A program made the translations under genes and the position numbers. Under the pieces are notes generated by a model. That model was not told the origin of the DNA and ran no database searches. It saw only the letters and a program-made list of their open reading frames with translations. Shown piece by piece: positions 1 through 64,000 of a stretch of DNA of 64,000 nucleotides. Origin of the DNA: Phycisphaerae bacterium (GTDB taxonomy: Bacteria > Planctomycetota > Phycisphaerae > Phycisphaerales > UBA1924); NCBI GenBank assembly GCA_014192545.1, contig BJHL01000001.1:358380-422379 (forward strand), in the 5' to 3' direction. How positions within the stretch are numbered: position 1 is the stretch's first letter; each line of letters starts with the position of its first letter.

Positions 1-1
1 C

Positions 2-964
2 ATGGTCGCCCTGGGCGTCAGCGAAATCAAAGCTCCCGTCATCGTCGCCGTCTGGGACACCGGCGTTGACCCCGCCATCTTCCCCGGCCAAATCTACGAA
101 AACCCAGGCGAAGCAGGCGAAAAATCATCCAACAACCTCGACGACGACAACGACGGCTACATCGACAACCTCCACGGCCTCAGCTTCGAACACCAAGGCC
201 ACTCGCCCAAGCCCATCATCGACATGGACGCCTACCGCCGGTTCTACGCCAAAGAAACCGGCCGCACGCGCTTCCCCGCCGGCATGCAACGCATGCTGCA
301 ATCCATCCGCGGCCACGGCACCTGCGGCGCAAGCCTCATCGCCACGGGCAACCCCGCCGTTCGTCTCTACAACCTCCGCAGCACTTTCTTCAACGCTGGC
401 GGCATGGCAGGTGTGGTCGAAGATGCCTGGATTCCAACCATCGAAAGTGTCATCACGCACCTGCGTGATGATGGCGTGCGCATCGTCAACATGAGCTGGG
501 GCGGCGCGAGCGAAGAACTCGAAGACGCCCTCGAACGTGGCATCGCCGCCAGCCCCAACGTCCTCTTCGTCGTCAGCGCAGGCAACAGCGGGCGAGACAC
601 AGGCGAAGATCGTCGCGTGCTGGGCGACAAAACCTACGACAACGTGGTCCTCGTGGGCGCGCTTGATCCGCAATGCGAACCCACCGACTTCACCAGTTAC
701 GGCGACTTCGTCAATCTCTTCGCATGGGGCCGGCGCGTTCCCGCTACCACCATCGGCGGCCTGCCCGACTTCTTCGGCGGCACCAGCGCCGCCGCTCCCA
801 TCGTCAGTGGCCTCGCCGCCAAGCTGCTCGCGCTTGATCCATCCCTCACGCCCACACAGCTCAAGCAAATCATGATGGACACCGGCACCGAACTACCAGG
901 CCACCCAGGCTGCAAAATCCTGCACATGAAAGCCGCCGTCGATGCCATCCGCGCCAAGCGTTAA
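2..964 (+). CDS. S8 family serine peptidase (subtilase), 5' end probably outside the window
   Basis: Subtilisin-fold endopeptidase. The catalytic triad is visible: Asp in VAVWDTGVD (about residue 19), His in RGHGTCGAS (about 105) and Ser in GGTSAAAPIVSG (about 261). The oxyanion-region block FVVSAGNSG is also present. The first ATG is at the second base of the window, so the true N terminus, any signal peptide and any propeptide may lie upstream. An Asp/Asn-rich stretch at about 40-55 (NNLDDDNDGYID) resembles the calcium-binding-like insert seen in several bacterial subtilases. The stop codon shares the palindrome TTAA with the stop of the convergent ftsW. Family call is firm; cellular role is unknown. 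Confidence 0.9.
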   Translation: MVALGVSEIKAPVIVAVWDTGVDPAIFPGQIYENPGEAGEKSSNNLDDDNDGYIDNLHGLSFEHQGHSPKPIIDMDAYRRFYAKETGRTRFPAGMQRMLQSIRGHGTCGASLIATGNPAVRLYNLRSTFFNAGGMAGVVEDAWIPTIESVITHLRDDGVRIVNMSWGGASEELEDALERGIAASPNVLFVVSAGNSGRDTGEDRRVLGDKTYDNVVLVGALDPQCEPTDFTSYGDFVNLFAWGRRVPATTIGGLPDFFGGTSAAAPIVSGLAAKLLALDPSLTPTQLKQIMMDTGTELPGHPGCKILHMKAAVDAIRAKR

Positions 965-2295
965 GCCATCTGCGGCGAACCAGTCGATGGCGACTGCTGC
1001 CCCGCACCCGTCGCGGGCACGTCGTCACGAGCAGCCTCACTCGTCACAGGCTTTACTTCCACCATAACATCCCCGCTCAACTTCGGCAATGACGACACGC
1101 CGACAAACGACGCCACCTGCTGCGTGCGCTCAATAGCCACCACCAGCCCAAGGCTGAATGCTGTCAGAATCCATCCGGTACCCCCGCCACTAATCAGCGG
1201 CAACGCAATGCCCTTGGTCGGCGCCATCGCCGTCACCACAAACAGATTGATACACGCCTGCAAGCCCACCGTGCTCACAATGCCCAGTGCCATCAGCCGC
1301 AGCAACTGGTTCTGCTCCCGCCGCATGACCATGAACCCCGCCCATACCAAAATCGCAAACAGCGTGACCACCATCGCCGCACCAGGAATCCCCAATTCCT
1401 CGCACAACACCGCAAAAACAAAGTCTGTGCGATCTTCCGGCAAGTACCCCAGCTTCTGAATCCCGAAGCCAAGCCCGCGCCCAAACCCGCCGCCGTTGGC
1501 AATCGCCGTCAAACTCTGAATCGCGTGATAGCCAATCCCCTCGGGGTCCGCGTACGGATCACGAAACGCCATAATGCGCGCCATGCGATAGTCGCTGGTC
1601 GCAATCGCCGTCACCAAACCCGCAATCGGCGCGGGACTCATCGCCAGAAAGTGCCAGAACTTGCACCCCGCCGCAATCAGCATCAGCGTCGCCACTAACG
1701 CAATCAGCGCACCCGTGCCCAAGTCCTCCAGCACAATAAACCCGGCGACAAACCCAACCGCCACCAACGCCGGCACCAGCCCCAACCAAAACCGCGGCAA
1801 CATCGACGCCCGCCGCGTGCAATACCACGCGACAATCGCGATAAACGACCACTTGGCAATCTCGCTTGGCTGAAAACCCAGCGAATCCGCCCCCGGAATG
1901 TTCAGCCACCGGTGCGACCCGTTCACCTCGCGCCCAACACCCGGCACATACACCAGCGCACAAAACCCGACAATCACAATCGACCCCAGCGCCAACCCCA
2001 GCAAACCCGGCCGAGGATTGCCATCATTCGCAACAGCCCCGCCGCTACCAACGCCCTCCGCAAACGCCGCCAACTGCCGAATGGGCAAACACGCCGCAAA
2101 CACCAACGCGGCGATCGCCATCCCCGCGTAGACCATCGTCCGGCTCGTCAAAATCGCCGCGATACTGGGCGCCGCCGCCACCGGACTCTCCACCGTCACC
2201 GTCTTCACGGCCATATCCGCCGACGAAACCATGACCACGCCCAGCATGAGCAGACCAATGACACACAACGCAATGACATGAGCAGGCCGTGGCAT
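961..2295 (-). CDS. ftsW: FtsW/RodA/SpoVE family peptidoglycan polymerase (FtsW-like)
   Basis: Polytopic membrane protein of the SEDS family, glycosyltransferases that polymerise lipid II during division (FtsW) or elongation (RodA). Family hallmarks are NGSHRWLNIPG, the loop YLPEDRTDFVFAVLCEELG, and the late-helix motif KGIALPLISGGGT. I take the ATG at 2295 (MPRPAHVIALC, 444 aa) rather than the TTG 21 bases upstream, because the first helix begins directly after it. The C-terminal 60 residues are hydrophilic and unconserved-looking. No other division or mur genes are adjacent, so FtsW against RodA rests on the PEDRTDFVF/ISGGGT wording. It is convergent with the subtilase gene. Confidence 0.88.
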   Translation of the reverse strand: MPRPAHVIALCVIGLLMLGVVMVSSADMAVKTVTVESPVAAAPSIAAILTSRTMVYAGMAIAALVFAACLPIRQLAAFAEGVGSGGAVANDGNPRPGLLGLALGSIVIVGFCALVYVPGVGREVNGSHRWLNIPGADSLGFQPSEIAKWSFIAIVAWYCTRRASMLPRFWLGLVPALVAVGFVAGFIVLEDLGTGALIALVATLMLIAAGCKFWHFLAMSPAPIAGLVTAIATSDYRMARIMAFRDPYADPEGIGYHAIQSLTAIANGGGFGRGLGFGIQKLGYLPEDRTDFVFAVLCEELGIPGAAMVVTLFAILVWAGFMVMRREQNQLLRLMALGIVSTVGLQACINLFVVTAMAPTKGIALPLISGGGTGWILTAFSLGLVVAIERTQQVASFVGVSSLPKLSGDVMVEVKPVTSEAARDDVPATGAGQQSPSTGSPQMA

Positions 2296-2605
2296 AACTG
2301 CAAATAATCGGGTCAAAGCCGCAACCAGCGTGAAAAGCTGTCGTGCCGCAATCGCCCCCGCTCTCGCTCATCCCAGATAACGCCAAGCATGCCGATCGTC
2401 ACCCGAAAGAACGATGCTACAAGCTACCAGCCACGCTCGCCCGTTCTCACCACTCATTGCGCAAATTCTGAGTGAATCTCGCAATCTCGCGCGTCCGTTC
2501 CTGCGAAAATCTGTTATGCTCACCCATTGATTGGTTTGGCAGTGCCAAGAGGCCGATGCGACAGGAGGTCGCGTCCCAAACCTGACCCCCGCGCTTTGTC
2601 CGAAA

Positions 2606-2669
2606 GGCCAGTCCGCAAGGCCAATCCGCGAGAGTCAGACAACGCAAGCCCGTTCGATAGGCCAGTCCA
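2606..2669 (+). repeat. Three short GGCCARTCC repeats in the phoH leader
   Basis: GGCCAGTCCG at 2606-2615, GGCCAATCCG at 2619-2628 and GGCCAGTCCA at 2660-2669 lie between ftsW and the likely phoH start. They are in-frame with the PhoH ORF, but the peptide they would encode is basic, low-complexity and unlike the PIN domain, so I read the stretch as leader DNA. Confidence 0.45.
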
Positions 2670-2706
2670 GAAGGCCCTTCGCCGGGCCAAAGCACGAAGG
2701 ATCGTC

Positions 2707-4350
2707 ATGGATGACACGATCTATCGGGAGCCGGAATTCAGCCCTGCCGGGCAGGACATCAAGTCCGCCGCAGGCGAAGGCCGCTCATCTTCTCGCGATA
2801 CCCTTCATTCGCGCAAGCGCAAGGCTTCGCAGGCGAGTACGCAAAACAACATGGCAAGCAAATCACGCAGCGGTGCCGGCACCTCCGGCAAGTCCGTTCG
2901 CTCCAGCGACATTTCCAGCGCACAGGCCGTCAAGTACTTCGTACTCGACACCAACATCCTGCTGCACAACCCCGACGCCATGTTCGTCTTCAAAGAACAC
3001 AACGTCGTCATCCCCTTCCAGGTCATCGAAGAACTGGACAAAATGAAACGCAAGGATGACGACTTGGGCCGCAACGCCCGCGGAGCCATCCGCAACCTCG
3101 ACCGCCTCCGCCAAATCGGTGCCCTCGCCGACGGCGTCAACTGGGGCCAGCTCCCCGCCCCCAGCCGCGGTGCCTTCAGCACAGGCCCAGGCGGCAAAAC
3201 CGGCTTCGTCCGCATCGACGTCACCGACTACCCGCGCCCAACAGGCATCGAAGAACCCGCCCCCGACAACAAAATCATCGCCGTCGCCTACCACCTGCAT
3301 CGCAAAGGCCTGCGCACCGTCTTCGTCACCAAAGACCTCAGCGCCCGCATCAAGAGCGACGCCCTGGGCATCACCACCGAAGATTTCCAGAACCAGCGCG
3401 TCGACGCCGATCGACTCTACACGGGCTATCTCACCGCCAGCGTCGAAGGTTCCCTCATCGACGAGCTCTACCGCGACCGCCTCATTCCCCTCGACCGCCT
3501 CGCCCCGCACCTCACCGAGGAATACGACGGCGGCGGCGGTATGCAGAAAATTCAGCACGAACTGCAACCCAACCAGTTCGTCATCCTCAAAAATCGCGAC
3601 GACGAAACCCACACAGGCCTGGGCCGCCGCCTCGCCGATACCGAACACATCATCCCCGTCACCGGCCCGCGCAAGCCCGTCTTCGGCATCATGGCCCGCA
3701 ACGTCCAGCAGATCATGGCCCTCGATGTGCTGCTCGACGAAGAAATCAAATTCATCACCCTGCTAGGCAGCGCCGGCACCGGCAAAACCCTCCTCGCCAT
3801 CGCCGCCGGCATGACCAAAGTCTTCGCCGAAGAACGCTACGACAAACTTCTCGTCGCTCGCCCCATCATGCCCTTGGGCCGCGACATCGGCTACCTCCCC
3901 GGCGATAAAGACGAAAAGCTCACCGCCTGGATGCAGCCCATCTTCGACAACCTCACCTATCTCCTCAGCACCCGAGGCGGCGGCGGCAGCGCACCCGACA
4001 GCCACAGCGCCGAACAACGCGTCCAAAAGCTCATGGCCGACGGCAAGCTCGTGCTCGAGCCCCTCACCTACATCCGCGGCCGCAGCATCCCCCACCAATT
4101 CATGATCGTCGACGAAGCCCAAAACCTCACCCCCCACGAAGTCAAAACCATCGCCAGCCGCGTGGGCGAAGGCACCAAGCTCATCCTCACGGGCGACATC
4201 GGCCAGATCGACAACCCCTACCTCGACCAAAGCAGCAACGGCCTCGCCTACGCCATCGAAAAAATGAAAGGCGTCCGCCTCTTCGCCCACGTCACCCTCG
4301 CCAAGAGCGAACGCAGCGAACTGGCTAGCCTCGCCGCGTCGCGCTTGTGA
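2707..4350 (+). CDS. PhoH family protein with N-terminal PIN domain
   Basis: 547 aa from the ATG at 2707, preceded by GAAGG with a 6-base spacer; the frame is open back to 2527 but that part looks non-coding. Residues 1-70 are a hydrophilic tail. From about 76 there is a PIN nuclease domain (YFVLDTNILLHNP, then VIEELDKMKRKDDDLGRNAR). A PhoH/RecD-like ATPase follows, with Walker A GSAGTGKT near 354 and Walker B FMIVDEAQNL near 465, then LTGDIGQID. This is the PIN-PhoH (PhoH2/YlaK-like) architecture; characterised PhoH2 proteins are RNA helicase/RNases. The 3' end is duplicated at 5255-5333 (see finding). An imperfect hairpin (4369-4406) follows the stop. Confidence 0.92.
   Translation: MDDTIYREPEFSPAGQDIKSAAGEGRSSSRDTLHSRKRKASQASTQNNMASKSRSGAGTSGKSVRSSDISSAQAVKYFVLDTNILLHNPDAMFVFKEHNVVIPFQVIEELDKMKRKDDDLGRNARGAIRNLDRLRQIGALADGVNWGQLPAPSRGAFSTGPGGKTGFVRIDVTDYPRPTGIEEPAPDNKIIAVAYHLHRKGLRTVFVTKDLSARIKSDALGITTEDFQNQRVDADRLYTGYLTASVEGSLIDELYRDRLIPLDRLAPHLTEEYDGGGGMQKIQHELQPNQFVILKNRDDETHTGLGRRLADTEHIIPVTGPRKPVFGIMARNVQQIMALDVLLDEEIKFITLLGSAGTGKTLLAIAAGMTKVFAEERYDKLLVARPIMPLGRDIGYLPGDKDEKLTAWMQPIFDNLTYLLSTRGGGGSAPDSHSAEQRVQKLMADGKLVLEPLTYIRGRSIPHQFMIVDEAQNLTPHEVKTIASRVGEGTKLILTGDIGQIDNPYLDQSSNGLAYAIEKMKGVRLFAHVTLAKSERSELASLAASRL
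4272..4325 (+). repeat. Copy 1 of a 54-bp exact direct repeat (3' end of phoH)
   Basis: This segment of the phoH coding end is identical to 5255-5308 (54 of 54 bases by eye). Similarity continues for about ten bases with two mismatches, and the last codons then differ but encode the same residues. Confidence 0.9.
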
Positions 4351-4368
4351 TGCGGTGCCTCGCATCTT

Positions 4369-4406
4369 AACGGTATACCGACTGCCACGCCGGAGTCGGA
4401 GCCGTT
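4369..4406 (+). terminator. Hairpin directly after phoH
   Basis: Two stacked stems: AACGG (4369-4373) with CCGTT (4402-4406), and CCGACT (4378-4383) with AGTCGG (4394-4399). There is no U-run, so it may stabilise the 3' end of the message or act in a Rho-dependent setting; terminator function is inferred. Confidence 0.4.
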
Positions 4407-4454
4407 ACCACTTGGTCGACGAGAGCGGGCTGCACGAGCACTCGCTCAGCCGCA

Positions 4455-4466
4455 GAGCCGCGGCTC
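4455..4466. repeat. 12-bp perfect palindrome
   Basis: GAGCCGCGGCTC lies 80-95 bases upstream of the Imm26-like gene, inside the segment bracketed by the phoH repeat. It could be an operator or part of a small hairpin; there is no further support. Confidence 0.35.
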
Positions 4467-4547
4467 CAACTGCAAAGTCATTGCAGCCAACAATCCCCTT
4501 AGCTGTAAGTTCATGCGTGCTTTCGGAAATTTGCTCACCAAACTGCG

Positions 4548-5162
4548 ATGAAAAAGAAGACCTCTTTTCAAGATGGTGATGTATTCGCACTGCCACTCAC
4601 GGCCGAGTTCGGCGGTGGCTACACGTGCATTGTGGTACTGCGTAAAGCGGCCCGTGCTCACAAAGTCATTCTTGGAGGCATGTTAAAGCGGTGGCGCAAC
4701 TGGCCCACCTGGGAGGACGTCAGGAACCTGCAGCCCGACGACCATATAGTCATCAGCGTGTGCGTAAGCAACGATGAACTGCGCAACGGAGCGTGGCGGC
4801 GGCTGGGAACCCTAGAAGACTTTTCTCACGAGAAGTGGCCAACGCCTGCCACATATGACGAGGGTTCGGTTTCAACGCTCGCAACGCCGGATACGTGGTG
4901 GTTTCCAATGCCGGTCGAGAAGATCGAGCTTCCGCGGAAGATGCGAAAGTACCTGCTCCATCGAATGTCCATGCCCCACGTGCTCGCTGGGGGGATGACG
5001 TGGAAAATGGGAATGGTTCTGGAACAACGCAGCACGCCGTACTGGGATTGGCGCGATGCAGTCAAGCCATTCACCCAAGAGCACCGCGCCGCATGGGCAT
5101 ATGTCAATGAACAGATGTCCGGACCAGTCAGACGTTCGTATGCAAGGCGACGCTCGCGGTGA
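4548..5162 (+). CDS. Hypothetical protein, Imm26-like (putative orphan immunity protein)
   Basis: 204 aa. The N terminus FQDGDVFALPLTAEFGGGY followed by TCIVVLRKA resembles the start of the Imm26 family of predicted polymorphic-toxin immunity proteins (GDIFAIPL, then G-Y), with Trp-rich middle and end segments. The assignment is motif-level only. There is no adjacent toxin gene. The gene lies between the two copies of the phoH 3' end, and its codons are less GC-biased at third positions than phoH, which fits acquisition. No Shine-Dalgarno site is visible before the ATG at 4548. It has a strongly basic tail ending RRSYARRRSR and no signal peptide or membrane segment. Confidence 0.55.
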   Translation: MKKKTSFQDGDVFALPLTAEFGGGYTCIVVLRKAARAHKVILGGMLKRWRNWPTWEDVRNLQPDDHIVISVCVSNDELRNGAWRRLGTLEDFSHEKWPTPATYDEGSVSTLATPDTWWFPMPVEKIELPRKMRKYLLHRMSMPHVLAGGMTWKMGMVLEQRSTPYWDWRDAVKPFTQEHRAAWAYVNEQMSGPVRRSYARRRSR

Positions 5163-5254
5163 GACGGCAAGCGCCGTAGTGCGTGCAACGGCCATGGCGA
5201 ACAGCGCCTACGACTCATCGAGAACCCGCGCAACTCAAGCGAAGCAATCTCGTT

Positions 5255-5333
5255 CGTCCGCCTCTTCGCCCACGTCACCCTCGCCAAGAGCGAACGCAGC
5301 GAACTGGCAAGCCTCGCGGCAAGCAGGTTGTAG
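5255..5333 (+). pseudogene. Duplicated 3' end of phoH (copy 2 of the direct repeat)
   Basis: Read in the same frame as phoH from GTC at 5256, this piece encodes the last 25 PhoH residues (starting VRLFAHVTLAK and ending LASLAASRL) and its own TAG stop. Bases 5255-5308 are identical to 4272-4325. The final codons are synonymous but different: Ser TCG against AGC, Arg CGC against AGG, stop TGA against TAG. Nothing upstream encodes the rest of PhoH. The copy therefore looks like the displaced end of another phoH allele rather than a recent simple duplication. Confidence 0.8.
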
Positions 5334-5380
5334 GTAACGTCCACCATCCCCACACGCCGATGCCATCTTCTTGATGCCTC

Positions 5381-5440
5381 GATGCCGCATGCCTTGATGC
5401 CGCATGCCTCGATGCCGCATGCCTTGATGCCGCATGCCTT
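5381..5440. repeat. 15-bp tandem array, four units
   Basis: Four consecutive units of GATGCCGCATGCCTY, with partial units on both sides (from 5373 and to about 5446). Each unit holds the palindrome GCATGC. The array lies between the phoH 3' copy and the zinc-finger gene at 5474 and encodes nothing convincing. Confidence 0.85.
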
Positions 5441-5473
5441 GATGCCTACTCGAATTCTTCCACCATCCGCCAC

Positions 5474-5854
5474 TCACCCCGGCTTCCTCCACCCACTCTC
5501 CCCATCCTTGCTCAACATCCCCGCACTCCGCTCAATACACCACCTGCACACCGCATTTCCAGGCTCTAGCTCAATCTGCACCTCCTCCTCGCGCACCTCC
5601 ACGCGCGTGCCGCTTTGCCAGTAGTCACCGCTCTTGTTCAGCAGGCACAACGTACACGCCACATGCTCAGGCACCGTCAGCCCCGCATTGCGCAGCACCA
5701 CCTGCGTGTACGCCGCCGTCAAGCAGTGCCCGCAAATCAGCGACCCCTTATGCCCTTCAATCATCGGCCGATCACTCTTCCACGTGCTGCCGCAGAAGTC
5801 GCACAGAAAATCAAGCTCAGAAACGTTCTCAGGATCAGCGCCGGGTCGAAGCAT
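5474..5854 (-). CDS. Small zinc-finger protein with ClpX-type-like C4 knuckles
   Basis: About 126 aa from the ATG at 5854 (MLRPGADPENVSELDF). The frame is open further upstream, but that part is only the translation of a 15-bp tandem repeat (VLGTQVLGTQ...), so I exclude it. Three CxxC-type pairs are visible: FLCDFCG, ICGHC, then ACTLC, plus AVCRWCIE near the end. This spacing resembles the C4 zinc finger of ClpX and related short proteins. No ATPase domain follows. Nucleic-acid or protein binding through zinc is a reasonable inference; the function is unknown. Confidence 0.6.
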   Translation of the reverse strand: MLRPGADPENVSELDFLCDFCGSTWKSDRPMIEGHKGSLICGHCLTAAYTQVVLRNAGLTVPEHVACTLCLLNKSGDYWQSGTRVEVREEEVQIELEPGNAVCRWCIERSAGMLSKDGESGWRKPG

Positions 5855-5872
5855 GGGAGAGAGTAGTGCCAG

Positions 5873-5932
5873 AGTGCCAAGTACCTGAGTGCCAAGTACC
5901 TGAGTGCCAAGTACCAGAGTGCCAGTTACCAA
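5873..5932. repeat. 15-bp tandem array, four units
   Basis: Units of AGTGCCAAGTACCTG at 5873, 5888, 5903 and 5918 (the last two with 1-3 changes), and a broken fifth unit to 5940. The array ends 19 bases upstream of the zinc-finger start at 5854, on the promoter side of that minus-strand gene. Confidence 0.88.
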
Positions 5933-5968
5933 AGTGCGAAGTCAGGAACGCACTCCGCACAGTCCCCA

Positions 5969-6145
5969 TCACTTGCGCCCAACCACGTAATACAAAATCA
6001 ACCCCACCACCGGCAACAACAAAATCACGAGCAACCACAGCACCTTCGACCCCAAGCTTCGGCTGCTCTTCACAATATCGACCGCCGCAATCACCCACAA
6101 GATAAGATGCAGCAGCCCCAGCAAATATCCAAAATTCGTAGGCAT
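5969..6145 (-). CDS. 58-residue membrane protein, PLDc_N-like (cardiolipin synthase N-terminal family)
   Basis: Begins MPTNFGYLLGLLHLILWV and ends ILYYVVGRK, with two hydrophobic helices around a short basic turn (DIVKSSRSLGSK). This matches the stand-alone PLDc_N domain also found at the N terminus of phospholipase-D-type cardiolipin synthases. The start is well supported: GGAG lies 6-7 bases upstream of the ATG on the minus strand. No phospholipase domain follows, so it is an independent small inner-membrane protein. It lies downstream of the ABC exporter gene on the same strand. Confidence 0.75.
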   Translation of the reverse strand: MPTNFGYLLGLLHLILWVIAAVDIVKSSRSLGSKVLWLLVILLLPVVGLILYYVVGRK

Positions 6146-6215
6146 ATCAGTCTCCTTGACGCCGCCGTCTCAATACAACAATTTCAACGAACTCCGGTAC
6201 TTCGGTAATTCTTCC

Positions 6216-8105
6216 TCACACCAACTGCGACCGCACCAACTGCTGATACACACTGCACCGTCCCAGCAACTGCTCATGCGTCCCCACATCCGCAACTTTC
6301 CCCTGATCAAACACCACAATCTGATCACAATTAATCACCGTACTCAGCCGGTGCGCCACAATAAGCGTGGTGCGCCCCTTCGAAAATTCCGCCAGTGCCG
6401 CCGCAATCGCCGCTTCGCTCTCGGCGTCAACCATGCTTGTTGCTTCATCCAAAATCAAAATGCGCGGATCACGCAAAATCGCCCGTGCAATCGCAATCCG
6501 CTGCCGCTGCCCGCCCGACAAACTCAGCCCCTGCTCCGCAACCGGCGTGTCATATCGCAAAGGCAACTTGGCAATAAATTCATCCGCCCGCGCCTTGGTC
6601 GCCGCCGCCACAATCTCCGCTTCACCCAGCACGCGCGGACTCGTCAGCCCGCCATACGCAATGTTCGCCCTGATCGTGCCTTTGAACAGCACCGTCTCCT
6701 GCGTCACCACGCCCACCTGCCGCCGCAGCGACCGCACTTGCACGCTCGCAATATCCACCCCATCAATCAACACGCGCCCGCTATCCGGATCAAACATCCG
6801 ATTCACCAAACTCAGCGCCGTTGTCTTGCCACTGCCATTAGGCCCCACAAACGCCACCCGCGACCCGTGCGCAATCCGCAGCGAAACATCACTCAGCGCA
6901 GGCGTCACGCGCCCCGGATACGTCACCGTCACGCGCTCAAACACAATCTCCTTCGCATGCGCCGCCAGCCTCGCACCCGTCTTGCTGTGTCCGGGCTCAG
7001 CCTCCAAACAAATCAGCTCTCGCAGCCGCTGCGCCGCAGGCGTTGACGTCTGAATGTCATGCACCAGTGCCGTCAAAGGCTTGAACGCCGCCCCCGCCAC
7101 CGCCAGTGAAACAATCGCGAGAATAAACGACGTCGGATCAAGCCCCTTCGTCAAAATCGCCCGCGCCACCACCAGCACCATGCCGCACAGCAGCACCAGC
7201 GTCAGCGTTTCCGTCAGCGGACTCGCAATCGCCCGCGCCGTGCGCACGCGATTCAATTCGCGCATCACGCGCTTGTTGATGACATGAAATCGCCCACTCT
7301 CATACACCTCCGCGTCATTCGCCTTCACTACGCGCAGTGCCTGCAAACTCTCCGTGCTCTGCGCCAGCAGTTCGCCCTGACTCTCCAGCGCACTCCCCGC
7401 CGCCCGCCTGATGCGCTTGCCCAATTTCCGAATAATCGTGTACAGAACCGGCGTCACCAGCAGCGCAACCAAACTCACCTTCCAATTGAAGTAAAACGCC
7501 GCCGCAAATCCCGCAATCCCTTTGCTCGTCTGAATCAGCGTCTTGCTCAGCAAAACATTCAGCCCATTCGCAAGCTGCGCACTGTCATTGATAATCCTCG
7601 CCACCGCATCCGTTGGTCCACTCGCGATAATCGTCCGCAGCGGCGCTCGCAAAACACTCACATACGCCCGCCGCCTTACCGCAGTCATTGTCCTATTCAC
7701 CACCGTCAGCGACAAATACTGATGCATGAACGTCGCCGTCGCGCCCACAATCGTCAGCCCAATCAGCCCGATCATGATGTACACCAGACTCTTGAACGGA
7801 TCACTCGGCAGCGTCGCAATCGTCGCCTGCGAAATCAGCAAATGCTTCAGTGGCCCAAACGCCCCCACCCCCTTCATTACCGATTCATTAAACCCGCTCG
7901 CCAGCGTCTGCAAATTCCCGCTATCACCCAAAATCGCCTTCAAAACCGGCTGCGTCGCCGCCAGCCCCACACTCAGCGTCACCGCCGAAATCACTGTCAT
8001 CACCAGCGTCACCGCAATATGCCCGCGATACCGCAGCATCGCCCGGGCAAACGCCCAGAACGGATCACCACCCAACGTACTCGGCGAAAGAAAATCACGA
8101 CGCAT
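6216..8105 (-). CDS. ABC transporter, fused permease and ATP-binding protein (MsbA/LmrA-like exporter)
   Basis: 629 aa from the ATG at 8105 (MRRDFLSPSTLGGDPF). A six-helix type-IV exporter transmembrane domain spans about 25-320. The nucleotide-binding domain has Walker A GPNGSGKTT, signature LSGGQRQRIAIARA, Walker B ILILDEATSMVD and the switch IVAHRLST. It would act as a homodimeric half-transporter. The substrate is not deducible; lipid or peptide export is typical. A GTG at 8180 extends the frame, but it lies inside the terminator hairpin of the upstream gene, so I reject it. Confidence 0.93.
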   Translation of the reverse strand: MRRDFLSPSTLGGDPFWAFARAMLRYRGHIAVTLVMTVISAVTLSVGLAATQPVLKAILGDSGNLQTLASGFNESVMKGVGAFGPLKHLLISQATIATLPSDPFKSLVYIMIGLIGLTIVGATATFMHQYLSLTVVNRTMTAVRRRAYVSVLRAPLRTIIASGPTDAVARIINDSAQLANGLNVLLSKTLIQTSKGIAGFAAAFYFNWKVSLVALLVTPVLYTIIRKLGKRIRRAAGSALESQGELLAQSTESLQALRVVKANDAEVYESGRFHVINKRVMRELNRVRTARAIASPLTETLTLVLLCGMVLVVARAILTKGLDPTSFILAIVSLAVAGAAFKPLTALVHDIQTSTPAAQRLRELICLEAEPGHSKTGARLAAHAKEIVFERVTVTYPGRVTPALSDVSLRIAHGSRVAFVGPNGSGKTTALSLVNRMFDPDSGRVLIDGVDIASVQVRSLRRQVGVVTQETVLFKGTIRANIAYGGLTSPRVLGEAEIVAAATKARADEFIAKLPLRYDTPVAEQGLSLSGGQRQRIAIARAILRDPRILILDEATSMVDAESEAAIAAALAEFSKGRTTLIVAHRLSTVINCDQIVVFDQGKVADVGTHEQLLGRCSVYQQLVRSQLV

Positions 8106-8173
8106 CGCTCGCAGGATAGTGACGATCACTCGCTGGCACACGCCTCCAAACTCGCGAACAACCAGATCAACAC

Positions 8174-8202
8174 AAAACACCCGGCGATCATCGCCGGGTG
8201 TT
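8174..8202 (-). terminator. Rho-independent terminator of the cyclophilin gene
   Basis: Perfect 12-bp stem: AACACCCGGCGA (8176-8187) with TCGCCGGGTGTT (8191-8202), 3-base loop. Read on the minus strand the hairpin is followed by TTTTGTGTT. It lies 45 bases beyond the stop at 8247 and before the ABC exporter start, so it separates the two transcripts. Confidence 0.85.
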
Positions 8203-8246
8203 CGTCAAGCTATTTCTACTTCACAACGCTGAGTCTACAACTCGCA

Positions 8247-10508
8247 TCAGTTATTCACGACACCCACCACATCCGTGCTCGTCAGCGCCAACGCAATCCC
8301 ATTCACAAACGGCCCGCTCATCACAGCCTTCGCCGTCCGCGTATCAACCCGCGTCAGGTTCGCAATCCCCGCAAACGCGCTCGTGCCGCTCGTCAAGTTC
8401 GCCGAGCCCGTCACAATGATCGCATAATTGCGGAAATTCGCCCCGCTGTTGATCTTCGCCAACACATTCGTCAGCCCTTGCGTCGTCACATCCACTGAGT
8501 TGCGACCATTCAACGTGCCCGACGCGCCCACAATCGCCGTCCCATCCGTAAAGCGATACGTCACAGTGTACGTCATCGCAATCGACTGCAGCGGATTGAA
8601 GATCGACAGCACTTCCGTGCTCGTGCCCGTCGCCGTGCTGCTCTCAAACAACCCCTGCGCAAACGTCGCGATCGTCGGCACGCTGCTCGCAAACTGATTC
8701 GCAAATCCATCCACCCGGAAGCTGGGCAACCCAGGCGTCGGGAAGAAAACTTCCGGCACATTCGTGTACTGCACCGTCACAGGGTTCAGCCCCGCATCAT
8801 AAATCACCGACACCGGAGTCTCCGTCGGTCCCTGATCCAGCGGCACCGTCGCCCGCGTGCCAGGCAGCACACTCACGCTCGTCGCCCCCAGCGGCGTAAG
8901 CCCGCTATAGAGAATGCTCACGTTCGCCGTGCTCGTCCCGCTGTTGTAAATCGAAAGCTCCGCCGCACCACTCGCGGGCCTCACCACGCGCGAAATCGAT
9001 CCAACCGTGCTGCCGCCACCCACGCTGCCGTTCACCATGTAGCTCGGAATCGCCAACCGCGGCACGGTAGAAGCCGGGTTGACAATGTCCCAGTCCGTCA
9101 GCGTCGCGATGACATTCTCATTGCTCGTCACGCGCGCCGAAAGAATGCCATCACCAAAGCCCTGATCCGCCACACCCACGCCCCCGCGCGTGTACGCCGG
9201 AATGGTGCGCGTCACCGTGCGCAGCCCGTTGGGCGTCAAGAACTCAATCGTCACGTTCGCCGTGTTGGTTGACAGGTTGTACAGCAGCAGATACTCAAGG
9301 CTGTCTGGATTGCGCTCAATGCGTGCAAATGTCCAGTTGCGCAATTGCGTGTTCGTAAACGCCGCCGGATTCACAAACGCTTCGCTCGTGCTGGTGCCAA
9401 AGTCATCGCGCGTAATGCTCGCCGCAACCGGCTGCAGGTTCGTCGCCGTCTCGGCAAACGCAAACTGCGCCACCAGTGCATACGCGCCGTTGCGCGTCAA
9501 ATCCGTCGAACCCGCCGCCGTGCTCGTAATCAGCACGCGTGCCTTGCTGCCAGGATTGATCACGCCGCTCGCAACAACCTGATCGCGCCCGCCCGCATCA
9601 AACCCATTGTCCTTGCCACCAATCTCATACCGCGCGATGATCTGATACCGCGTCGTCACGCTGTTGGGGTTGTACAAATCAACTGACTCAGTCGTAAAGT
9701 CGCTGCGGAAGCCTTCTGGCGTCACCAGTTCCTGCGAAAAGAACCCCGCAATCTCCGACGGCTTGATGACATCCACATTCACAAACTGCACCAGCGACGT
9801 CTCACGCACGCCCTGCGACGTGTTGTGCGCCGCCGTCACCGGCAAGTTCTGAAAATTCCCCGAAAACGTCCCCGCAAACGCCGGATCATTCCGCGCATCC
9901 ACGCGATTCAAAGCCGCAATCGCCTGCACCACATCCCACCCCTGAATCACGCGCCCAAATACCGCAAATCGGTTGTTCGCCGGGTCCAGTGCCGCATTGG
10001 CCACCGTGTTGATAAAGAACTGACTCGTCGCACTGTTGGGATTGCTCGTACGGGCCATCGCCAGCGTCCGCTCTGCGTTCGTCCGCCCCGTCTGCTCAAA
10101 CGCAACGGGAGTATCTGTCGGCACTGCCGAAAGCCCTTCCGTCTGGCTGAATGCAAACCCGCCCGCCTGCAGCACACCAATGCCACCCAACTGGCCCGGA
10201 TCATTCACGCGATTCGACCGCTGCACAAACGTCTGGTCATACCGCCCGCTGCGCACATAATTCAAAAAGTTCGCCACCGTGTTGGGCGCCGCCCCGTTGA
10301 ACAACTCAACATCAAAGTCCCCCTGATTGGTCTCAAACCGCACCACCGTGTTCGTCGGGCTTTCAAGCTGCGAAATCGTCGGCAGTGGCGATCCCGCCAG
10401 CATCGACCGATTCTCCAACTGCTCAACCGCCACCGCGGTCGCATCGCCCAGCATCGTCTTGATCGAACGAACAAACAAATCAGCGACCGGCGAAAAACTC
10501 ATCGGCAT
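8247..10508 (-). CDS. Large cyclophilin-type peptidyl-prolyl isomerase with LEPR-XLL-like N-terminal motif
   Basis: 753 aa from the ATG at 10508, which has GGAG nine bases upstream; an in-frame TTG lies at 10523. Residues about 30-40 read VEQLENRSMLAG, which resembles the LEPR-XLL-type motif near the N terminus of many planctomycete surface proteins. A cyclophilin domain follows (about 45-225: VVRFETNQGDFDVELF, SQFFINT, NRFAVFGRVIQGWDVV). The remaining 500 residues are Ser/Thr/Val-rich and look like repeated beta domains with phrases such as NPNSVTTRY and YNLSTNTANV. The likely role is proline isomerisation at the cell surface, with the C-terminal part as a scaffold. Ends at a strong terminator. 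Confidence 0.82.
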   Translation of the reverse strand: MPMSFSPVADLFVRSIKTMLGDATAVAVEQLENRSMLAGSPLPTISQLESPTNTVVRFETNQGDFDVELFNGAAPNTVANFLNYVRSGRYDQTFVQRSNRVNDPGQLGGIGVLQAGGFAFSQTEGLSAVPTDTPVAFEQTGRTNAERTLAMARTSNPNSATSQFFINTVANAALDPANNRFAVFGRVIQGWDVVQAIAALNRVDARNDPAFAGTFSGNFQNLPVTAAHNTSQGVRETSLVQFVNVDVIKPSEIAGFFSQELVTPEGFRSDFTTESVDLYNPNSVTTRYQIIARYEIGGKDNGFDAGGRDQVVASGVINPGSKARVLITSTAAGSTDLTRNGAYALVAQFAFAETATNLQPVAASITRDDFGTSTSEAFVNPAAFTNTQLRNWTFARIERNPDSLEYLLLYNLSTNTANVTIEFLTPNGLRTVTRTIPAYTRGGVGVADQGFGDGILSARVTSNENVIATLTDWDIVNPASTVPRLAIPSYMVNGSVGGGSTVGSISRVVRPASGAAELSIYNSGTSTANVSILYSGLTPLGATSVSVLPGTRATVPLDQGPTETPVSVIYDAGLNPVTVQYTNVPEVFFPTPGLPSFRVDGFANQFASSVPTIATFAQGLFESSTATGTSTEVLSIFNPLQSIAMTYTVTYRFTDGTAIVGASGTLNGRNSVDVTTQGLTNVLAKINSGANFRNYAIIVTGSANLTSGTSAFAGIANLTRVDTRTAKAVMSGPFVNGIALALTSTDVVGVVNN

Positions 10509-10546
10509 GGCGCATTGCTCCAAAGGGGGCCACAGACTCTCACAAT

Positions 10547-10577
10547 CCGTCTCAAGTAGTCCGTGTCAAGTAGTCAC
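10547..10577. repeat. Short direct repeat in the divergent gap 10509-10859
   Basis: TCAAGTAGTC occurs twice (about 10549 and 10565) within 31 bases. The rest of this 350-bp gap between the cyclophilin and glycosyltransferase genes must hold two divergent promoters, but I see no confident -35/-10 pair. Confidence 0.5.
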
Positions 10578-10859
10578 ATCAGTTCGGTTGCCGCACACAT
10601 CGCTCTCCTGCGGGCACGGCTCCCTCTCATGGTACCAGTAAAACCTCCCCCAAGTTACACCCCTCCCCATATTCGGAACCCGTGCGGTACATGAAGATTG
10701 CGCTCGCGCTCGCTATAGTCGCGCTGACCGGGACGAGCCACACCGGCTTGCGTGCGGCTGTCGCCTCGTGACATCACGACCACTCAGGCGACCCTCGCCC
10801 CCACAAACCCACGAGGCTACGGAAGGCCTCGCGCACGCTTCGAACTTGGAATCCTCTTC

Positions 10860-12458
10860 ATGCACACGGGCAATGGCCACGCAGGTACAACGCACACGAT
10901 CTCCCGTCTCAACGGCTCCGCGCCCTCCGCGCGCACTCGTCGCGGCCTCCATGGCGAGCCTTGGCGCGTCGCCATCGTCATCCCCGGCTACCAACGCCGC
11001 GAAGACCTCGAAAAGCTCTTCCTCGACATCAGCCGCCTCGACCTCCGCGGCATCACCCTCTGGTCCATCCTGGTCGACAACAACAGCCCCACTCCGCTCA
11101 ACACCATCGCCATCCCCGCCAACTGCCGCGTCGAGCACTATCGCCTTGACAAAAACACTGGCGGCGCAGGCGGCTTCTCCGCCGGCATGGCCCGCGTCAT
11201 GAGCGGCGAAGGCCTCACAGGCGAATTCGACATCCCCGATTTCCTCTGGCTCCTCGATAGCGACGTCCGCGTCGCCAAGCGCAGCCTGCGAGAACTCATC
11301 AAAGCCGCCATCAAGCACAAAAACTACTGCGCCTTCGGCTCCGCCCTCGTCGACATCGTCACGCAAACCACCTACGAAATCGGCGGCCGCATGAACCCCA
11401 AGAACGGGTTCTTCGTCCCCTCAGCCATGGGCGATGTCGATAAGCGCAAGATCATCCCCGCCGAATATCTCGCCGCTTGCAGCACGCTGGTCCGCTATGA
11501 CGCCGTCAAAAAGACCGGCCTCATGCCCGACATCTTCATCCACGGCGATGATGTGGAATGGTGCCTGCAAATGACCCGCAAAACCGGCATGAAAGTCGGC
11601 GGCGTCCCCTCCAGCAAAGCCTACCACCCCCTCTGGAGCCGCAAGTTCCAAACCTGGGTCCGCTACTACACCACCCGCAACGCCTACGCCCCCATCGATG
11701 TCTGCGGCTTTGGCCCCAAGACCCGCTTCCGCCGCGCTGGCGTTGACGTCCTCCGCGCCATCGGCCAAGTCTTTACCGGCATGGACGAACTCGCCGAACT
11801 GCACCTCGTCGGCCTCGAACACGCCGCCCAGTGCAAGACCGAAGGCCACGAAATTCCCGGCGGGATGATGAAGATCATCCAAAGCACCAAGATGAAACCC
11901 TACGCCGAGCTCGCCGCCGCCGTGCAGGCCGAAGCCGCCAAGTTCGAACAGCGCGAAGGCCGCAAACCAACCATCTACGTCCACCCGCTCATGGCCCTGC
12001 GCTCCCAAGACCTGCCCGGTCTCAAAGAGCAACTCGCGACGCTCAACCAACTGCCCCCCAAAGGCTGGAACAAAAGCCAAGACTGGCTCTACTGGCACCA
12101 CCGCAGCCTGGGCAGCCACATGAAGAGCGACATGGTCAAAGGCCTCCTCCGCGCCTTGTTCGCCAAGAAAGCCGACATCGCCATCCTCCCGACCGGCCGC
12201 CCCACAAGCTGGTTTCGCGCCACCCACAACTTCCTCCTCACCAACGACGGCTGGCAACTCCGCACCGTCGAAACCGGAGACGCCCTCAAGAAGGGCACCC
12301 ACGCCTTCATCCGCGGCCTCAAAGCCATGATCGGCCTCTACCGCCGCCCCCGCACCTTCCACAACTTGCGTCCAGTGCCCGACCGCGTGCCCACCGCCGG
12401 CGCGAAGAACTTCCGCAACGTGGAAGTGAAGCCAGCGGCGACTGTCGCGGCGATGTGA
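10860..12458 (+). CDS. Glycosyltransferase family 2 (GlfT/rhamnosyltransferase-like)
   Basis: 532 aa from the ATG at 10860 (MHTGNGHAG). GT-A fold signs are AIVIPGYQR, SILVDNNSP, NTGGAGGFSAGM, the DXD-like FLWLLDSDVRV, and the acceptor-side block FIHGDDVEWCLQM. The GGAGGF and GDDVEW wording matches GT2 enzymes such as galactofuranosyl- and rhamnosyltransferases. The C-terminal 200 residues lack obvious motifs. The sugar donor cannot be read from the sequence. It would act at the cytoplasmic face of the membrane on a cell-envelope glycan. There are no other glycan genes nearby except a distant DegT-type aminotransferase at 60.7 kb. Confidence 0.85.
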   Translation: MHTGNGHAGTTHTISRLNGSAPSARTRRGLHGEPWRVAIVIPGYQRREDLEKLFLDISRLDLRGITLWSILVDNNSPTPLNTIAIPANCRVEHYRLDKNTGGAGGFSAGMARVMSGEGLTGEFDIPDFLWLLDSDVRVAKRSLRELIKAAIKHKNYCAFGSALVDIVTQTTYEIGGRMNPKNGFFVPSAMGDVDKRKIIPAEYLAACSTLVRYDAVKKTGLMPDIFIHGDDVEWCLQMTRKTGMKVGGVPSSKAYHPLWSRKFQTWVRYYTTRNAYAPIDVCGFGPKTRFRRAGVDVLRAIGQVFTGMDELAELHLVGLEHAAQCKTEGHEIPGGMMKIIQSTKMKPYAELAAAVQAEAAKFEQREGRKPTIYVHPLMALRSQDLPGLKEQLATLNQLPPKGWNKSQDWLYWHHRSLGSHMKSDMVKGLLRALFAKKADIAILPTGRPTSWFRATHNFLLTNDGWQLRTVETGDALKKGTHAFIRGLKAMIGLYRRPRTFHNLRPVPDRVPTAGAKNFRNVEVKPAATVAAM

Positions 12459-12560
12459 GCTGATGAGGGGCTGAGCGGGTGGGGAGGTGAAGCGGTGAAC
12501 AGATCAATCGCGTGACTGCAACGTCACTGCGCTGGCACGTTGCTCCAACTTTCAACCCCG

Positions 12561-12830
12561 CCGCGAAGCGGCAACGGTCAATAGCCGGGGGTTGAGCGAA
12601 GCGAAACCCCCGGACAGCCGCCCGTCACGCGAGCGCACCGCGCAGCGGTGCGGGTCAGGCATCCCTTCACGACAAACATCGCACCGCAGAACGCATCCGG
12701 CGCACCGATGGTCGCATCCAGCACACCGCTGCTCGCCGCCCGCACGCCGAAGGCGTGTTACCGCACACCGCAGGCGCCTTACCGCACACCGAAAATCGTC
12801 TTCGATTCGCCGGAGACGACCTCCGGCGAA
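12561..12830. repeat. Cluster of six perfect short hairpins with a 13-bp direct repeat
   Basis: Stems: GCCGC/GCGGC (12561-12573), CCGGGGGTT/AACCCCCGG (12586-12614), CGCACCGC/GCGGTGCG (12635-12653), CACGCC/GGCGTG (12743-12757), AATCG/CGATT (12794-12807) and TTCGCCGGAG/CTCCGGCGAA (12806-12830). TTACCGCACACCG is repeated at 12758 and 12779. The stretch lies in a 535-bp gap before the membrane protein at 12994; the open frame through it encodes only Arg-rich low complexity. Confidence 0.75.
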
Positions 12831-12935
12831 CCGTTCATCGCGCCCGGTGCGCCCTACTCGGCAAACCGTGCGCCCATCGCGATGCTCGGTGCATCAATTG
12901 TCCCGAAATTCGTCACAACCGCTCAAGTGCCCCAT

Positions 12936-12967
12936 CACTTCGTCACTCCGTTACTTCGTCACTTCTT
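12936..12967. repeat. 8-bp tandem array just upstream of a gene start
   Basis: CACTTCGT, CACTCCGT, TACTTCGT and CACTTCTT follow each other with an exact 8-base period. The array ends 26 bases before the GTG at 12994. The same octamer, in another phase, lies upstream of the ROK kinase at 56756. Confidence 0.75.
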
Positions 12968-12993
12968 CCCTTCTCCCCCCCAACCATTCCACC

Positions 12994-14265
12994 GTGGCCG
13001 CCGCCTCCACACCAACCCTCCCCGCCCTCACCTGGCGCGACATCCGCGCCCTCGTGCCGCTCATGCTCGCGTGCATAGCCGCCGCGCCAGTGCTCACCCT
13101 CTTGCTGCGCGTTCTCTTCAGCAACTACGACGCACTTCCCGACCTCGCGATGTTCGCTGGCCTCGTGATGATTGTCATCTACGCAATTGCTGGCATGCGC
13201 AAGTCCAAACTGCTGCGCCGCCCGCCCACGCCGTGGCGACTAGCTGCGGTGCAATTTCTCATCCCCTCCATTCTCATCGCCATCGCAGCCACCGCGGTCG
13301 TTCCCAACCCGCTCGCGGCCTTTCTCTTCGTGATGAGAATGTCTCTGCCCAGCGTTTACATCGCAATCGGCATCTCCCTCATCCGCGCCGGCCTCCCCCA
13401 CCGCGTCGGCACCCAACCCGTCTGCAAGTACTGCAACTACGAATACACCTTCGGCTACCCGCCCGAAACCGACCTCTCCGCCCCGCCCCGCTGCCCCGAA
13501 TGCGGCAAAGGCTGGCTTGCCGACCTTGCGATAGGCACCAAACAAACCAGCCCGGTCAAACTCGCCGTCGGCATCTCCCTCTTCCTCCTCCTCATCGCCA
13601 GCATCACCAGCGTCCTCTGGTCTCACCGCACCTACCGCTTCTTGCCCACCGCCGCCCTCGTGCCGCTTGCCACCCAAACCTCTTTCAAGACAAACGAAGC
13701 CTGGACCCAGCTCGCCCCCCGCCTCGCCCAGTTCACTCCCGAGCAACACCAAGACCTCTTCACCCGCCTGCTCGACCTGCGCCTGGAAAACCCTTACGCC
13801 ATCAACACCCCGCAATTCGCCTATCTCACGCAACAAGCCGTCAACATGCCCCCGGACCTGCGAGATCGCTTGTACCGCGAGTCCATCTCCGTCACCGCTC
13901 GCACACTCCCCAGCCCGCGCCCCGACCGCACCACGATCGCCCTCACCGTCCGCGACCGCAGCGGCGGGCGAGGCGAACCCCGTGTTCGTCTCACCAGCGT
14001 CACCACTGGCGACACTGCCCTGCCCATCACCCTCGAGCAAGCCTGGCCCAGCCTGCATGACATCCACCACTACTTTGACCCCTCGCCGCGAGATGAAGAA
14101 CCGCTGATCTTCAGCATCCCTGTCTCTCAACACCCTCTGCGCGTTCATCTGCGACTGGCCATCATCTTGGTCCCACTCGCCGCCCACACACCCGCCGACG
14201 CTGACCCGCGCGACGCCGCGTGGCTGGGCGATATCGCGGTCGATGTCACGCGACCGGAGCGATGA
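12994..14265 (+). CDS. Hypothetical integral membrane protein with a zinc ribbon
   Basis: 423 aa from the GTG at 12994; the frame extends upstream only through the hairpin cluster, which I do not consider coding. Four hydrophobic segments lie in the first 130 residues (LVPLMLACIAAAPVL, then AMFAGLVMIVIYAIAG and two more). A zinc ribbon follows (CKYCNYEYTFGYP, then PPRCPECGKGW), and one more helix (LFLLLIASITSVLW). The remaining half is soluble, probably extracytoplasmic. The ribbon is of the kind frequent in planctomycete membrane proteins. No known family was recognised. Confidence 0.65.
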   Translation: MAAASTPTLPALTWRDIRALVPLMLACIAAAPVLTLLLRVLFSNYDALPDLAMFAGLVMIVIYAIAGMRKSKLLRRPPTPWRLAAVQFLIPSILIAIAATAVVPNPLAAFLFVMRMSLPSVYIAIGISLIRAGLPHRVGTQPVCKYCNYEYTFGYPPETDLSAPPRCPECGKGWLADLAIGTKQTSPVKLAVGISLFLLLIASITSVLWSHRTYRFLPTAALVPLATQTSFKTNEAWTQLAPRLAQFTPEQHQDLFTRLLDLRLENPYAINTPQFAYLTQQAVNMPPDLRDRLYRESISVTARTLPSPRPDRTTIALTVRDRSGGRGEPRVRLTSVTTGDTALPITLEQAWPSLHDIHHYFDPSPRDEEPLIFSIPVSQHPLRVHLRLAIILVPLAAHTPADADPRDAAWLGDIAVDVTRPER

Positions 14266-14291
14266 CCTGCGCGCCAAAGCAGTCGTTCAAT

Positions 14292-15023
14292 CTATTCGCC
14301 CGCACCGGGCGCAAGCAGTGCATCTCGAACCGCAGTTTCCACCTCCCGCACGTTCGGCACACCAATGAATCCAACCTTCTTCGTGATTGGTCGTCCGTTC
14401 TTCTGCGTACCAGTGATCTTCCGCTCAAAGACCAAATCACCTGACCGATCCTGATGCTCGACACGAGTCATTGCGCCCAGCCCGCTTGGTTCGTAGCTGT
14501 GCACAGTTCGCGAGGACCCGAACCACGCTGCTTCAAGAATGATCGCGCGACGATTCGTCAGCGCGTACAGCGTGTTTTTCGCCCGCCGTTTGGCCCAAAA
14601 TGGAGAAGCCATAACTCCAAGGCCCACCAGCAGAAACGGCACGCCAAACAACGGGAAAATGATCTGAAAAATCCCAATCGCGCCGCCCTGCTTGCCTCCC
14701 ATGACAGTGGCCATTGCAATCCAAAAAACAGCAAACCCCGCAAAGAACGTCCCGAACAATACTGCGGGTATCGCGGTCACCCCCATCCGAAAATGAGTCC
14801 CGCGTCCGTTCCACAACATCACCTCTCCGGGTTGCAACTCACGCCGAATCACGTCCTCATCCAGATCACTTGCCACAACGTCGGGTACAGCAAATGTCGG
14901 CTCGCTCGCCAACGTAAGCGGCTGGGTTTCAACCGGTTGGCTCGCGGCCGTTCGTGAATCACTCAAGTTGCGATCGCTGGGATTTCGAATCGCATCGCGA
15001 AATGTCTCTCGCTGATCTCGCAT
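14292..15023 (-). CDS. Membrane protein with bacterial PH-like domain
   Basis: 243 aa. A hydrophilic N terminus is followed by LQPGEVMLWNGRG, two hydrophobic helices (about 80-135), and then YALTNRRAIIL, the phrase that marks bacterial PH-like (bPH2/YdbS-like) domains. The ATG at 15023 is divergent from the gene at 15190. It probably senses or scaffolds something at the membrane; the ligand is unknown. Family assignment rests on the two-helix plus TNRR arrangement. Confidence 0.6.
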   Translation of the reverse strand: MRDQRETFRDAIRNPSDRNLSDSRTAASQPVETQPLTLASEPTFAVPDVVASDLDEDVIRRELQPGEVMLWNGRGTHFRMGVTAIPAVLFGTFFAGFAVFWIAMATVMGGKQGGAIGIFQIIFPLFGVPFLLVGLGVMASPFWAKRRAKNTLYALTNRRAIILEAAWFGSSRTVHSYEPSGLGAMTRVEHQDRSGDLVFERKITGTQKNGRPITKKVGFIGVPNVREVETAVRDALLAPGAGE

Positions 15024-15189
15024 CCACTGATTGTATCAAACCGCGTCCGGCACACGCATGACTCTCTTCAGCACGCTCGCCACCTTGTCCGCGCGCCACT
15101 CCTACCCTATCGCCCCCTCCGGTCCCTCATGTCCGGCGGCCATAGCGTCCTCTTTCTTCGTGCCGGGGTTTTCACCCACGAGGTTCTGC

Positions 15190-16923
15190 GTGCCTGAACT
15201 TGCTTCTTTCCATTTGGCGTCCTTCAACACGCTCCTCGCCCAGCAAGGCGAGCCTTACCTGCTGGTATCGTGGTGGAAGCCGCTGGTACTGCTCGTCCCC
15301 TTCTTTGTCTGGGCGTGGTACGTCTCCACAGTCTTTGACAAACACGCCAAGCGCTTCCTGCTCCCGCGCGAAAAGTTCAACACCATTCACCTGGTGGTTG
15401 GCCTCGCCGCCCTGCTGCTGGCCATCGCCATGCCCTTCGCCGGCATCGGTGCCTTCTTGGCTGGCCTGGGCATCATGGTCGTGCTGCTGCTGGCCGACAT
15501 CCTCATCTTCATGAACGTCCACAACAAGGACGAGCGCGTTCCCGAGAAATTCCGCCTCAGCCTCGTGGACTTCGGCGCGATGAAGGACGCCAAGGACAAA
15601 AAAGCCGCCGTCAACGCCCAAGGCAAGGTCGAACTGCAACTGCAGCGCCCCGACAAGAGCATGGTGCCCACCCCCAACGCCGAAACCCCCGAATACGCCT
15701 TGCGCACCGCCGCCGAGCAAATGTACATGCGGGCCTTGGGTGCTCGCGGCAGCCAGCTCGAACTCGCCCCCACCGGCAAAGACAACACCTATCGCCCCAT
15801 GTGGCTGGTTGACGGCATGCCCGTGGGCGGCGATGTGATGCAGGGCGCCGATGCCATGAAGATCATGGACTTCTGGAAGGACGCCGCCAAGCTCGATGTG
15901 GCCGAGCGTCGCAAGAAGATCAGTGCCGATGTGCTGGTGATCAAGGAAGACCGCAAGCGCAAGGTGCGCGTCACCAGCCTTGGCGCCGCCCAGGGCATGC
16001 GTCTGCAACTGCTCTTTGATCCCGAAGCCGCGGTGAAGCGCGATGTCAAGGAACTGGGCCTGCTCGACCAGCAGCGCGATGAAATCGCCGAACTGGTCAA
16101 GAGCAAGGGCGTGGTGCTCGTCGCCGCGCCCGCAGACGGCGGCCGCACGACCACCTTCTACACCGTCATCCGCATGCACGATGCGTACACGACCAACGTG
16201 CAGACCATGGAAATGGAGCCTCAGGGCACCCTGGAAGGCGTCCGCCAGAACAAGTACGAGCAGACCGGCGACGGCCCCGAGTACAGCACCACCGTCCGCT
16301 CGATTCTGCGTCGCGACCCCGACGTGCTGGGCGTGGCCGAACTGCCCGATGCCCAGACCGCGAAGGAAATCACCAAGGCCGACCTTGAACGCGCCCGCGT
16401 CTACGTCAGCGTCCGTGCCAACAGCGCGGCCGAAGCCCTCCAAGGCTGGGTCAAGCTGGTGGGCGATGTCGACGCCGCGACCAAGCAGCTCAAGGGTGTC
16501 ATCAGCCAGAAACTGCTCCGCAAGCTCTGCAACAACTGCAAGCAAGCCTACCAGCCCACGCCCGAAATGGTCAAAAAGCTGGGCCTGCCCGATGGCTCGG
16601 TCAAACAGCTCTTCAAAAAGGGCGGCCAGGTCATGGTCAAGGACAAGGTCCAAGAGTGCGGCGCCTGCAACGGCGTGGGCTACATGGGCCAGGAAGCCAT
16701 CTTCGAAGTCGTCACGCTGACCGACGGCGATCGCCAACTGCTCAAGGCTGGCGACCTCAACGCTCTCAAGCTCGAACTTCGCAAGCGCAAAGTCCCCACG
16801 CTCCAGCAATCGGCCCTTCGCAAGGCTCTCGACGGCATTACCAGCGTCGACGAAGTCATCCGCGTCACGACCGACACGCCCCCTCCGACTGGCCCCGCTG
16901 CACCCGCAGCCCCCAAGGCCTAA
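15190..16923 (+). CDS. GspE/PilB-like type II/IV secretion ATPase homologue with degenerate active site and N-terminal helices
   Basis: 577 aa from the GTG at 15190, which has GAGG six bases upstream; the frame is open to 15031. Two or three transmembrane helices (VSWWKPLVLLVPFFVWAWY, IHLVVGLAALLLAIAMPFAG and the next) precede a GspE-like body. The ATPase motifs are eroded: Walker A reads APADGGRTTTFY where GPTGSGKSTTLY is usual, the Walker B block reads RRDPDVLGVAELPD, and the usual TLHTND is SVRANS. The C4 zinc element is intact (CNNCKQAY, CGACNGVGYMG). It may be a membrane-tethered pseudoATPase. The CvpA-like gene follows 110 bases downstream. Confidence 0.75.
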   Translation: MPELASFHLASFNTLLAQQGEPYLLVSWWKPLVLLVPFFVWAWYVSTVFDKHAKRFLLPREKFNTIHLVVGLAALLLAIAMPFAGIGAFLAGLGIMVVLLLADILIFMNVHNKDERVPEKFRLSLVDFGAMKDAKDKKAAVNAQGKVELQLQRPDKSMVPTPNAETPEYALRTAAEQMYMRALGARGSQLELAPTGKDNTYRPMWLVDGMPVGGDVMQGADAMKIMDFWKDAAKLDVAERRKKISADVLVIKEDRKRKVRVTSLGAAQGMRLQLLFDPEAAVKRDVKELGLLDQQRDEIAELVKSKGVVLVAAPADGGRTTTFYTVIRMHDAYTTNVQTMEMEPQGTLEGVRQNKYEQTGDGPEYSTTVRSILRRDPDVLGVAELPDAQTAKEITKADLERARVYVSVRANSAAEALQGWVKLVGDVDAATKQLKGVISQKLLRKLCNNCKQAYQPTPEMVKKLGLPDGSVKQLFKKGGQVMVKDKVQECGACNGVGYMGQEAIFEVVTLTDGDRQLLKAGDLNALKLELRKRKVPTLQQSALRKALDGITSVDEVIRVTTDTPPPTGPAAPAAPKA

Positions 16924-17033
16924 GTGTTCACCCGGCAACCACTTCCACGTTTCACCGGTATAGATACAAGTCCAGCTCGATCACGACCCCAGGCATGTCA
17001 TCGCGGCACGCCTGACTTCCCCGAAGGCTCCCC

Positions 17034-18863
17034 ATGATCCTCTCCATCATCACCATCTTGGGCACCTTGTTGCTCGCGTTCCTCTGGAGCACGCGCGGCT
17101 TCTTCTCCGCCCTTGTCAACCTCGCGTGCACCATCGCCGCCGGCGCCATCGCCTTCGCCCTTTGGGAGCCGGTGGGCTACAAACTCCTCGCCGTGGCACC
17201 CGCCCGCGGAGCCATGTCCGCCCTCGAAGGCTCGGCCTGGGGCCTGGCTCTCATGATTCCCTTCGCCGTCAGCTACCTCGTGCTACGCGTCGTTGAAATG
17301 GCCGTCCTACGTGCAAACGTCAACGTCACCACCCCCGTCAACTATGCGGGCGGCGGCGTCTGCGGCTTGCTTGCTTCCATCATCTGCATGGGCATCGTCA
17401 CGCTGGGCCTCTCCAACATGCGTTTCGGCACCGAATTCATGGGCCACAACGCTATGGCCTGGTCTGCCAACGGCAGCGTCGTCCGCCAGAACAAGCTGCT
17501 TCTCCCCGTCGATGACATCACCGCCGGCCTCTACGAAGCGCTTTCCGAGCGCGCTTTCGCCACCGACCAACCCCTCGCCAAATGGCACCCCGACTTCGCC
17601 CAGATCGGCCATTCCAACCGCATGACCTTCGGCGATGGCCGCAACCGCAACGCGATGCGGCCCAACGAGTACCAAGTCGCAGGCCGCTTCACCGTCAAGA
17701 GTGCATCCGGTGCCCTCAACGACGTCATTCGCGATCCCGTCACTGGCAACCCCCAGCAACTCAGCACGCCCACGGGCGATCCCTTCCCCGCCCAGTCGCG
17801 CATCGAAGGTTTCGTCGTCAACTTCCTCTCGGGCGCCAGCGAAACCGGCAGCGGCAAAGTCTCCATCGGCTCCCCGCAAATCCGCCTCGTCTGCGAAAAC
17901 GCCGACGGCAGCCAGCGCGAAACCTTCTACCCCATCGCCGTCACCAGCCAAGCCGACGGCACTGCACCGATCTACAAGCGCTGGCTTTACAACTCCGAAA
18001 AGACTTTCATCGCCAGCGTGGGCGGCGGCGCCGAGTCCGTCTTCGCCTTCGAGTTTGTCGTCCCTGCGGACATGCAACCCACCGCCCTTTACGTGCGCGG
18101 CTCCCGCACCGAAATCGGTACAGGCGTCAACCAACTCGGAACTTTCTCCAGTCCCGCCGCTCGCGATGCTTCGCTGAGCAACCTCAAGAACTTCGCCACC
18201 GGAGCCGGCGGCGGCAGCAGTGGCTCAGCGGGCGATATCGACGTCAGCAAAGCCACGACCATGCGTGTTGACCCGCAGACCAGGTCCGTCCCCGGCATGC
18301 AACTGGGCAACAACACGCCCTTCCAAATCCAAAAAGGCCTTCACAACCCGCTGCAAATCACCGAAACCGAGGACCGCAACAGTGGCGGCAAAGTCATCGG
18401 TGGCGAAAAGGTCTGGACCGTCAAAGAAGTCTCCGAAATGCAGGGCCCGCTCGAAAAGCCTCTCCGCATCTCACAGTTTGAAGTCGAAGAAGACCTGATC
18501 CTCATGCAGGTGGATGTCGCCTACGACGCCCAGCGAAACGCCGCTCCCTTCTCTCTGGGCGGCCCCCTCGTTCGCGACCAGGATCGCACCGCTCGCGTTG
18601 TGCTCGTCGATACCAACGGCCAAACCTACAGCGCCGTGGGACTCAACTTCAACGATGGCGAGAACATCACGCTCCGCATGACCCCAGGCCAGCCCCTCAC
18701 CACACTTGCCGACATCGACAAGTACGCTCGCGTGAGCGAAAGCCGACCCGAAGTGCAGATCAGACTCTTCTTCCGCATTACCCGCGGCGTGACTATCAAA
18801 CACTTCGTCGTCGGCAACACCGCGACGGCAACGCTCGAACCAGGCATCGTGACCCAGAGATGA
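17034..18863 (+). CDS. CvpA-like membrane protein with large extracytoplasmic domain
   Basis: 609 aa. The first 135 residues carry four hydrophobic helices with CvpA-like features (STRGFFSALVNLACTIAAG, GVCGLLASIICMGIVTLG). The rest is soluble, rich in Thr/Asn and beta-forming, with long stretches around 180-340 and 430-600. CvpA (colicin V production) proteins are short, so this is an N-terminal CvpA-type region fused to an unrecognised domain. It lies downstream of the GspE-like gene and ends at a strong terminator, suggesting a two-gene unit. Confidence 0.6.
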   Translation: MILSIITILGTLLLAFLWSTRGFFSALVNLACTIAAGAIAFALWEPVGYKLLAVAPARGAMSALEGSAWGLALMIPFAVSYLVLRVVEMAVLRANVNVTTPVNYAGGGVCGLLASIICMGIVTLGLSNMRFGTEFMGHNAMAWSANGSVVRQNKLLLPVDDITAGLYEALSERAFATDQPLAKWHPDFAQIGHSNRMTFGDGRNRNAMRPNEYQVAGRFTVKSASGALNDVIRDPVTGNPQQLSTPTGDPFPAQSRIEGFVVNFLSGASETGSGKVSIGSPQIRLVCENADGSQRETFYPIAVTSQADGTAPIYKRWLYNSEKTFIASVGGGAESVFAFEFVVPADMQPTALYVRGSRTEIGTGVNQLGTFSSPAARDASLSNLKNFATGAGGGSSGSAGDIDVSKATTMRVDPQTRSVPGMQLGNNTPFQIQKGLHNPLQITETEDRNSGGKVIGGEKVWTVKEVSEMQGPLEKPLRISQFEVEEDLILMQVDVAYDAQRNAAPFSLGGPLVRDQDRTARVVLVDTNGQTYSAVGLNFNDGENITLRMTPGQPLTTLADIDKYARVSESRPEVQIRLFFRITRGVTIKHFVVGNTATATLEPGIVTQR

Positions 18864-18886
18864 CCAAATTGCTGATCACCAGACCA

Positions 18887-18913
18887 GGGGCCGACACAAG
18901 TCGGCCCCTTTTT
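18887..18913 (+). terminator. Rho-independent terminator after the CvpA-like gene
   Basis: GGGGCCGA (18887-18894) pairs with TCGGCCCC (18901-18908), 6-base loop, followed directly by TTTTT (18909-18913). It lies 24 bases after the stop. Confidence 0.92.
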
Positions 18914-19020
18914 CATGCGCTACCGAATACCACCGGCAGCGATCTTCAACACATAAGCTCATCCTGCACAAGATTTTATAACGCAAACCAAAAATTATCC
19001 GCACAAGTACGCAAAAGCTA

Positions 19021-19049
19021 TTGACACGCCGTGCGGCGGCCGGTAGACT
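19021..19049 (+). promoter_or_regulatory. Sigma70-type promoter upstream of the lexA unit
   Basis: TTGACA (19021-19026), 17-base spacer, TAGACT (19044-19049). An AT-rich stretch (about 18965-19015) precedes it. It is the only strong promoter seen between the terminator at 18913 and lexA, and it drives a leader of about 180 bases before the start at 19239. Confidence 0.75.
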
Positions 19050-19177
19050 ATCATCGACCGAACGGAATCAGACACGCCTCGCGGAGTGTTGATCGAGTTC
19101 GGCGGCGTTCGACGATATTCCTTCGACCTGTTCAAGTTCGATAGGGGTGTCGGATGGAAGCTGTTGGGGCGGAGCCC

Positions 19178-19229
19178 CCTGAGTCTCGCAACTCTCGCCG
19201 CGTGGAGCGCCCACGCGAGAGTCCTCAGG
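19178..19229 (+). promoter_or_regulatory. Structured 5' leader that can pair with the ribosome-binding site
   Basis: A strong inner hairpin: ACTCTCG (19191-19197) with CGAGAGT (19216-19222), stacked on CGTGG/CCACG (19201-19215). An outer stem CCTGAG (19178-19183) pairs with CTCAGG (19224-19229), which covers the first bases of the AGGAGG site at 19227-19232. A small GGGGC/GCCCC hairpin lies just before it. The layout suggests control of translation of the gene at 19239; function is inferred. Confidence 0.5.
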
Positions 19230-19238
19230 AGGTCGGTC

Positions 19239-20225
19239 ATGAATCGCAAGGATCGCAATAACTCCAACGCCGTCTCGCTCGCTGCAAACGAGTTCTCCAC
19301 TCGCGAGAGTGTGGCTGTTCTCGCAGCGATTTGTCCGGTGGTGTGTCTTGGCCCTGGTGGTAGTTTCGTGCGGTCGCTCTGTGCCGACGATGCGCATCTG
19401 GGCGAACTGGTTGAGGGGTCTGCCAGTCCGTCCTCGCATCGCGGCACGTGCGACACGTGCGGAGCTGAAGTCAGTCGTTCAGCGGTTGGTTCTTCGGTTG
19501 ACGGGCCGGTCGGCGTGCTGCAAGCCGCCCACGAAGTTGCCCGCGAACTGGTGGTCTCCGCAGCATCCACAGCCGCGCAGGCTTCGGAAGTCTGCCGGGC
19601 CGCCCTAGCCCGCATCGTCGGCATCCTCGCAACGGCGGACGGCATCTTCGAGCGTCAGCAGATGACGGTCTTCCGTCTGGCCCACACCGCGGCTTCAACA
19701 GCTGCAGCGTTTCGCGATGTGGCTCAGCCCACTCCCGCAATCGCAGGTTTTGGCAACCTCGCCGGGCTCGATGGTGAAACCGAAGGCTTGGCAAGTGAAA
19801 GAAAAGGTCTCGCCCAGCGCACATCACGCACCTCGCGCTCGGCTCGCAAAGTTTCTGACTCCGCCGGCGTGGTGACGAATCGCACGGGCGGGTCAAATGG
19901 TTCAAGTGGAACAAATTCACGTCGTTCAATCGGTTCACAGGCAACGGATGGGGGCCGCTTCGCCCACGGGCGTGCGGTCGAAAATGCCGGCTTGGCAGCC
20001 GGAAGGGAAGTGATACATGGCAATGAATCTGACTCCGAAACAACTTCGCATTCTGCAGCTCATTCGCGACTGGCGAGTGCGCAAGGGCTATTCGCCGACG
20101 ATGCAGGAACTGGCGGACGAGATTGGCGTGAGCAAAGTGACCGTCTTCGAGCACGTCGAAGCGCTCATCAAAAAGAACGCCCTGGTGCGCGAGCCCAACA
20201 AGGCACGCTCTTTGTCGATCGCTGA
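19239..20225 (+). CDS. Hypothetical Ala/Ser-rich protein, overlapping lexA
   Basis: 328 aa from the ATG at 19239 (MNRKDRNNSN), which has a near-perfect AGGAGG six bases upstream and its own promoter. The middle (about 90-170) is Ala-rich and probably helical (LQAAHEVARELVVSAAST), with a CDTC pair near 77-80. Third-position GC stays high until at least 19.8 kb, so the frame is plausibly translated. No family was recognised. The last 208 bases overlap lexA in another frame, which is unusual; either the overlap is real, or the true stop is lost through a frameshift. Cotranscription with lexA is likely. Confidence 0.45.
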   Translation: MNRKDRNNSNAVSLAANEFSTRESVAVLAAICPVVCLGPGGSFVRSLCADDAHLGELVEGSASPSSHRGTCDTCGAEVSRSAVGSSVDGPVGVLQAAHEVARELVVSAASTAAQASEVCRAALARIVGILATADGIFERQQMTVFRLAHTAASTAAAFRDVAQPTPAIAGFGNLAGLDGETEGLASERKGLAQRTSRTSRSARKVSDSAGVVTNRTGGSNGSSGTNSRRSIGSQATDGGRFAHGRAVENAGLAAGREVIHGNESDSETTSHSAAHSRLASAQGLFADDAGTGGRDWREQSDRLRARRSAHQKERPGARAQQGTLFVDR

Positions 20226-20640
20226 GGGCATCGCCGTCCCCGACGAGAGTCGACCGCTGCGCTTCCCCCTCGTCGGTAAGATCGCCGCTGGTCACCCCAT
20301 CGAGCGCGTCGCCAACGAAGAAGAAATCGACCTGGGCGAAGTTCTCGCTCCGGGCGATAGCGAAAACAGCACCTTCGCTCTCAAGGTTGAAGGCGACAGC
20401 ATGCGCGACGAAGGCATCCTCGATGGCGATTATGTCCTGGTCGAACGCACGCAAGTCGCCCGCAATGGCGATCGCGTCGTCGCCCTGCTGCCCGATGGCT
20501 CAACAACCCTGAAGACCTTCTTCAAGGAAGACGACCACATCCGCCTGCAGCCCGCCAACCCGCAGTTTGAACCCATCCGCGTGCGCTACTGCCAAGTGCA
20601 GGGCATCGTGAAGGGTGTTGTCCGCCGATACGGTCGCTGA
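20017..20640 (+). CDS. lexA: LexA repressor, SOS response regulator
   Basis: 207 aa, typical LexA length. The winged-helix DNA-binding domain starts LTPKQLRILQLIRDW, with recognition-helix region MQELADEIGVSKVTVFEHV. The autocleavage site is the Ala-Gly bond in VGKIAAGHPIE. The Ser-Lys dyad is in VEGDSMRDEGI and STTLKTFFK. GGAAGGGAA lies upstream of the ATG at 20017; a second ATG six bases on is also possible. It represses DNA-damage genes and is cleaved when RecA filaments form. I found no clear LexA box in the leader (neither CTGT-N8-ACAG nor GAAC-N4-GTTC). Confidence 0.96.
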   Translation: MAMNLTPKQLRILQLIRDWRVRKGYSPTMQELADEIGVSKVTVFEHVEALIKKNALVREPNKARSLSIAEGIAVPDESRPLRFPLVGKIAAGHPIERVANEEEIDLGEVLAPGDSENSTFALKVEGDSMRDEGILDGDYVLVERTQVARNGDRVVALLPDGSTTLKTFFKEDDHIRLQPANPQFEPIRVRYCQVQGIVKGVVRRYGR

Positions 20641-20751
20641 CTTGCGGAGCCTTCGCAAGATGCGGCATGCGGGCAGACGAATGAACGTCTGATCCTCTTC
20701 GCGTTCATCTTGACTCTCGCTTGTGTTCGCATTCACTTGCGACAAACCACG

Positions 20752-20796
20752 AAAGCAAAGCGGGCGGTACATCGCGTGCCGCCCGTCGTTGCTTTT
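20752..20796 (+). terminator. Rho-independent terminator after lexA
   Basis: AAAGCAA (20752-20758) pairs with TTGCTTT (20789-20795), and CGGGCGG (20761-20767) with CCGCCCG (20779-20785), with further pairing inside. It ends in a T-run. A smaller hairpin (CTTGCG/CGCAAG, 20641-20659) lies right after the lexA stop. Confidence 0.82.
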
Positions 20797-20834
20797 GGAT
20801 ATTTGTCTGATTGCTTCTTCTCCACACGCAGCAT

Positions 20835-21026
20835 TTATGACTGTTGGTTCGGCTTCTGATTCGGGCGCAGTGAGTGCATTCTTACACCAATGCCTAGCGC
20901 GTTGCTGCTGTGGCGGAAGCAGTTAGCGGCGGCGTCGGGGGTGACTTTGTCGTCAACGCTCTGCATCGTGCGCCACCGGTCGTCCTTGGTGCCCATTCCA
21001 CAAAGCGTGCCTCCAGCCAACCCCAT
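20835..21026 (-). CDS. Possible small protein, unrecognised
   Basis: A 63-residue reading frame (MGLAGGTLCGMGTKDDRW...) with coding-like third positions in an otherwise empty 390-bp stretch between the lexA terminator (20796) and the nitroreductase terminator (21191). No ribosome-binding site, motif or homologous family was recognised; it may be chance or a gene remnant. Confidence 0.2.
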   Translation of the reverse strand: MGLAGGTLCGMGTKDDRWRTMQSVDDKVTPDAAANCFRHSSNALGIGVRMHSLRPNQKPNQQS

Positions 21027-21190
21027 CTTGCAAGATGGCGCAACCCGATCACGCGCCGTGCGAGCTAGATTTCGGGTGGAGATGCTCCAGTGTAGCGAAA
21101 GTGTCAATACCTCCTAGCTTCAATCGCAGTGGACTTTTGAATCTGACTCACGGCTCACGAAACACTCTCGCGCTCTCGCGTTGATATGAC

Positions 21191-21227
21191 AAAACAAAAA
21201 ACGGCCCGCACATCACGTGCGAGCCGT
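21191..21227 (-). terminator. Rho-independent terminator of the nitroreductase gene
   Basis: ACGGC (21201-21205) pairs with GCCGT (21223-21227), with CGCAC/GTGCG inside. On the minus strand it is followed by TTTTTGTTTTG (21190-21200 reversed). It lies 36 bases beyond the stop at 21263. Confidence 0.85.
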
Positions 21228-21262
21228 CAAATCTTCCATCAACCCAACTCAAATTCCCACCC

Positions 21263-21907
21263 TCACACGCGCACAATCATGTCATTATCCGGGAAGCGAA
21301 CCTTCGCCATCTTCGCGAACATGTCATCATCCGCGCGGTAGCCCGCCGTTGCCACCACCGTCGTCGTGTAGCCGCTGCCCTTGAGGTTCAGCACTTCGTC
21401 ATACTTCGCCGCATCAATGCCTTCCATTGGGCACGCATCGATGCCCAGCATCGCCGCCGCGCTCAAGAAGAAGCCCAGCGCGATGTATACCTGCCGACTG
21501 TTCCACACCATGTGATCCGTCGCCGGATTCTCCGCCGTGCCGACCATCATGTTGCGATAGTCCTTCATCACCTCACGCGGCACCTTGCGCACTTCAACAA
21601 TGCGATCAATGTACTTGTCCACATCCGCCGCCGTCACTTTTTCCTTCCGCAGGAAAACCACCAGGTGCGACGCATCCGTAATCTGCGGCTGATTCCAACT
21701 CACAGGCCGCAACTGTTGACGAACCTTGCTGTCCGTCACAATCACAAACCGCCAAGGCTGCAACCCATACGAACTGGGCGAAAGCACCAGCGACTTCTCC
21801 AGCGCACTCCACGTGCCGGGCGCAATCTTCTTGCTCGCATCAAACTTCTTCACGGCATAACGCCAGTTAAGTTGCTGCAAAAGAACTTCAGGTGCCACCG
21901 TCTGCAT
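21263..21907 (-). CDS. Nitroreductase family protein (NfsB-like NAD(P)H:FMN oxidoreductase)
   Basis: 214 aa, the usual length. The family start is visible (LLQQLNWRYAVKKFDASKKI) with the FMN-phosphate-binding Arg/Lys region, then SLVLSPSSYGLQPWRFVIVTD, which forms part of the flavin pocket. The C-terminal block VVATAGYRADDD is also typical. The ATG at 21907 has AGGAA eight bases upstream. It would be a cytoplasmic dimer reducing nitroaromatics or quinones; the natural substrate is unknown. Transcribed alone, with its own terminator. Confidence 0.92.
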   Translation of the reverse strand: MQTVAPEVLLQQLNWRYAVKKFDASKKIAPGTWSALEKSLVLSPSSYGLQPWRFVIVTDSKVRQQLRPVSWNQPQITDASHLVVFLRKEKVTAADVDKYIDRIVEVRKVPREVMKDYRNMMVGTAENPATDHMVWNSRQVYIALGFFLSAAAMLGIDACPMEGIDAAKYDEVLNLKGSGYTTTVVATAGYRADDDMFAKMAKVRFPDNDMIVRV

Positions 21908-22186
21908 GAGTCATTTCCTTTAGTAGTACGTCAATCCACCAGCCCAACCCATCCAACACACGAAGCAGCGCAAGCCCATCGCCCGCGCATGCCCGTTCTG
22001 TCTTTCCCGTCGCCGATTCGATGCCGCCCGCCCCCGCAAGTTTCATCCTCCCAATCTCGCGAAATCGCCCCGCAAACGCCGAGAATCGCCCACCGACACT
22101 CACGCCTCGCAATCAGAATCCCCCCACACAATCCCCCCAGATTATCCCACCCGCCCGCCCCGCTCCTCACCTTCATAAACTCCCTC

Positions 22187-23224
22187 GTGGCCCGCATCGT
22201 CCATCTTCGCTCCGCCCGCCGCCACGCCCGCCACGTCAAGCAGGCGTTGCTCTTCTCTTTCGCCTTGCACCTCTCCACCCTCGCCGCCTTCGGCATCACG
22301 GGCCTTTGGGGCCGCACCCTGCCCGATCGCCTCACCGACTTCGTCGGCCAAACCGAACTCGATCTCACCTCCTTCCCCACAGGCGATCAAAAAGAAGAGC
22401 CCACGCCCGAACCGCAACCCGCGCCCCAGCCCCCCGCGCCCCAGCCCCCCGCGCCGCCGCAACCCATCGCCTCCGCAGCCCAGCCCGCAACCGACGACAT
22501 GGCCCTGCAACAACAGCGCAAAGCCATGCAAAGCCTCATCCGCGCCGCCCTCCGTGAAGGCCCGCCGGGACTGACGGTCGCGACGCCCGCGCCCCCTCCT
22601 CCGCCGCCGCTCCCCGCGCCCACGCAAGCATCCGTCCCGCGCGCCTCCTTCGCAGGCGTCGAAGCCACCCCCGCGCACCGCATCGTCTATCTCGTCGACG
22701 GCTCAGGCAGCATGGCCGCCAGCATCAACTTTGTCAAAACCGAACTCGTCAGCTCCGTCAATCGCCTCGCTGCCGATCAACGTTTTCAAATCATCGTCTT
22801 CCGCCAACCGGCCAATTCCAGCCAGCCCGCCACCATCGCCTTTTCGCGCAGCGACATGGTCTACGCCACCGACGCGAGCAAATCTTCCGTCGCCCCTTGG
22901 CTCCAAGAAATCCTCCCCGTGGGTCGCAGCGATCTCACCATTGGCCTCACCGAAGCCATGCGCTTCCAACCCGACATCGTCTTCGTCCTCTCACGCGGCA
23001 TCTCGCGCTCAGGCGTCAACATCGAGCAGCGCAACGCCGACGTCCTCGCCGCCCTCGATCGCATCAACCCCGTCATGCTGAGCGGCTCACGCAACGCGCG
23101 CATCAAAACCATCCAGTTCATCGAGGATGACCCCACACGCCTGATGCAAAAAATCGCCGATCGTCATGGCGATGGCCCAGGCAGTTACCGCCTCGTCACG
23201 CGCGAGGAACTCCGCGCGCGCTAA
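22187..23224 (+). CDS. TonB-shaped membrane protein with C-terminal von Willebrand factor A domain
   Basis: 345 aa from the GTG at 22187; the frame is open to 21512, antisense to the nitroreductase, which I do not treat as coding. A short basic N terminus is followed by one helix (about 18-41, ALLFSFALHLSTLAAFGITG), a Pro-rich linker (PEPQPAPQPPAPQPP, about 66-90), a second Pro-rich stretch, and a VWA domain whose MIDAS motif is YLVDGSGSMAAS (about 168-180). This single-helix, Pro-rich spacer design recalls TonB, but the end is a metal-dependent adhesion module. A repeat-family hairpin follows the stop. Confidence 0.75.
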   Translation: MARIVHLRSARRHARHVKQALLFSFALHLSTLAAFGITGLWGRTLPDRLTDFVGQTELDLTSFPTGDQKEEPTPEPQPAPQPPAPQPPAPPQPIASAAQPATDDMALQQQRKAMQSLIRAALREGPPGLTVATPAPPPPPPLPAPTQASVPRASFAGVEATPAHRIVYLVDGSGSMAASINFVKTELVSSVNRLAADQRFQIIVFRQPANSSQPATIAFSRSDMVYATDASKSSVAPWLQEILPVGRSDLTIGLTEAMRFQPDIVFVLSRGISRSGVNIEQRNADVLAALDRINPVMLSGSRNARIKTIQFIEDDPTRLMQKIADRHGDGPGSYRLVTREELRAR

Positions 23225-23242
23225 ACCCCGCCCTCGTCGCCG

Positions 23243-23271
23243 CCGGACCTGAGGCCTTGCGAAGGTCTGGA
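23243..23271 (+). repeat. REP-like hairpin, copy A
   Basis: CCGGACCT, a loop starting GAGGC and ending GCGA, then AGGTCTGG. It lies 19 bases after the stop of the VWA gene. Copies B and C lie at 32044 and 32819. It may serve as a transcript end. Confidence 0.7.
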
Positions 23272-23299
23272 TCGAATTCTCAACACGCGCCCATCTCAC

Positions 23300-24580
23300 T
23301 CACAACCGCGCAAACCCTGGCAACTCCCCCACGAGCGGCAAGCAATACTCAATAAACGCCCGACTCACGTTGTTATGCCCCTTCAGAAACTCTGCCGGCA
23401 TGTGCCGCGTCTTCGCCGCAATCGCTGAAAGCTCCACGCGCTTGTAATCACTCGCATACGCCTCACCTTGCGTGCTGCCAAGCCACGCGGAACTGCCGCT
23501 ATGCGTGCGCACAATCGCCACGCTGCCATCTTGCTCGCCATGCAACGCAAGCTGCGCCGCAAACCGCCCGCTGCGCCTTGCCTCCATCCGATCAATCACG
23601 CTCGCATCAGGCCAGCACCGCTGAATATACCCAAACGTGTCCGCCCGCACCCGAGGCGGCTTGCCACCCGCCGGCGTCAACTTCTCTTTCAGCAAATCAC
23701 CAAGCTGGTCCCCCAACGCGCCGCTGCCGCTGAGTTGCACATTGCCATGGCTATCCACCTGCGCGTTCTTGATCAGCTTCGCACCAATGGGCACATGGTT
23801 CTTATCTTGAATCCCCTCGCTCACCACGATGTGGCAGCGCCCCTTTTTGCTATAAATCGCTTCCACATCCGCCGCAAACTGCTCCGTATCAAACGCCACT
23901 TCCGGGCAATAAATCAGTTGCGGCCCATCGCTGCTCTCCATGGGCACATCATCAAACTCGCGATCTCGCCGCCTTGCCAGCGCACTCGCCGCCGTCAAGA
24001 ACCCCGCATGCCGACCCATCACCACATTGATCTTGATCCCAGGCAGCGAAATGTTGTCCAAGAAATCCGCCATGCACGCCATCGCCACAAACCTCGCCGC
24101 ACTCGGAAAGCCCGGCGTGTGATCATTTTCCATCAAGTCATTGTCAACCGTCTTGGGCACATGGAAGCACCGCATGTCATACTTCGATGCCTTCGCCTTC
24201 TCGCTCACGATCCGGCACGTATCGCTGCTGTCGTTGCCACCAATGTAAAAAAAGTACCGCACGTTGTGCTTCTTGCACGCTTCCAAAATGCGATCGCAAT
24301 ACGCGTCATCGGGCTTATCGCGCGTGCTGCCCAGCCCCGCGCTGGGAGTCAGCGCCAGCAAGTCCAGCTTGTCCTGGTGCATCGTCGTCAGATCAATCAA
24401 GTCCCCCTTGGTCAGCCCCTTCACGCCATGCCGCATGCCATAAATCTTGTCCACGATGCCCGCCGCATGCAGCCCCAGCCGCAGCCCTTCAATCACACCC
24501 ACCAACGACTGATTGATGACCGCCGTCGGTCCACCCGATTGTCCAATGATGGCATTGCCGCGAACGAGATCTTTGTTCAT
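23300..24580 (-). CDS. 6-phosphofructokinase, probably pyrophosphate-dependent
   Basis: 426 aa. PFK fold: IIGQSGGPTAVINQSLVG, the phosphoryl-donor loop IGGNDSSDTCRIV, and the substrate block VPKTVDNDL. In ATP-dependent PFK the loop is GGDGS and the substrate block starts PGT. Asp at the fourth loop position and Lys in PKT mark pyrophosphate-dependent enzymes, so I infer diphosphate:fructose-6-phosphate phosphotransferase. The third loop position is Asn where Asp is usual. It catalyses a reversible step of glycolysis in the cytosol. The start is ATG at 24580. The preceding gap of 153 bases holds an inverted repeat. Confidence 0.88.
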   Translation of the reverse strand: MNKDLVRGNAIIGQSGGPTAVINQSLVGVIEGLRLGLHAAGIVDKIYGMRHGVKGLTKGDLIDLTTMHQDKLDLLALTPSAGLGSTRDKPDDAYCDRILEACKKHNVRYFFYIGGNDSSDTCRIVSEKAKASKYDMRCFHVPKTVDNDLMENDHTPGFPSAARFVAMACMADFLDNISLPGIKINVVMGRHAGFLTAASALARRRDREFDDVPMESSDGPQLIYCPEVAFDTEQFAADVEAIYSKKGRCHIVVSEGIQDKNHVPIGAKLIKNAQVDSHGNVQLSGSGALGDQLGDLLKEKLTPAGGKPPRVRADTFGYIQRCWPDASVIDRMEARRSGRFAAQLALHGEQDGSVAIVRTHSGSSAWLGSTQGEAYASDYKRVELSAIAAKTRHMPAEFLKGHNNVSRAFIEYCLPLVGELPGFARL

Positions 24581-24709
24581 GATGATGGTCTTCGTGTGAA
24601 CGTCGTATCGTGAAGTCTTGTCGTGAACCGCTTCGTGTCAATTCGACACAAACGCATGCCTCGCAATACCTTGCGCGCATCGCCGATCATACCCGCCCCA
24701 CTCGCCTTT

Positions 24710-24739
24710 GGGTACCCGGCGTTTCCAACGCCGCTACCC
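24710..24739. repeat. Inverted repeat overlapping a stop codon
   Basis: GGGTA (24710-24714) pairs with TACCC (24735-24739), and CGGCGTT (24717-24723) with AACGCCG (24727-24733), 3-base loop. It covers the stop of the zinc-ribbon gene (24734). There is no U-run on either side. Confidence 0.6.
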
Positions 24740-25072
24740 CTTCTTCCCCCGCTCAATCAACTTCACCGCCCCGCCACACTCCGGACACGAATCCGTCTTC
24801 TGCAATCCCTCCAGCGCATACCCGCACACGCCGCACCGATACGAAAGCCGATTCGCCGACTCCCGCATCGTCTGTCTGTGCCTGCGAAACACAATCACAA
24901 ATCGCACCATCGCAACCGTGATCGGTATCGCCACCAAAATCAAATGCGCCGTCAAGTTCTTGCTCTGCACACCAAACACAGGCAAAAGCACCGCCACCGC
25001 CGCCATCGCGAGTATCACCACCATCCACACCGCCAGCACGCGAACGATCTTCATCGCCGATCTCATTCGCAA
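24734..25072 (-). CDS. Small two-helix membrane protein with C-terminal zinc ribbon
   Basis: 112 aa (106 if the second in-frame Met, MKIVRVLAV, is used). Two hydrophobic helices (VLAVWMVVILAMAAVAVLLP and HLILVAIPITVAMVRFVIVF) are followed by a rubredoxin-like ribbon: YRCGVCGYALEG, then DSCPECGGAV. It starts 14 bases after the aroC stop on the same strand, so it is probably cotranscribed. The function is unknown; many planctomycete genes carry this helix-plus-ribbon layout. Confidence 0.68.
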   Translation of the reverse strand: MRMRSAMKIVRVLAVWMVVILAMAAVAVLLPVFGVQSKNLTAHLILVAIPITVAMVRFVIVFRRHRQTMRESANRLSYRCGVCGYALEGLQKTDSCPECGGAVKLIERGKKG

Positions 25073-25086
25073 ACCGCTCGCCGCAA

Positions 25087-26283
25087 TTACGCAATCGTCG
25101 TCGCCGGCGGATCCATAGGCAGCATCCTCGCATACTTCATAAACGCCGCATACTGCCCTCGCACCTCAAGCAGCGAATCGCCGCCAAACTTCTCGCAAAA
25201 CACCCTCGCCACTTCAAACGCCACCACATTCTCCAGCACCACACTCGCCGCCGGCACCGCACAAATATCGCTGCGCTCATACTGGCTGTGCTGCTCTTCC
25301 TTCGTATTCAAATCCACGCTGGGCATGCCGCGCAGCAACGTCGCAATCGGCTTCATCGCCGCTCGCACCACCACCGGCTGCCCATTCGTAATGCCCCCTT
25401 CGGTCCCACCCGCGTTGTTGCTGGTGCGTGCAAAGCCCAAGTTCGCCGCCGTCTCGCGCGCGTTGCGATCAAACCGAATCGGATCATGCACCAAGCTGCC
25501 AGGCCTTGTCGCCACATCTTTGCCCAGCCCAATCTCCACACTCTTCATCGCCTGAATACCCATCACCGCATACGCGATGCGAGCATCCAGCTTGTCGCGC
25601 CAATCCATGCAGCTTCCCAGTCCAATTGGGCAGCCAAACACATGCGCCTCAATCAGCCCGCCCACCGTGTCTTTGCTCAGTTTCGCTTCGCGAATAATCG
25701 CCTTGTGCTTGTCGCCCACTGTCGCATCCGGGCAATACGTCTCGCTCGCATCTCGCACAGCTTTCAGCTCGCGCCAGTTCGCTTCCGTCACATCCGCATC
25801 CGTCGCCGTCGTCAAGATCGACCGCACAAACCCAAAGCTCTCGATCCCAAACTCTCGCAGCAGACACCTCGCCAGCGCACCCGCTGCCACCCGGCTCGCC
25901 GTCTCACGCGCACTCGCCCGCTCCAACGTGTCGCGACAATCCGTCGTCAGCCACTTCACGCTCCCCGCCAAGTCCGCATGCCCCGGCCGCGGCCGATAAA
26001 TCGCCGGCGTCTTCTTCAAATCATCCAGCCGCGAATCTTTGTTCGGAATCGCAAAAACAATCGGCGCGCCCGTACTGACACCCCGCCGCACGCCCGTGAG
26101 AATCGTCACGCGATCTTCTTCAATCCCCATCCGCCCGCCGCGCCCGTACCCACCTTGCCGCCTCGCCAACTCGCCGTCGATAAAATCGGTGTCCACCGCC
26201 ACCCCAGCCGGCAAACCAGCAATCGTGACCACCAGCGAAGGCCCGTGACTCTCGCCAGCCGTGCTACAAGAAAGATTGGGCAT
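25087..26283 (-). CDS. aroC: Chorismate synthase
   Basis: 398 aa from the ATG at 26283 (MPNLSCSTAGESHGPSLV). It converts 5-enolpyruvylshikimate-3-phosphate to chorismate with reduced FMN, the last step of the shikimate pathway. Family signatures seen are GESHG, RRQGGYGRGGRMGIE, the RPGHADLAGSVKW block, RASARETASRVAAGA and, near the C terminus, NAGGTEGGITNG. Full length. No other aro genes are in the window. The next gene starts 14 bases downstream. Confidence 0.97.
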   Translation of the reverse strand: MPNLSCSTAGESHGPSLVVTIAGLPAGVAVDTDFIDGELARRQGGYGRGGRMGIEEDRVTILTGVRRGVSTGAPIVFAIPNKDSRLDDLKKTPAIYRPRPGHADLAGSVKWLTTDCRDTLERASARETASRVAAGALARCLLREFGIESFGFVRSILTTATDADVTEANWRELKAVRDASETYCPDATVGDKHKAIIREAKLSKDTVGGLIEAHVFGCPIGLGSCMDWRDKLDARIAYAVMGIQAMKSVEIGLGKDVATRPGSLVHDPIRFDRNARETAANLGFARTSNNAGGTEGGITNGQPVVVRAAMKPIATLLRGMPSVDLNTKEEQHSQYERSDICAVPAASVVLENVVAFEVARVFCEKFGGDSLLEVRGQYAAFMKYARMLPMDPPATTIA

Positions 26284-26428
26284 GAGCGATGATACCAAGA
26301 TGATACCAGTGGGGGACACGTTCACGGAGGCGGTATCTGTAGGGGTTTGTAAGTCTTATAATCACCGTCCGAACTTTCCACCAACTCTTCACACTCAAAA
26401 TCATCGCAACACAATGCAAAGAAAGGGG

Positions 26429-26457
26429 TTGACGCAAGCCGCCCACCACGGGATACT
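26429..26457 (+). promoter_or_regulatory. Promoter upstream of the HU-like gene
   Basis: TTGACG (26429-26434), exactly 17 bases, GATACT (26452-26457). It gives a leader of about 205 bases before the ATG at 26670. That leader contains a perfect hairpin, CTCGCG/CGCGAG (26589-26604). A separate perfect TATAAT at 26357-26362 lacks a recognisable -35. Confidence 0.55.
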
Positions 26458-26669
26458 TCCCACCCAGCATTCGCAGCGGCCATAGTCTTGTGCGTCTACG
26501 GTGCACAACTACTTTGGTCCGTGAACGTTGGTGTGTGTTGTGGGGGTCCCAAGCATCGTAAGTGCTTGCTGGCCATAGGAATCCATGACTCGCGGCATCG
26601 CGAGCTTGGATACGAAAAGCAGAATCTCTCAGCGGCCGCCGGAACACCTGCGGCTGAAAAAGGACGACT

Positions 26670-27050
26670 ATGGCGACGATCACGAAGAAGGACCTGGTCG
26701 AACGCATCACCACCAAAACCGGCGTGAAGCGTCACGAAGTCAAAGACGTCTGCCAGGAATTCCTCGATCAGATCATCATCGAGCTCCGCCGCGGCAATCG
26801 CCTCGAGTTCCGCGACTTCGGCGTCTTCGAAGTCAAGGAACGCGCCGCCCGCATTGCCCAAAACCCCAAGACCATGCAAAAGGTCGAGGTTCCCTCCAAG
26901 CGGGCCGTCAAGTTCAAGGTCGGCCGCCTCATGCGCGAAAGCGTCGAGATGCCGCCCCAGCCCATTCGCAACATCCCCGCGGCAGCCGCCGTCGAGGTCA
27001 AGCCCGCCGCCACCCCTTCGTCCATCAAAGTCCCCGCCGGCGCACGCTAA
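26670..27050 (+). CDS. HU/IHF family DNA-binding protein with C-terminal extension
   Basis: 126 aa. Residues 1-92 are the histone-like HU/IHF fold: ATITKKDLVERITTKTGVKR, then RLEFRDFGVFEVKERAARI and the arm NPKTMQKVEVPSKRAVKF. Normal HU is about 90 residues; here a further 35 Ala/Pro/Val-rich residues follow. AAGGA lies upstream of the ATG. It bends and compacts DNA in the nucleoid. It lies upstream of rnpA-yidD on the same strand, 127 bases away. Confidence 0.92.
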   Translation: MATITKKDLVERITTKTGVKRHEVKDVCQEFLDQIIIELRRGNRLEFRDFGVFEVKERAARIAQNPKTMQKVEVPSKRAVKFKVGRLMRESVEMPPQPIRNIPAAAAVEVKPAATPSSIKVPAGAR

Positions 27051-27177
27051 CCGCTTTCGCGATTGATTTCAATTTCTTTTCTTCTTTGCGTTCTTTGCGT
27101 GCTTCGCAGTGAACTCGGCTTTCGTCGAGCCCGCAGCCCGCGAACGGTCCCAACCACCATCGCACTAGCATTCGCTT

Positions 27178-27594
27178 GTGGCCCAGCGTCCCACCGACAA
27201 GCCAGATTTTTCCCTCCCGCCCTCGCGGCGATTATCCCATGACTTGGAATACCAAGCCGTCTACGCCGCTCGCATGAAAAAACAACGCGGCCCGCTCACC
27301 GCCTTCGTCGCCCCCAACAACCGAACCTTCTGGCGCATAGGCCTCGCCGTCGGCAAGCGCGTCGGCAACGCCGTCGAACGCAACCGCATCAAGCGCGCCC
27401 TGCGCGAAGCCTTCCGCCACGTGCAACACCAGTTGCCGCGCTTCGATGACGCCCTCGCCTGCGATGTCGTTCTTTCGGCCAACGCCCACGCAAGCCTCAC
27501 ACCCGCCGAGTACCAATCGCTCGTCATGGAACTCGCAACCCTCGCCCATCGCGATTGGATACGCCGCGGCAAACGCAGCGGAGACGTCGCCTGA
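27178..27594 (+). CDS. rnpA: Ribonuclease P protein component
   Basis: 138 aa from a GTG at 27178. The RNR signature [18 protein letters not shown] is present, with the upstream [12 protein letters not shown] strand. It pairs with the RNase P RNA to mature tRNA 5' ends. rpmH, normally upstream, is absent here; the HU-like gene takes its place. The TGA stop overlaps the ATG of yidD by one base (TGATG), so the two are probably translationally coupled. Confidence 0.93.
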
Positions 27595-27887
27595 TGTGCA
27601 CCACGCCCAACCCCGCGCCCAACAACGCGCCGTCCGCGCCCAGCACGCCCACGCCACTACCCACCCGACAACGCGTCCTCGCCTGGCCCCTCATCGCCCT
27701 CGTCAAACTCTACCAGTTCACCCTCTCGCCCATCATGGGCCGCCAATGCCGCTTCTACCCAACCTGCAGTTGGTACGCCCTCGAAGCCCTCCGCACCCAC
27801 GGCCCCCTGCGAGGAACCTGGCTCACCATCAAACGCCTCGCCCGCTGCCACCCCTTCCACCAAGGCGGCTACGACCCAGTGCCATGA
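27594..27887 (+). CDS. yidD: Membrane protein insertion efficiency factor YidD
   Basis: 97 aa from the ATG at 27594. The core is the usual short YidD sequence: [57 protein letters not shown]. The first 25 residues are a Pro/Thr-rich tail. YidD assists YidC-mediated membrane protein insertion at the inner face of the membrane. In many bacteria rnpA, yidD and yidC are neighbours; no yidC is in the window. Confidence 0.95.
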
Positions 27888-28004
27888 ACCCGATCGCGCG
27901 CCTCTGCGTATCTCGCAAAAAATCTCAACTTCCCTTACCGCGTCCACCCGCGCTCTCCGCGTAAATCAAAGTGCAGCAGGCTTCCCGGCCCGCTTGCTCG
28001 CGTT

Positions 28005-28034
28005 GCGTTTGTTGAACAGCCGTTTGTTGCACAG
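28005..28034. repeat. 15-bp tandem repeat, two units
   Basis: GCGTTTGTTGAACAG (28005-28019) and CCGTTTGTTGCACAG (28020-28034), 28 bases upstream of the start of the amber-interrupted gene. Confidence 0.65.
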
Positions 28035-28062
28035 TGCCTTTGTGCCCGCCGGTCATAACGCT

Positions 28063-28428
28063 ATGGACAACTCTGACGTGCAAGATCCGTCCACCGTGAT
28101 TGGCCCCGGCAACGCCTGCCCCGTTAATGGCCCTCGCACGCACATCGGTCAATACAAGCTCCGGCAAGTCATCGACTTCGACATGACCAAAGCGATGAAC
28201 TAGCACCTCACCGGCAAAACCGACTTCACCGAACTCCGCCAGTTCATCGGCAGCAAACGCGGCTACAACCGGAAACTCGGCGACGTCATCGCAACACAAG
28301 TCGTCTACGTGCCCGTCAGCGAAGCCTGCAAAACCGACCAAACCCGCACATACAGCGTGCTCGCCCTCCTTGCGAGTTTATTCATCCTGGTAGGCGGCGA
28401 GATCATCCTGTTACGCAGGCGAGCCTGA
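28063..28428 (+). pseudogene. Single-helix membrane protein gene interrupted by an in-frame TAG
   Basis: From the ATG at 28063 the frame encodes MDNSDVQDPSTVIGPGN... for 46 codons to TAG (28201-28203). It then continues without another stop for 74 codons (HLTGKTDFTELRQFIGSKRG...) to a TGA at 28426. The second part ends in a clear helix with positive residues after it (VLALLASLFILVGGEIILLRRRA). Third-position GC is high on both sides of the TAG. The likely explanation is a point nonsense mutation in a small membrane protein; sequencing error or readthrough are alternatives. Family unknown. Confidence 0.55.
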
Positions 28429-28470
28429 ATCTAAGCCTGAATCTAAGCCTGCACTTCTGCCTGCACCTCG
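28423..28470. repeat. 12-bp tandem repeat at convergent gene ends
   Basis: GCCTGAATCTAA twice (28423 and 28435), then GCCTGCACTTCT and GCCTGCACCTCG. The array contains the stop of the interrupted gene and encodes the C terminus of the CDF transporter on the minus strand (EVQAEVQA), so it may have grown by slippage and altered that terminus. Confidence 0.7.
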
Positions 28471-29339
28471 CGCACCGGCTCGATGTGAATCAGCACATTC
28501 GCAACTTCACTCATCTGCTCGCGAATTGCTGACTTCACCTTGCCACTCACCACATGCGCCTCCGCCACGCTCATCGTCGGCGCAACTTCCATATGCAGAT
28601 CAATGTACACATTTGATCCACTCCGCCGGGCATGCACCTTGTGCGTCCCGCGCACGCCCTCAACCCCGCGCGCAATGGTTTCCGCCTTCTGCGCCGTCGC
28701 AACGTGCGTTTTATCCGTCAACTCACCAAGCGGCCGGCGCATCAGCAACGCGCCATTCACAATAATCACGCAGCTCGCAACCAGTGCCGCAACATCATCA
28801 GCCGGTTCCCACCCTTTGCCGCCCCACAATGCCACTGAAATGCCGACAAACGCCGCAACCGACGTAATCGCATCGGCTCGATGATGCCACGCATCAGTCT
28901 CAACCGCATTGCTGCCAGCCTTGCGCGCCGCACGCCGCGCCACGCGAAACATCGTCTCCTTCGTGAGCACTACCACCACCAGTACGATCAACGTAAACGG
29001 CTCAGGAGCATGATGGGGCGTGATGATCTCGTCCACCGCTTTGATCGCGATGCCGATTCCCGCAACGAGCAACATGCCCGCGACAACAAGTGCCGCCAAC
29101 GCCTCAGCTTTTCCATGCCCATACGGATGATCGTCATCCGCAGGCCGATTCGCATATCGCAGCCCGCCCCAAATCACGACCGATGCCACGATGTCGCCCA
29201 TCGACTCGACTGCATCGGCCACCAGCGCGTAACTGTGCCCCACCAGCCCCGCCGTCAATTTCACGCCTGCCAGCACCACGTTGACCATCATGCCAATCAA
29301 CGTGACTTTCTCGGCATGTGCAACAGCAGCATCTGACAT
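28443..29339 (-). CDS. Cation diffusion facilitator (CDF) family transporter
   Basis: 298 aa. Six-helix CDF membrane domain with metal-site blocks ADAVESMGDIVAS (helix 2) and HHRADAITS (helix 5), plus DDHPYGHGKAEALAAL, followed by the cytoplasmic ferredoxin-like domain (GVEGVRGTHKVHARRSG, then VYIDLHMEV). It exports divalent metals such as zinc or iron using the proton gradient. The HHR-D helix-5 site is common to Zn/Fe-type members, but metal choice cannot be fixed. The start is ATG at 29339. Convergent with the interrupted gene. Confidence 0.93.
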   Translation of the reverse strand: MSDAAVAHAEKVTLIGMMVNVVLAGVKLTAGLVGHSYALVADAVESMGDIVASVVIWGGLRYANRPADDDHPYGHGKAEALAALVVAGMLLVAGIGIAIKAVDEIITPHHAPEPFTLIVLVVVVLTKETMFRVARRAARKAGSNAVETDAWHHRADAITSVAAFVGISVALWGGKGWEPADDVAALVASCVIIVNGALLMRRPLGELTDKTHVATAQKAETIARGVEGVRGTHKVHARRSGSNVYIDLHMEVAPTMSVAEAHVVSGKVKSAIREQMSEVANVLIHIEPVREVQAEVQA

Positions 29340-29407
29340 GCCTCATGGTACGAGCGAACATCGCGGCAATTCCGTTTCATCCGCCCGTCGCTGCGCCGCC
29401 TCCTGAT

Positions 29408-29608
29408 TTACCAGCACATGTTGTACCCACTTATCCCCACCCACCAAGCGGAAAACACAACTCGCGCGGAGACAACGAACAATGCCGCCACCAGCCGCGG
29501 CGAAACTTCAACGAACCACGCAACACACAACGCTATGCGAAACACGCCCAGCGCAAGCGCAGAATCCAAGGTCGGCATGAGCACACGTCGCCAGATCACA
29601 AACAGCAT
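29408..29608 (-). CDS. Possible small hydrophobic protein
   Basis: 66 aa (MLFVIWRRVLMPTLDSA, ending WWVGISGYNMCW) with two hydrophobic stretches, in the 440-bp gap between the CDF gene and the lipoprotein gene. No ribosome-binding site and no recognised family. Apart from the octamer array at 29650-29689, nothing else is seen in the gap. Confidence 0.22.
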   Translation of the reverse strand: MLFVIWRRVLMPTLDSALALGVFRIALCVAWFVEVSPRLVAALFVVSARVVFSAWWVGISGYNMCW

Positions 29609-29649
29609 ACATCAAAACACACAAACGCGCCAACTCACCCCATCACCCA

Positions 29650-29689
29650 CTCACCTGCTCACCTGCTCACCTGCTCACCTGCTCACCCT
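29650..29689. repeat. 8-bp tandem array
   Basis: CTCACCTG four times (29650, 29658, 29666, 29674) plus CTCACCCT, with degenerate units of the same period extending upstream (about 29626). It ends about 90 bases before the lipoprotein start. Confidence 0.88.
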
Positions 29690-29780
29690 ATCATTTCCTG
29701 CCACCCCACCCTAATACGATGTCAAACGATCGGCGACAGCGCCGGACTTGACAGAAAAGCAGCAAACAAGAGGGGCGATT

Positions 29781-30380
29781 ATGACATTGCAAAAGTGTGC
29801 GTGGACCCGTGGACGAAGCCTGCCTGCGTTGCTCCTCTGCACGATGTTTGGCTTGGGCTGCTACACGATGCCCGATCGATTTCGTATCGTGAACATGTCC
29901 TCGCAAACCCTCGAACTCAAAGGCCAGCACGGATCGGGTGTCGAGATAAGTGCAGTGCTGCCTCCGAACGCGAACATGTCGCTGAAACTCAAGGATCGTG
30001 GAGGATTCAGTGGCTCAATTCAAGCAGCCGACCAACGCTGGAGCGCACCCAAAGGCGGCGAAGTTGAACTGTGCTTCATCGACGATCCCGCAGACAACTC
30101 GCGACTGGCACTGGTTCCCATCAGCGGCAGAATCGTTGAACGTGCGAGCAAAGCCGTCACCGCCGACGATGACGAATACATCGTCGCCAATCGCACAAGC
30201 AGCAATGTCCTTGTCATTCACGAAGCAGGACAGCCCGCGACACTGCTCGAAGCAGGGCAGACGGTGACGAATCGGCTGCCACCTCAAGGCGATGTCACCT
30301 TTCGCACGATCATCAAGGGCGTGATTCGCGACGTCACGCTGCCGCGTGAGAGTGATCGTGTGTGGGAAGTGCGCGAGTGA
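29781..30380 (+). CDS. Predicted lipoprotein, unknown function
   Basis: 199 aa from the ATG at 29781, with GAGGGG seven bases upstream. The N terminus has basic residues (KCAWTRGR), a hydrophobic core and a lipobox LLCTMFGLGCYT with the modifiable Cys at about 27. The mature part looks like small beta domains with repeated phrases (RIVNMSSQTLELKG, then VANRTSSNVLVIHEAG) and contains no enzyme motif. It is expected to be membrane-anchored outside the cytoplasm. Transcribed in the same direction as glyS, 54 bases upstream of its start. Confidence 0.72.
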   Translation: MTLQKCAWTRGRSLPALLLCTMFGLGCYTMPDRFRIVNMSSQTLELKGQHGSGVEISAVLPPNANMSLKLKDRGGFSGSIQAADQRWSAPKGGEVELCFIDDPADNSRLALVPISGRIVERASKAVTADDDEYIVANRTSSNVLVIHEAGQPATLLEAGQTVTNRLPPQGDVTFRTIIKGVIRDVTLPRESDRVWEVRE

Positions 30381-30434
30381 CCAGCAATCTGTGCTGAAAA
30401 CGGCGAGGTGCCCGCCCTCATATCATCGCGACCT

Positions 30435-32021
30435 ATGACCGCCATCCCCGCCGAACAAGCCGCCAACACGCCCGCCAACGCCCCCAAATCCATGGACGCC
30501 ATCATGTCGCTCTGCAAGCGACGCGGGTTCATCTACCAAGCCAGTGAAATCTACGGCGGCATCAATGGCTTCTGGGATTACGGCCCCCTCGGCGCGCAAA
30601 TGAAAAAGAACCTGCGCGAAGCCTGGTGGCAGGACATGATTCTCAATCCCTGCTGGGGCAAGAAAGGCCCAAACGGCCAACGCGTCGACTGCGTCCCCGT
30701 CGAGACGCGCATCATCCAACATCCCAAAGTCTGGGAAGCCAGCGGCCACATCGGCGGGTTCAATGATCCGATGGTTGACTGCAAAGAAACCAAGTCGCGA
30801 TATCGCTACGACCACGTCAGCGTCTACGCGCCCGCATCAGGTGACGCAGGCGACAAGCCGCTGTTCGCGTACATGAAAGACTCGCCCAGCGAAGCCAAGC
30901 AACTGAAGAAAGCCGAGAAAGCATTCGGTACCGTCAAGACGATCATGCTGACAGATGTGCCTGTTGCCAACTTTGCAAAGGTGCTCGCGCCCGATGCGGA
31001 AAAAGTCGGCACGCTCACAGAGCCCAAGCAATTCAACCTCATGTTCCGCACCTACATCGGCGCAACCGCCGGCGAAAATGATGTCGCCTACATGCGCCCC
31101 GAAACCGCCCAAGGCGTCTTCATCAACTTCAAAAACGTCGTCGATACCTGTCGCGTCAAAGTCCCCTTCGGCATCGGCAACACCGGCACCAGTTTCCGCA
31201 ACGAAGTAACGCCGCGAAACTACACCTTCCGCTCGCGCGAGTTCGAACAAGCCGAGCTCGAGTTCTTCTGCCATCCCGACGAGTCCTTCGAGTGGTACAA
31301 GTTCTGGCGAGACTTCCGCATGGCCTGGTGGCAGTCCATCGGCCTCGCGGGCGACAACCTCATCCTGCGCGAGCACGACAAAGACGAACTCAGCCACTAC
31401 TCCGTCGGCACCAGCGACGTTGAATATCGCTTCCCCTTCACCGCGCCGGGCTTTGGCGAGCTCGAAGGCATCGCCCACCGCGGCAACTTCGATCTTACGC
31501 AACATCAAAAGCACAGCGGCGCCAAACTCGAGTACTTCGACCAACAACGCGGCGAACTGCTCCCCAACGGCAGCCGCCGAGGCGAACGCTACTTGCCGCA
31601 CTGCATCGAACCCGCCGCGGGCCTCGATCGCGGCGTGCTTGCACTGCTCTGCGAAGCCTACACCAAAGACGAATCGCGCCCCAGCCCCGAATTCATGAAG
31701 CTCCACCCGCGGATCGCGCCCATCAAAGCCGCGATTTTTCCGCTTGTCGCGAAAGACGGCATGCCCGAAATCGCCGAGAAACTCTACAACGAAGTCCGCG
31801 CCAAATTCGGCAAGATCGGCTTTATCGACTTCGACGAAAAGCAGACCATTGGCAAACGCTACGCCCGCATGGACGAAGCCGGCTGCCCCTTCTGCTTCAC
31901 CATCGACGGCGAAACGGCGAAGGACAATACCGTGACTATGCGCGACCGCGACACGGGCCAGCAACAACGCATGAACATGGATCAAGTCTTGCCGTTCCTC
32001 ACCGCGAAACTCGAGACATAA
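30435..32021 (+). CDS. glyS: Glycyl-tRNA synthetase, dimeric type
   Basis: 528 aa from the ATG at 30435. Class II synthetase: CKRRGFIYQASEIYGGINGFWDYGPLG at the N terminus, then MRPETAQGVFINFKNV (motif 2 region), IGNTGTSFRNEVTPRN, and the C-terminal anticodon-binding part (AAIFPLVAKDGMPEIA). This is the single-chain alpha-2 type of eukaryotes, archaea and some bacteria, not the alpha2-beta2 enzyme. It charges tRNA-Gly in the cytosol. A repeat-family hairpin starts 23 bases after the stop. Confidence 0.96.
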   Translation: MTAIPAEQAANTPANAPKSMDAIMSLCKRRGFIYQASEIYGGINGFWDYGPLGAQMKKNLREAWWQDMILNPCWGKKGPNGQRVDCVPVETRIIQHPKVWEASGHIGGFNDPMVDCKETKSRYRYDHVSVYAPASGDAGDKPLFAYMKDSPSEAKQLKKAEKAFGTVKTIMLTDVPVANFAKVLAPDAEKVGTLTEPKQFNLMFRTYIGATAGENDVAYMRPETAQGVFINFKNVVDTCRVKVPFGIGNTGTSFRNEVTPRNYTFRSREFEQAELEFFCHPDESFEWYKFWRDFRMAWWQSIGLAGDNLILREHDKDELSHYSVGTSDVEYRFPFTAPGFGELEGIAHRGNFDLTQHQKHSGAKLEYFDQQRGELLPNGSRRGERYLPHCIEPAAGLDRGVLALLCEAYTKDESRPSPEFMKLHPRIAPIKAAIFPLVAKDGMPEIAEKLYNEVRAKFGKIGFIDFDEKQTIGKRYARMDEAGCPFCFTIDGETAKDNTVTMRDRDTGQQQRMNMDQVLPFLTAKLET

Positions 32022-32043
32022 CCCGACACCAAATCTCTCGACG

Positions 32044-32073
32044 CCGGACCTGAGGCTCTGCGAAGGTCCGGAT
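32044..32073 (+). repeat. REP-like hairpin, copy B
   Basis: CCGGACCT (32044-32051), loop GAGGCTCTGCGA, AGGTCCGG (32064-32071): a perfect 8-bp stem, 22 bases after the glyS stop. It is the best-preserved of the three copies. Confidence 0.75.
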
Positions 32074-32809
32074 GAATGACGCAACAAGCACCGCTTCCCG
32101 CCACATGCATCGCACAACCCAGCCCATGACCTCTGCCGACCGCAATGCCCTCACGCGGCGTCTTGCTGATGGCACTGGTCCCTCGGCGCTGCGATTATTG
32201 ATGTGGCCCACGCTCGCCGTTTTTTCGATCATCTTGATCGTTGTTTCCTTCCGCATCGTCAAAGACCCCAATGCCGGCCCGCTTGTCTTTGTTGCCATGC
32301 TCATGCTCATCTTGGGCGCGGTCGTCTTCATCGTCGCGCTCTTCAAGTCAACTTCTGATATCGCCCAAGCACGCGAGACTCTCGCGACGCGTAAAGAACT
32401 CGAAGTTGCACTTGCAGCCCCGCATGTCGAAGTGATAACGCTCAAAGTAACCGCTGCGTGGTTTGTTCCGTGGTCCGACGACGACGTCGAGCCTCCCGTC
32501 CTTCTCTGTGATGAAGCCGGCGAGTTTCTCGTCTTGTGCGACGCCAGCGACATCATCGACACCGAAGAAGAACAGGATGAAGAGTTCATTTCGCGCATCC
32601 CTGCACAAATCACGCTCCGAATCACGCAATCGCCCTGCCCACTCGTGCTCCACGCCGCCGCAACGGGCAACGACATCATCGTCTTACACACGAAAGCCAA
32701 ATGGCCCGACGACTACAAGGCTTACCAACTGCCGATTGACACCGAAGAAATCACCATTCTCACCCTCGCAGACCTCACTCCATCATGGCGCACCGTGCTC
32801 AATAAATGA
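32072..32809 (+). CDS. Hypothetical two-helix membrane protein
   Basis: 245 aa from the ATG at 32072, or fewer if Met 13 or 19 is used. Two adjacent helices (ALRLLMWPTLAVFSIILIVVS and GPLVFVAMLMLILGAVVFIVAL) precede a soluble C-terminal domain of about 150 residues with an acidic run (DTEEEQDEEF). No family was recognised. AAGG before the first ATG lies in the REP-like hairpin, so the start is uncertain. Another copy of that hairpin follows the stop. Confidence 0.6.
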   Translation: MNDATSTASRHMHRTTQPMTSADRNALTRRLADGTGPSALRLLMWPTLAVFSIILIVVSFRIVKDPNAGPLVFVAMLMLILGAVVFIVALFKSTSDIAQARETLATRKELEVALAAPHVEVITLKVTAAWFVPWSDDDVEPPVLLCDEAGEFLVLCDASDIIDTEEEQDEEFISRIPAQITLRITQSPCPLVLHAAATGNDIIVLHTKAKWPDDYKAYQLPIDTEEITILTLADLTPSWRTVLNK

Positions 32810-32818
32810 GACCGCCCC

Positions 32819-32847
32819 TGGACCTCAGGCTTTGCGAAGTTCCGGAT
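32819..32847 (+). repeat. REP-like hairpin, copy C
   Basis: TGGACCT, loop CAGGCTTTGCGA, AGTTCCGGATC; more divergent than copies A and B. It begins 10 bases after the stop of the two-helix protein. Confidence 0.6.
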
Positions 32848-32866
32848 CAAACTACCCTCCGCGCAC

Positions 32867-32894
32867 ATTCTTCATTCTCCATTCTCCATTCTCC
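32867..32894. repeat. 7-bp tandem array
   Basis: ATTCTTC followed by three exact ATTCTCC units with a 7-base period. It ends 35 bases before the GTG start of the MFS gene. Confidence 0.8.
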
Positions 32895-32929
32895 GCCCAT
32901 CTTTCCTCACTCCCCGGCATCCAACCCCC

Positions 32930-34207
32930 GTGACTAATTCGACCAATCCGACCACCCCGACCACCCACTCACTCGGCCCCCTCTCGCGCACCCACGTTCT
33001 TCTCGTCCACGTCCTCGCCGTCGCGTTGCTCCAAGGCTCCGCCAACGCGATTCAAGGACTGCTCGCCGTCATCGCGAAGAAAGAGTTCGCCGCCGCCAAC
33101 TGGCAAGTGGTCATCATCACCAGCGCGCCCACGGTTTTCTTTGTCCTCTCGATTTTCTGGAGTGGCCTCTTCGCTCGCCGCCGACTCGGCACGTTCATGC
33201 TCATCTATTGGGCGATTTTTTGTTTGCCGCTCGCGTTCATCGGCCTCGCAACGAACATCTGGATGCTCATCGCACTCCAGCTCATCTCCTCCATCGGCGC
33301 CGCCGGTTACCACCCGCCTGCGGGTGATCTGCTCAAGCGGCTTTACCCCGATGCGCAACGCGGCCGCATCTATAGCTTCGTCTGGGGCGGCTGGATGATC
33401 TCCGCGGCGTTGTTTGGTTATGGCCTGGGCCAATGGCTCACAGTCGATAGTCACGCGTTTCGTTACTACATGCCACTCGCGGCGGGCTTGCAGTTGCTGG
33501 GCGTCATGTTGCTGCTCTGGCTTAGTCGCGCCACAGGCCACACGCAGCAGCGAGAAGGCACGATCGACCGCTCACCCTGGTCGCTGCGCCAAGCCTTTGA
33601 GCCGATTGCGCACATGCGCGAAGTGCTGCGCGCCGATCCGGTTTTTGCTCGTTACGAAGCGGCGTACATGACGTACGGCATCGGGTGGATGATCACGTAC
33701 GCGCTGATTCCGATTTTCGTTGTTGACAAACTCAACCTCAACTACGAACAAATCGCCAAGAGCACGCAGGTTGCGTATCAAGTTGCAATCGTCGTGGCCG
33801 CGTTGCCGGCGGGCTGGCTGATGGATCGCATCGGCGCAATCCGCACATGCTCGATCAGTTTTGCGATGCTGACGTTTTATCCGATAGCACTGATTTTCAC
33901 CGCGAAGGAAGATCACCTGCTGCTGGCAAGTTTGTGGTTTGGTTTGGCCCACGCTGGCGCGAGCGTTGGTTGGATGCTGGGGCCGGTGTCGCTTGCGCCA
34001 AGCCGCGAGAAGGTCGCGCAGTATGTGGGCATTCACGCAACGCTGGTGGGCGTGCGTGGAGCGATTTTTCAGGCGGCGGGCGTGGGGCTGTACAGCTTGA
34101 CGCATAGTTTCACTTGGCCGTTTGTTTTCGCGGGCGCGGCGTTTGCGTGGAGTGCTTGGCAGATGTGGACGCTGCACCGGGCAGAAAGGGTGAAGGCGGC
34201 GGTGTAA
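32930..34207 (+). CDS. Major facilitator superfamily transporter
   Basis: 425 aa from a GTG at 32930, about twelve hydrophobic helices. MFS features seen are FVVDKLNLNYEQI, GWLMDRIGAIRTCSIS (loop 8-9 motif A-like) and SSIGAAGYHPPAGDLLKRLYPDAQRGR in the first half. The layout is close to sugar- or fosmidomycin-resistance-type MFS proteins, but the substrate is unknown. The codon pattern shifts within the gene from C-ending to G-ending codons, at the place where the strand skew of the whole window changes. The tetR gene follows 82 bases downstream and may regulate it. Confidence 0.85.
   Translation: MTNSTNPTTPTTHSLGPLSRTHVLLVHVLAVALLQGSANAIQGLLAVIAKKEFAAANWQVVIITSAPTVFFVLSIFWSGLFARRRLGTFMLIYWAIFCLPLAFIGLATNIWMLIALQLISSIGAAGYHPPAGDLLKRLYPDAQRGRIYSFVWGGWMISAALFGYGLGQWLTVDSHAFRYYMPLAAGLQLLGVMLLLWLSRATGHTQQREGTIDRSPWSLRQAFEPIAHMREVLRADPVFARYEAAYMTYGIGWMITYALIPIFVVDKLNLNYEQIAKSTQVAYQVAIVVAALPAGWLMDRIGAIRTCSISFAMLTFYPIALIFTAKEDHLLLASLWFGLAHAGASVGWMLGPVSLAPSREKVAQYVGIHATLVGVRGAIFQAAGVGLYSLTHSFTWPFVFAGAAFAWSAWQMWTLHRAERVKAAV
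33300..33960. other. GC-skew inflection zone
   Basis: Left of this zone the + strand carries more C than G whether genes run + or -; to the right it carries more G. My hand counts for 60-base lines: 3121-3180 about C29/G18, 7081-7140 C21/G14, 35041-35100 G25/C13, 51241-51300 G27/C11. Lines within the zone alternate. A change from C-rich to G-rich usually marks a replication origin; no dnaA gene or DnaA-box cluster was found. Confidence 0.55.
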
Positions 34208-34240
34208 GTACCGGGTCGGTGCGTCCCACAGGTTGTTTCC

Positions 34241-34274
34241 GCACTAACTTGGGCACTAACTTCGGCACTAACTT
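34241..34274. repeat. Three GCACTAACTT repeats with 12-bp period
   Basis: GCACTAACTT occurs at 34241, 34253 and 34265, each followed by a two-base spacer. The array ends 15 bases before the tetR start. Spacing near one helical turn fits an operator or iteron-like array. Confidence 0.85.
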
Positions 34275-34289
34275 ACGCTACCATGCGGC

Positions 34290-34889
34290 ATGGGTCGATT
34301 GCCTGCGGATCAGCGTCGGGAGCAGTTGTTGGATGTCGCCGCGGAGTTGTTTGCGCGCGATGGTTATGCCCGCGCGACGACGGCTCAGCTTGCGAAGGCG
34401 GCGGGGGTGACGGAGCCGATTATTTATCGGCATTTTGAGAGCAAGCGGGATTTGTTTGTTGCGCTGATTGAGCGGACGGCGCACGACACGCTCGAGCACT
34501 GGGAGAATCGGCTGGCGACGGCGAAGGATCCGGCGGATCGGATTGCGCGGCTAACGGAGGAGAATCCGTTTACGACGCCGGGCGGGCGGGTGCCATATCG
34601 GGTGTTTTTGCAGGCGATTACTGAAGTGAATGATCCGGTGATCCATAAGGCGGTGGTGGCGCACATTCGCGAGCTGCACAAGTTTTTGGCGCGGGAGATT
34701 GGGCAGGCGCAGGAAGAGAAGAAGATTACCAAGCTCTTCTCGGCGGAGCTCATGGCGTGGACGCTGATTCATATTGGGCTGGGGTATGGGTTCTTGGATT
34801 CGATGAATGTGCCGAACCAAGGAATGGATGAGCATGGGAACCATGTGCAGCCGATGCTGGCGAGGGTTTTGACGCGGCGGCATGAGTAG
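34290..34889 (+). CDS. TetR/AcrR family transcriptional regulator
   Basis: 199 aa. The N-terminal helix-turn-helix is typical: RREQLLDVAAELFARDGYARATTAQLAKAAGVTEPIIYRHFESKRDLF. The C-terminal ligand domain is helical and not assigned to a ligand. The gene follows the MFS transporter, so local control of that exporter is likely. The three 12-bp repeats directly upstream could be its own operator. The codons are G-ending, like the rest of the right-hand part. Confidence 0.92.
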   Translation: MGRLPADQRREQLLDVAAELFARDGYARATTAQLAKAAGVTEPIIYRHFESKRDLFVALIERTAHDTLEHWENRLATAKDPADRIARLTEENPFTTPGGRVPYRVFLQAITEVNDPVIHKAVVAHIRELHKFLAREIGQAQEEKKITKLFSAELMAWTLIHIGLGYGFLDSMNVPNQGMDEHGNHVQPMLARVLTRRHE

Positions 34890-34892
34890 GGG

Positions 34893-34948
34893 CAAATTGC
34901 CAAATGGCTAAATGGCAAAATGGCAAAATGGTCAAATTGCTAAATGAA
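34893..34948. repeat. 8-bp tandem array, seven units
   Basis: CAAATTGC, CAAATGGC, TAAATGGC, AAAATGGC, AAAATGGT, CAAATTGC, TAAATGAA: an exact 8-base period with drifting units, filling the gap between tetR and the cysteine desulfurase gene. Confidence 0.85.
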
Positions 34949-34980
34949 GGCGCGATGGGGTCGTGGTCGTACGCTTCGCG

Positions 34981-36183
34981 GTGATTTACCTGGATAACAA
35001 CGCGACGACGCAGCCTTCGGCTTTGGTGGTGGCGGCGGTTGCGCGTGGGTTGCAAGAGCTGTGGCAGAATCCAAGTTCGATTCATCGCGGGGGGCAGGCG
35101 GCGAGGCAAGCGGTGGAGTTGGCGCGCGCGAGTTGTGCGAGGCTGGTTGGGGGCAAGCCCAGAGAGATTGTGTTGACGAGTGGTGGGACGGAGGCGATTG
35201 ATTTGGGGATTCGCGGCGTGCTCGCGGCGAGGCGCGGCGGTGTGGTGCCGACGCTGGTGACGAGCAAGGTGGAGCACGCGGCGATTCGGGATTTGGCGGA
35301 GGAGCTTGAGCGCACGAAGCAGGCAAGTGTGAAGTGGCTCAAGCTGACGAGTGATGGGCGGATTGATTTGGGCGGCTTGGATGTGATTGATGCGAGTTGT
35401 GGGCTGGTGGCGGTGCAATGGGCCAACAACGAGACGGGGGCGATTCAGCCGATTGGCGCGATTGCGAAGCGATGCAAGGAAGTTGGTGTGCCGCTACTGG
35501 TGGATGGAACGCAATGGGTGGGGAAGCTGCCGACAGATGTGAACAGCGTGGATGGGGTGAGTGAGGCGATTGATTTGCTGGTGGTGTCGGCGCACAAGTT
35601 TCATGGGCCGAAGGGTGTGGGATTTTTGTGGGCGAGGCAGGGCGTGCGGATGCGACCGGTGCTGCTTGGAACGCAGGAGCTTGGTCGGCGTGGGGGGACG
35701 GAGAATGTGGCGGGGATAGTTGGGATGGGGGCGGCGTGTGAGGAGGCGATTGGGTTTGTGAGTGATGCGGCGGAGCGCGAGCGTGTGCGGGAGCTGCGGG
35801 ATTTGTTTGAGCGCGCGGTGTTGGAAGCGGTGCCGGATGCGCGGGTGAATGGGCCGACGGGGCGCGAGGGGGCGCGCGATGAACGGCTGTGGAACACGAC
35901 GAATATTGGGTTTCCGGGGTTGGAAGCCGAGGCGTTGTTGCTGCTGCTGAGTGAGCGCGGCGTGGCGGCGAGTGCCGGGGCGGCGTGCAGCAGCGGGAGT
36001 TTGGATCCATCGCCCGTGCTGCTGGCGTTTGGCGTGCGCGAGGCGTATGCGCACGGGTCGCTGCGGTTTAGCTTGAGCAAGTGGACGACGCGCGCCGAGA
36101 TGGAAGAGGCGGTGAGGATTTTGGTGGAGTGTGTGGGGCGGGTGCGGAGGAGCTCAGGGAGTGTGGGGAGAAGTGACCAGTGA
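34981..36183 (+). CDS. Cysteine desulfurase (NifS/IscS family)
   Basis: 400 aa from the GTG at 34981 (IYLDNNATTQPS, the usual family start); another GTG lies at 34963. PLP enzyme that releases sulfur from cysteine for Fe-S clusters or thiolation. Seen: LTSGGTEAIDLGI, VQWANNETGAIQPI, the PLP Lys in VVSAHKFHGPKGVGFLW, GGTENVAGIVGMG, and the catalytic Cys loop AGAACSSGSLDPSPVL. The C-terminal part is normal. No iscU or other isc/suf genes are adjacent. Transcribed in the same direction as tetR, across the octamer array. Confidence 0.93.
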   Translation: MIYLDNNATTQPSALVVAAVARGLQELWQNPSSIHRGGQAARQAVELARASCARLVGGKPREIVLTSGGTEAIDLGIRGVLAARRGGVVPTLVTSKVEHAAIRDLAEELERTKQASVKWLKLTSDGRIDLGGLDVIDASCGLVAVQWANNETGAIQPIGAIAKRCKEVGVPLLVDGTQWVGKLPTDVNSVDGVSEAIDLLVVSAHKFHGPKGVGFLWARQGVRMRPVLLGTQELGRRGGTENVAGIVGMGAACEEAIGFVSDAAERERVRELRDLFERAVLEAVPDARVNGPTGREGARDERLWNTTNIGFPGLEAEALLLLLSERGVAASAGAACSSGSLDPSPVLLAFGVREAYAHGSLRFSLSKWTTRAEMEEAVRILVECVGRVRRSSGSVGRSDQ

Positions 36184-36249
36184 CGGAGTGTGTGAGTTGG
36201 TGAGGGTTGAAGCTCAGCTAGAACTTTGAGCGACTTGCGCTCGCTTCGT

Positions 36250-37233
36250 TCACAGCCGGCGGCGGATCATGTCCATGATGAAGGCGAAGAGGCCCAGGCC
36301 TGCGACGATGGAGCCCCATTTCCAGACGGCGATCCATGAGCTGGCTTTGGTCGTGATTTCCCAGGTTTCAACCGAGCGGGCGGCGGGAATTTCTTCGAGG
36401 CCGACTTGTTTGCCGGTGGCGTCGAGGATTTTGCCGGATTCGACGTCCCATTTTTTCACTTCCAGAGCGGCGGGGTCAAAGTGCAGGCGTTGATCGAGGT
36501 CGGCGGGATTGACGTCGAGGGCGGTGACGGTCCAGGTGGTGACTTTGTCGGTTGTGCTGGTGGTTTTGTCGGCGGCTTCCGTCGTCGTGGTTTCACACTC
36601 GATGATGCGTGAGGGCAGGGCGATGGTGACGTCGCCGACTTGCACGGGGGATGCGTCGGCGAAGGTGAGGTTCCAGGTGGACTCGTTGATGTCGATGGTC
36701 AAGCCGGCGAGTTCGCCTGCGCGGGTTGCGTTCAAGTTGAATGCGAACTTGGGTGACGCGAGTGTGATGTTGTCGCAACTCATGCGACCGGTTGTGAAGG
36801 TGTGTTTGTCGTCGGCACTCGCGTGCTGCGTGAGCTGGTTGAGCATGGGCCACGGTGCGAGCATGGCCCAGCGCGGCGGGACGGTGTTCCACAGATCGGT
36901 TTCGGTGTTTTCAATGTAGCTGTCGCGGCCTACGCGGCTGGTGCGAGAGGTGCTGCCGTCGAAGTAGAGGAAGGAGAAGGGGCGATTGGGGTAGAGTTTG
37001 CCGTCTTCGGAGCGGTAGCGGGCGAAGGCGATGCGCTTTTGGTTGTCGAGGGTGAGGAGGATTCGCTCGGGCTTGCCGGTGTCGCCAGCGGGGGTGTCGA
37101 GCGTGAGGGCGAGGCTGGTGATGCGCGAGGAGCGATCAAGCAGCGAGGTGAAGGCGGCGGGGGTTTGCGCGAGGGCGGTGGTGGCGAGTGAGGTTGCCAG
37201 TCCGGCGCAGAGGATGGGGAATGCAAGGTTCAT
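36250..37233 (-). CDS. Secreted or membrane-anchored protein, unknown function
   Basis: 327 aa. A signal peptide (LAFPILCAGLATSLATTALAQ) ends near residue 22. The body resembles a LolA/DUF2092-like beta protein in tone (ITSLALTLDT, RILLTLDNQKRIAFAR), but I do not claim the family. A C-terminal helix with positive tail (VAGLGLFAFIMDMIRRRL) anchors it in a membrane. It is divergent from the TpsB gene over a 300-bp gap in which I see no clear promoter motif. Confidence 0.6.
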   Translation of the reverse strand: MNLAFPILCAGLATSLATTALAQTPAAFTSLLDRSSRITSLALTLDTPAGDTGKPERILLTLDNQKRIAFARYRSEDGKLYPNRPFSFLYFDGSTSRTSRVGRDSYIENTETDLWNTVPPRWAMLAPWPMLNQLTQHASADDKHTFTTGRMSCDNITLASPKFAFNLNATRAGELAGLTIDINESTWNLTFADASPVQVGDVTIALPSRIIECETTTTEAADKTTSTTDKVTTWTVTALDVNPADLDQRLHFDPAALEVKKWDVESGKILDATGKQVGLEEIPAARSVETWEITTKASSWIAVWKWGSIVAGLGLFAFIMDMIRRRL

Positions 37234-37535
37234 ACCGCGTTATCGACGCGGTTTGCTGGTGAGTTTGGTGGGGTTGGCGGGAGGGGATGGGTTCGCGTGA
37301 TGCGGATGCGGCCTGCGGGGAGTTCAAGTTCGGTTCGCGCAGAAGATGCGCCGATGTGGGTGATTGCCGGGAGTTGGGTGCGGGTGGTGTTGGGGACGCG
37401 AGGCTGCTCGTGTGGCGTTTGACGCATACCTTCGCAGACTGTGGTGCAGCGAGGGCTGCGGCGCAGGGGCGGTGGCGTTGAGATTGCAAATCGCAGAGGC
37501 GATGCTATCAGTTTTTTGACCACGCGAGGAATCTG

Positions 37536-39569
37536 ATGATGCGTGCAGGTCGTGCAGCCGGTGTGCGTGTAATTCCGTCGGTCGCAGCGTTTTTGCTGGC
37601 GGCGTGCGGACAGGCTTTCGCACAACAATCTCCATCGGGCGGGCAGCCGTTTGATGTCAATTCGGTGCGGCCCGGGCAACCTGGGTTACAGCGTGTGACG
37701 GCGGCGGCGACGAGCGCGCTGGGGCGAACTGAGGCGGCGGCTGAGCAGGGGCCCAGCTATAAGGTCTCGCGATTTCTGATTGAGTATCGCACGGAGCATC
37801 CGCAGCATCCGGCAATTGATGGCGTGATGAATGCGCCGGTGCAATTGTCGCAAGGACCGGATGGGTACCTCGCGCCGCGAGCGGGTGAGCCGACTTCGAC
37901 GGTGCGGCTGGCGGACATCATGCCGGCGAACCCGGGGGTGTTTAGTCAGGCGGCACTGAGTGTTGTTGCGAAGGGAATTGTGGAGCAATTGCAGCGGCAG
38001 GGGCTGGCGAGCATCATCGTGCAGTTGCATCCGGATGATATTGATAGCGAAACGGGCGCGGATAAGCGGCCCAGCCAAGATGGCGATTTGCGAATGATTG
38101 TGTGGACGGGTGAAGTGGGCAGCGTGCGCTCGGTGGCGGTTGGGGAGCGACTGGAGAATCGCATCGCGAAGGGGACGACCACGCGCGTTGATAGCAATGA
38201 TGCGGCACACACGCGCATTCGCGAGCAAAGCCCGGTGAAGGCTGGCGAACTGGTGAGCAAGGGCGCCATCGATGACTACGTGTACCGGCTGAATCGGCAT
38301 CCGGGCCGGCGCGTGGATGTGAGCGTGGCGCCCGGTGAGCAGGAGGGACAAGTTGCGCTCGATTACCTGATCAACGAAGCCAAGCCTTGGACGATTTATG
38401 CTCAGGCGAGCAACACGGGCACGGAAAACACCAACGACTGGCGTTACCGCGTGGGGTTCAGTCATAACCAGCTCACGGGCAATGACGACATTCTGCGGGT
38501 GGATGCATTCACGGCGGGTGTTGATGAAGCCAACGGCATTCAAGGCAGCTACGACTTTCCGCTGCGGAGCGATGTGCTGCGGCTGAAGGTTTTTGGCGGC
38601 TACAGCGAGTATGACGCGAGCGATGTGGGTGCGTCGGGCGAAGCATTTTCGGGACAGAATTACAATGTGGGAGCCGAGCTGGCTTACACGGCGTATCAGA
38701 ATGGCCGATTCTTCCTGGATGGGATTTTTGGTGCACGGTACAACAGCGTGCAGGTGACCAACGACCTGTTTCTGGAGCGCGGCGAAGAGCAGTACTTCAC
38801 GCCTTTCATTGGCGCGCGGGCGGAGCGCGTGACGGATGTGAGCGAGACGTTTGCGAGCCTGACATTTGAGTGGATGGCGTCCAACATCTCGGGCGTGAAC
38901 CTGGCTGACTTGAACAGCTTGGGACGGCCCGGCGCTGATGAAGAGTGGCAGATCATCCGCTTTGATGGCTATCACAGTTTTTACTTGGAGCCGCTGTTTA
39001 GCGATGTGTACAAGGGCAAGGGCGACAAGGGTCGCAAGACGCTGGCGCATGAAATCGCCTTGTCGGCTCGCGGGCAGTACGCGTTCAACACGCGGCTGAT
39101 TCCTAACGAGCAGGACGTGATCGGCGGTTTCTTCAGCGTTCGCGGCTATCCCGAGAGCGTGGTGGCGGGCGACAGTTCGCTGGTCGGCACGCTTGAATAC
39201 CGCTTCCACTATCCGCGCACGTTTGCCATCAGCGATCCGGGGACACTCAACGGCCGCGACTACAACAGGCTCGCGAGCTTCCTCGGCAAAGATTTCCGGT
39301 ACGCCCCGCAAGAGGCGTTTGGACGAGCCGACTGGGACCTGATCTTCAAGGGCTTTGTCGATGCTGGCACGGTACTGGTGTCGGGATCAACTCCCGGTGA
39401 AGACAACTACACACTGATTGGCACGGGTGTTGGCGCTGAACTGCAAGTAAAGCGCAATCTCGTGGCGCGTCTGGACTGGGGCTTGGCCCTGACTGACGTG
39501 GACGACCCGGCCAACCGCGTGGACAGCGGCGACAACCGATTCCACTTCCTGCTGACGTTGTTGTATTGA
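37536..39569 (+). CDS. TpsB-type outer-membrane secretion pore (ShlB/FhaC/HecB family)
   Basis: 677 aa, starting with GAGGAA before the ATG at 37536. A signal peptide (RVIPSVAAFLLAACGQAFAQ) is followed by a disordered stretch, POTRA-like domains (about 70-265, ending with RLNRHPGRRVDVSVAPG) and a C-terminal 16-strand barrel. The barrel carries the VRGY motif as FSVRGYPESVVAGD. FhaC-type pores export the partner adhesin through its TPS domain. The adjacent gene at 39646 is exactly such a partner. The Omp85-superfamily call is sound. Confidence 0.87.
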   Translation: MMRAGRAAGVRVIPSVAAFLLAACGQAFAQQSPSGGQPFDVNSVRPGQPGLQRVTAAATSALGRTEAAAEQGPSYKVSRFLIEYRTEHPQHPAIDGVMNAPVQLSQGPDGYLAPRAGEPTSTVRLADIMPANPGVFSQAALSVVAKGIVEQLQRQGLASIIVQLHPDDIDSETGADKRPSQDGDLRMIVWTGEVGSVRSVAVGERLENRIAKGTTTRVDSNDAAHTRIREQSPVKAGELVSKGAIDDYVYRLNRHPGRRVDVSVAPGEQEGQVALDYLINEAKPWTIYAQASNTGTENTNDWRYRVGFSHNQLTGNDDILRVDAFTAGVDEANGIQGSYDFPLRSDVLRLKVFGGYSEYDASDVGASGEAFSGQNYNVGAELAYTAYQNGRFFLDGIFGARYNSVQVTNDLFLERGEEQYFTPFIGARAERVTDVSETFASLTFEWMASNISGVNLADLNSLGRPGADEEWQIIRFDGYHSFYLEPLFSDVYKGKGDKGRKTLAHEIALSARGQYAFNTRLIPNEQDVIGGFFSVRGYPESVVAGDSSLVGTLEYRFHYPRTFAISDPGTLNGRDYNRLASFLGKDFRYAPQEAFGRADWDLIFKGFVDAGTVLVSGSTPGEDNYTLIGTGVGAELQVKRNLVARLDWGLALTDVDDPANRVDSGDNRFHFLLTLLY

Positions 39570-39645
39570 GATTTGAAGTGCCAGAGTGCTGAGTGCGAAG
39601 TTGAGAATTTGCGGCTGATTGGCCGCTGAGATATGGAGTTTGCTC

Positions 39646-42600
39646 ATGACGCGTATGGATGTGCTTGCGCGGTCGCCGTTTTCAGTCAGCAAGGTTTCGG
39701 TTTGTAAGTTCTCCGTCACCATGGCTCTGGTGGTTGCGGCGGGGTGCGCTGCACCGGCGCTGGGCGGGCCCGAGGGCGAGCAGGTGCGGCAGGGCTCGGT
39801 GCGCTTCACGCGGGACGGCGCGGGCAACACGGTGATTCATGCGAGTGATCGCTCGATAATCAACTATCGCTCGTTCAACATCGGCAGCAACGAATCGGTG
39901 CGATTTGTGCAGCCTGACAGTTCGAGCCGGGTGCTGAATCGCATTACGAGTGCGGCACCCACGCGGATTGATGGCAGCTTGACGTCCAACGGTCGCGTGT
40001 ACATCGTCAATCCGGCGGGCGTGGTCTTTGGGCGCAGCTCGGTGATCAACGTCAACGGGTTGTTCGCGGCTGCGGGCAAGATGAGCGACAGTGATTTCAA
40101 TCGCGGCATTGATCGCGTGACCAATATGACGGGGCTGGTGAGCAATGAAGGCCTAATTCGCGTGGATCAAGGCGGCAGCGTGCAACTGGCGGGCGGGCAA
40201 GTTGCCAACATGGGCACGATTGTCGCGCCGCAGGGCACGGTGGCGATGGCGGCGGGGACGGATGTTGTCTTTACAAGCCGAAACGATGTGATGCATGTGC
40301 GCGTGGAAGGGCCTGCGCAAGGTGACGCGAATACGGCTGCGGTGACGAACACGGGAACGATTGAAGCGCGGCGCGGCATGGTGACGATGGCGGCGGGCGA
40401 TGTGTATGGCCTTGCGATTCGCACCACGGGCAAGGTGACGGCGCGCGATACAACGATTGCGGGCAGTGGCAGTGGGCGCGTGCTGGTTGAAGGCACGATT
40501 GATGGGGCGAACCAGGCGGGCGAGCGAACTGGTGGCGCGAATGCCGATTGGACGAATCGGTTTAGTCGGGCGAATGTGACCAGTAGCAACAAGGGCGGCA
40601 CGATCACGATCACGGGCGAGACGGTGGGCCTGTTTGGTGCAACGCTGGATGTCAGCGGCACGGCGGCGGGCGGACAAGTTCGCATTGGTGGCGACGTGAC
40701 CGGCTCGGCACTTGCTGGGGGACTGCGCAACAGCACCGTCACGGTTGCTGACAGCGCGACGACGATTCGGGCCGATGCCACGCAGCGTGGCGATGGCGGC
40801 AGCGTGGTGATCTGGTCTGACGACACGACGCGCACGGCGGCGGCGATTTCGGCAAAGGGTGGACAAACCGGCGGCGACGGCGGCTTTATTGAAACCAGCG
40901 GCAAGCAGTACTTGGCGGTGGATGGCTCGCGCATCGAGGCGAGTGCATCGCGCGGTGATGCTGGCACGTGGCTGCTTGATCCGCGGAACGTGAACATCAC
41001 GACGGGCACGACGAACACCCCGGTGAGTGGCACGGACCCGGGGGTTTTCACGCCCAGCGCGGATGATTCGGAGATTGCGGCGGCGGACATTACCAGCCGG
41101 CTCAACAGCGGCACGAGTGTGACGGTCAACACAGGCAGCAACGGCATTCAGGCGGGTGATATTCGCATTCAGGCCGACATCGTGCGCAACGCGGCCAGTG
41201 GCAGCCCCACGCTGCGGCTGGAAGCGGCGAATGACATTGTGCTGGAGAGTGGCAGGCGGATTGAAGCTATCGGCGGCGGCTCGCTGAATGTTGAGATGCT
41301 TGCCAATCGCGGGGGCGGCAGTGATCTTGATCCGGAATCGGGCTCGATCTGGTTGCAGTCAAACTCGAGCATTGAAACGCGAGGCGGCAACATTCTGCTC
41401 GCGGGCGGCGATGTGCTGACGCCGGATTTGGCTGATCCGACGAGCGGGGGTTACGCGAGTGCGCTGCGAAGCAGTGCGGCCAGAGGCAGCTCCGCGAACC
41501 CCATCGGTGTGCGGCTTGAAGGCACAACCGTTGACGCGGGCACGGGCAGTGTGACGGTGCGAGGCGTGGGTGCTGACAACATCGATGGCGGCGTGGGCGT
41601 GCGCATTGCGGGAACGGTGCTGGGCACTACGGTGCGCATTGATGGTTTGGGCGGCCAGGCACTTGGCGGCGGCGTGGGCACTGGCAACTACGGCATCTTG
41701 GTTGATGGCGCGAGCGGCACGGTGATTTCCAACGGCCTTGTCGCGATGCAAGGCACGGGCGGCATCAGCAATGAAAACGACGCAGTAGGTGTGCTGATTC
41801 GCAACGGCAGTGTGGTGGGACAGAACGCGGGCAACTCGCAAACTGTTTCGATCTTCGGCATTGGCGGAAGTGGTGCTGGCTCGCGCAATCACGGTGTTTC
41901 GCTTGAAGGTCTGGGGCAGGTCCGCCACGCAGGTACGGGCGGCATCACAGTTCGCGGCAATGGCGAAGGCAGCGGCGGAAGCAGCCACGGCATTACGACG
42001 GCCACTGATGACACTGCGTTCCGCGCGGAACTTGCGAGTGCTTCGGCGATTTCGCTCACGGGTTTGTCGAGCACAGCCGCGAGCAGTTACGGCGTGCTGA
42101 TTTCAGGCAATAGCGCGGGCGCGGATGTGCTCGCGGGAAGTTCGACGGCGGCTCGCGCGGTGAGCATCACGGGCGAAGCACGCGGCAACTTCAATCGCGG
42201 CGTGGGCCTGAGCAGCAATGCACGCGTGCAAGGCACCGGCGTGAGCGTGACGGCGTTCAATCGCGATGGCACATCCAACGGCGATCAATTGACGGGCATT
42301 GGCGCCAACGCAGGCAGCCTCGATGCACGCTCGGGCAACTTGGCTCTCACGCTTGATTCCATCGGCGTCGAAACTGTGCAACTGCTGGGCACGGGCAACT
42401 TGCAAGTGCGTGCTCGCGATGGTGTGGACCTGCACCTAGGCGACACAACGGGCGGACTTGATTTCAGTTACGCCGAGATCGACAACATCGCGACGGGTAC
42501 CAACGGTTTCAACACTGTCACGTTCAACGGCGGCACATCGGACCTGTTTGTTGATACGGTGGATTTCTCGAGCAAGTCCTACGACGTCACGCTGGCGGGC

Positions 42601-45600
42601 AGCGAAGTCAACATCGACAATCTTGTCACGGGCCTGACTGATCAAGTGCTCACGCTTGAAGCTCTGAGCATTGGTCAGCAAACTGGCCGGCTGGTCAGTG
42701 GCCAATTGGTGCTGGGTGGCAACGGGCAGTATCGCCTCAACGATGCTGGCAACGACATCGGCACGGTTGCGGGCAATCCGGTGGGTGAGATCAGCCTGAG
42801 TGATAGCAATGGATTTACGGTTGGCACCATTGGCTCGCGCAATGGACTGTCGAGTGCGCAGAACAACATTTCCTTGCGGGCTGACACCAACGCGGTGACG
42901 CTGAGTGGGCCGATTTCAGGTCGAATCGTGAACTTTAATAGTGCGGTGCTGCTGGGCGTGCCGGTTGTGGGCGTGACGGCAACGACATCCACGACGTTCA
43001 ACGGCACCATCGACAGCATCGCTGGACAGAATCACAGTTTGCAGATTACTTCGCCCGCGACGCGGTTCAATGGCGTCATCGGCGGCATTCAAAAGATCGG
43101 CCTGCTTGAAACTGACGCGGCGGGCACGACCACGATTGCAACCAGCGCGATTACCGCGGCGGGCGATGTGATCTTTGGCGATAATGTCGTGCTCGCGAGC
43201 AATCTCACGATCAATGGCGATGCGGCGATCAACTTCCTGGGCAATGTTGACAGTGACACAACCGCACGCGCGCTGACGCTCAACGCGGGCGATAGTGCCA
43301 GCGACTTCCGCGCCAGCTTTGAGGGCGATGTCGGTTCGACCAATGCTCTGGCGAGCATCACGACAGTTGGTGACACGATTGCAGCACTCGGTGGGAGTGT
43401 GCGGACGACTGGTACGCAGACGTACGCGGGCCGAGTCATTCTGATTGGTGATACGAACATCACTGCCAACGGCGTGACGTTCAATCAGCTTGATTCTGAC
43501 GAAACGCAGCGTGATCTGGTTGTGAACGCTGGGGGCGGCACGGTTAACTTCCTGCAAGACGTGGGCCTGATGGGTCAGGTGCGATCGCTCGACATCACTG
43601 GCGGCATCATCAACGTCGGCGATACGTTCATCAGCAACGGCCAGCGCTTCGCGGGCCTCACGAACATCAACGGCGACGTCTTCAGCGCGAGCGGCATCAT
43701 CGACTTCCGCAATGAAGTTCGCATCACAGGCAACTCGACTGTTCGCAACGCGGGGACGGCTTCCGACAACGATGTTTTCTTCCGCGGCATCGTGAACAGC
43801 TCGGGCGGCAGCTTTGATTTGAACGCGCGAGCTGGCAGCGATGTGCTGTTTGAAGACGCTGTGGGTTTGAGCAGTGTGTCGGGTCTCTCGGCTATTCGCA
43901 ATCTCACGGTGCAGGGCACGTCGATTGGTCTGCGTGCGGTTCGCACGGCTGCGAGCCAGACGTACACCGGCGCGACGACCTTCAATGGCAACTTGACGGC
44001 AACGGGGCAAGGCAACATTCTGGTTGACGGCACGGGTCTGCTGCGCGACGACTTGACCGTGACCACCAGCGCGGGTGATGTGACCTTCGGCGGCACGCTG
44101 AGCAGCGAAGATGGTGATTCGCAGACCACTGGCAACCAGTTCTTTGATCTGATTGTCAACACGGGTGGCAGCGGCACCACGCGATTCAGCGATGTGAACA
44201 CCATCGCGACGATTACGACCAATGCCGACGGCACGACGGTGCTTGCGGGCCGGGTGGTGCGCACGACTGGTGATCAACTCTTTAATGATGCTGTACGGCT
44301 GAGCGCGAACACGGTGATTGAAGCCAACGACGTGACCTTCCAGCGCACGCTCGACAGCGACTTCACGACCAGTGCCCGCAATCTTTCCATCATTACCACA
44401 GGAACCACTACGGATACCGGCGAGACGATTTTCGCCGGCGTTGTGGGCGGCATCGCTCGCTTGGGCACGCTTGCAACCAGCGACGCGACGACCACTGCGG
44501 GCGCGACGTTGCTTGGCGCGAACATCAATACGCTTCGCAATATCACGTTTGGCAACGCGGTTCGCGTGGGTGCGAGCAATGTGACGGTTGATGCCTCGGG
44601 CGGCACGATTTTCTTCCGCCGCACGCTGGATGCGGATACGTCGGTGACTGATCCGAGCCTCACGCTGCTGAGCGTGGCGCCGGGCGGATTGAGTGCTCCC
44701 AACTTCCGATTCGGCGGCAGCGTTGGTGCGACTCGCCGGTTTGGTTCGCTCAGTATTGGTGCTGATCGCGGCTCGGCAACCAGCGCGTCGATTGTCTTTA
44801 CTGACAGCTTTGATCAAGATGGTCGCATCACTGCCAGCACGGTTGCTCCGGCTGATGCGTTCTCGATCAACGTTGGCGGCGGCGGGTTGCAAGTTGGTCG
44901 CAATCAACGCATCACCACGCTGGGTGCACTCACGATTACCAGCAGCGGCGCGGTGACGGTTGGTGATATCAATACGCTGGGCAACTTGTCGATCACGGGC
45001 AGCGCAATCAACATTCGTCGGCGCGAGCGAGGTTCGGTGCTGAATCGCTCGCAGGAACTTGTGTCTGACGCGGGTACCGAAATCATCGCTGGCGGCACCG
45101 CAACGTTTAGTCGCAGGCCTGTCTTCCAAGGGACCGGCGTTGATCCGACATTCTCGATTGGCTCAGGCACGCCCGATGCTGATCTTGCGGGCTTTATTTT
45201 CCGTACGGCCCGGCCGCCCGTTACCTCGGCGTTGTTCGTGGATGCGTCCAACAGCACGTTCATACTGCCACTTGATTTGGCTGGCACCGGCGCAAGCGCG
45301 ACCAACATCACGACGGCTGTGCGTGACGGCATAACGGTGATTGGGGAACCTGCTGAGCCGCCGCTGGCTTTGCCGACGGCGAGCGAACTGGCGATGTTGA
45401 ATGAGCTTGGCATTCAGACGCGAGCTTCGACGATCGAAGAAATTGTCGATGGTTTGTCGGGTCGCAAGTTCATTGATCAGTTGCCGGTTGCGGGCATTGC
45501 CAGCAGCGGGGCACAACTGACGCGCGTGAGCACGCTCTCGGCGCAGCGTGCGGTCAACGCATATCGCTCGCTGATGCTTGTGCCCGTGACGGATGAAGCT

Positions 45601-45963
45601 GGCTTGCCCATGACGGACGAAGCGGGCAACGTGCAGTATGCATCGCGTGCGGATGCGGTGCGGCGCGTGCTGGAAGAGAGCTGGAATCGCTACGCGGCTC
45701 GCGTTCCCAAGCCCACGGGCGAAGGTTGGCGTGCGTTCTTGGATACGCAAGGCACGACAGGTCTCGCGGAAGATCGCGATGCACTCGCGCTGCTGGGTGA
45801 GATTCGCACGACGCTGGACGCAATTGACGATCTGGGTCTGGCACCCGATGCAGTCGCTGGACCCAAGGCACGCATCGTCGGCAGCCTGAAGCCTGGCGTG
45901 ATTGCGAGTGAGCAGGATTTCCTGGATGCGGTCTACGGCTTCGGTCGCGTTGCCACGCGATAA
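39646..45963 (+). CDS. TpsA-type filamentous hemagglutinin-like adhesin
   Basis: 2105 aa from the ATG at 39646, with GGAG eight bases upstream. A signal sequence (FSVTMALVVAAGCAAPALGG) is followed by a TPS secretion domain (about 45-290: IINYRSFNIGSNESVRF, VYIVNPAGVVFGRSSVINV). The usual NPNG/NPNL element here is NPAG. The passenger (about 300-1850) is Gly/Thr/Asp-rich with turn phrases typical of a right-handed beta helix. The last 170 residues are a separate non-repeat region (TIEEIVDGLSGRKFIDQLP...). It should be exported by the TpsB at 37536 and displayed on the cell surface. Confidence 0.88.
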   Translation: MTRMDVLARSPFSVSKVSVCKFSVTMALVVAAGCAAPALGGPEGEQVRQGSVRFTRDGAGNTVIHASDRSIINYRSFNIGSNESVRFVQPDSSSRVLNRITSAAPTRIDGSLTSNGRVYIVNPAGVVFGRSSVINVNGLFAAAGKMSDSDFNRGIDRVTNMTGLVSNEGLIRVDQGGSVQLAGGQVANMGTIVAPQGTVAMAAGTDVVFTSRNDVMHVRVEGPAQGDANTAAVTNTGTIEARRGMVTMAAGDVYGLAIRTTGKVTARDTTIAGSGSGRVLVEGTIDGANQAGERTGGANADWTNRFSRANVTSSNKGGTITITGETVGLFGATLDVSGTAAGGQVRIGGDVTGSALAGGLRNSTVTVADSATTIRADATQRGDGGSVVIWSDDTTRTAAAISAKGGQTGGDGGFIETSGKQYLAVDGSRIEASASRGDAGTWLLDPRNVNITTGTTNTPVSGTDPGVFTPSADDSEIAAADITSRLNSGTSVTVNTGSNGIQAGDIRIQADIVRNAASGSPTLRLEAANDIVLESGRRIEAIGGGSLNVEMLANRGGGSDLDPESGSIWLQSNSSIETRGGNILLAGGDVLTPDLADPTSGGYASALRSSAARGSSANPIGVRLEGTTVDAGTGSVTVRGVGADNIDGGVGVRIAGTVLGTTVRIDGLGGQALGGGVGTGNYGILVDGASGTVISNGLVAMQGTGGISNENDAVGVLIRNGSVVGQNAGNSQTVSIFGIGGSGAGSRNHGVSLEGLGQVRHAGTGGITVRGNGEGSGGSSHGITTATDDTAFRAELASASAISLTGLSSTAASSYGVLISGNSAGADVLAGSSTAARAVSITGEARGNFNRGVGLSSNARVQGTGVSVTAFNRDGTSNGDQLTGIGANAGSLDARSGNLALTLDSIGVETVQLLGTGNLQVRARDGVDLHLGDTTGGLDFSYAEIDNIATGTNGFNTVTFNGGTSDLFVDTVDFSSKSYDVTLAGSEVNIDNLVTGLTDQVLTLEALSIGQQTGRLVSGQLVLGGNGQYRLNDAGNDIGTVAGNPVGEISLSDSNGFTVGTIGSRNGLSSAQNNISLRADTNAVTLSGPISGRIVNFNSAVLLGVPVVGVTATTSTTFNGTIDSIAGQNHSLQITSPATRFNGVIGGIQKIGLLETDAAGTTTIATSAITAAGDVIFGDNVVLASNLTINGDAAINFLGNVDSDTTARALTLNAGDSASDFRASFEGDVGSTNALASITTVGDTIAALGGSVRTTGTQTYAGRVILIGDTNITANGVTFNQLDSDETQRDLVVNAGGGTVNFLQDVGLMGQVRSLDITGGIINVGDTFISNGQRFAGLTNINGDVFSASGIIDFRNEVRITGNSTVRNAGTASDNDVFFRGIVNSSGGSFDLNARAGSDVLFEDAVGLSSVSGLSAIRNLTVQGTSIGLRAVRTAASQTYTGATTFNGNLTATGQGNILVDGTGLLRDDLTVTTSAGDVTFGGTLSSEDGDSQTTGNQFFDLIVNTGGSGTTRFSDVNTIATITTNADGTTVLAGRVVRTTGDQLFNDAVRLSANTVIEANDVTFQRTLDSDFTTSARNLSIITTGTTTDTGETIFAGVVGGIARLGTLATSDATTTAGATLLGANINTLRNITFGNAVRVGASNVTVDASGGTIFFRRTLDADTSVTDPSLTLLSVAPGGLSAPNFRFGGSVGATRRFGSLSIGADRGSATSASIVFTDSFDQDGRITASTVAPADAFSINVGGGGLQVGRNQRITTLGALTITSSGAVTVGDINTLGNLSITGSAINIRRRERGSVLNRSQELVSDAGTEIIAGGTATFSRRPVFQGTGVDPTFSIGSGTPDADLAGFIFRTARPPVTSALFVDASNSTFILPLDLAGTGASATNITTAVRDGITVIGEPAEPPLALPTASELAMLNELGIQTRASTIEEIVDGLSGRKFIDQLPVAGIASSGAQLTRVSTLSAQRAVNAYRSLMLVPVTDEAGLPMTDEAGNVQYASRADAVRRVLEESWNRYAARVPKPTGEGWRAFLDTQGTTGLAEDRDALALLGEIRTTLDAIDDLGLAPDAVAGPKARIVGSLKPGVIASEQDFLDAVYGFGRVATR

Positions 45964-46220
45964 GTTCGACGACTGGTCTGGTGGACGCTTGGTCTGAGGG
46001 ACGCGTGGATCGTCTTCTTTGTTGGACAGATTCAGCTTCGTCAGCGCAGCGTCAATCGCGGAGATTGCGCAGACAACATTGAGCCCTTCACGCAGTTCTT
46101 TGAGTGTTGCATCAGGCCATGACGGCAATCGATACCACTCTCAACCAAAGCGCGAATGGATCATGCGCTGTTCCGCACTGCACCTGAATCAGAACCGCTC
46201 TAGCAGCTCATTTTGATTTC

Positions 46221-46241
46221 GCACGGGCTAAAAGCCCGTGC
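46221..46241. repeat. Perfect 9-bp stem hairpin (REP-like)
   Basis: GCACGGGCT (46221-46229), loop AAA, AGCCCGTGC (46233-46241). It lies between the convergent TpsA and lipoprotein genes. Such 'GCACGGGCT...AGCCCGTGC' palindromes are, as far as I recall, common in planctomycete genomes. The rest of the 305-bp gap holds nothing I can support. Confidence 0.75.
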
Positions 46242-46268
46242 CACCCGAGAACAGCTTGTGTCACTTCA

Positions 46269-47336
46269 TCACTGCGGGCGTAGCAGCGAATAGCTTTGTG
46301 GTGCGCGGGGGATGATGATGAGCAAGCGGCGTTCGCCTTGGCTGGGGAGGCTCAAAATGTCGGTGAGGAGGGCGTCGCCGAAGGTTGGGAGGCTTTCGGC
46401 GGTGGGCAGGGCGGGGCCGGCTTCTTCGGCGTCTATCACGAGCGGGTCGATGGCGGGCGACTGGGTTGTCGCGGTAGCGTCGGTGGGTGCGTCGTCGGAT
46501 TTGGCGGCGGTGTTGCGGCGCGATTTGGGTGGCGGGGGTGGCGGCGGAACGGACGGCTTTTCGGTATCGGTGCGCGCGAGCGCGGGTTTGCTGGGGGCGG
46601 GGGCGCGGGCGGGGAAGATGACGAGGGCTTCACCGGGTTGCAGCGTGGTTTCGAAAATCAATCGCGCGAGGATGACGCCTTGGGCTTCGGGGGAGTTGTC
46701 AATGGCTTCGAGGCTGGTGCGGCGCGGGCGCGTGAGTGACAAGACTTGCGGCGTGAGTTCGACTTGTACGGCGGCGGGCAGGTTGGTGGTTTGAACAGAA
46801 GCTGGTGTGGTGACGGCGGGCACGGGCCAGGCGCGGATGAGTAGGCGCGTGGCGGCGTTGCGCAGCGGCATGGTGTCGGCGCCGAGGCGCAGTGTGTCGT
46901 AGGCGGTGGCGTTGCCGCGGAGGGCTTCGGAGCGTTGTGAACTGAAGGCGAGCAGTTGCTGCTGGGGCTGGGTGGTGAAGGTCATGGACTTGCTGAGGGC
47001 GAGCAAGTCGGCTTGGCGAACGCGGGCGATGAGCATGCCGTTTTGCTGCCAGGCTTCGAGGGTTCGCGGGGCGACGGCGGGGAGCGGGGGAGAGTCGGCG
47101 GAAGGATTGAGCGTGATGAGTGGGGCGAGGGCGGCGGAGTTGTCGAGGGTCCAGGTGATGAGTTGCAGGCCGGTGCCGTCAGCGGCGGGGATGGCTTGCG
47201 TTGATGATGAGGAATCGGATTGCGGGTCTCGGGGTTCGCGCGCGGCGCAGGCGCACAGAGCTGCACATGCGGTGAGCATGAGAAGCGTGGTGAGCGACTG
47301 CGTCACGAAACGAAATGACCGGCGCGGGCGGGGCAT
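46269..47336 (-). CDS. Predicted lipoprotein, unknown function
   Basis: 355 aa. The N terminus has basic residues, a hydrophobic stretch (SLTTLLMLTACAALCACAAR) and a lipobox near LCAC. The mature part is Ala/Pro/Thr-rich, with a Pro-rich run at about 255-270 (VPPPPPPPKSRRNT) and a C-terminal segment that ends SLPSQGERRLLIIIPRAP. No domain was recognised. It starts 14 bases after the LOG-family stop on the same strand, so the two form an operon. Confidence 0.62.
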   Translation of the reverse strand: MPRPRRSFRFVTQSLTTLLMLTACAALCACAAREPRDPQSDSSSSTQAIPAADGTGLQLITWTLDNSAALAPLITLNPSADSPPLPAVAPRTLEAWQQNGMLIARVRQADLLALSKSMTFTTQPQQQLLAFSSQRSEALRGNATAYDTLRLGADTMPLRNAATRLLIRAWPVPAVTTPASVQTTNLPAAVQVELTPQVLSLTRPRRTSLEAIDNSPEAQGVILARLIFETTLQPGEALVIFPARAPAPSKPALARTDTEKPSVPPPPPPPKSRRNTAAKSDDAPTDATATTQSPAIDPLVIDAEEAGPALPTAESLPTFGDALLTDILSLPSQGERRLLIIIPRAPQSYSLLRPQ

Positions 47337-47350
47337 GTTGGGTTTGGTCT

Positions 47351-48478
47351 CTACGGCGCAGGCGGCGTCCAGCCATCTTCGCTGGGGGTCATGTCGTTGA
47401 TGCGGTCAATGAGTCGGCGGAGGACGCCGAACTTGTGCTTGGTGTGGGTGAAGACCAGTCGCGGCAGATCGAGGTTATCTTCTTCGCCTTCGACGGGGCC
47501 GCGCTGGGTCATGCCGCCTTGCTTGATGAGCACGGCGTATTCGTGCTCGAGGCGTTGCACGTCGTAATCGTGCAGAGGCTTTTTGAGGCGGATGACAAAC
47601 TCGTCGCGGACGTAACGTGAACTGTGATAGTTCTTGTAGAACTTGAGGACGTGCGCGACGGCGTCGGCGGGGTCTTTGGCGAGGTAATACAGCGCGGTGT
47701 CTTCGGGGCTGATCCATCCGCGGCTGAGCAGTTGGCTCTTGGCCCATTGGTGCCAGGTGCTCCAGTAGTCGCCGCCTTTGCCTTCGACGCAGACGATGGG
47801 CATGGGAGTGCTGCGGCCAGTCTGGACGAGCGTGAGGGTTTCGTAGGCTTCGTCGAGGGTGCCGAAGCCGCCTGGGAAAAGCGCGACCGCTTCGGCTTGA
47901 CTCACGAACATGAGTTTGCGCGTGAAGAAGTAGCGGAAGTGGATGAGTTTTTCGTCGCCGGCGATGATGTCGTTGGCGTTGGTTTCGAAGGGGAGGCGAA
48001 TGGAGACGCCGAAGCTGGCGGCGCGACCTGGGCCGACGTGGCCGGCCTTCATGATGCCCATGCCTGCGCCGGTGATTGCCATCCAACCTGCGTCGGCCAT
48101 GAGCTTGCTGAAGTCGACGCAAGCGGTGAAGTCGGGGTGGCCTTCGGGAGTGCGGGCGGAGCCGAAGATGGTGATTTTGTGCGGCTTTTTGTACTTGCCG
48201 AAGATCTTGTAGGCGTAACGCATTTCCTTGTAGCTGTTGACCATCAGCTTCATTTCGCCAAAGTCGCGGTTGTCGTTGACGAGGCGCAGGCTGGTCTGCA
48301 TCATGTCGCGGACGAGGCGCATTTTGGCGTCGTTGGGATCGCCGCCCATTTTTTCGATGAGGGCGTCGATGGTCTCGACGATTGCGGGATCGTCAACGCG
48401 TTTGTGCGCAGGCTGCTGGTCAAGAGCCTCAGCGGCGTGAAGGGCTTGGGGTTCGAGGGGGCGTTCGTTGAGGGCCAT
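47351..48478 (-). CDS. LOG family protein (cytokinin riboside 5'-monophosphate phosphoribohydrolase-like)
   Basis: 375 aa, longer than the typical 180-220 because of N- and C-terminal extensions. Rossmann-like core from about 95: ITIFGSARTPEGHPD, MAITGAGMGIMKAG, and the family motif FPGGFGTLDEAYETLTLVQ, which holds catalytic Arg/Glu partners. LOG enzymes cleave nucleoside monophosphates to release the base. They were formerly annotated as lysine decarboxylases, but there is no PLP site here. The ATG at 48478 is preceded by GGAG. Confidence 0.85.
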   Translation of the reverse strand: MALNERPLEPQALHAAEALDQQPAHKRVDDPAIVETIDALIEKMGGDPNDAKMRLVRDMMQTSLRLVNDNRDFGEMKLMVNSYKEMRYAYKIFGKYKKPHKITIFGSARTPEGHPDFTACVDFSKLMADAGWMAITGAGMGIMKAGHVGPGRAASFGVSIRLPFETNANDIIAGDEKLIHFRYFFTRKLMFVSQAEAVALFPGGFGTLDEAYETLTLVQTGRSTPMPIVCVEGKGGDYWSTWHQWAKSQLLSRGWISPEDTALYYLAKDPADAVAHVLKFYKNYHSSRYVRDEFVIRLKKPLHDYDVQRLEHEYAVLIKQGGMTQRGPVEGEEDNLDLPRLVFTHTKHKFGVLRRLIDRINDMTPSEDGWTPPAP

Positions 48479-48649
48479 GCGAAACTCTCCGGGGGCGAAC
48501 GGTATGCGAAGGGAACGGCGCAGAGAGAGGAGTCGAACGTCGGGTCACCTCACGGTCGCAAAGCTTGTGTTTGCATTGCCTTATGACACTTGAAGATGTT
48601 CGCCGAGATTTCGCTTGCGTTTGTGTGTGTGTGAGTGTAACTTCTGAAT

Positions 48650-49156
48650 ATGGGGACAAGAGTTTTCCTGTGTACTGCATTGGTGTGTCTGCTTGTGGCG
48701 TTGACTGGCTGCTCCGCCAGCCCGCGCATGTACGCCATTCCCACACATATCGACTTCGACGTGGCGACAGGCCAATGGTCGGTCATCACGTCTGGGGAAG
48801 GGACGAGGGAACAACTCCCAGACTGGGTCGGGGTGTATTCGATCTGGCAGGGGGAACGGTGCGAAGGCGTGCGCTTCGTGCCAAAGACTGTTGGATTTGA
48901 ACGGATGGTCGTCAGTTGGCAGCGCTGGCCGGGCCGGCAAATCACGGATTCCACACAGGTACTCGAGGTGCCAGACTCAATTCAATTCTTCCATGATTCC
49001 TGGCACATCGCTTTTGCGGACAAGAGAGTGTCGGCGACAGACGCAGAAATCCGCAATGCGATCGGATGTCTCTGGATGCGGGTACCGCTGCACGGTGTGG
49101 GAAAGCAATACGAAGACAGGGGTTCGGGGATCAAGAATCAAGCAATGGAGCGGTGA
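48650..49156 (+). CDS. Small lipoprotein, unknown function
   Basis: 168 aa. The N terminus (VFLCTALVCLLVALTGCSA) carries a lipobox LTGC. The mature part is 145 residues with many Trp and Gly, rich in beta-forming residues, and no recognised domain. Codons are less GC-biased than the neighbouring LOG gene. A (TG)n run (48620-48637) lies just upstream, and no ribosome-binding site is visible. It is followed 19 bases later by the metalloprotease gene, so cotranscription is likely. Confidence 0.55.
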   Translation: MGTRVFLCTALVCLLVALTGCSASPRMYAIPTHIDFDVATGQWSVITSGEGTREQLPDWVGVYSIWQGERCEGVRFVPKTVGFERMVVSWQRWPGRQITDSTQVLEVPDSIQFFHDSWHIAFADKRVSATDAEIRNAIGCLWMRVPLHGVGKQYEDRGSGIKNQAMER

Positions 49157-49175
49157 ACACAACTGGAGAATCGCG

Positions 49176-51118
49176 ATGTGTCGTTTTATGAAGAAATCCG
49201 TTGCACTAGCAATCTTGCTCTACGTTCCATTCTCAGCATCTGCACGCGCTCAGTCAGGGCTCGATGCTTCAGTGTGCTCCGTGCCAGTCGAGGTTGTGAT
49301 ATCGGAAGCCACCCGCATTCCGGAGCTGACGACTCGCGCCATTGCATGCACGCCCTTCCGCACGCTTCAACCCGGCCTTCCGCGCGAAATCCCGGTCTTT
49401 ACCCAGCACGCCGACGGCTCTCGGACCCCGGGGTGCGCTTCTGCAACACCGGCACCCAGCTAATTCCCGTCCCCTCGTGCCCCTATCCCGATCGAATTGT
49501 TCTTGGTCCGGACGGAAATTGGAGCATCGAGCAGGCGTATTGGTCGATTGTGTGCGGAAGTGGCATGGAGCCTGATGCGTGTCACCAGATTTTAGGATCG
49601 CGCGACGCGACACTGACTGTGGCGCTCGAACCCACGCTGCAATATCAACAGCCCGTCGTGCCGTGCTTCACTCCAAGAGCGCTGTCGATCAACTTTGAAT
49701 ATTTTCACGCGGGGGCACCGGCGGGGCTCTGCGAACAGTGCGTCCGCGCGGCAATCAATCGAGCGATTCGGCAGTATGAACAGATGATGCCCAGCGAAGA
49801 GTTTGTCACATCGTTGGAGATTCGCTGGGCAAACTTGTCCGGAAGCACTTTGATGCAGACGCACGTGAGTCAAAATGTGCGCAACTGGAGCTCCAATGCC
49901 AACCCTTTCGGCGTGAAACAGAATCTGATGTTTTTTTCCGTCGGCCCCGATAGCGACCCGCAGGAAGACTTGATGCTTGATGCGTTGCCGCTCGGCACGC
50001 AAGTGCCCTATCAAGTCGGCATCAACACAGTGCGCAACACCTCGAGTCTCCTTGTCCCTAATTCGTTGGTCAATAAGTGGTATGGCGCAGTCGAACCAAA
50101 TCCAATTCTGATCGAGATCGACAGTTCGCTGACTCCCATCGGTGCCGCATGGGACGTTGACTCTTGGTTAGGAAGTGTCGATGCCAATGCTTATGACTTT
50201 GAGTCGACAATGATCCATGAGATTGGGCACGCGCTGGGGTTCTCCAGCTACTTGGAGACTGCACAGGCAAGTGGTGCGCAGTTCAATTTCTTGACAGTCT
50301 GGGATGTTTTTAGGTTTGAGACTGCGACAGTGCCGATTGATGAAACGGAGTTTCAGAACGCCGCTCGCAATCTTCGGCCGTCACAACCCGCTGTTGGCTG
50401 TACAGCGCTCAACTCCAACGTGTTTTGTTTTGACCTCGCACAGGGAGACGTTGCTGGTGGCGACGGTGAGCAAGCTTCGCACTGGAAAGATCGGCTCACT
50501 TCCGATGCTGGCTACATCGGAATCATGGATAGCTTTCAAGGCATTGGCGAATTCAAGATGAAGGACGGCAAATACCTGCAAGACGCCGATATCCGGGCCT
50601 TCGACTTGATGGGTTACGAGATCAACCTCGACGGCGTCACTCCGGGCGTACAACCAATTGCAAATCCGACACCCGCGGCCGGCGCGACGGTGCCCGCTGG
50701 TGCACTCGCTGTGTCGTGGGATGCGGCGAACTTCGCGACCTCGTATGACATCTACGTGGATTGCAGTGCGTGTTTTGTGTCGTACGTTCAGCGCGATATC
50801 ACGGGGACATCACACACGATCCCCGCCGGTATTCTGCAGGACGGTGCGTACACCATTGTCATCACTGCACGCAATTGGCGAGGCTTCGCTTCGACGTCCA
50901 TCAATGTGACGGTCGGTGTGGCGTGTGATTCGATCGACTTCAATCGCAACGAAGTTTTCCCAGAAGATCAGGACGTGATTGATTTCTTCAACGTGCTTGC
51001 GGGTGGACCTTGTCCTTACGCCGAGCCTTGCGACATTGATTTCAACAACAATACCGTGTTCCCAGAAGATCAAGATGTCATCGATTTCTTCAACGTCTTG
51101 GCGGGTAACGAATGCTAG
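49176..51118 (+). pseudogene. Secreted matrixin-like zinc metalloprotease, frameshifted in the N-terminal part
   Basis: Starts at the ATG at 49176 (MCRFMKKSVALAILLYVPF, signal peptide), with GGAG eight bases upstream. The frame moves by one base near the CCCCGGGG run at 49426-49433: DGSRTPG continues as VRFCNTGTQL in another frame. One lost G would explain it. After the shift the protease has the zinc motif MIHEIGHALGFSS (His, Glu, two His), a fibronectin-like region, and two copies of the C-terminal motif (FPEDQDVIDFFNVLAGG). Such D/N-rich repeats resemble dockerin-type modules. Sequencing error, true pseudogene and programmed shift are all possible. Confidence 0.72.
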
Positions 51119-51124
51119 TTGAAC

Positions 51125-54100
51125 TTATTGTGGGTTGATTGGCGCGATGGCGGGTGGTTCGTCTTGGCGGCGACGGCGTTGTTCGGCGGGGACGGCTTGT
51201 TCCATGGCGTCGAGTTTGCGGCGGTCTTCGAGCTTGTTGCCGAAGAGGGTGGCGAAGGCGTCGCGGGTGCCGGTGAAGGATTCGTTTTTGACTTCGGGGC
51301 TGTCGATGGGGCCTCGGACGCGGGTTGTCAGGAGTTCTTCGCGCAGGCCTTCGATGACGCTGGTGAGGACGGGGATGCGTGAGCGATTGCCGGCTTTGAA
51401 GCGCAGGTCGAGGTTAAGGTCGGGCCAGGTTGCGGTGCCGACGCCGTAGAGGCCGACGCTTTTGCTGCTGATGGCGAGTTGTTCGAAGTTGATGGTGGGA
51501 CCTGAGACGTAGAAGTCGGCGAAGGCGTAGTCGAGGGTTTCGGAAGTTGGAAGCTGGAGATTGGTGACGCGCACGAGCGGGACGAGGGCGGGGAGGCTGA
51601 GGACTTCGCCGCCGCGGATGGTGAAGGTGCCTCGGCCTTGGCGGCCTTGGTCGCGACCGGTTGAACCAGTGAGCGTGAAGCTGCCTGAGAGGACGCCGCG
51701 TGAGTCGTCGTTGGCGAGTTCACTTGCGGGCTCTGGAACCGTCGAAGGCAGTTTGTCGGTGGGTTTGTTGCGGGAGCGCAGGTCACTCAGGACTGTTGCG
51801 AATCGCACGCCGCTGGCGTTGGTGGCGATTTCGAAGGTGCGGGGCGGGACTTCTCCCACGGTGGGCAGTGGCGCGCCGATGCGGACTTTGCCGGCGATGC
51901 GGCCGCCGTGAACGCGAGCGGAGAAGCTGGGGATGAGGACTTCGCCGTTGGCGCTGGCGGTGAGATCGATGCGGGCGTCGGTCATTTGCACGGCGGCAGC
52001 GCGGACGTGCTGAAGCAGCGCGGTCATGGTGACGTCGCTGCCTTGGCCGTCGATGTATTCGTAGCTGTAGTCGAGGGCGCCGGTGGCTTCGCGCATGGAG
52101 ACGCCAAGTTCGGCGGAGGCGTTTTGGAGGAGGATAGAGCCGAAGGTGGAGAGGCGCTGAACTTCGCCCGTGCTGGAGAAATTGGCGGTGACGGGGGCGT
52201 TTTGGATGGAGAGGCCGCCTGGCACGCGGACGTCAAGCTCGGTGATGGCGGCGGCGACGGCGCTGGGGAGAATGGCGCGGAAACTGGGCGTGAGCGAGTC
52301 GGCTTGCAGCGACATCGTGGCGTCGAGACTGGTTTGCGCGTTGGGCGTGTCGCCGTCTTTGCTCCATGCGGCGTCGGCGGCGAGGGTCCAGTCGTTGGTG
52401 GTGAGTTGGAGGCCTTCGACTTTGCCGCCTCGATTGCCGAGGAGATGGATGGTGCCAGCGACGGTGTCGAAGGTGATGGGTTCATCTTCGGCGACGAGTG
52501 ATAAGGACTTGGGGGTGATGGTGCCGGTGACGGCGGTGGTTGTGGTGTTGGTGCCGAGAGAGGAAACTTGTACGTCGGCGTCGAACAAGCCGCTGACTTG
52601 TTTGGATGTGAGTTCGTCGGCGATCCAGGCTTGGCCAGCGTCGCGCAGCACAGCGTGGAGCTGGGGGCTGGAGAAATCGAGTTGGGCGGCGGTGACGGTT
52701 GTTTCGCCGGAGGTTCGCTCGCCGGTTTGTGAGAATTGCAGGGTGCTGCGCACGCGGGCGGCAGCTTCGGCGATGGTGGTTGAGCCGGACATTTCGACGC
52801 GTGAGCCGATGCTATCGAACTGGACGAGCACCGTTGCGTCGTTATTGCCCGCGTCATCGGGGTTGATGGCGAATTGCTCGCCCGCGTAGGTGATGATGGC
52901 GGTGCGGGGCTTGGTGATGTTGACGGTGCCGGCGGGCTGGGTGTTGTCTTTCCACGAGACGTGGGTGGTTACGTCGGCGAGGCCTTGGGGGTTGTGTTTC
53001 CTGCGGACGTCGGCGATCTGTCCCGCGGCTGAGGCGGCGAAGACGCGGACGATGTCTTCAACGTGTGCGCCAACGTCAAGGGCGGGGGCGGCGATGTCGA
53101 TGATGGTTTGGCACAACGTGCCGTCGCGAGGGACGGTGCTATCGAGAGTTGTTCGCACACGTGAGACTGCGCCGCCCGCGAGGTTGGCTTGGCTGATGTC
53201 GGCCTCGGCGATGACGCTGACGTGTTCGCGCTGCACGCGAACGGTGGCGGTTGCGTTCTGCATCGCGACGCGTTTGGAGCCTGATTCGTCGGCGGGGCTG
53301 AGGGAACCTTCGTACCACGCGCGGATGTCGTAATTGGTGGTGCCAGCGTCGGTGAGTCGGAGAGTTGCGCTTGCTTTGACTTGGCCGGCAGGGTTGAGCG
53401 GCGAGAGCCAGTTGCTGAGGGGTTGCTTGCTGCCTTCGGCGCCCACGCTTGGCAAAGCGAATAGCAGCAGGTCGTCGACAGGGAGGTTTTTGGCGGTGGC
53501 GTCAACATCGGGAATGAAGTCGCCGCCTGATTTGCGGATGCGTTCAAAGTCGACGAGTGCGCCGATGGCGATTTCGCCGCCTCGCAGGCCTGTGTAGGTG
53601 CCGCCTGTGACGGTGGCGACGTTGTTGGCTTGGACGATTTTGACGTCCTTGGCGCGCATGGGGTAGGGCAGGACGTTGAGCAGCACGCCGACATCGGGCA
53701 GGGCGATGTTGACTTCGTCGAACCACTCGCCTTGTGGGCCGAATTCGCGCCAGATGCGCACGGCAACATCGAGCTTGCCCGCGAGATCGAAGACGGGTTT
53801 GGCGATGACGTTGCGAGCGTCGCGAGCTTGCGGGCTGTTGCCTTGACCGGCGCGCTCGAAGGCGGCGAGTTCGCGAAGGGCGGTGTCGTGCGTGGATTGG
53901 GGGACGACCAGACCAGCGGCGATGAGGCGTTGATACTGCTCTTGCGAGAAGAGCTGGGGCATGACTTCTTCGAGGCCGCGAGCGAACATGGCGGCGTCGA
54001 GGCGTTCATCGACAGGGATGCCTAGCGCGCGAACATTGATTTCGACTTTGGCGTCGTCGGTTGGGGGGACGAAGCTGCCGGTTGCGCTGATGGTTGCGCC

Positions 54101-55516
54101 GCTGGGAGAGGTGCCCGTGATGTCGTCGAAGCGGACGGATTGATCGTCGAAGACGACGGTGCCGCGGATGTTTTTCCACTGATACGGAAACTTGTGGAAG
54201 GCGGCGGTGAGGCCGTTGAGTTTGAACGCGCCGCTGACGGCGAGGGCGGGTTTGGGTTCTTGAGTGGTGACTGCGCCGCGTGAGATGGTGACGGTTGCGT
54301 CGACGGAACCTTGCGGGTCAGAGAAGTCTCGCAAGCGGCGACGGACCAGGCCCGGGGCGAATTTGAGAATCGCGGGTTGGCGCTGGATGACGACGTTGTT
54401 GCTGGTGAGAGTCATCGTCCACGCCGAGTCGGGGCTGGGGCCTTGGCTGATGAATTTGACTTCGTACGGGAGCTGCTCAAGCTGGCCGCGAAGTTCGCCG
54501 CTGACGCCGGCGTTGGTGAGGCGAATGACGCCTGTGGTGCCGGCCATGCGAAGGCGTTTGCCTTTTTCAGAATCGGGGACGGGAAGAGGTTTGCCGTCGG
54601 CGGTTTCGTCGGGCTGCACGTCGACGGGCAGGTTGAGGGCGACGTTGTCGAGGGCGAGTTGGCCTTCCCAGGTTCCCGCGAAGAGGTAGGTCAGGGTGGC
54701 TTCGGGAACTTTGCCTTCGAGGGCGGTTTGGCGGAAGAGTTCGCGCGTGGCAGTGGGCGTGCTTTCGGGCGTGAGGGCTGTCAGGTCGAGCCCTTGCAGG
54801 GCGACGGAGACGCCTTCGTTCCAGACGCGGCCGCGCACGATGAGTGCGTCGCCTGTGGTGTTGTCTTGGCGGAAACTCAGGACACTGGCGTTACCTTCGG
54901 CGGTTTGCTCGACCTGGCCCGAGACGTTCATTTGTTTGAGGATGGTGTAGGTGCCGGTGGCGGACTGGTGCTCGCCGACTTCGATGATGCCTTGTTGGAC
55001 GCGGAGGTCGGGGATTTTGAAAGTTTCACCGAGTTTGGGGGCGGGCGTGCCGGGGGCGGGTTTGGGGCCGGTTTGTTTGGAGAGAGAACTGGCGAGGACG
55101 CCCACGTTGACGGCGCCATCGTCGATGGCGCGGCTGATGCGAAGGGTGGGACGGTCAAGCACGGCGCGGTTGACCCAGGGGTTGCCGGCGATGGTTTTGG
55201 CGAGATCGACCTCAGCGTCGATTTGCTCGACGCGAAAAAACTCGCCGGCTTGGCCTTTGACGCTTGGTGAGCGGACGCTGACGCCGCGCATGGTAACGCT
55301 GCCACCTAGGGTCACGCGGACACTGGTGGCGGAGACGTCGGCACCGATGGCTTTGCCGATTGCGCCGGTGACGACCAGACGGGTGACGAAGGAATCTGTG
55401 AGCAGCCAGTAGCCACCGCCAGCGAGTGCGACGGCTGAGAGAAGCCAGATAAGCCATCGGCGTTTGCGGCGGGGCTTGGTGGAGCTGGCGGAAGGTGTGG
55501 TGCCTTTGGGGCCCAT
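51125..55516 (-). CDS. Giant AsmA/DUF748-like membrane-anchored protein
   Basis: 1463 aa. One N-terminal helix (WLIWLLSAVALAGGGYWLL) with a basic lead is followed by a very long periplasmic beta-rich body. Phrases typical of AsmA/TamB-like proteins appear: DVSATSVRVTLGGSVTMRGV near the start, repeated low-similarity strands, and a C-terminal block with VSGPTINFEQLAISSKSVGLYG and VRGPIDSPEVKNE. AsmA-like proteins are thought to bridge inner and outer membranes and move lipids. Whether it is a YhdP/TamB-type transporter cannot be settled here. Divergent from ispE, gap about 70 bases. Confidence 0.75.
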   Translation of the reverse strand: MGPKGTTPSASSTKPRRKRRWLIWLLSAVALAGGGYWLLTDSFVTRLVVTGAIGKAIGADVSATSVRVTLGGSVTMRGVSVRSPSVKGQAGEFFRVEQIDAEVDLAKTIAGNPWVNRAVLDRPTLRISRAIDDGAVNVGVLASSLSKQTGPKPAPGTPAPKLGETFKIPDLRVQQGIIEVGEHQSATGTYTILKQMNVSGQVEQTAEGNASVLSFRQDNTTGDALIVRGRVWNEGVSVALQGLDLTALTPESTPTATRELFRQTALEGKVPEATLTYLFAGTWEGQLALDNVALNLPVDVQPDETADGKPLPVPDSEKGKRLRMAGTTGVIRLTNAGVSGELRGQLEQLPYEVKFISQGPSPDSAWTMTLTSNNVVIQRQPAILKFAPGLVRRRLRDFSDPQGSVDATVTISRGAVTTQEPKPALAVSGAFKLNGLTAAFHKFPYQWKNIRGTVVFDDQSVRFDDITGTSPSGATISATGSFVPPTDDAKVEINVRALGIPVDERLDAAMFARGLEEVMPQLFSQEQYQRLIAAGLVVPQSTHDTALRELAAFERAGQGNSPQARDARNVIAKPVFDLAGKLDVAVRIWREFGPQGEWFDEVNIALPDVGVLLNVLPYPMRAKDVKIVQANNVATVTGGTYTGLRGGEIAIGALVDFERIRKSGGDFIPDVDATAKNLPVDDLLLFALPSVGAEGSKQPLSNWLSPLNPAGQVKASATLRLTDAGTTNYDIRAWYEGSLSPADESGSKRVAMQNATATVRVQREHVSVIAEADISQANLAGGAVSRVRTTLDSTVPRDGTLCQTIIDIAAPALDVGAHVEDIVRVFAASAAGQIADVRRKHNPQGLADVTTHVSWKDNTQPAGTVNITKPRTAIITYAGEQFAINPDDAGNNDATVLVQFDSIGSRVEMSGSTTIAEAAARVRSTLQFSQTGERTSGETTVTAAQLDFSSPQLHAVLRDAGQAWIADELTSKQVSGLFDADVQVSSLGTNTTTTAVTGTITPKSLSLVAEDEPITFDTVAGTIHLLGNRGGKVEGLQLTTNDWTLAADAAWSKDGDTPNAQTSLDATMSLQADSLTPSFRAILPSAVAAAITELDVRVPGGLSIQNAPVTANFSSTGEVQRLSTFGSILLQNASAELGVSMREATGALDYSYEYIDGQGSDVTMTALLQHVRAAAVQMTDARIDLTASANGEVLIPSFSARVHGGRIAGKVRIGAPLPTVGEVPPRTFEIATNASGVRFATVLSDLRSRNKPTDKLPSTVPEPASELANDDSRGVLSGSFTLTGSTGRDQGRQGRGTFTIRGGEVLSLPALVPLVRVTNLQLPTSETLDYAFADFYVSGPTINFEQLAISSKSVGLYGVGTATWPDLNLDLRFKAGNRSRIPVLTSVIEGLREELLTTRVRGPIDSPEVKNESFTGTRDAFATLFGNKLEDRRKLDAMEQAVPAEQRRRRQDEPPAIAPINPQ

Positions 55517-55585
55517 CGGTCAGTATATGTGGGAGTTTCGGCGAGTTGGCGGTGGCGGATGGAAGGGGCGGGCCTATCAATAGTG

Positions 55586-56629
55586 ATGCAGATTTCACGA
55601 GCCGCTCACGCCAAGGTCAATCTCATGCTCAGCGTGGGGAACGCACTGCCTGCCGAACACGCCAAGGCGGGGTATCACCCGATCCTGTCGTGGTTTCATG
55701 CCATTGCGTTGCATGACACGTTGACGCTGGCTCGTGCGGCGGGTGCGAGCCGGTATGACATCGTGTGGGCGGAGGATGCGCCGCGGATGAGTTTGATTGA
55801 TTGGCCTTTGGAAAAGGACTTGGCGGTGCGGGCGCACAAGGCGCTCGAAGCAAAGGTCGGCAAGGCGCTGCCGGTGACGATGCGGCTGGAGAAACGCATA
55901 CCGGTGGGCGGGGGATTGGGCGGCGGAAGCAGCGATGCGGCGGCGGCACTGCTGGCAACGCGCGAGTTGTATGAGCTTGACGTGAGTGATGAAGCGCTGC
56001 GCGAGATTGCGATGACGCTGGGGAGTGATGTGGCGTTCTTTGTGGATACGGGAGTTGCGGAGGATGTGGAAGAGGGCGGGGAAGAGGACGAGGGCGATGC
56101 CGAGCGTGGTCATGCGCCGGGTGCTGCGATTGTGGGCGGGCTGGGTGAAGAGATTGAGCGTATTGCGGCGTTGGATGATGCGCTGATTGTGATTGTGCCG
56201 GAGTTTGGGTGCGCGACGGGCGAGGTGTACAAGGCGTTTGACGAACTGCGAGCGAAGGAGACGCGCGCGTATGAGATTGAGCGGGCACTTGCGGGCAACA
56301 AGGGTCGCGAGCGATTGACGGGGCCGCGCGAGACGATGGTGAAGGGACGGGTGGAGCGGGCGATGAAGGCTGGCAGGCTGGATACGGATGACTTGTTCAA
56401 TGATTTGGACAAGCCGGCGTTCATGGCTGAGCCGCGGCTGGGGAAACTGAACACCACGCTGAGCAGCATTTGTCGCACGCCCGCGCATGTGACGGGATCG
56501 GGAAGTTGTTTGTTTGTGGTGCCAGAGCCGAAAAAGGTGGAATGGACGTTTGGCCGGGTTACGAAAGCAATTGAAGCGGTGCAGGCTGACGTTGGCCCTT
56601 GCGTCGCGATTTTGACCCGTCTTATCTGA
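55586..56629 (+). CDS. ispE: 4-diphosphocytidyl-2-C-methyl-D-erythritol kinase
   Basis: 347 aa from the ATG at 55586 (QISRAAHAKVNLMLSVG). GHMP kinase that phosphorylates CDP-methylerythritol in the MEP isoprenoid pathway. Seen: the N-terminal AKVNLML, the ATP-binding VGGGLGGGSSDAAAALLA, and the C-terminal THVTGSGSCLF-like TPAHVTGSGSCLF. Typical length is about 280-300; the excess comes mainly from an acidic insertion at about 155-175 (EDVEEGGEEDEGD) and a C-terminal extension. No other MEP genes are in the window. Confidence 0.92.
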   Translation: MQISRAAHAKVNLMLSVGNALPAEHAKAGYHPILSWFHAIALHDTLTLARAAGASRYDIVWAEDAPRMSLIDWPLEKDLAVRAHKALEAKVGKALPVTMRLEKRIPVGGGLGGGSSDAAAALLATRELYELDVSDEALREIAMTLGSDVAFFVDTGVAEDVEEGGEEDEGDAERGHAPGAAIVGGLGEEIERIAALDDALIVIVPEFGCATGEVYKAFDELRAKETRAYEIERALAGNKGRERLTGPRETMVKGRVERAMKAGRLDTDDLFNDLDKPAFMAEPRLGKLNTTLSSICRTPAHVTGSGSCLFVVPEPKKVEWTFGRVTKAIEAVQADVGPCVAILTRLI

Positions 56630-56721
56630 CTGTGTTGGTCTGGCTGTGGTAGTCTGGCTTGTTTGTCTGGCATCGTCGGCGTTACGACGGTCGGGCGTGC
56701 GCCAATACTTGTTCGCGTTTT

Positions 56722-56745
56722 CTTCGTCACTTCGTCACTTCGTCA
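56722..56745. repeat. 8-bp tandem array occupying the ribosome-binding region
   Basis: CTTCGTCA three times (56722, 56730, 56738). It ends 10 bases before the ATG at 56756, with no Shine-Dalgarno site between. Same octamer family as 12936-12967. Confidence 0.85.
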
Positions 56746-56755
56746 CTTTCTCTCT

Positions 56756-57745
56756 ATGCCTACCAAACCATTCATCGGCATCGACCTCGGCGGCACCAAC
56801 ATGCAGATTGGTGTTGTGTCACCAGACTTCAAGCTCATTGGTCAAGCCAAGCGCAAGACTAAGGCGGACGAGGGCTTTGACAGGGTGGTTGATCGCGTGA
56901 TTGAAGGCATTGGCGAAGCGTGCATGGCGGCGCAGCTTACGCCGCAGCAGCTTGGGGGCGTTGGTATTGGCGCCCCGGGCGTGATTGAGCCGACCAAGGG
57001 CGTGGTGGTTGAAGCGGTGAACCTGCGATGGAATGATGCGCCGCTGGCTGATGCGGTGAGCAAGCGCCTGGGCAAGACAAGGGTTGTTGTTGACAACGAT
57101 GTGAACGTGGCGGTGTACGGCGAGTACAAACTTGGTGCGGCCAAGGGCAGCAAGCACATGATGGGGCTGTGGATTGGCACAGGCATCGGCGGCGGGCTGG
57201 TGCTGGATGGCAAACTGCACTACGGGCACTTCTTGAGCGCGGGTGAGATTGGGCACACGATTCTGTTTCCGTTTCATCCGCTGGGATCGCGCACGTTGGA
57301 GAGCAACGCGAGCCGGACGAATGTGAGCAATCGCGTGATCAAGCTCATCAACAGCAATTACAAGAGCAAGCTGACCAGCGAACTTGGCGCGGACCCGGAA
57401 AAGTGGGGCAAGGAAGTCAAGAGCAAGCTGCTGGCGCAGCACTACCGCGGCGGAACGAATGAAGATGCGCTGGTGATTGAAGTTGTTGATGACGCGGCGG
57501 ACATGGTGGCGGTGGCGGTGGCGAACGCCGTGACGCTGCTGAGCCTGGAGAAGGTTGTGCTGGGCGGCGGACTGACCGAAGCGTGCGGCAAGCCGTTTGT
57601 GGATCGCGTGGCGAAGCAGGCGCGCGAGCTGATTTTCCCGCGGAATATCGCCGATCGCGTGGAGATTGTGGCGAGCAAGCTGGAGGACGCAGCGGGCATC
57701 TTTGGTGCGGCGATGCTGGCGATTGAAGCGGTTGAGAAGAAGTGA
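56756..57745 (+). CDS. ROK family sugar kinase (glucokinase-like), zinc motif missing
   Basis: 329 aa from the ATG at 56756. Actin-like ATPase fold: FIGIDLGGTNMQIGVVS (phosphate 1), VGIGAPGVI, VVVDNDVNVAVYGEY (sugar-contacting Asn-Asp), WIGTGIGGGLVLDG and the EIGH motif. After EIGH, ROK proteins normally carry CGxxGCxE, but here the sequence is LFPFHPLGSRTLESNASR, without Cys. A sugar kinase acting on glucose or a related sugar is likely. Transcribed in the same direction as ispE and the SDR gene. Confidence 0.88.
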   Translation: MPTKPFIGIDLGGTNMQIGVVSPDFKLIGQAKRKTKADEGFDRVVDRVIEGIGEACMAAQLTPQQLGGVGIGAPGVIEPTKGVVVEAVNLRWNDAPLADAVSKRLGKTRVVVDNDVNVAVYGEYKLGAAKGSKHMMGLWIGTGIGGGLVLDGKLHYGHFLSAGEIGHTILFPFHPLGSRTLESNASRTNVSNRVIKLINSNYKSKLTSELGADPEKWGKEVKSKLLAQHYRGGTNEDALVIEVVDDAADMVAVAVANAVTLLSLEKVVLGGGLTEACGKPFVDRVAKQARELIFPRNIADRVEIVASKLEDAAGIFGAAMLAIEAVEKK

Positions 57746-57844
57746 TTGCGGCAGGATGAGAGTTCGGACATGTAGGGGCGTGTACGGGGGCGTCGTGTTC
57801 GTGCCGCGTGTCACCGATGTGCGAATCCGGCATCGGACCTATCT

Positions 57845-58519
57845 ATGCAAACATATCTCGTCACTGGCGGCAATCGTGGCATCGGTCTGGCACTTGTTCG
57901 TGAGCTCGCGTCGCGCGGGCACAAGGTGATCGCGACGGTGCGCGATAGCAGCAAGGTTGCGGATGTTGCGAAACTCGGCGCAACGGTGCATGTGCTGGAA
58001 GCTGACAAGCCAGAGAGCATCGCAGCGTTGGCGAAGACGCTGGCGGGCGTGCCCATTGATGTGCTGATCAACAACGCGGGCGTGAGTGATGAAGATCGCG
58101 TGGTGGGCACGCTGAACATGGAAGCGTTTGAGCGCGTGTTTCGCACGAACACGTTCGCGCCCGCGCTGATTGCGCAGGCGCTGCTGCCGAATCTGCGCGC
58201 GGGTACTCGCAAGCAGGTGCTCAACATTTCAAGCCAGCTTGGCAGCATCGCAAGTGCGAATGCGGGGTTTAGTTACGCGTATAACGCGAGCAAAGCTGCG
58301 CTGAACATGATCACGGCTCGGCTCGCGAAGGACCTGGCGAAGGAAGGCTTCACGGTCGTGAGCTTTTGCCCGGGCTGGAACAAGACGGACATGGGCGGGC
58401 CCGATGCTGTGCTCGATCCGGCGGTGAGTATGAAGCAGTTGCTGGATGTGGCGGAGAAGCTGACGACGGCGAGTAATGGGGCGTATTTGCATTATCACGG
58501 CGAGCCGATTGCGTGGTGA
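57845..58519 (+). CDS. Short-chain dehydrogenase/reductase (SDR)
   Basis: 224 aa. Nucleotide-binding TGGNRGIG near the N terminus, LINNAGVS, the catalytic Ser (NISSQLGS) and the YNASKAALN motif with Tyr and Lys. The short length and C-factor-like sequence (FCPGWNKTDMGG) suggest a classical SDR of the C-factor/carbonyl reductase group using NADP(H). The substrate is unknown. The gene starts 100 bases after the ROK kinase and ends just before a heptamer array. Confidence 0.9.
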   Translation: MQTYLVTGGNRGIGLALVRELASRGHKVIATVRDSSKVADVAKLGATVHVLEADKPESIAALAKTLAGVPIDVLINNAGVSDEDRVVGTLNMEAFERVFRTNTFAPALIAQALLPNLRAGTRKQVLNISSQLGSIASANAGFSYAYNASKAALNMITARLAKDLAKEGFTVVSFCPGWNKTDMGGPDAVLDPAVSMKQLLDVAEKLTTASNGAYLHYHGEPIAW

Positions 58520-58533
58520 GGGCGAGGGGGGAG

Positions 58534-58648
<115 letters not shown>

Positions 58649-58654
58649 TGCCAC

Positions 58655-59824
58655 CTACGACCGATTCCCCGCGCTCTTGATCCGGCTCACCATGCCCTGC
58701 GTGCGCACCTGCACGCCTTTGAGCATGCTGCTGAGGGCATCGCGGTTGGGGGCGTAGTCCATGGCGGTGTTGAGGGCGACCCATTCTTTGACGACGAGAT
58801 CGGCGAGGGCTTTGGTGAAGCTTTGCATGCCTTCTTCGTTTTGGCCGACGATCATGGGCAGTGCGCTGTCGTCGCCTTCGCGGATTTTTTCGCGCACGGT
58901 GGAGGTGCCCAGCAGGACTTCGCACGCGGGGACGACGCCGAAACCGGTTTCGGGAAGGGCGGGCAGCAGTCGCTGGGCGAGCACGCCTCGCAGGGTGTTG
59001 CTGAGGGCGTGACGCAGGAAGCCGTGTTCGTGGCTGGGGAAGAACTCAAGAATGCGGCTGAAAGCTTGCATGGTGTCGGCGGTGTGCATGGTGCTGAAGA
59101 CGAGGTGGCCTGTTTCAGCCGCTTGCACAGCGGCGAGCACGGTTGCGTGATCTCGCAGTTCGCCAATGAAAATCACGTCAGGGTCTTCGCGCACGATGTA
59201 TCGCAACGCGTTGGAAAAATCGGGCACGTCGATGCCGATTTCGCGCTGGCTGACGATGCTCTTCTTGGGCGTGAAGCGATACTCGACGGGGTCTTCGACG
59301 GTGATGATGTGCTCGGCGCGGGTTTGGTTGATGTGTTCCATCATCGCGGCCAGCGTGCTGCTCTTGCCGCTGCCGGTTACGCCCACGACGAGGATGAGGC
59401 CCTCGGTGGTTTCGTCGATGAGTTGGCTGTAGACAGGCGGGACGTGCAACTCGGCGTAGTTGGGAATCTCGGCCTTCACGCGGCGAATCGCGGCGTGCGT
59501 GTGGCCGCCTGAACGGAACATGTTGACGCGGAAACGATCGCCGTCTTTGAGGTGCGTGGCAAAGTCGAGGCTGCCTTGAGCTTCGTACTTGCTCTTGAGC
59601 ACTTCAGGAACGATCGGATCAAGCAAGTGATCGGCTTCGTCTTCCGTCAGCGGCTCGACGGCGATGCTGCGCAGCAAGCCGTTGATGCGGTACGTTGGCG
59701 GAATGCCGACTTTGAGGTGAAGGTCGCTGGCGCCGTATTTCTTCATGCCTGCGAGCAGGCGATGAATGGAAACGTGCTGCTGGGGAATGGGGCCGCCGGT
59801 TGAAGCGTTGATATCGACGTCCAT
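58655..59824 (-). CDS. pilT: Type IV pilus retraction ATPase PilT
   Basis: 389 aa from the ATG at 59824, with AGGAG seven bases upstream; the longer frame to 60019 is not needed. Intact secretion-ATPase motifs: Walker A GVTGSGKSSTLAAMM, Asp box TVEDPVEYRF, Walker B REDPDVIFIGELRD, His box GHLVFSTMHTADT. It begins with the usual PilT N-domain text (MKKYGASDLHLKVGIPPTYRINGLLR). It powers pilus retraction for twitching motility at the inner membrane. No pil genes are adjacent. Its intact motifs contrast with the degenerate GspE-like gene at 15190. Confidence 0.94.
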   Translation of the reverse strand: MDVDINASTGGPIPQQHVSIHRLLAGMKKYGASDLHLKVGIPPTYRINGLLRSIAVEPLTEDEADHLLDPIVPEVLKSKYEAQGSLDFATHLKDGDRFRVNMFRSGGHTHAAIRRVKAEIPNYAELHVPPVYSQLIDETTEGLILVVGVTGSGKSSTLAAMMEHINQTRAEHIITVEDPVEYRFTPKKSIVSQREIGIDVPDFSNALRYIVREDPDVIFIGELRDHATVLAAVQAAETGHLVFSTMHTADTMQAFSRILEFFPSHEHGFLRHALSNTLRGVLAQRLLPALPETGFGVVPACEVLLGTSTVREKIREGDDSALPMIVGQNEEGMQSFTKALADLVVKEWVALNTAMDYAPNRDALSSMLKGVQVRTQGMVSRIKSAGNRS

Positions 59825-60015
59825 GGGAGAACTCCTGGGACTAGGAGAGTTTACCACGGGGTGCAAGGGGATGGGAGCGGAATATGCAACCGCTTCTTTC
59901 TCATCCTCGCAAAGCAGCTGGTGCTCGCTCGTGATGCAATGCGTAGTTCGCACGCCTCTTTCGTGTTTAGTGCTGCCAAAGTCAGACCTACGAAACACAG
60001 AGACCGAAGACCGCA

Positions 60016-60366
60016 TCAACCTTGTGGCGTTCTCGGAAATCGCCAGGCGCAGAAGGCTACAACAACACCCGCAACTGCAGCCATGGCAATCATGCCATCG
60101 TAGTTCATTTGCGAGCGAGTTTCTGCTACTCGGTCAGACGCGACACCAACGATCGGTTGATTTGCGACAGACTCTTGTCCAGAGACTAATTCGTTGATCG
60201 GTTGAGAAGTGGAGCGCTTCAGTTGCTCGATTTCTTTTTGAGCTTCCTGGTACTGTATATTCTTTTTTGCTTCGTCATGCAAGAACCAGATGGCGACGCC
60301 GATGCTAACTGTCAAAGCGATCGCCTTTCCGAGCGGACCAAAGTCATCTTCTGTTTTGCCAGCCAT
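60016..60366 (-). CDS. Small two-helix membrane protein with coiled coil
   Basis: 116 aa from the ATG at 60366 (MAGKTEDDFGPLGK), with GGGAG seven bases upstream. Helix 1 (AIALTVSIGVAIWFL) is followed by a charged likely coiled coil (EAKKNIQYQEAQKEIEQLKR), then helix 2 (MIAMAAVAGVVVAFCAW). No family recognised. It lies upstream of pilT on the same strand, but about 190 bases away, so it may not be in one operon. Confidence 0.6.
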   Translation of the reverse strand: MAGKTEDDFGPLGKAIALTVSIGVAIWFLHDEAKKNIQYQEAQKEIEQLKRSTSQPINELVSGQESVANQPIVGVASDRVAETRSQMNYDGMIAMAAVAGVVVAFCAWRFPRTPQG

Positions 60367-60727
60367 GAGTTGGCTCCCTCTCAGCTTCATATTCGTTGCG
60401 GAGTCCCCAGAATAATGCAATTATGGTAGACCGGGAGCGATCAGCGGGCATCATGAGTTGGCCACGGGAGTGCTTCGAGTTACCCGTTTCGAACAACCAA
60501 TGTCGCAACTCGCGCCAAGTTGCAAAGCTGCGTGACGAGGCGGGCAGCATCATCCTCTCAATACCGTGAGACTTGTCTTCGCTCACAGAGCCAAGCGTAA
60601 TGGCACGGTGCTTTGGAGTTTTTCCATCACTCGATGGCTCGCTTCTCCCGTCCTGCGTCCCTCCGTCTTCCTCTGCGTTCGATGTCTTTCCTAGTAAGTG
60701 CACAGTTTGCGTGAAACTTCCTCGCAT
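60367..60727. other. 361-bp gap without a recognised gene
   Basis: I see no gene, terminator or confident promoter here. It is T/C-rich and low in GC compared with the flanks. Confidence 0.5.
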
Positions 60728-61918
60728 TCACCCGCGACCAAGGTTCTCTCGCGAGATCATCAGCTCCAGCGTGCCCACCACGATGTCGATGTCTTTCTGC
60801 GTCATGTCGTTGAAGAAGGGCAGGGCGATGGTGCGGTTGCTGACGCTTTCGGCGATGGGGAACATGCCGGGGCGGAAGCCCAGTTCGCGGAAGTGGGTTT
60901 GCAGGTGGATGCAGGGGAAGTAGTCGCTGGCGCCGATGTCGTGGGCGCGCAGGCCGCGGATGATGCGGTCGCGTTCGTCGGACGTGTATGACGGCGCGAG
61001 GCGCACGACATACACAAACCAGCTCATGTTGACGTCGTCTTCAACGGTTGGCAGCACCAGGTCTTTGTGGCCGCCTAGTCGCTCCATGTACCAGCGGCTG
61101 ACGCGCTGGCGCTTGGCGATCATTTCATCAAGGCGGCGCATTTGTGCCACGCCCAGAGCGGCGTTGATCTCGCTCATGCGATAGTTGTAACCAAGGCGCT
61201 CGTGCCGCAGCCAACTGCCGGTGGCCGTGCCGCCGTGAGTTGGTTCGGCGGCTTTGGGTGCGCTCCAGCCCAAGGGCCGGCCTTGGTTGCGCAGGCTGCG
61301 ACACATATCGGCGAAGCGTGCGTCGTCGGTGACGATGAGGCCACCTTCGCCCGTGGTGATTTGTTTGTTGGGATAGAAACCAAAGACGCCGCAGCGACCA
61401 AAGTGGCCAGCGGGTCGGCCCTTGAGCGTGGCGCCAAGTGCTTCGCAGCAGTCTTCGATCATCGGCAGTTCGTGGCGAGCGGCGATGGCGGTGTATTGGT
61501 CGAAGTACGCCGGATTGCCGAAGGTTTCGACGGCGAGAATGGCTTTCGTGCGTTTGCCGATAGCGGCTTCGACCTTTGCCGGGTCCATGTTGAGCGTCCG
61601 CGGGCAGATGTCAACGAAGACGGGCGTCGCGCCGGTCATCAGGATGCAATTCGCGCTGGCGATGAAGGAGAAGGGAGTCGTAATGACTTCGTCACCTGGT
61701 CCGATGCCCAGGCCCAGCATGCACATGTGCAAGCCGCTGGTGCCGCTGTTGACGGCGATGCCGTGATGGCACCCCACGCGAGCCGCGACGGCGGCTTCGA
61801 ATTGTTCAACGACGGGGCCGATGGAGAGACGACCAGAGCGCAGGGTGCGCAGGACGAGTTCTTCTTCGAGTGCGGTGATGTCAGGCCGCGAGAGGGGAAT
61901 TTCGTTGGGCGAAGTCAT
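60728..61918 (-). CDS. DegT/DnrJ/EryC1/StrS family sugar aminotransferase
   Basis: 396 aa from the ATG at 61918 (TSPNEIPLSRPDITALEEEL). PLP-dependent aminotransferase of nucleotide-sugar synthesis. Seen: AVNSGTSGLHMCML, GDEVITTPFSFIASAN, the Asp in MIEDCCEALGA, the PLP Lys in FGFYPNKQITTGEGG, and YNYRMSEINAALGVAQ. Full length. Perosamine- or bacillosamine-type sugars are possible products, but the sugar cannot be read. It may serve the same envelope glycan as the GT2 gene. Confidence 0.92.
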   Translation of the reverse strand: MTSPNEIPLSRPDITALEEELVLRTLRSGRLSIGPVVEQFEAAVAARVGCHHGIAVNSGTSGLHMCMLGLGIGPGDEVITTPFSFIASANCILMTGATPVFVDICPRTLNMDPAKVEAAIGKRTKAILAVETFGNPAYFDQYTAIAARHELPMIEDCCEALGATLKGRPAGHFGRCGVFGFYPNKQITTGEGGLIVTDDARFADMCRSLRNQGRPLGWSAPKAAEPTHGGTATGSWLRHERLGYNYRMSEINAALGVAQMRRLDEMIAKRQRVSRWYMERLGGHKDLVLPTVEDDVNMSWFVYVVRLAPSYTSDERDRIIRGLRAHDIGASDYFPCIHLQTHFRELGFRPGMFPIAESVSNRTIALPFFNDMTQKDIDIVVGTLELMISRENLGRG

Positions 61919-62024
61919 GGGAGGAGTATCGACCAAACATGCACAGAACCGGCAAAAGCGCGAGCGACCAGTTGTTTCTCCGGCAACTCGGTTGTCTGTG
62001 TGCGGAATGATCTCGTATGTGAGA

Positions 62025-62110
62025 AGATTTGGCTGTCATTGAATGGACTGTTCCCCGCAAACGAGGACGTGATTGATTTCTATAACGTGGTGGCGGGGGG
62101 ATCTTGCCGA
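62025..62110 (+). pseudogene. Remnant of the D/N-rich C-terminal motif
   Basis: Read in one frame this piece gives SLNGLFPANEDVIDFYNVV and AGGSC. That closely matches the C-terminal motif of the metalloprotease at 49176 (VFPEDQDVIDFFNVLAGG). No start, signal peptide or body precedes it, and the frame continues with unrelated text. It is therefore the leftover end of a lost secreted protein, in the 557-bp gap between the DegT and transketolase genes. A CCCCGG/CCGGGG hairpin (62280-62297) is the only other structure I see there. Confidence 0.5.
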
Positions 62111-62475
62111 GTCGGCCACCTCAGTTCGAGAGCATTGGTGTCAACGCTGACGAATCGAGCATTCCAAGATTCGTGCGTGTGTACGGTTGTCGATAAACGT
62201 CCCCGCTTATCTCATCACTTTTCGGCATTTGTGAGCACTCGCGGTGTCGCAATCGGGCAGAAGCGACCTACGCTGCTTTCCCCGGCTCTCCCCCGGGGTG
62301 TCGGCACAACTCGCCTGTTTCAATGTGTTTGGAAAGAACCTCCCGCAGATGGACGCGGGCTTTCCTGCGGATGCGACAGGCCGTGCGAGGCTGTGAACTT
62401 GGCTTGTGCCTTGGCGGCACGTGCCAGGTGGTGCAGGCGTCTTGCTTGTGCCCGGACATTTGAAAGGACCGCCCC

Positions 62476-64000
62476 ATGAGCTTCGATGCCGTCGTCCACG
62501 CCCAGGCCATTGAACTCTGTCGTCTTTCCCTTGATATGTGTGCTGCTGCTGGCTCGGGTCACCCCACCAGTTCGGCGAGCATCGCGCACCTCACCACCGT
62601 GCTCATGTTCAACACGATGCGTTGGAGCCCCGACCACCCCGACTACCCCACCAGCGATCGCCTGGTGCTCAGCGAAGGTCACGCGGTGCCCGCGATCTAC
62701 GCGGCGTGTGCGAAGTTGGGCGTGATGGTTGGCAAAGACCCCAACAAGCGGCGCAAGCTCGCCGTTGAAGACCTCAAGACGCTGCGCATGGGCAATAGCG
62801 TGCTTGATGGCCACCCCAACCCCATGGAAGGTTTCCCCTTCTTTGACGCCGCAACCGGCAGTCTGGGCATGGGCCTTTCCATCGCGGCGGGCCTTGGTGA
62901 AGCAGCCCGGCTTGATGGTCTTGACAAGCGCATCTACTGCATCATCGGCGATGGCGAAAGCCGCGAAGGTCAGATCGCCGAAGCACTCGATTACATCGTT
63001 GATCGCAAGCTGCGCAACGTGCTGCCCATCTTCAACTGCAACGAGTACGGTCAGGCCGATCGCGTGAGCGGCCAGCAATCCATCGAAGTGCTGGTGCCCA
63101 AGCTCGAGGCGTATGGCTTTGAGGTGCGCGTGGTTGATGGCCACCAGCCCAACCAGATCAAGAGCGCGTTTGACGCGTTTGTCGAAAATAGCCAGAAATC
63201 CAGCGGCAAACCCATGGCCGTAGTTGCAAAGACGGTGAAGGGTTGGGGCAGCCCCAGCCTGCACGGCGGCGGCTGGCACGGCAAGCCCCCCACTGGCGAC
63301 CAACTCAAGAAAGCGATCACCGAGCTTGAAGCCGTTCGCGTGCAGCTCACGAGTTCGCTGACCAACGCCGACTCGTTCACCATTCAGCCGCCCCCGCAAG
63401 CGCCCGAGCGCGACTACGCGACGGCGGATATCCCCGCGCTTGATGAAGCGATGAAGAAGCAGGACATGGGCTCGCTGTACAACAGCGGCAACCTCGCCAC
63501 GCGCCGCGCGTATGGCATCGCTCTGCGTGAACTGTGCAAGAGCAACCCCAACGTGGTTGTCCTCGACGCTGATGTCTCCAACAGCACTTTTGCCGAAACG
63601 GTTCGCAAAGATGCGACCATCGCCAGCAAGTTCATGGAGTGCAAAATCGCTGAGCAGAACATGGTCAGCGTCGCGGCGGGCTTGTCGGCAGCGGGCAAAG
63701 TGCCGTTTGTCAGCACGTTCAGCAAGTTCTTCGCCCGTGCGTACGACCAGATCGAAATGGCAATCTACAGCGGGGCCAATCTGAAATTGGTTGGCAGCCA
63801 CAGCGGCATCACCCTCGCCGCCGACGGCCCCAGCCAAATGAGCCTGCCCGACGTTAGCTGGTTCCGCAGCTTCAGCACGATGAAGGACCATCGCGGCAAC
63901 CCCGGCTGCTACGTGCTGCAACCAAGTGACGCGCACGCCGCGTACTCACTCGCGCAAGTGATGGCCGAGTACGAAGGTGTTTGCTACATGCGGACGCTTC
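62476..64000 (+). CDS. tkt: Transketolase, 3' end outside the window
   Basis: First 508 residues from the ATG at 62476, with GAAAGGA upstream. ThDP-dependent two-carbon transfer between sugar phosphates in the pentose phosphate and Calvin-type pathways. Seen: the substrate block AAAGSGHPTSSASIAHL, the ThDP-binding IIGDGESREGQIAEAL, the substrate His phrase LHGGGWHG, and the start of the pyrimidine domain (VVLDADVSNSTFAETV, FMECKIAEQNMVSVAAGLS). The architecture resembles the shorter, animal-like transketolases. Its third positions are less G-skewed than those of neighbours, as expected for a strongly expressed gene. Confidence 0.95.
   Translation, partial: MSFDAVVHAQAIELCRLSLDMCAAAGSGHPTSSASIAHLTTVLMFNTMRWSPDHPDYPTSDRLVLSEGHAVPAIYAACAKLGVMVGKDPNKRRKLAVEDLKTLRMGNSVLDGHPNPMEGFPFFDAATGSLGMGLSIAAGLGEAARLDGLDKRIYCIIGDGESREGQIAEALDYIVDRKLRNVLPIFNCNEYGQADRVSGQQSIEVLVPKLEAYGFEVRVVDGHQPNQIKSAFDAFVENSQKSSGKPMAVVAKTVKGWGSPSLHGGGWHGKPPTGDQLKKAITELEAVRVQLTSSLTNADSFTIQPPPQAPERDYATADIPALDEAMKKQDMGSLYNSGNLATRRAYGIALRELCKSNPNVVVLDADVSNSTFAETVRKDATIASKFMECKIAEQNMVSVAAGLSAAGKVPFVSTFSKFFARAYDQIEMAIYSGANLKLVGSHSGITLAADGPSQMSLPDVSWFRSFSTMKDHRGNPGCYVLQPSDAHAAYSLAQVMAEYEGVCYMRTL

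What the first reader, a model, noticed from the sequence alone, without database searches (positions are those of the whole stretch)
33300..34290. Sharp strand-skew switch inside the MFS gene: candidate replication origin
The + strand is C-rich to the left and G-rich to the right for genes of either orientation, and synonymous codons change from C-ending to G-ending within one gene. A change in this direction usually marks oriC. The rnpA-yidD pair, often near oriC, is 6 kb away, and an iteron-like 12-bp triple repeat lies at 34241. No dnaA gene or DnaA-box cluster was seen, so this is only a candidate.
Basis: partly seen in the sequence, partly recalled or inferred. Interest (0 to 1): 0.65.

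Follow-up and report, generated by a model that had tools for sequence, protein, structure and literature searches.

The report
Bacterial chromosome with many origin-like sites
The strand-composition switch in this window is real, but it is only one of about 21 such switches found in 1.56 Mb of this planctomycete's genome, and their sharp-up, slow-down pattern is what a chromosome copied from dozens of fixed starting points would show, where textbook bacteria use one.

Summary
Across 64 kb the + strand goes from C-rich to G-rich with a single minimum near 33.4-33.6 kb, inside an intact MFS gene, for genes of both orientations. The reading as the chromosome's oriC does not hold. The window is C1:358380-422379 of a 3.66-Mb Planctomycetota genome (probably Phycisphaerae). 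The contig (978 kb) carries 13 strong C-to-G jumps, and 580 kb of a second contig carries 8 more, one per ~75 kb. Between jumps the skew declines gradually through zero: a sawtooth. Strong jumps are nearly all upward (18 up, 3 down at J>=0.6). The signal sits at fourfold-degenerate sites (leading strand G 56%, C 21%), is independent of gene strand (r=0.89), and recurs in two relatives of the same family and, weakly, in one of the same order. This is the signature of many fixed bidirectional replication origins with spread-out termination, as in archaea and eukaryotes. No clustered DnaA boxes, A+T-rich element or shared motif marks the jumps, so the initiator is unknown. Two DnaA paralogs are conserved in the order. 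Inversions, transcription and misassembly explain the pattern poorly. All evidence is compositional; marker-frequency or Okazaki-strand sequencing would decide.

The parts
33531..33663 (.). Origin-like upward skew jump: support interval of the change point, centre about 33603
   Evidence: Two-level maximum-likelihood fit on fourfold-degenerate and intergenic G/C sites; cumulative GC-skew minimum 33379
32930..34207 (+). Intact MFS transporter gene across which synonymous third positions turn from C-rich to G-rich as a gradient
   Evidence: Pfam MFS_1 1.6e-31; 45-53% identity over nearly the full length in six family members; third-position counts
1..33300 (.). C-rich (leftward-fork-like) domain; continues leftward in the contig and fades toward C1:330 kb
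34000..62000 (.). G-rich (rightward-fork-like) domain; fades to the right and changes sign near C1:450-455 kb
34241..34274 (+). Three 10-bp copies GCACTAACTT at 12-bp spacing, just upstream of the TetR gene; not found at other jumps
34290..34889 (+). TetR-family regulator; the triple repeat upstream could be its operator (inference)
   Evidence: Pfam TetR_N 1.2e-17
36250..37233 (-). Minus-strand gene right of the jump whose own third positions are C-rich (G3 skew -0.60), i.e. + strand G-rich: shows independence of gene strand
28443..29339 (-). Minus-strand cation-efflux gene left of the jump whose own third positions are G-rich (+0.43), i.e. + strand C-rich

Best explanation
The jump is one of many fixed bidirectional replication origins (initiation zones up to about 1 kb wide) on a multi-origin bacterial chromosome, spaced about 75 kb apart, or roughly 50 if the rest of the 3.66-Mb genome is alike. 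Forks leave each origin in both directions, so the + strand is lagging (C-rich) to the left and leading (G- and T-rich) to the right. Forks from neighbouring origins meet at variable places, so the skew declines gradually through zero between origins. Shown: the sawtooth, its sharp-up/slow-down asymmetry, its presence at silent sites, its independence of gene strand, its recurrence in relatives. Inferred: that replication causes it, and that the sites act today. Not known: the initiator. I think DnaA (either paralog) acting without clusters of classical DnaA boxes, or a DnaA-independent mode as in some cyanobacteria, is most likely.
For: 13 up-jumps with J>=0.5 on C1 and 8 on C2; counts of separate jumps up:down are 18:3 at J>=0.6, 12:1 at >=0.7, 8:0 at >=0.8 (sign test P 7e-4, 1.7e-3, 4e-3); third-moment test of increments P about 0.001. 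Mean profile between C1 jumps falls nearly linearly from +0.36 to about -0.42. A gene's fourfold skew follows its flanks (r 0.84-0.85), with almost no gene-strand term (coefficient -0.03); 10-kb bins, + against - genes, r=0.89 on C1 and 0.75 on C2. Near jumps the leading strand has G 56%, C 21%, and T exceeds A, the usual bacterial leading-strand bias. 64% of genes are co-oriented with the inferred fork where skew is strong. Family relative G013 has a J=0.93 jump with a sawtooth, G017 a weaker one, order relative G039 a weak oscillation. E. coli oriC gives only J=0.26 by the same method, with no sawtooth in 150 kb.
Against: No experiment. No shared sequence motif, A+T-rich stretch or DnaA-box cluster marks the jumps, and the 14 perfect TTATCCACA sites in the genome are unclustered. 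Gene order is so scrambled between relatives that conservation of jump sites could not be tested. About 50 origins in 3.66 Mb is far more than any bacterium is known to need at normal fork speed. A few jumps are very abrupt (support interval under 35 bp) and could be rearrangement joints. Order relative G039 shows only weak oscillation.
Confidence: 0.68

Rival explanations
1. The genome has one origin and strong skew, but many inversions have cut it into pieces whose skew points either way; the jump is an inversion joint.
For: Gene order is heavily scrambled even within the genus. Four up-jumps lie within 0.9 kb of copies of a repeated small gene or of IDFNN-repeat genes, which could be recombination sites. 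A few jumps are abrupt and sit at gene borders.
Against: Inversions make as many sharp downs as sharp ups; 18 against 3 were found. They predict flat blocks, not the near-linear decline seen. The window's jump is a 1-kb gradient inside an intact gene.
Confidence: 0.14
2. The switch is the single chromosomal oriC.
For: Right direction of switch; rnpA about 6 kb away.
Against: Twelve comparable switches on the same contig; no DnaA boxes; dnaA genes lie about 76 and 262 kb away.
Confidence: 0.02
3. The asymmetry comes from a non-replicative process that starts at fixed sites, such as divergent transcription, R-loops, or resection at recombination hot spots.
For: No replication experiment exists; no origin motif was found.
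Against: Gene strand has no effect on the skew, against transcription. The signal reaches tens of kb and meets the next one at zero. 3'-tailed resection with cytosine deamination would give the opposite sign (inference).
Confidence: 0.1
4. Assembly artefact: the contig is a chimera of inverted pieces.
For: Draft assembly in 15 contigs; one 10-N gap about 3 kb from the 824-kb jump.
Against: Full-length gene across the jump; same pattern on a second contig and in independently assembled relatives; misjoins would be symmetric in sign.
Confidence: 0.03
5. Recombination-dependent replication starts at preferred sites without any dedicated origin or initiator (a variant of the multi-origin reading, overlapping with it).
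For: No motif and no DnaA-box clusters; four jumps lie beside repeated genes.
Against: Support intervals of about 15-650 bp for nearly all jumps are narrower than expected for diffuse starts.
Confidence: 0.15

Closest known systems
Multi-origin cyanobacterial chromosomes (Synechocystis sp. PCC 6803, Geminocystis, Cyanobacterium aponinum)
   Same: Bacterial chromosomes reported to replicate from multiple origins, some although dnaA is present, without the usual V-shaped skew (PMC7198777)
   Different: There the skew is described as irregular and replication as asynchronous; here the skew is very strong and switches at fixed, sharply placed sites
Archaeal multi-origin chromosomes (Sulfolobus, Haloferax)
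   Same: Several skew minima, one per origin (reviewed in PMC3269012)
   Different: A few origins per chromosome, with Orc1/Cdc6 initiators (own knowledge); here about one per 75 kb in a bacterium with DnaA
Skew N-domains of mammalian chromosomes
   Same: Sharp upward skew jump at the origin and linear decline between jumps (replication N-domains, PMC3320577, seen only as a search result; the description is from own knowledge)
   Different: Domains near megabase size with weak skew; here about 75 kb with fourfold skew near +/-0.6 to 0.7
Putative double-origin bacteria of Gao 2015 and multi-origin candidates of Xia 2012
   Same: Extra skew switches read as extra origins (PMC4403523, PMC3269012)
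   Different: Gao's cases have two origins, each with DnaA boxes and a replication gene nearby; here tens of sites with neither

Membership tests
Canonical bacterial oriC | Unique cumulative GC-skew minimum of the replicon | tested here: not met
   13 comparable upward jumps on C1 and 8 on the 580 kb of C2
Canonical bacterial oriC | Cluster of DnaA boxes | tested here: not met
   None in the window; at most two with one mismatch within 1.5 kb of any C1 jump; 14 perfect boxes genome-wide, unclustered
Canonical bacterial oriC | A+T-rich unwinding element | tested here: not met
   Maximum A+T at jumps 0.593 against 0.590 at random sites
Canonical bacterial oriC | Adjacent dnaA, dnaN or gidA genes | tested here: not met
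   dnaA-domain genes are at C1:467760 and C1:653826, jump at C1:391982; neighbours are MFS, TetR, aminotransferase V. dnaN and gidA were not searched genome-wide
Multi-origin chromosome read from skew | Several upward skew jumps per replicon, independent of gene strand | tested here: met
Multi-origin chromosome read from skew | Sharp jumps at origins and gradual decline (dispersed termination) between them | tested here: met
   Jump asymmetry 18:3; mean inter-jump profile; increments P about 0.001
Multi-origin chromosome read from skew | Replication starts at the jumps (copy-number peaks or fork divergence) | not testable with these tools
   No reads or growing cells available
Multi-origin chromosome read from skew | Origin positions conserved in relatives | tested here: inconclusive
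   No usable synteny; the sucB gene carrying the G013 jump carries none in the other genomes
Archaeal/eukaryotic type origins | Orc1/Cdc6 initiator | not tested
   The order has two DnaA paralogs in 38 of 41 genomes; Orc1/Cdc6 families were not searched

The most novel reading that the evidence does not exclude
A free-living bacterial lineage (a family or order of Planctomycetota) replicates its chromosome from some 50 fixed origins, eukaryote-fashion, with an initiator that does not use clustered DnaA boxes.
Probability: 0.55. Interest if true: 0.96.

Novelty: new variant of a known kind. Interest (0 to 1): 0.86.

Why it matters
One origin per chromosome is the textbook rule for bacteria, and the known or proposed exceptions are few, weakly marked or engineered. 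A bacterial lineage with dozens of sharply placed, long-lived origins would show that the rule is not a constraint of bacterial biology. It would give a natural system for asking how initiation at many sites is coordinated with DnaA-type initiators, how such a chromosome is segregated and ends its replication, and whether gene order is freed when no origin-terminus axis exists. It also has a practical side: growth-rate estimates from coverage (such as iRep, applied to freshwater Phycisphaerae in PMC6461901) and assembly checks by cumulative skew both assume a single origin.

Tried and rejected
Shared motif at jumps: all 6- to 10-mers in +/-300, 600 and 1200 bp of 21 jumps were compared with random windows; nearly all were within the null, and the one clear excess (10-mers, 1200 bp) comes largely from the repeated small gene. 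DnaA boxes: none clustered. A+T-rich element, direct repeats, hairpins, G-quadruplex: no excess; only the intergenic share is mildly raised (0.21 against 0.14, P 0.03). IDFNN-repeat genes: 4 of 13 C1 jumps within 0.5 kb, weak (P 0.015 at 1 kb). Small repeated gene: all four C1 copies lie within 0.9 kb of a jump, but the other four copies show no clear jump in the short flanks available, and same-genus relatives lack it, so it is not the general mark. The 12-bp triple repeat occurs only once on C1. Orthology of jumps: gene order too scrambled. The G013 jump inside sucB looked promising because C1 has one inside another E2 gene, but 29 other sucB loci show no shared switch. Logistic widths favour narrow ups (median 150 bp) over wide downs (6 kb), but the down fits used a coarser grid, so I rest on the jump counts instead.

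Full report
What was checked. The window is C1:358380-422379 of a 3.66-Mb, 15-contig genome (94% complete, 0.2% contamination). The nine best named matches of its cysteine-desulfurase-like protein are all Planctomycetota, mostly Phycisphaerales or other Phycisphaerae (47-58% identity), so I take it to be a member of that class; the tools gave no name.

GC skew is about -0.2 for 33 kb and then positive for nearly 30 kb. The switch is centred at about 33.6 kb and is a smooth gradient inside the MFS gene: third-position G:C counts go from 16:41 to 39:13 across six parts. The gene is intact and aligns over nearly its full length with homologues at 45-53% identity in six family members. Genes on both strands follow their side of the switch.

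It is not unique. Reading all of C1 (978 kb) and 580 kb of C2 showed that the skew rises sharply again and again and falls slowly in between. With J defined as the difference in skew at fourfold and intergenic sites between the 6 kb right and the 6 kb left of a point, there are 13 separate up-jumps of J>=0.5 on C1 and 8 on C2. The window's jump has J=0.88. The spacing averages about 75 kb (26-126 kb on C1, wider in places on C2).

The shape is a sawtooth. Up-jumps outnumber down-jumps 18:3 at |J|>=0.6, 12:1 at 0.7 and 8:0 at 0.8 (sign test P 7e-4, 1.7e-3 and 4e-3). The third moment of skew increments is positive with P about 0.001. The mean profile between successive C1 jumps falls nearly linearly: 0.36, 0.35, 0.24, 0.20, 0.04, -0.09, -0.26, -0.31, -0.43, -0.41. 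This asymmetry does not depend on which strand is read, because reverse-complementing leaves up-jumps as up-jumps.

It is mutational and not a matter of gene direction. Regressing each gene's own fourfold skew on its flanks and its strand gives slope 1.44 for the flanks and -0.03 for strand. Skew in + and - genes of the same 10-kb bin correlates with r=0.89 on C1 and 0.75 on C2. Near jumps, fourfold sites of genes on the inferred leading strand have G 56%, C 21%; on the lagging strand the reverse. T exceeds A on the leading strand. E. coli gives J=0.26 at its known oriC, which shows that the method reads an origin in the right direction, and no sawtooth in 150 kb elsewhere.

It recurs in relatives. 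Family member G013 has a jump of J=0.93 at 192.3 kb and a clear sawtooth over 220 kb (fourfold skew +0.64 falling to -0.48, then -0.73 to +0.48). G017 is similar but weaker. Order-level G039 shows only a weak oscillation. At sucB, local skew in the relatives ranges from -0.40 to +0.35, so strong local skew is common in the order while the fork direction at a given gene is not conserved.

What causes it. A sharp rise and slow fall of strand skew, bound neither to genes nor to their direction, is what bidirectional origins at fixed places with variable meeting points produce; it is how mammalian N-domains and archaeal origins are read (established knowledge). I therefore favour a multi-origin chromosome. 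Fourfold skews of +/-0.6 to 0.7 imply that fork direction at these places has been stable for a long time (inference). Inversions of a single-origin chromosome predict equal numbers of sharp ups and downs and flat blocks, and do not predict a gradient inside an intact gene. Transcription is excluded by the absence of a strand effect. Misassembly would not give a one-sided sawtooth in several independent assemblies.

How initiation might work. I found no mark of classical oriC: no box clusters, no A+T-rich element, no common word. Jumps are somewhat more often intergenic than chance. The genome has two DnaA paralogs, as do 38 of the 41 genomes of the order surveyed. One carries the canonical DHTTVMHA motif of domain IV, the other an altered one, GRGNHSTIITA, so its site preference may differ (inference). 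All four C1 copies of a small gene encoding MQSLTSYDRDLI...AYERYITYQQLDWWSRQPHIAEAI lie within 0.9 kb of jumps, with the jump always on the 3' side. This was found by looking, and four other copies could not be judged, so I treat it as a lead only.

Literature. In the open-access library searched, bacterial multi-origin replication is reported for several cyanobacteria with irregular skew (PMC7198777) and proposed for a few genomes with two origins or irregular skew (PMC4403523, PMC3269012). Nothing was found on multiple origins in Planctomycetota. Subscription papers and preprints were not covered.

Limits. All evidence is sequence composition. About 43% of the genome was profiled. The number 50 is an extrapolation. 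The gene calls are my own simple ones. The jump set was chosen by strength, so fitted widths are biased; the up/down counts are not, since both were chosen alike.

Noticed in passing
G000 C1:209264+, 495566-, 635839-, 728989+; C7:117497, C9:234, C10:50754, C15:234 (L237-L244): A family of small proteins (about 55 aa conserved) in eight copies in this genome; all four on C1 lie within 0.9 kb of up-jumps, the jump always on the 3' side. Same-genus relatives lack it; only two faint family matches.
   Followed up: partly
C1 at 24 clusters, e.g. 208156, 263013, 495119, 635467: About 62 copies of a C-terminal repeat (C-DIDFNNNGVFPEDQDVIDFFNVLAGG) on large, apparently secreted proteins; four of the 13 C1 jumps lie within 0.5 kb of one.
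   Followed up: partly
L001 (C1:653826) and L002 (C1:467760): Two DnaA paralogs, one with canonical DHTTVMHA, one with GRGNHSTIITA; two copies in 38 of 41 genomes of the order.
   Followed up: partly
window 34241-34274: Triple 12-bp-spaced repeat GCACTAACTT directly upstream of a TetR gene; probably its operator. One further single copy in C2.
   Followed up: partly
L242 and L244 (starts of contigs C15 and C9): Both contigs start with a near-identical sequence of about 230 bp before a copy of the small gene, so a repeat probably broke the assembly there.
   Followed up: no
G000 C1 against G001-G020: Gene order is almost wholly scrambled even within the genus, as would be expected if no origin-terminus axis constrained it.
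   Followed up: no
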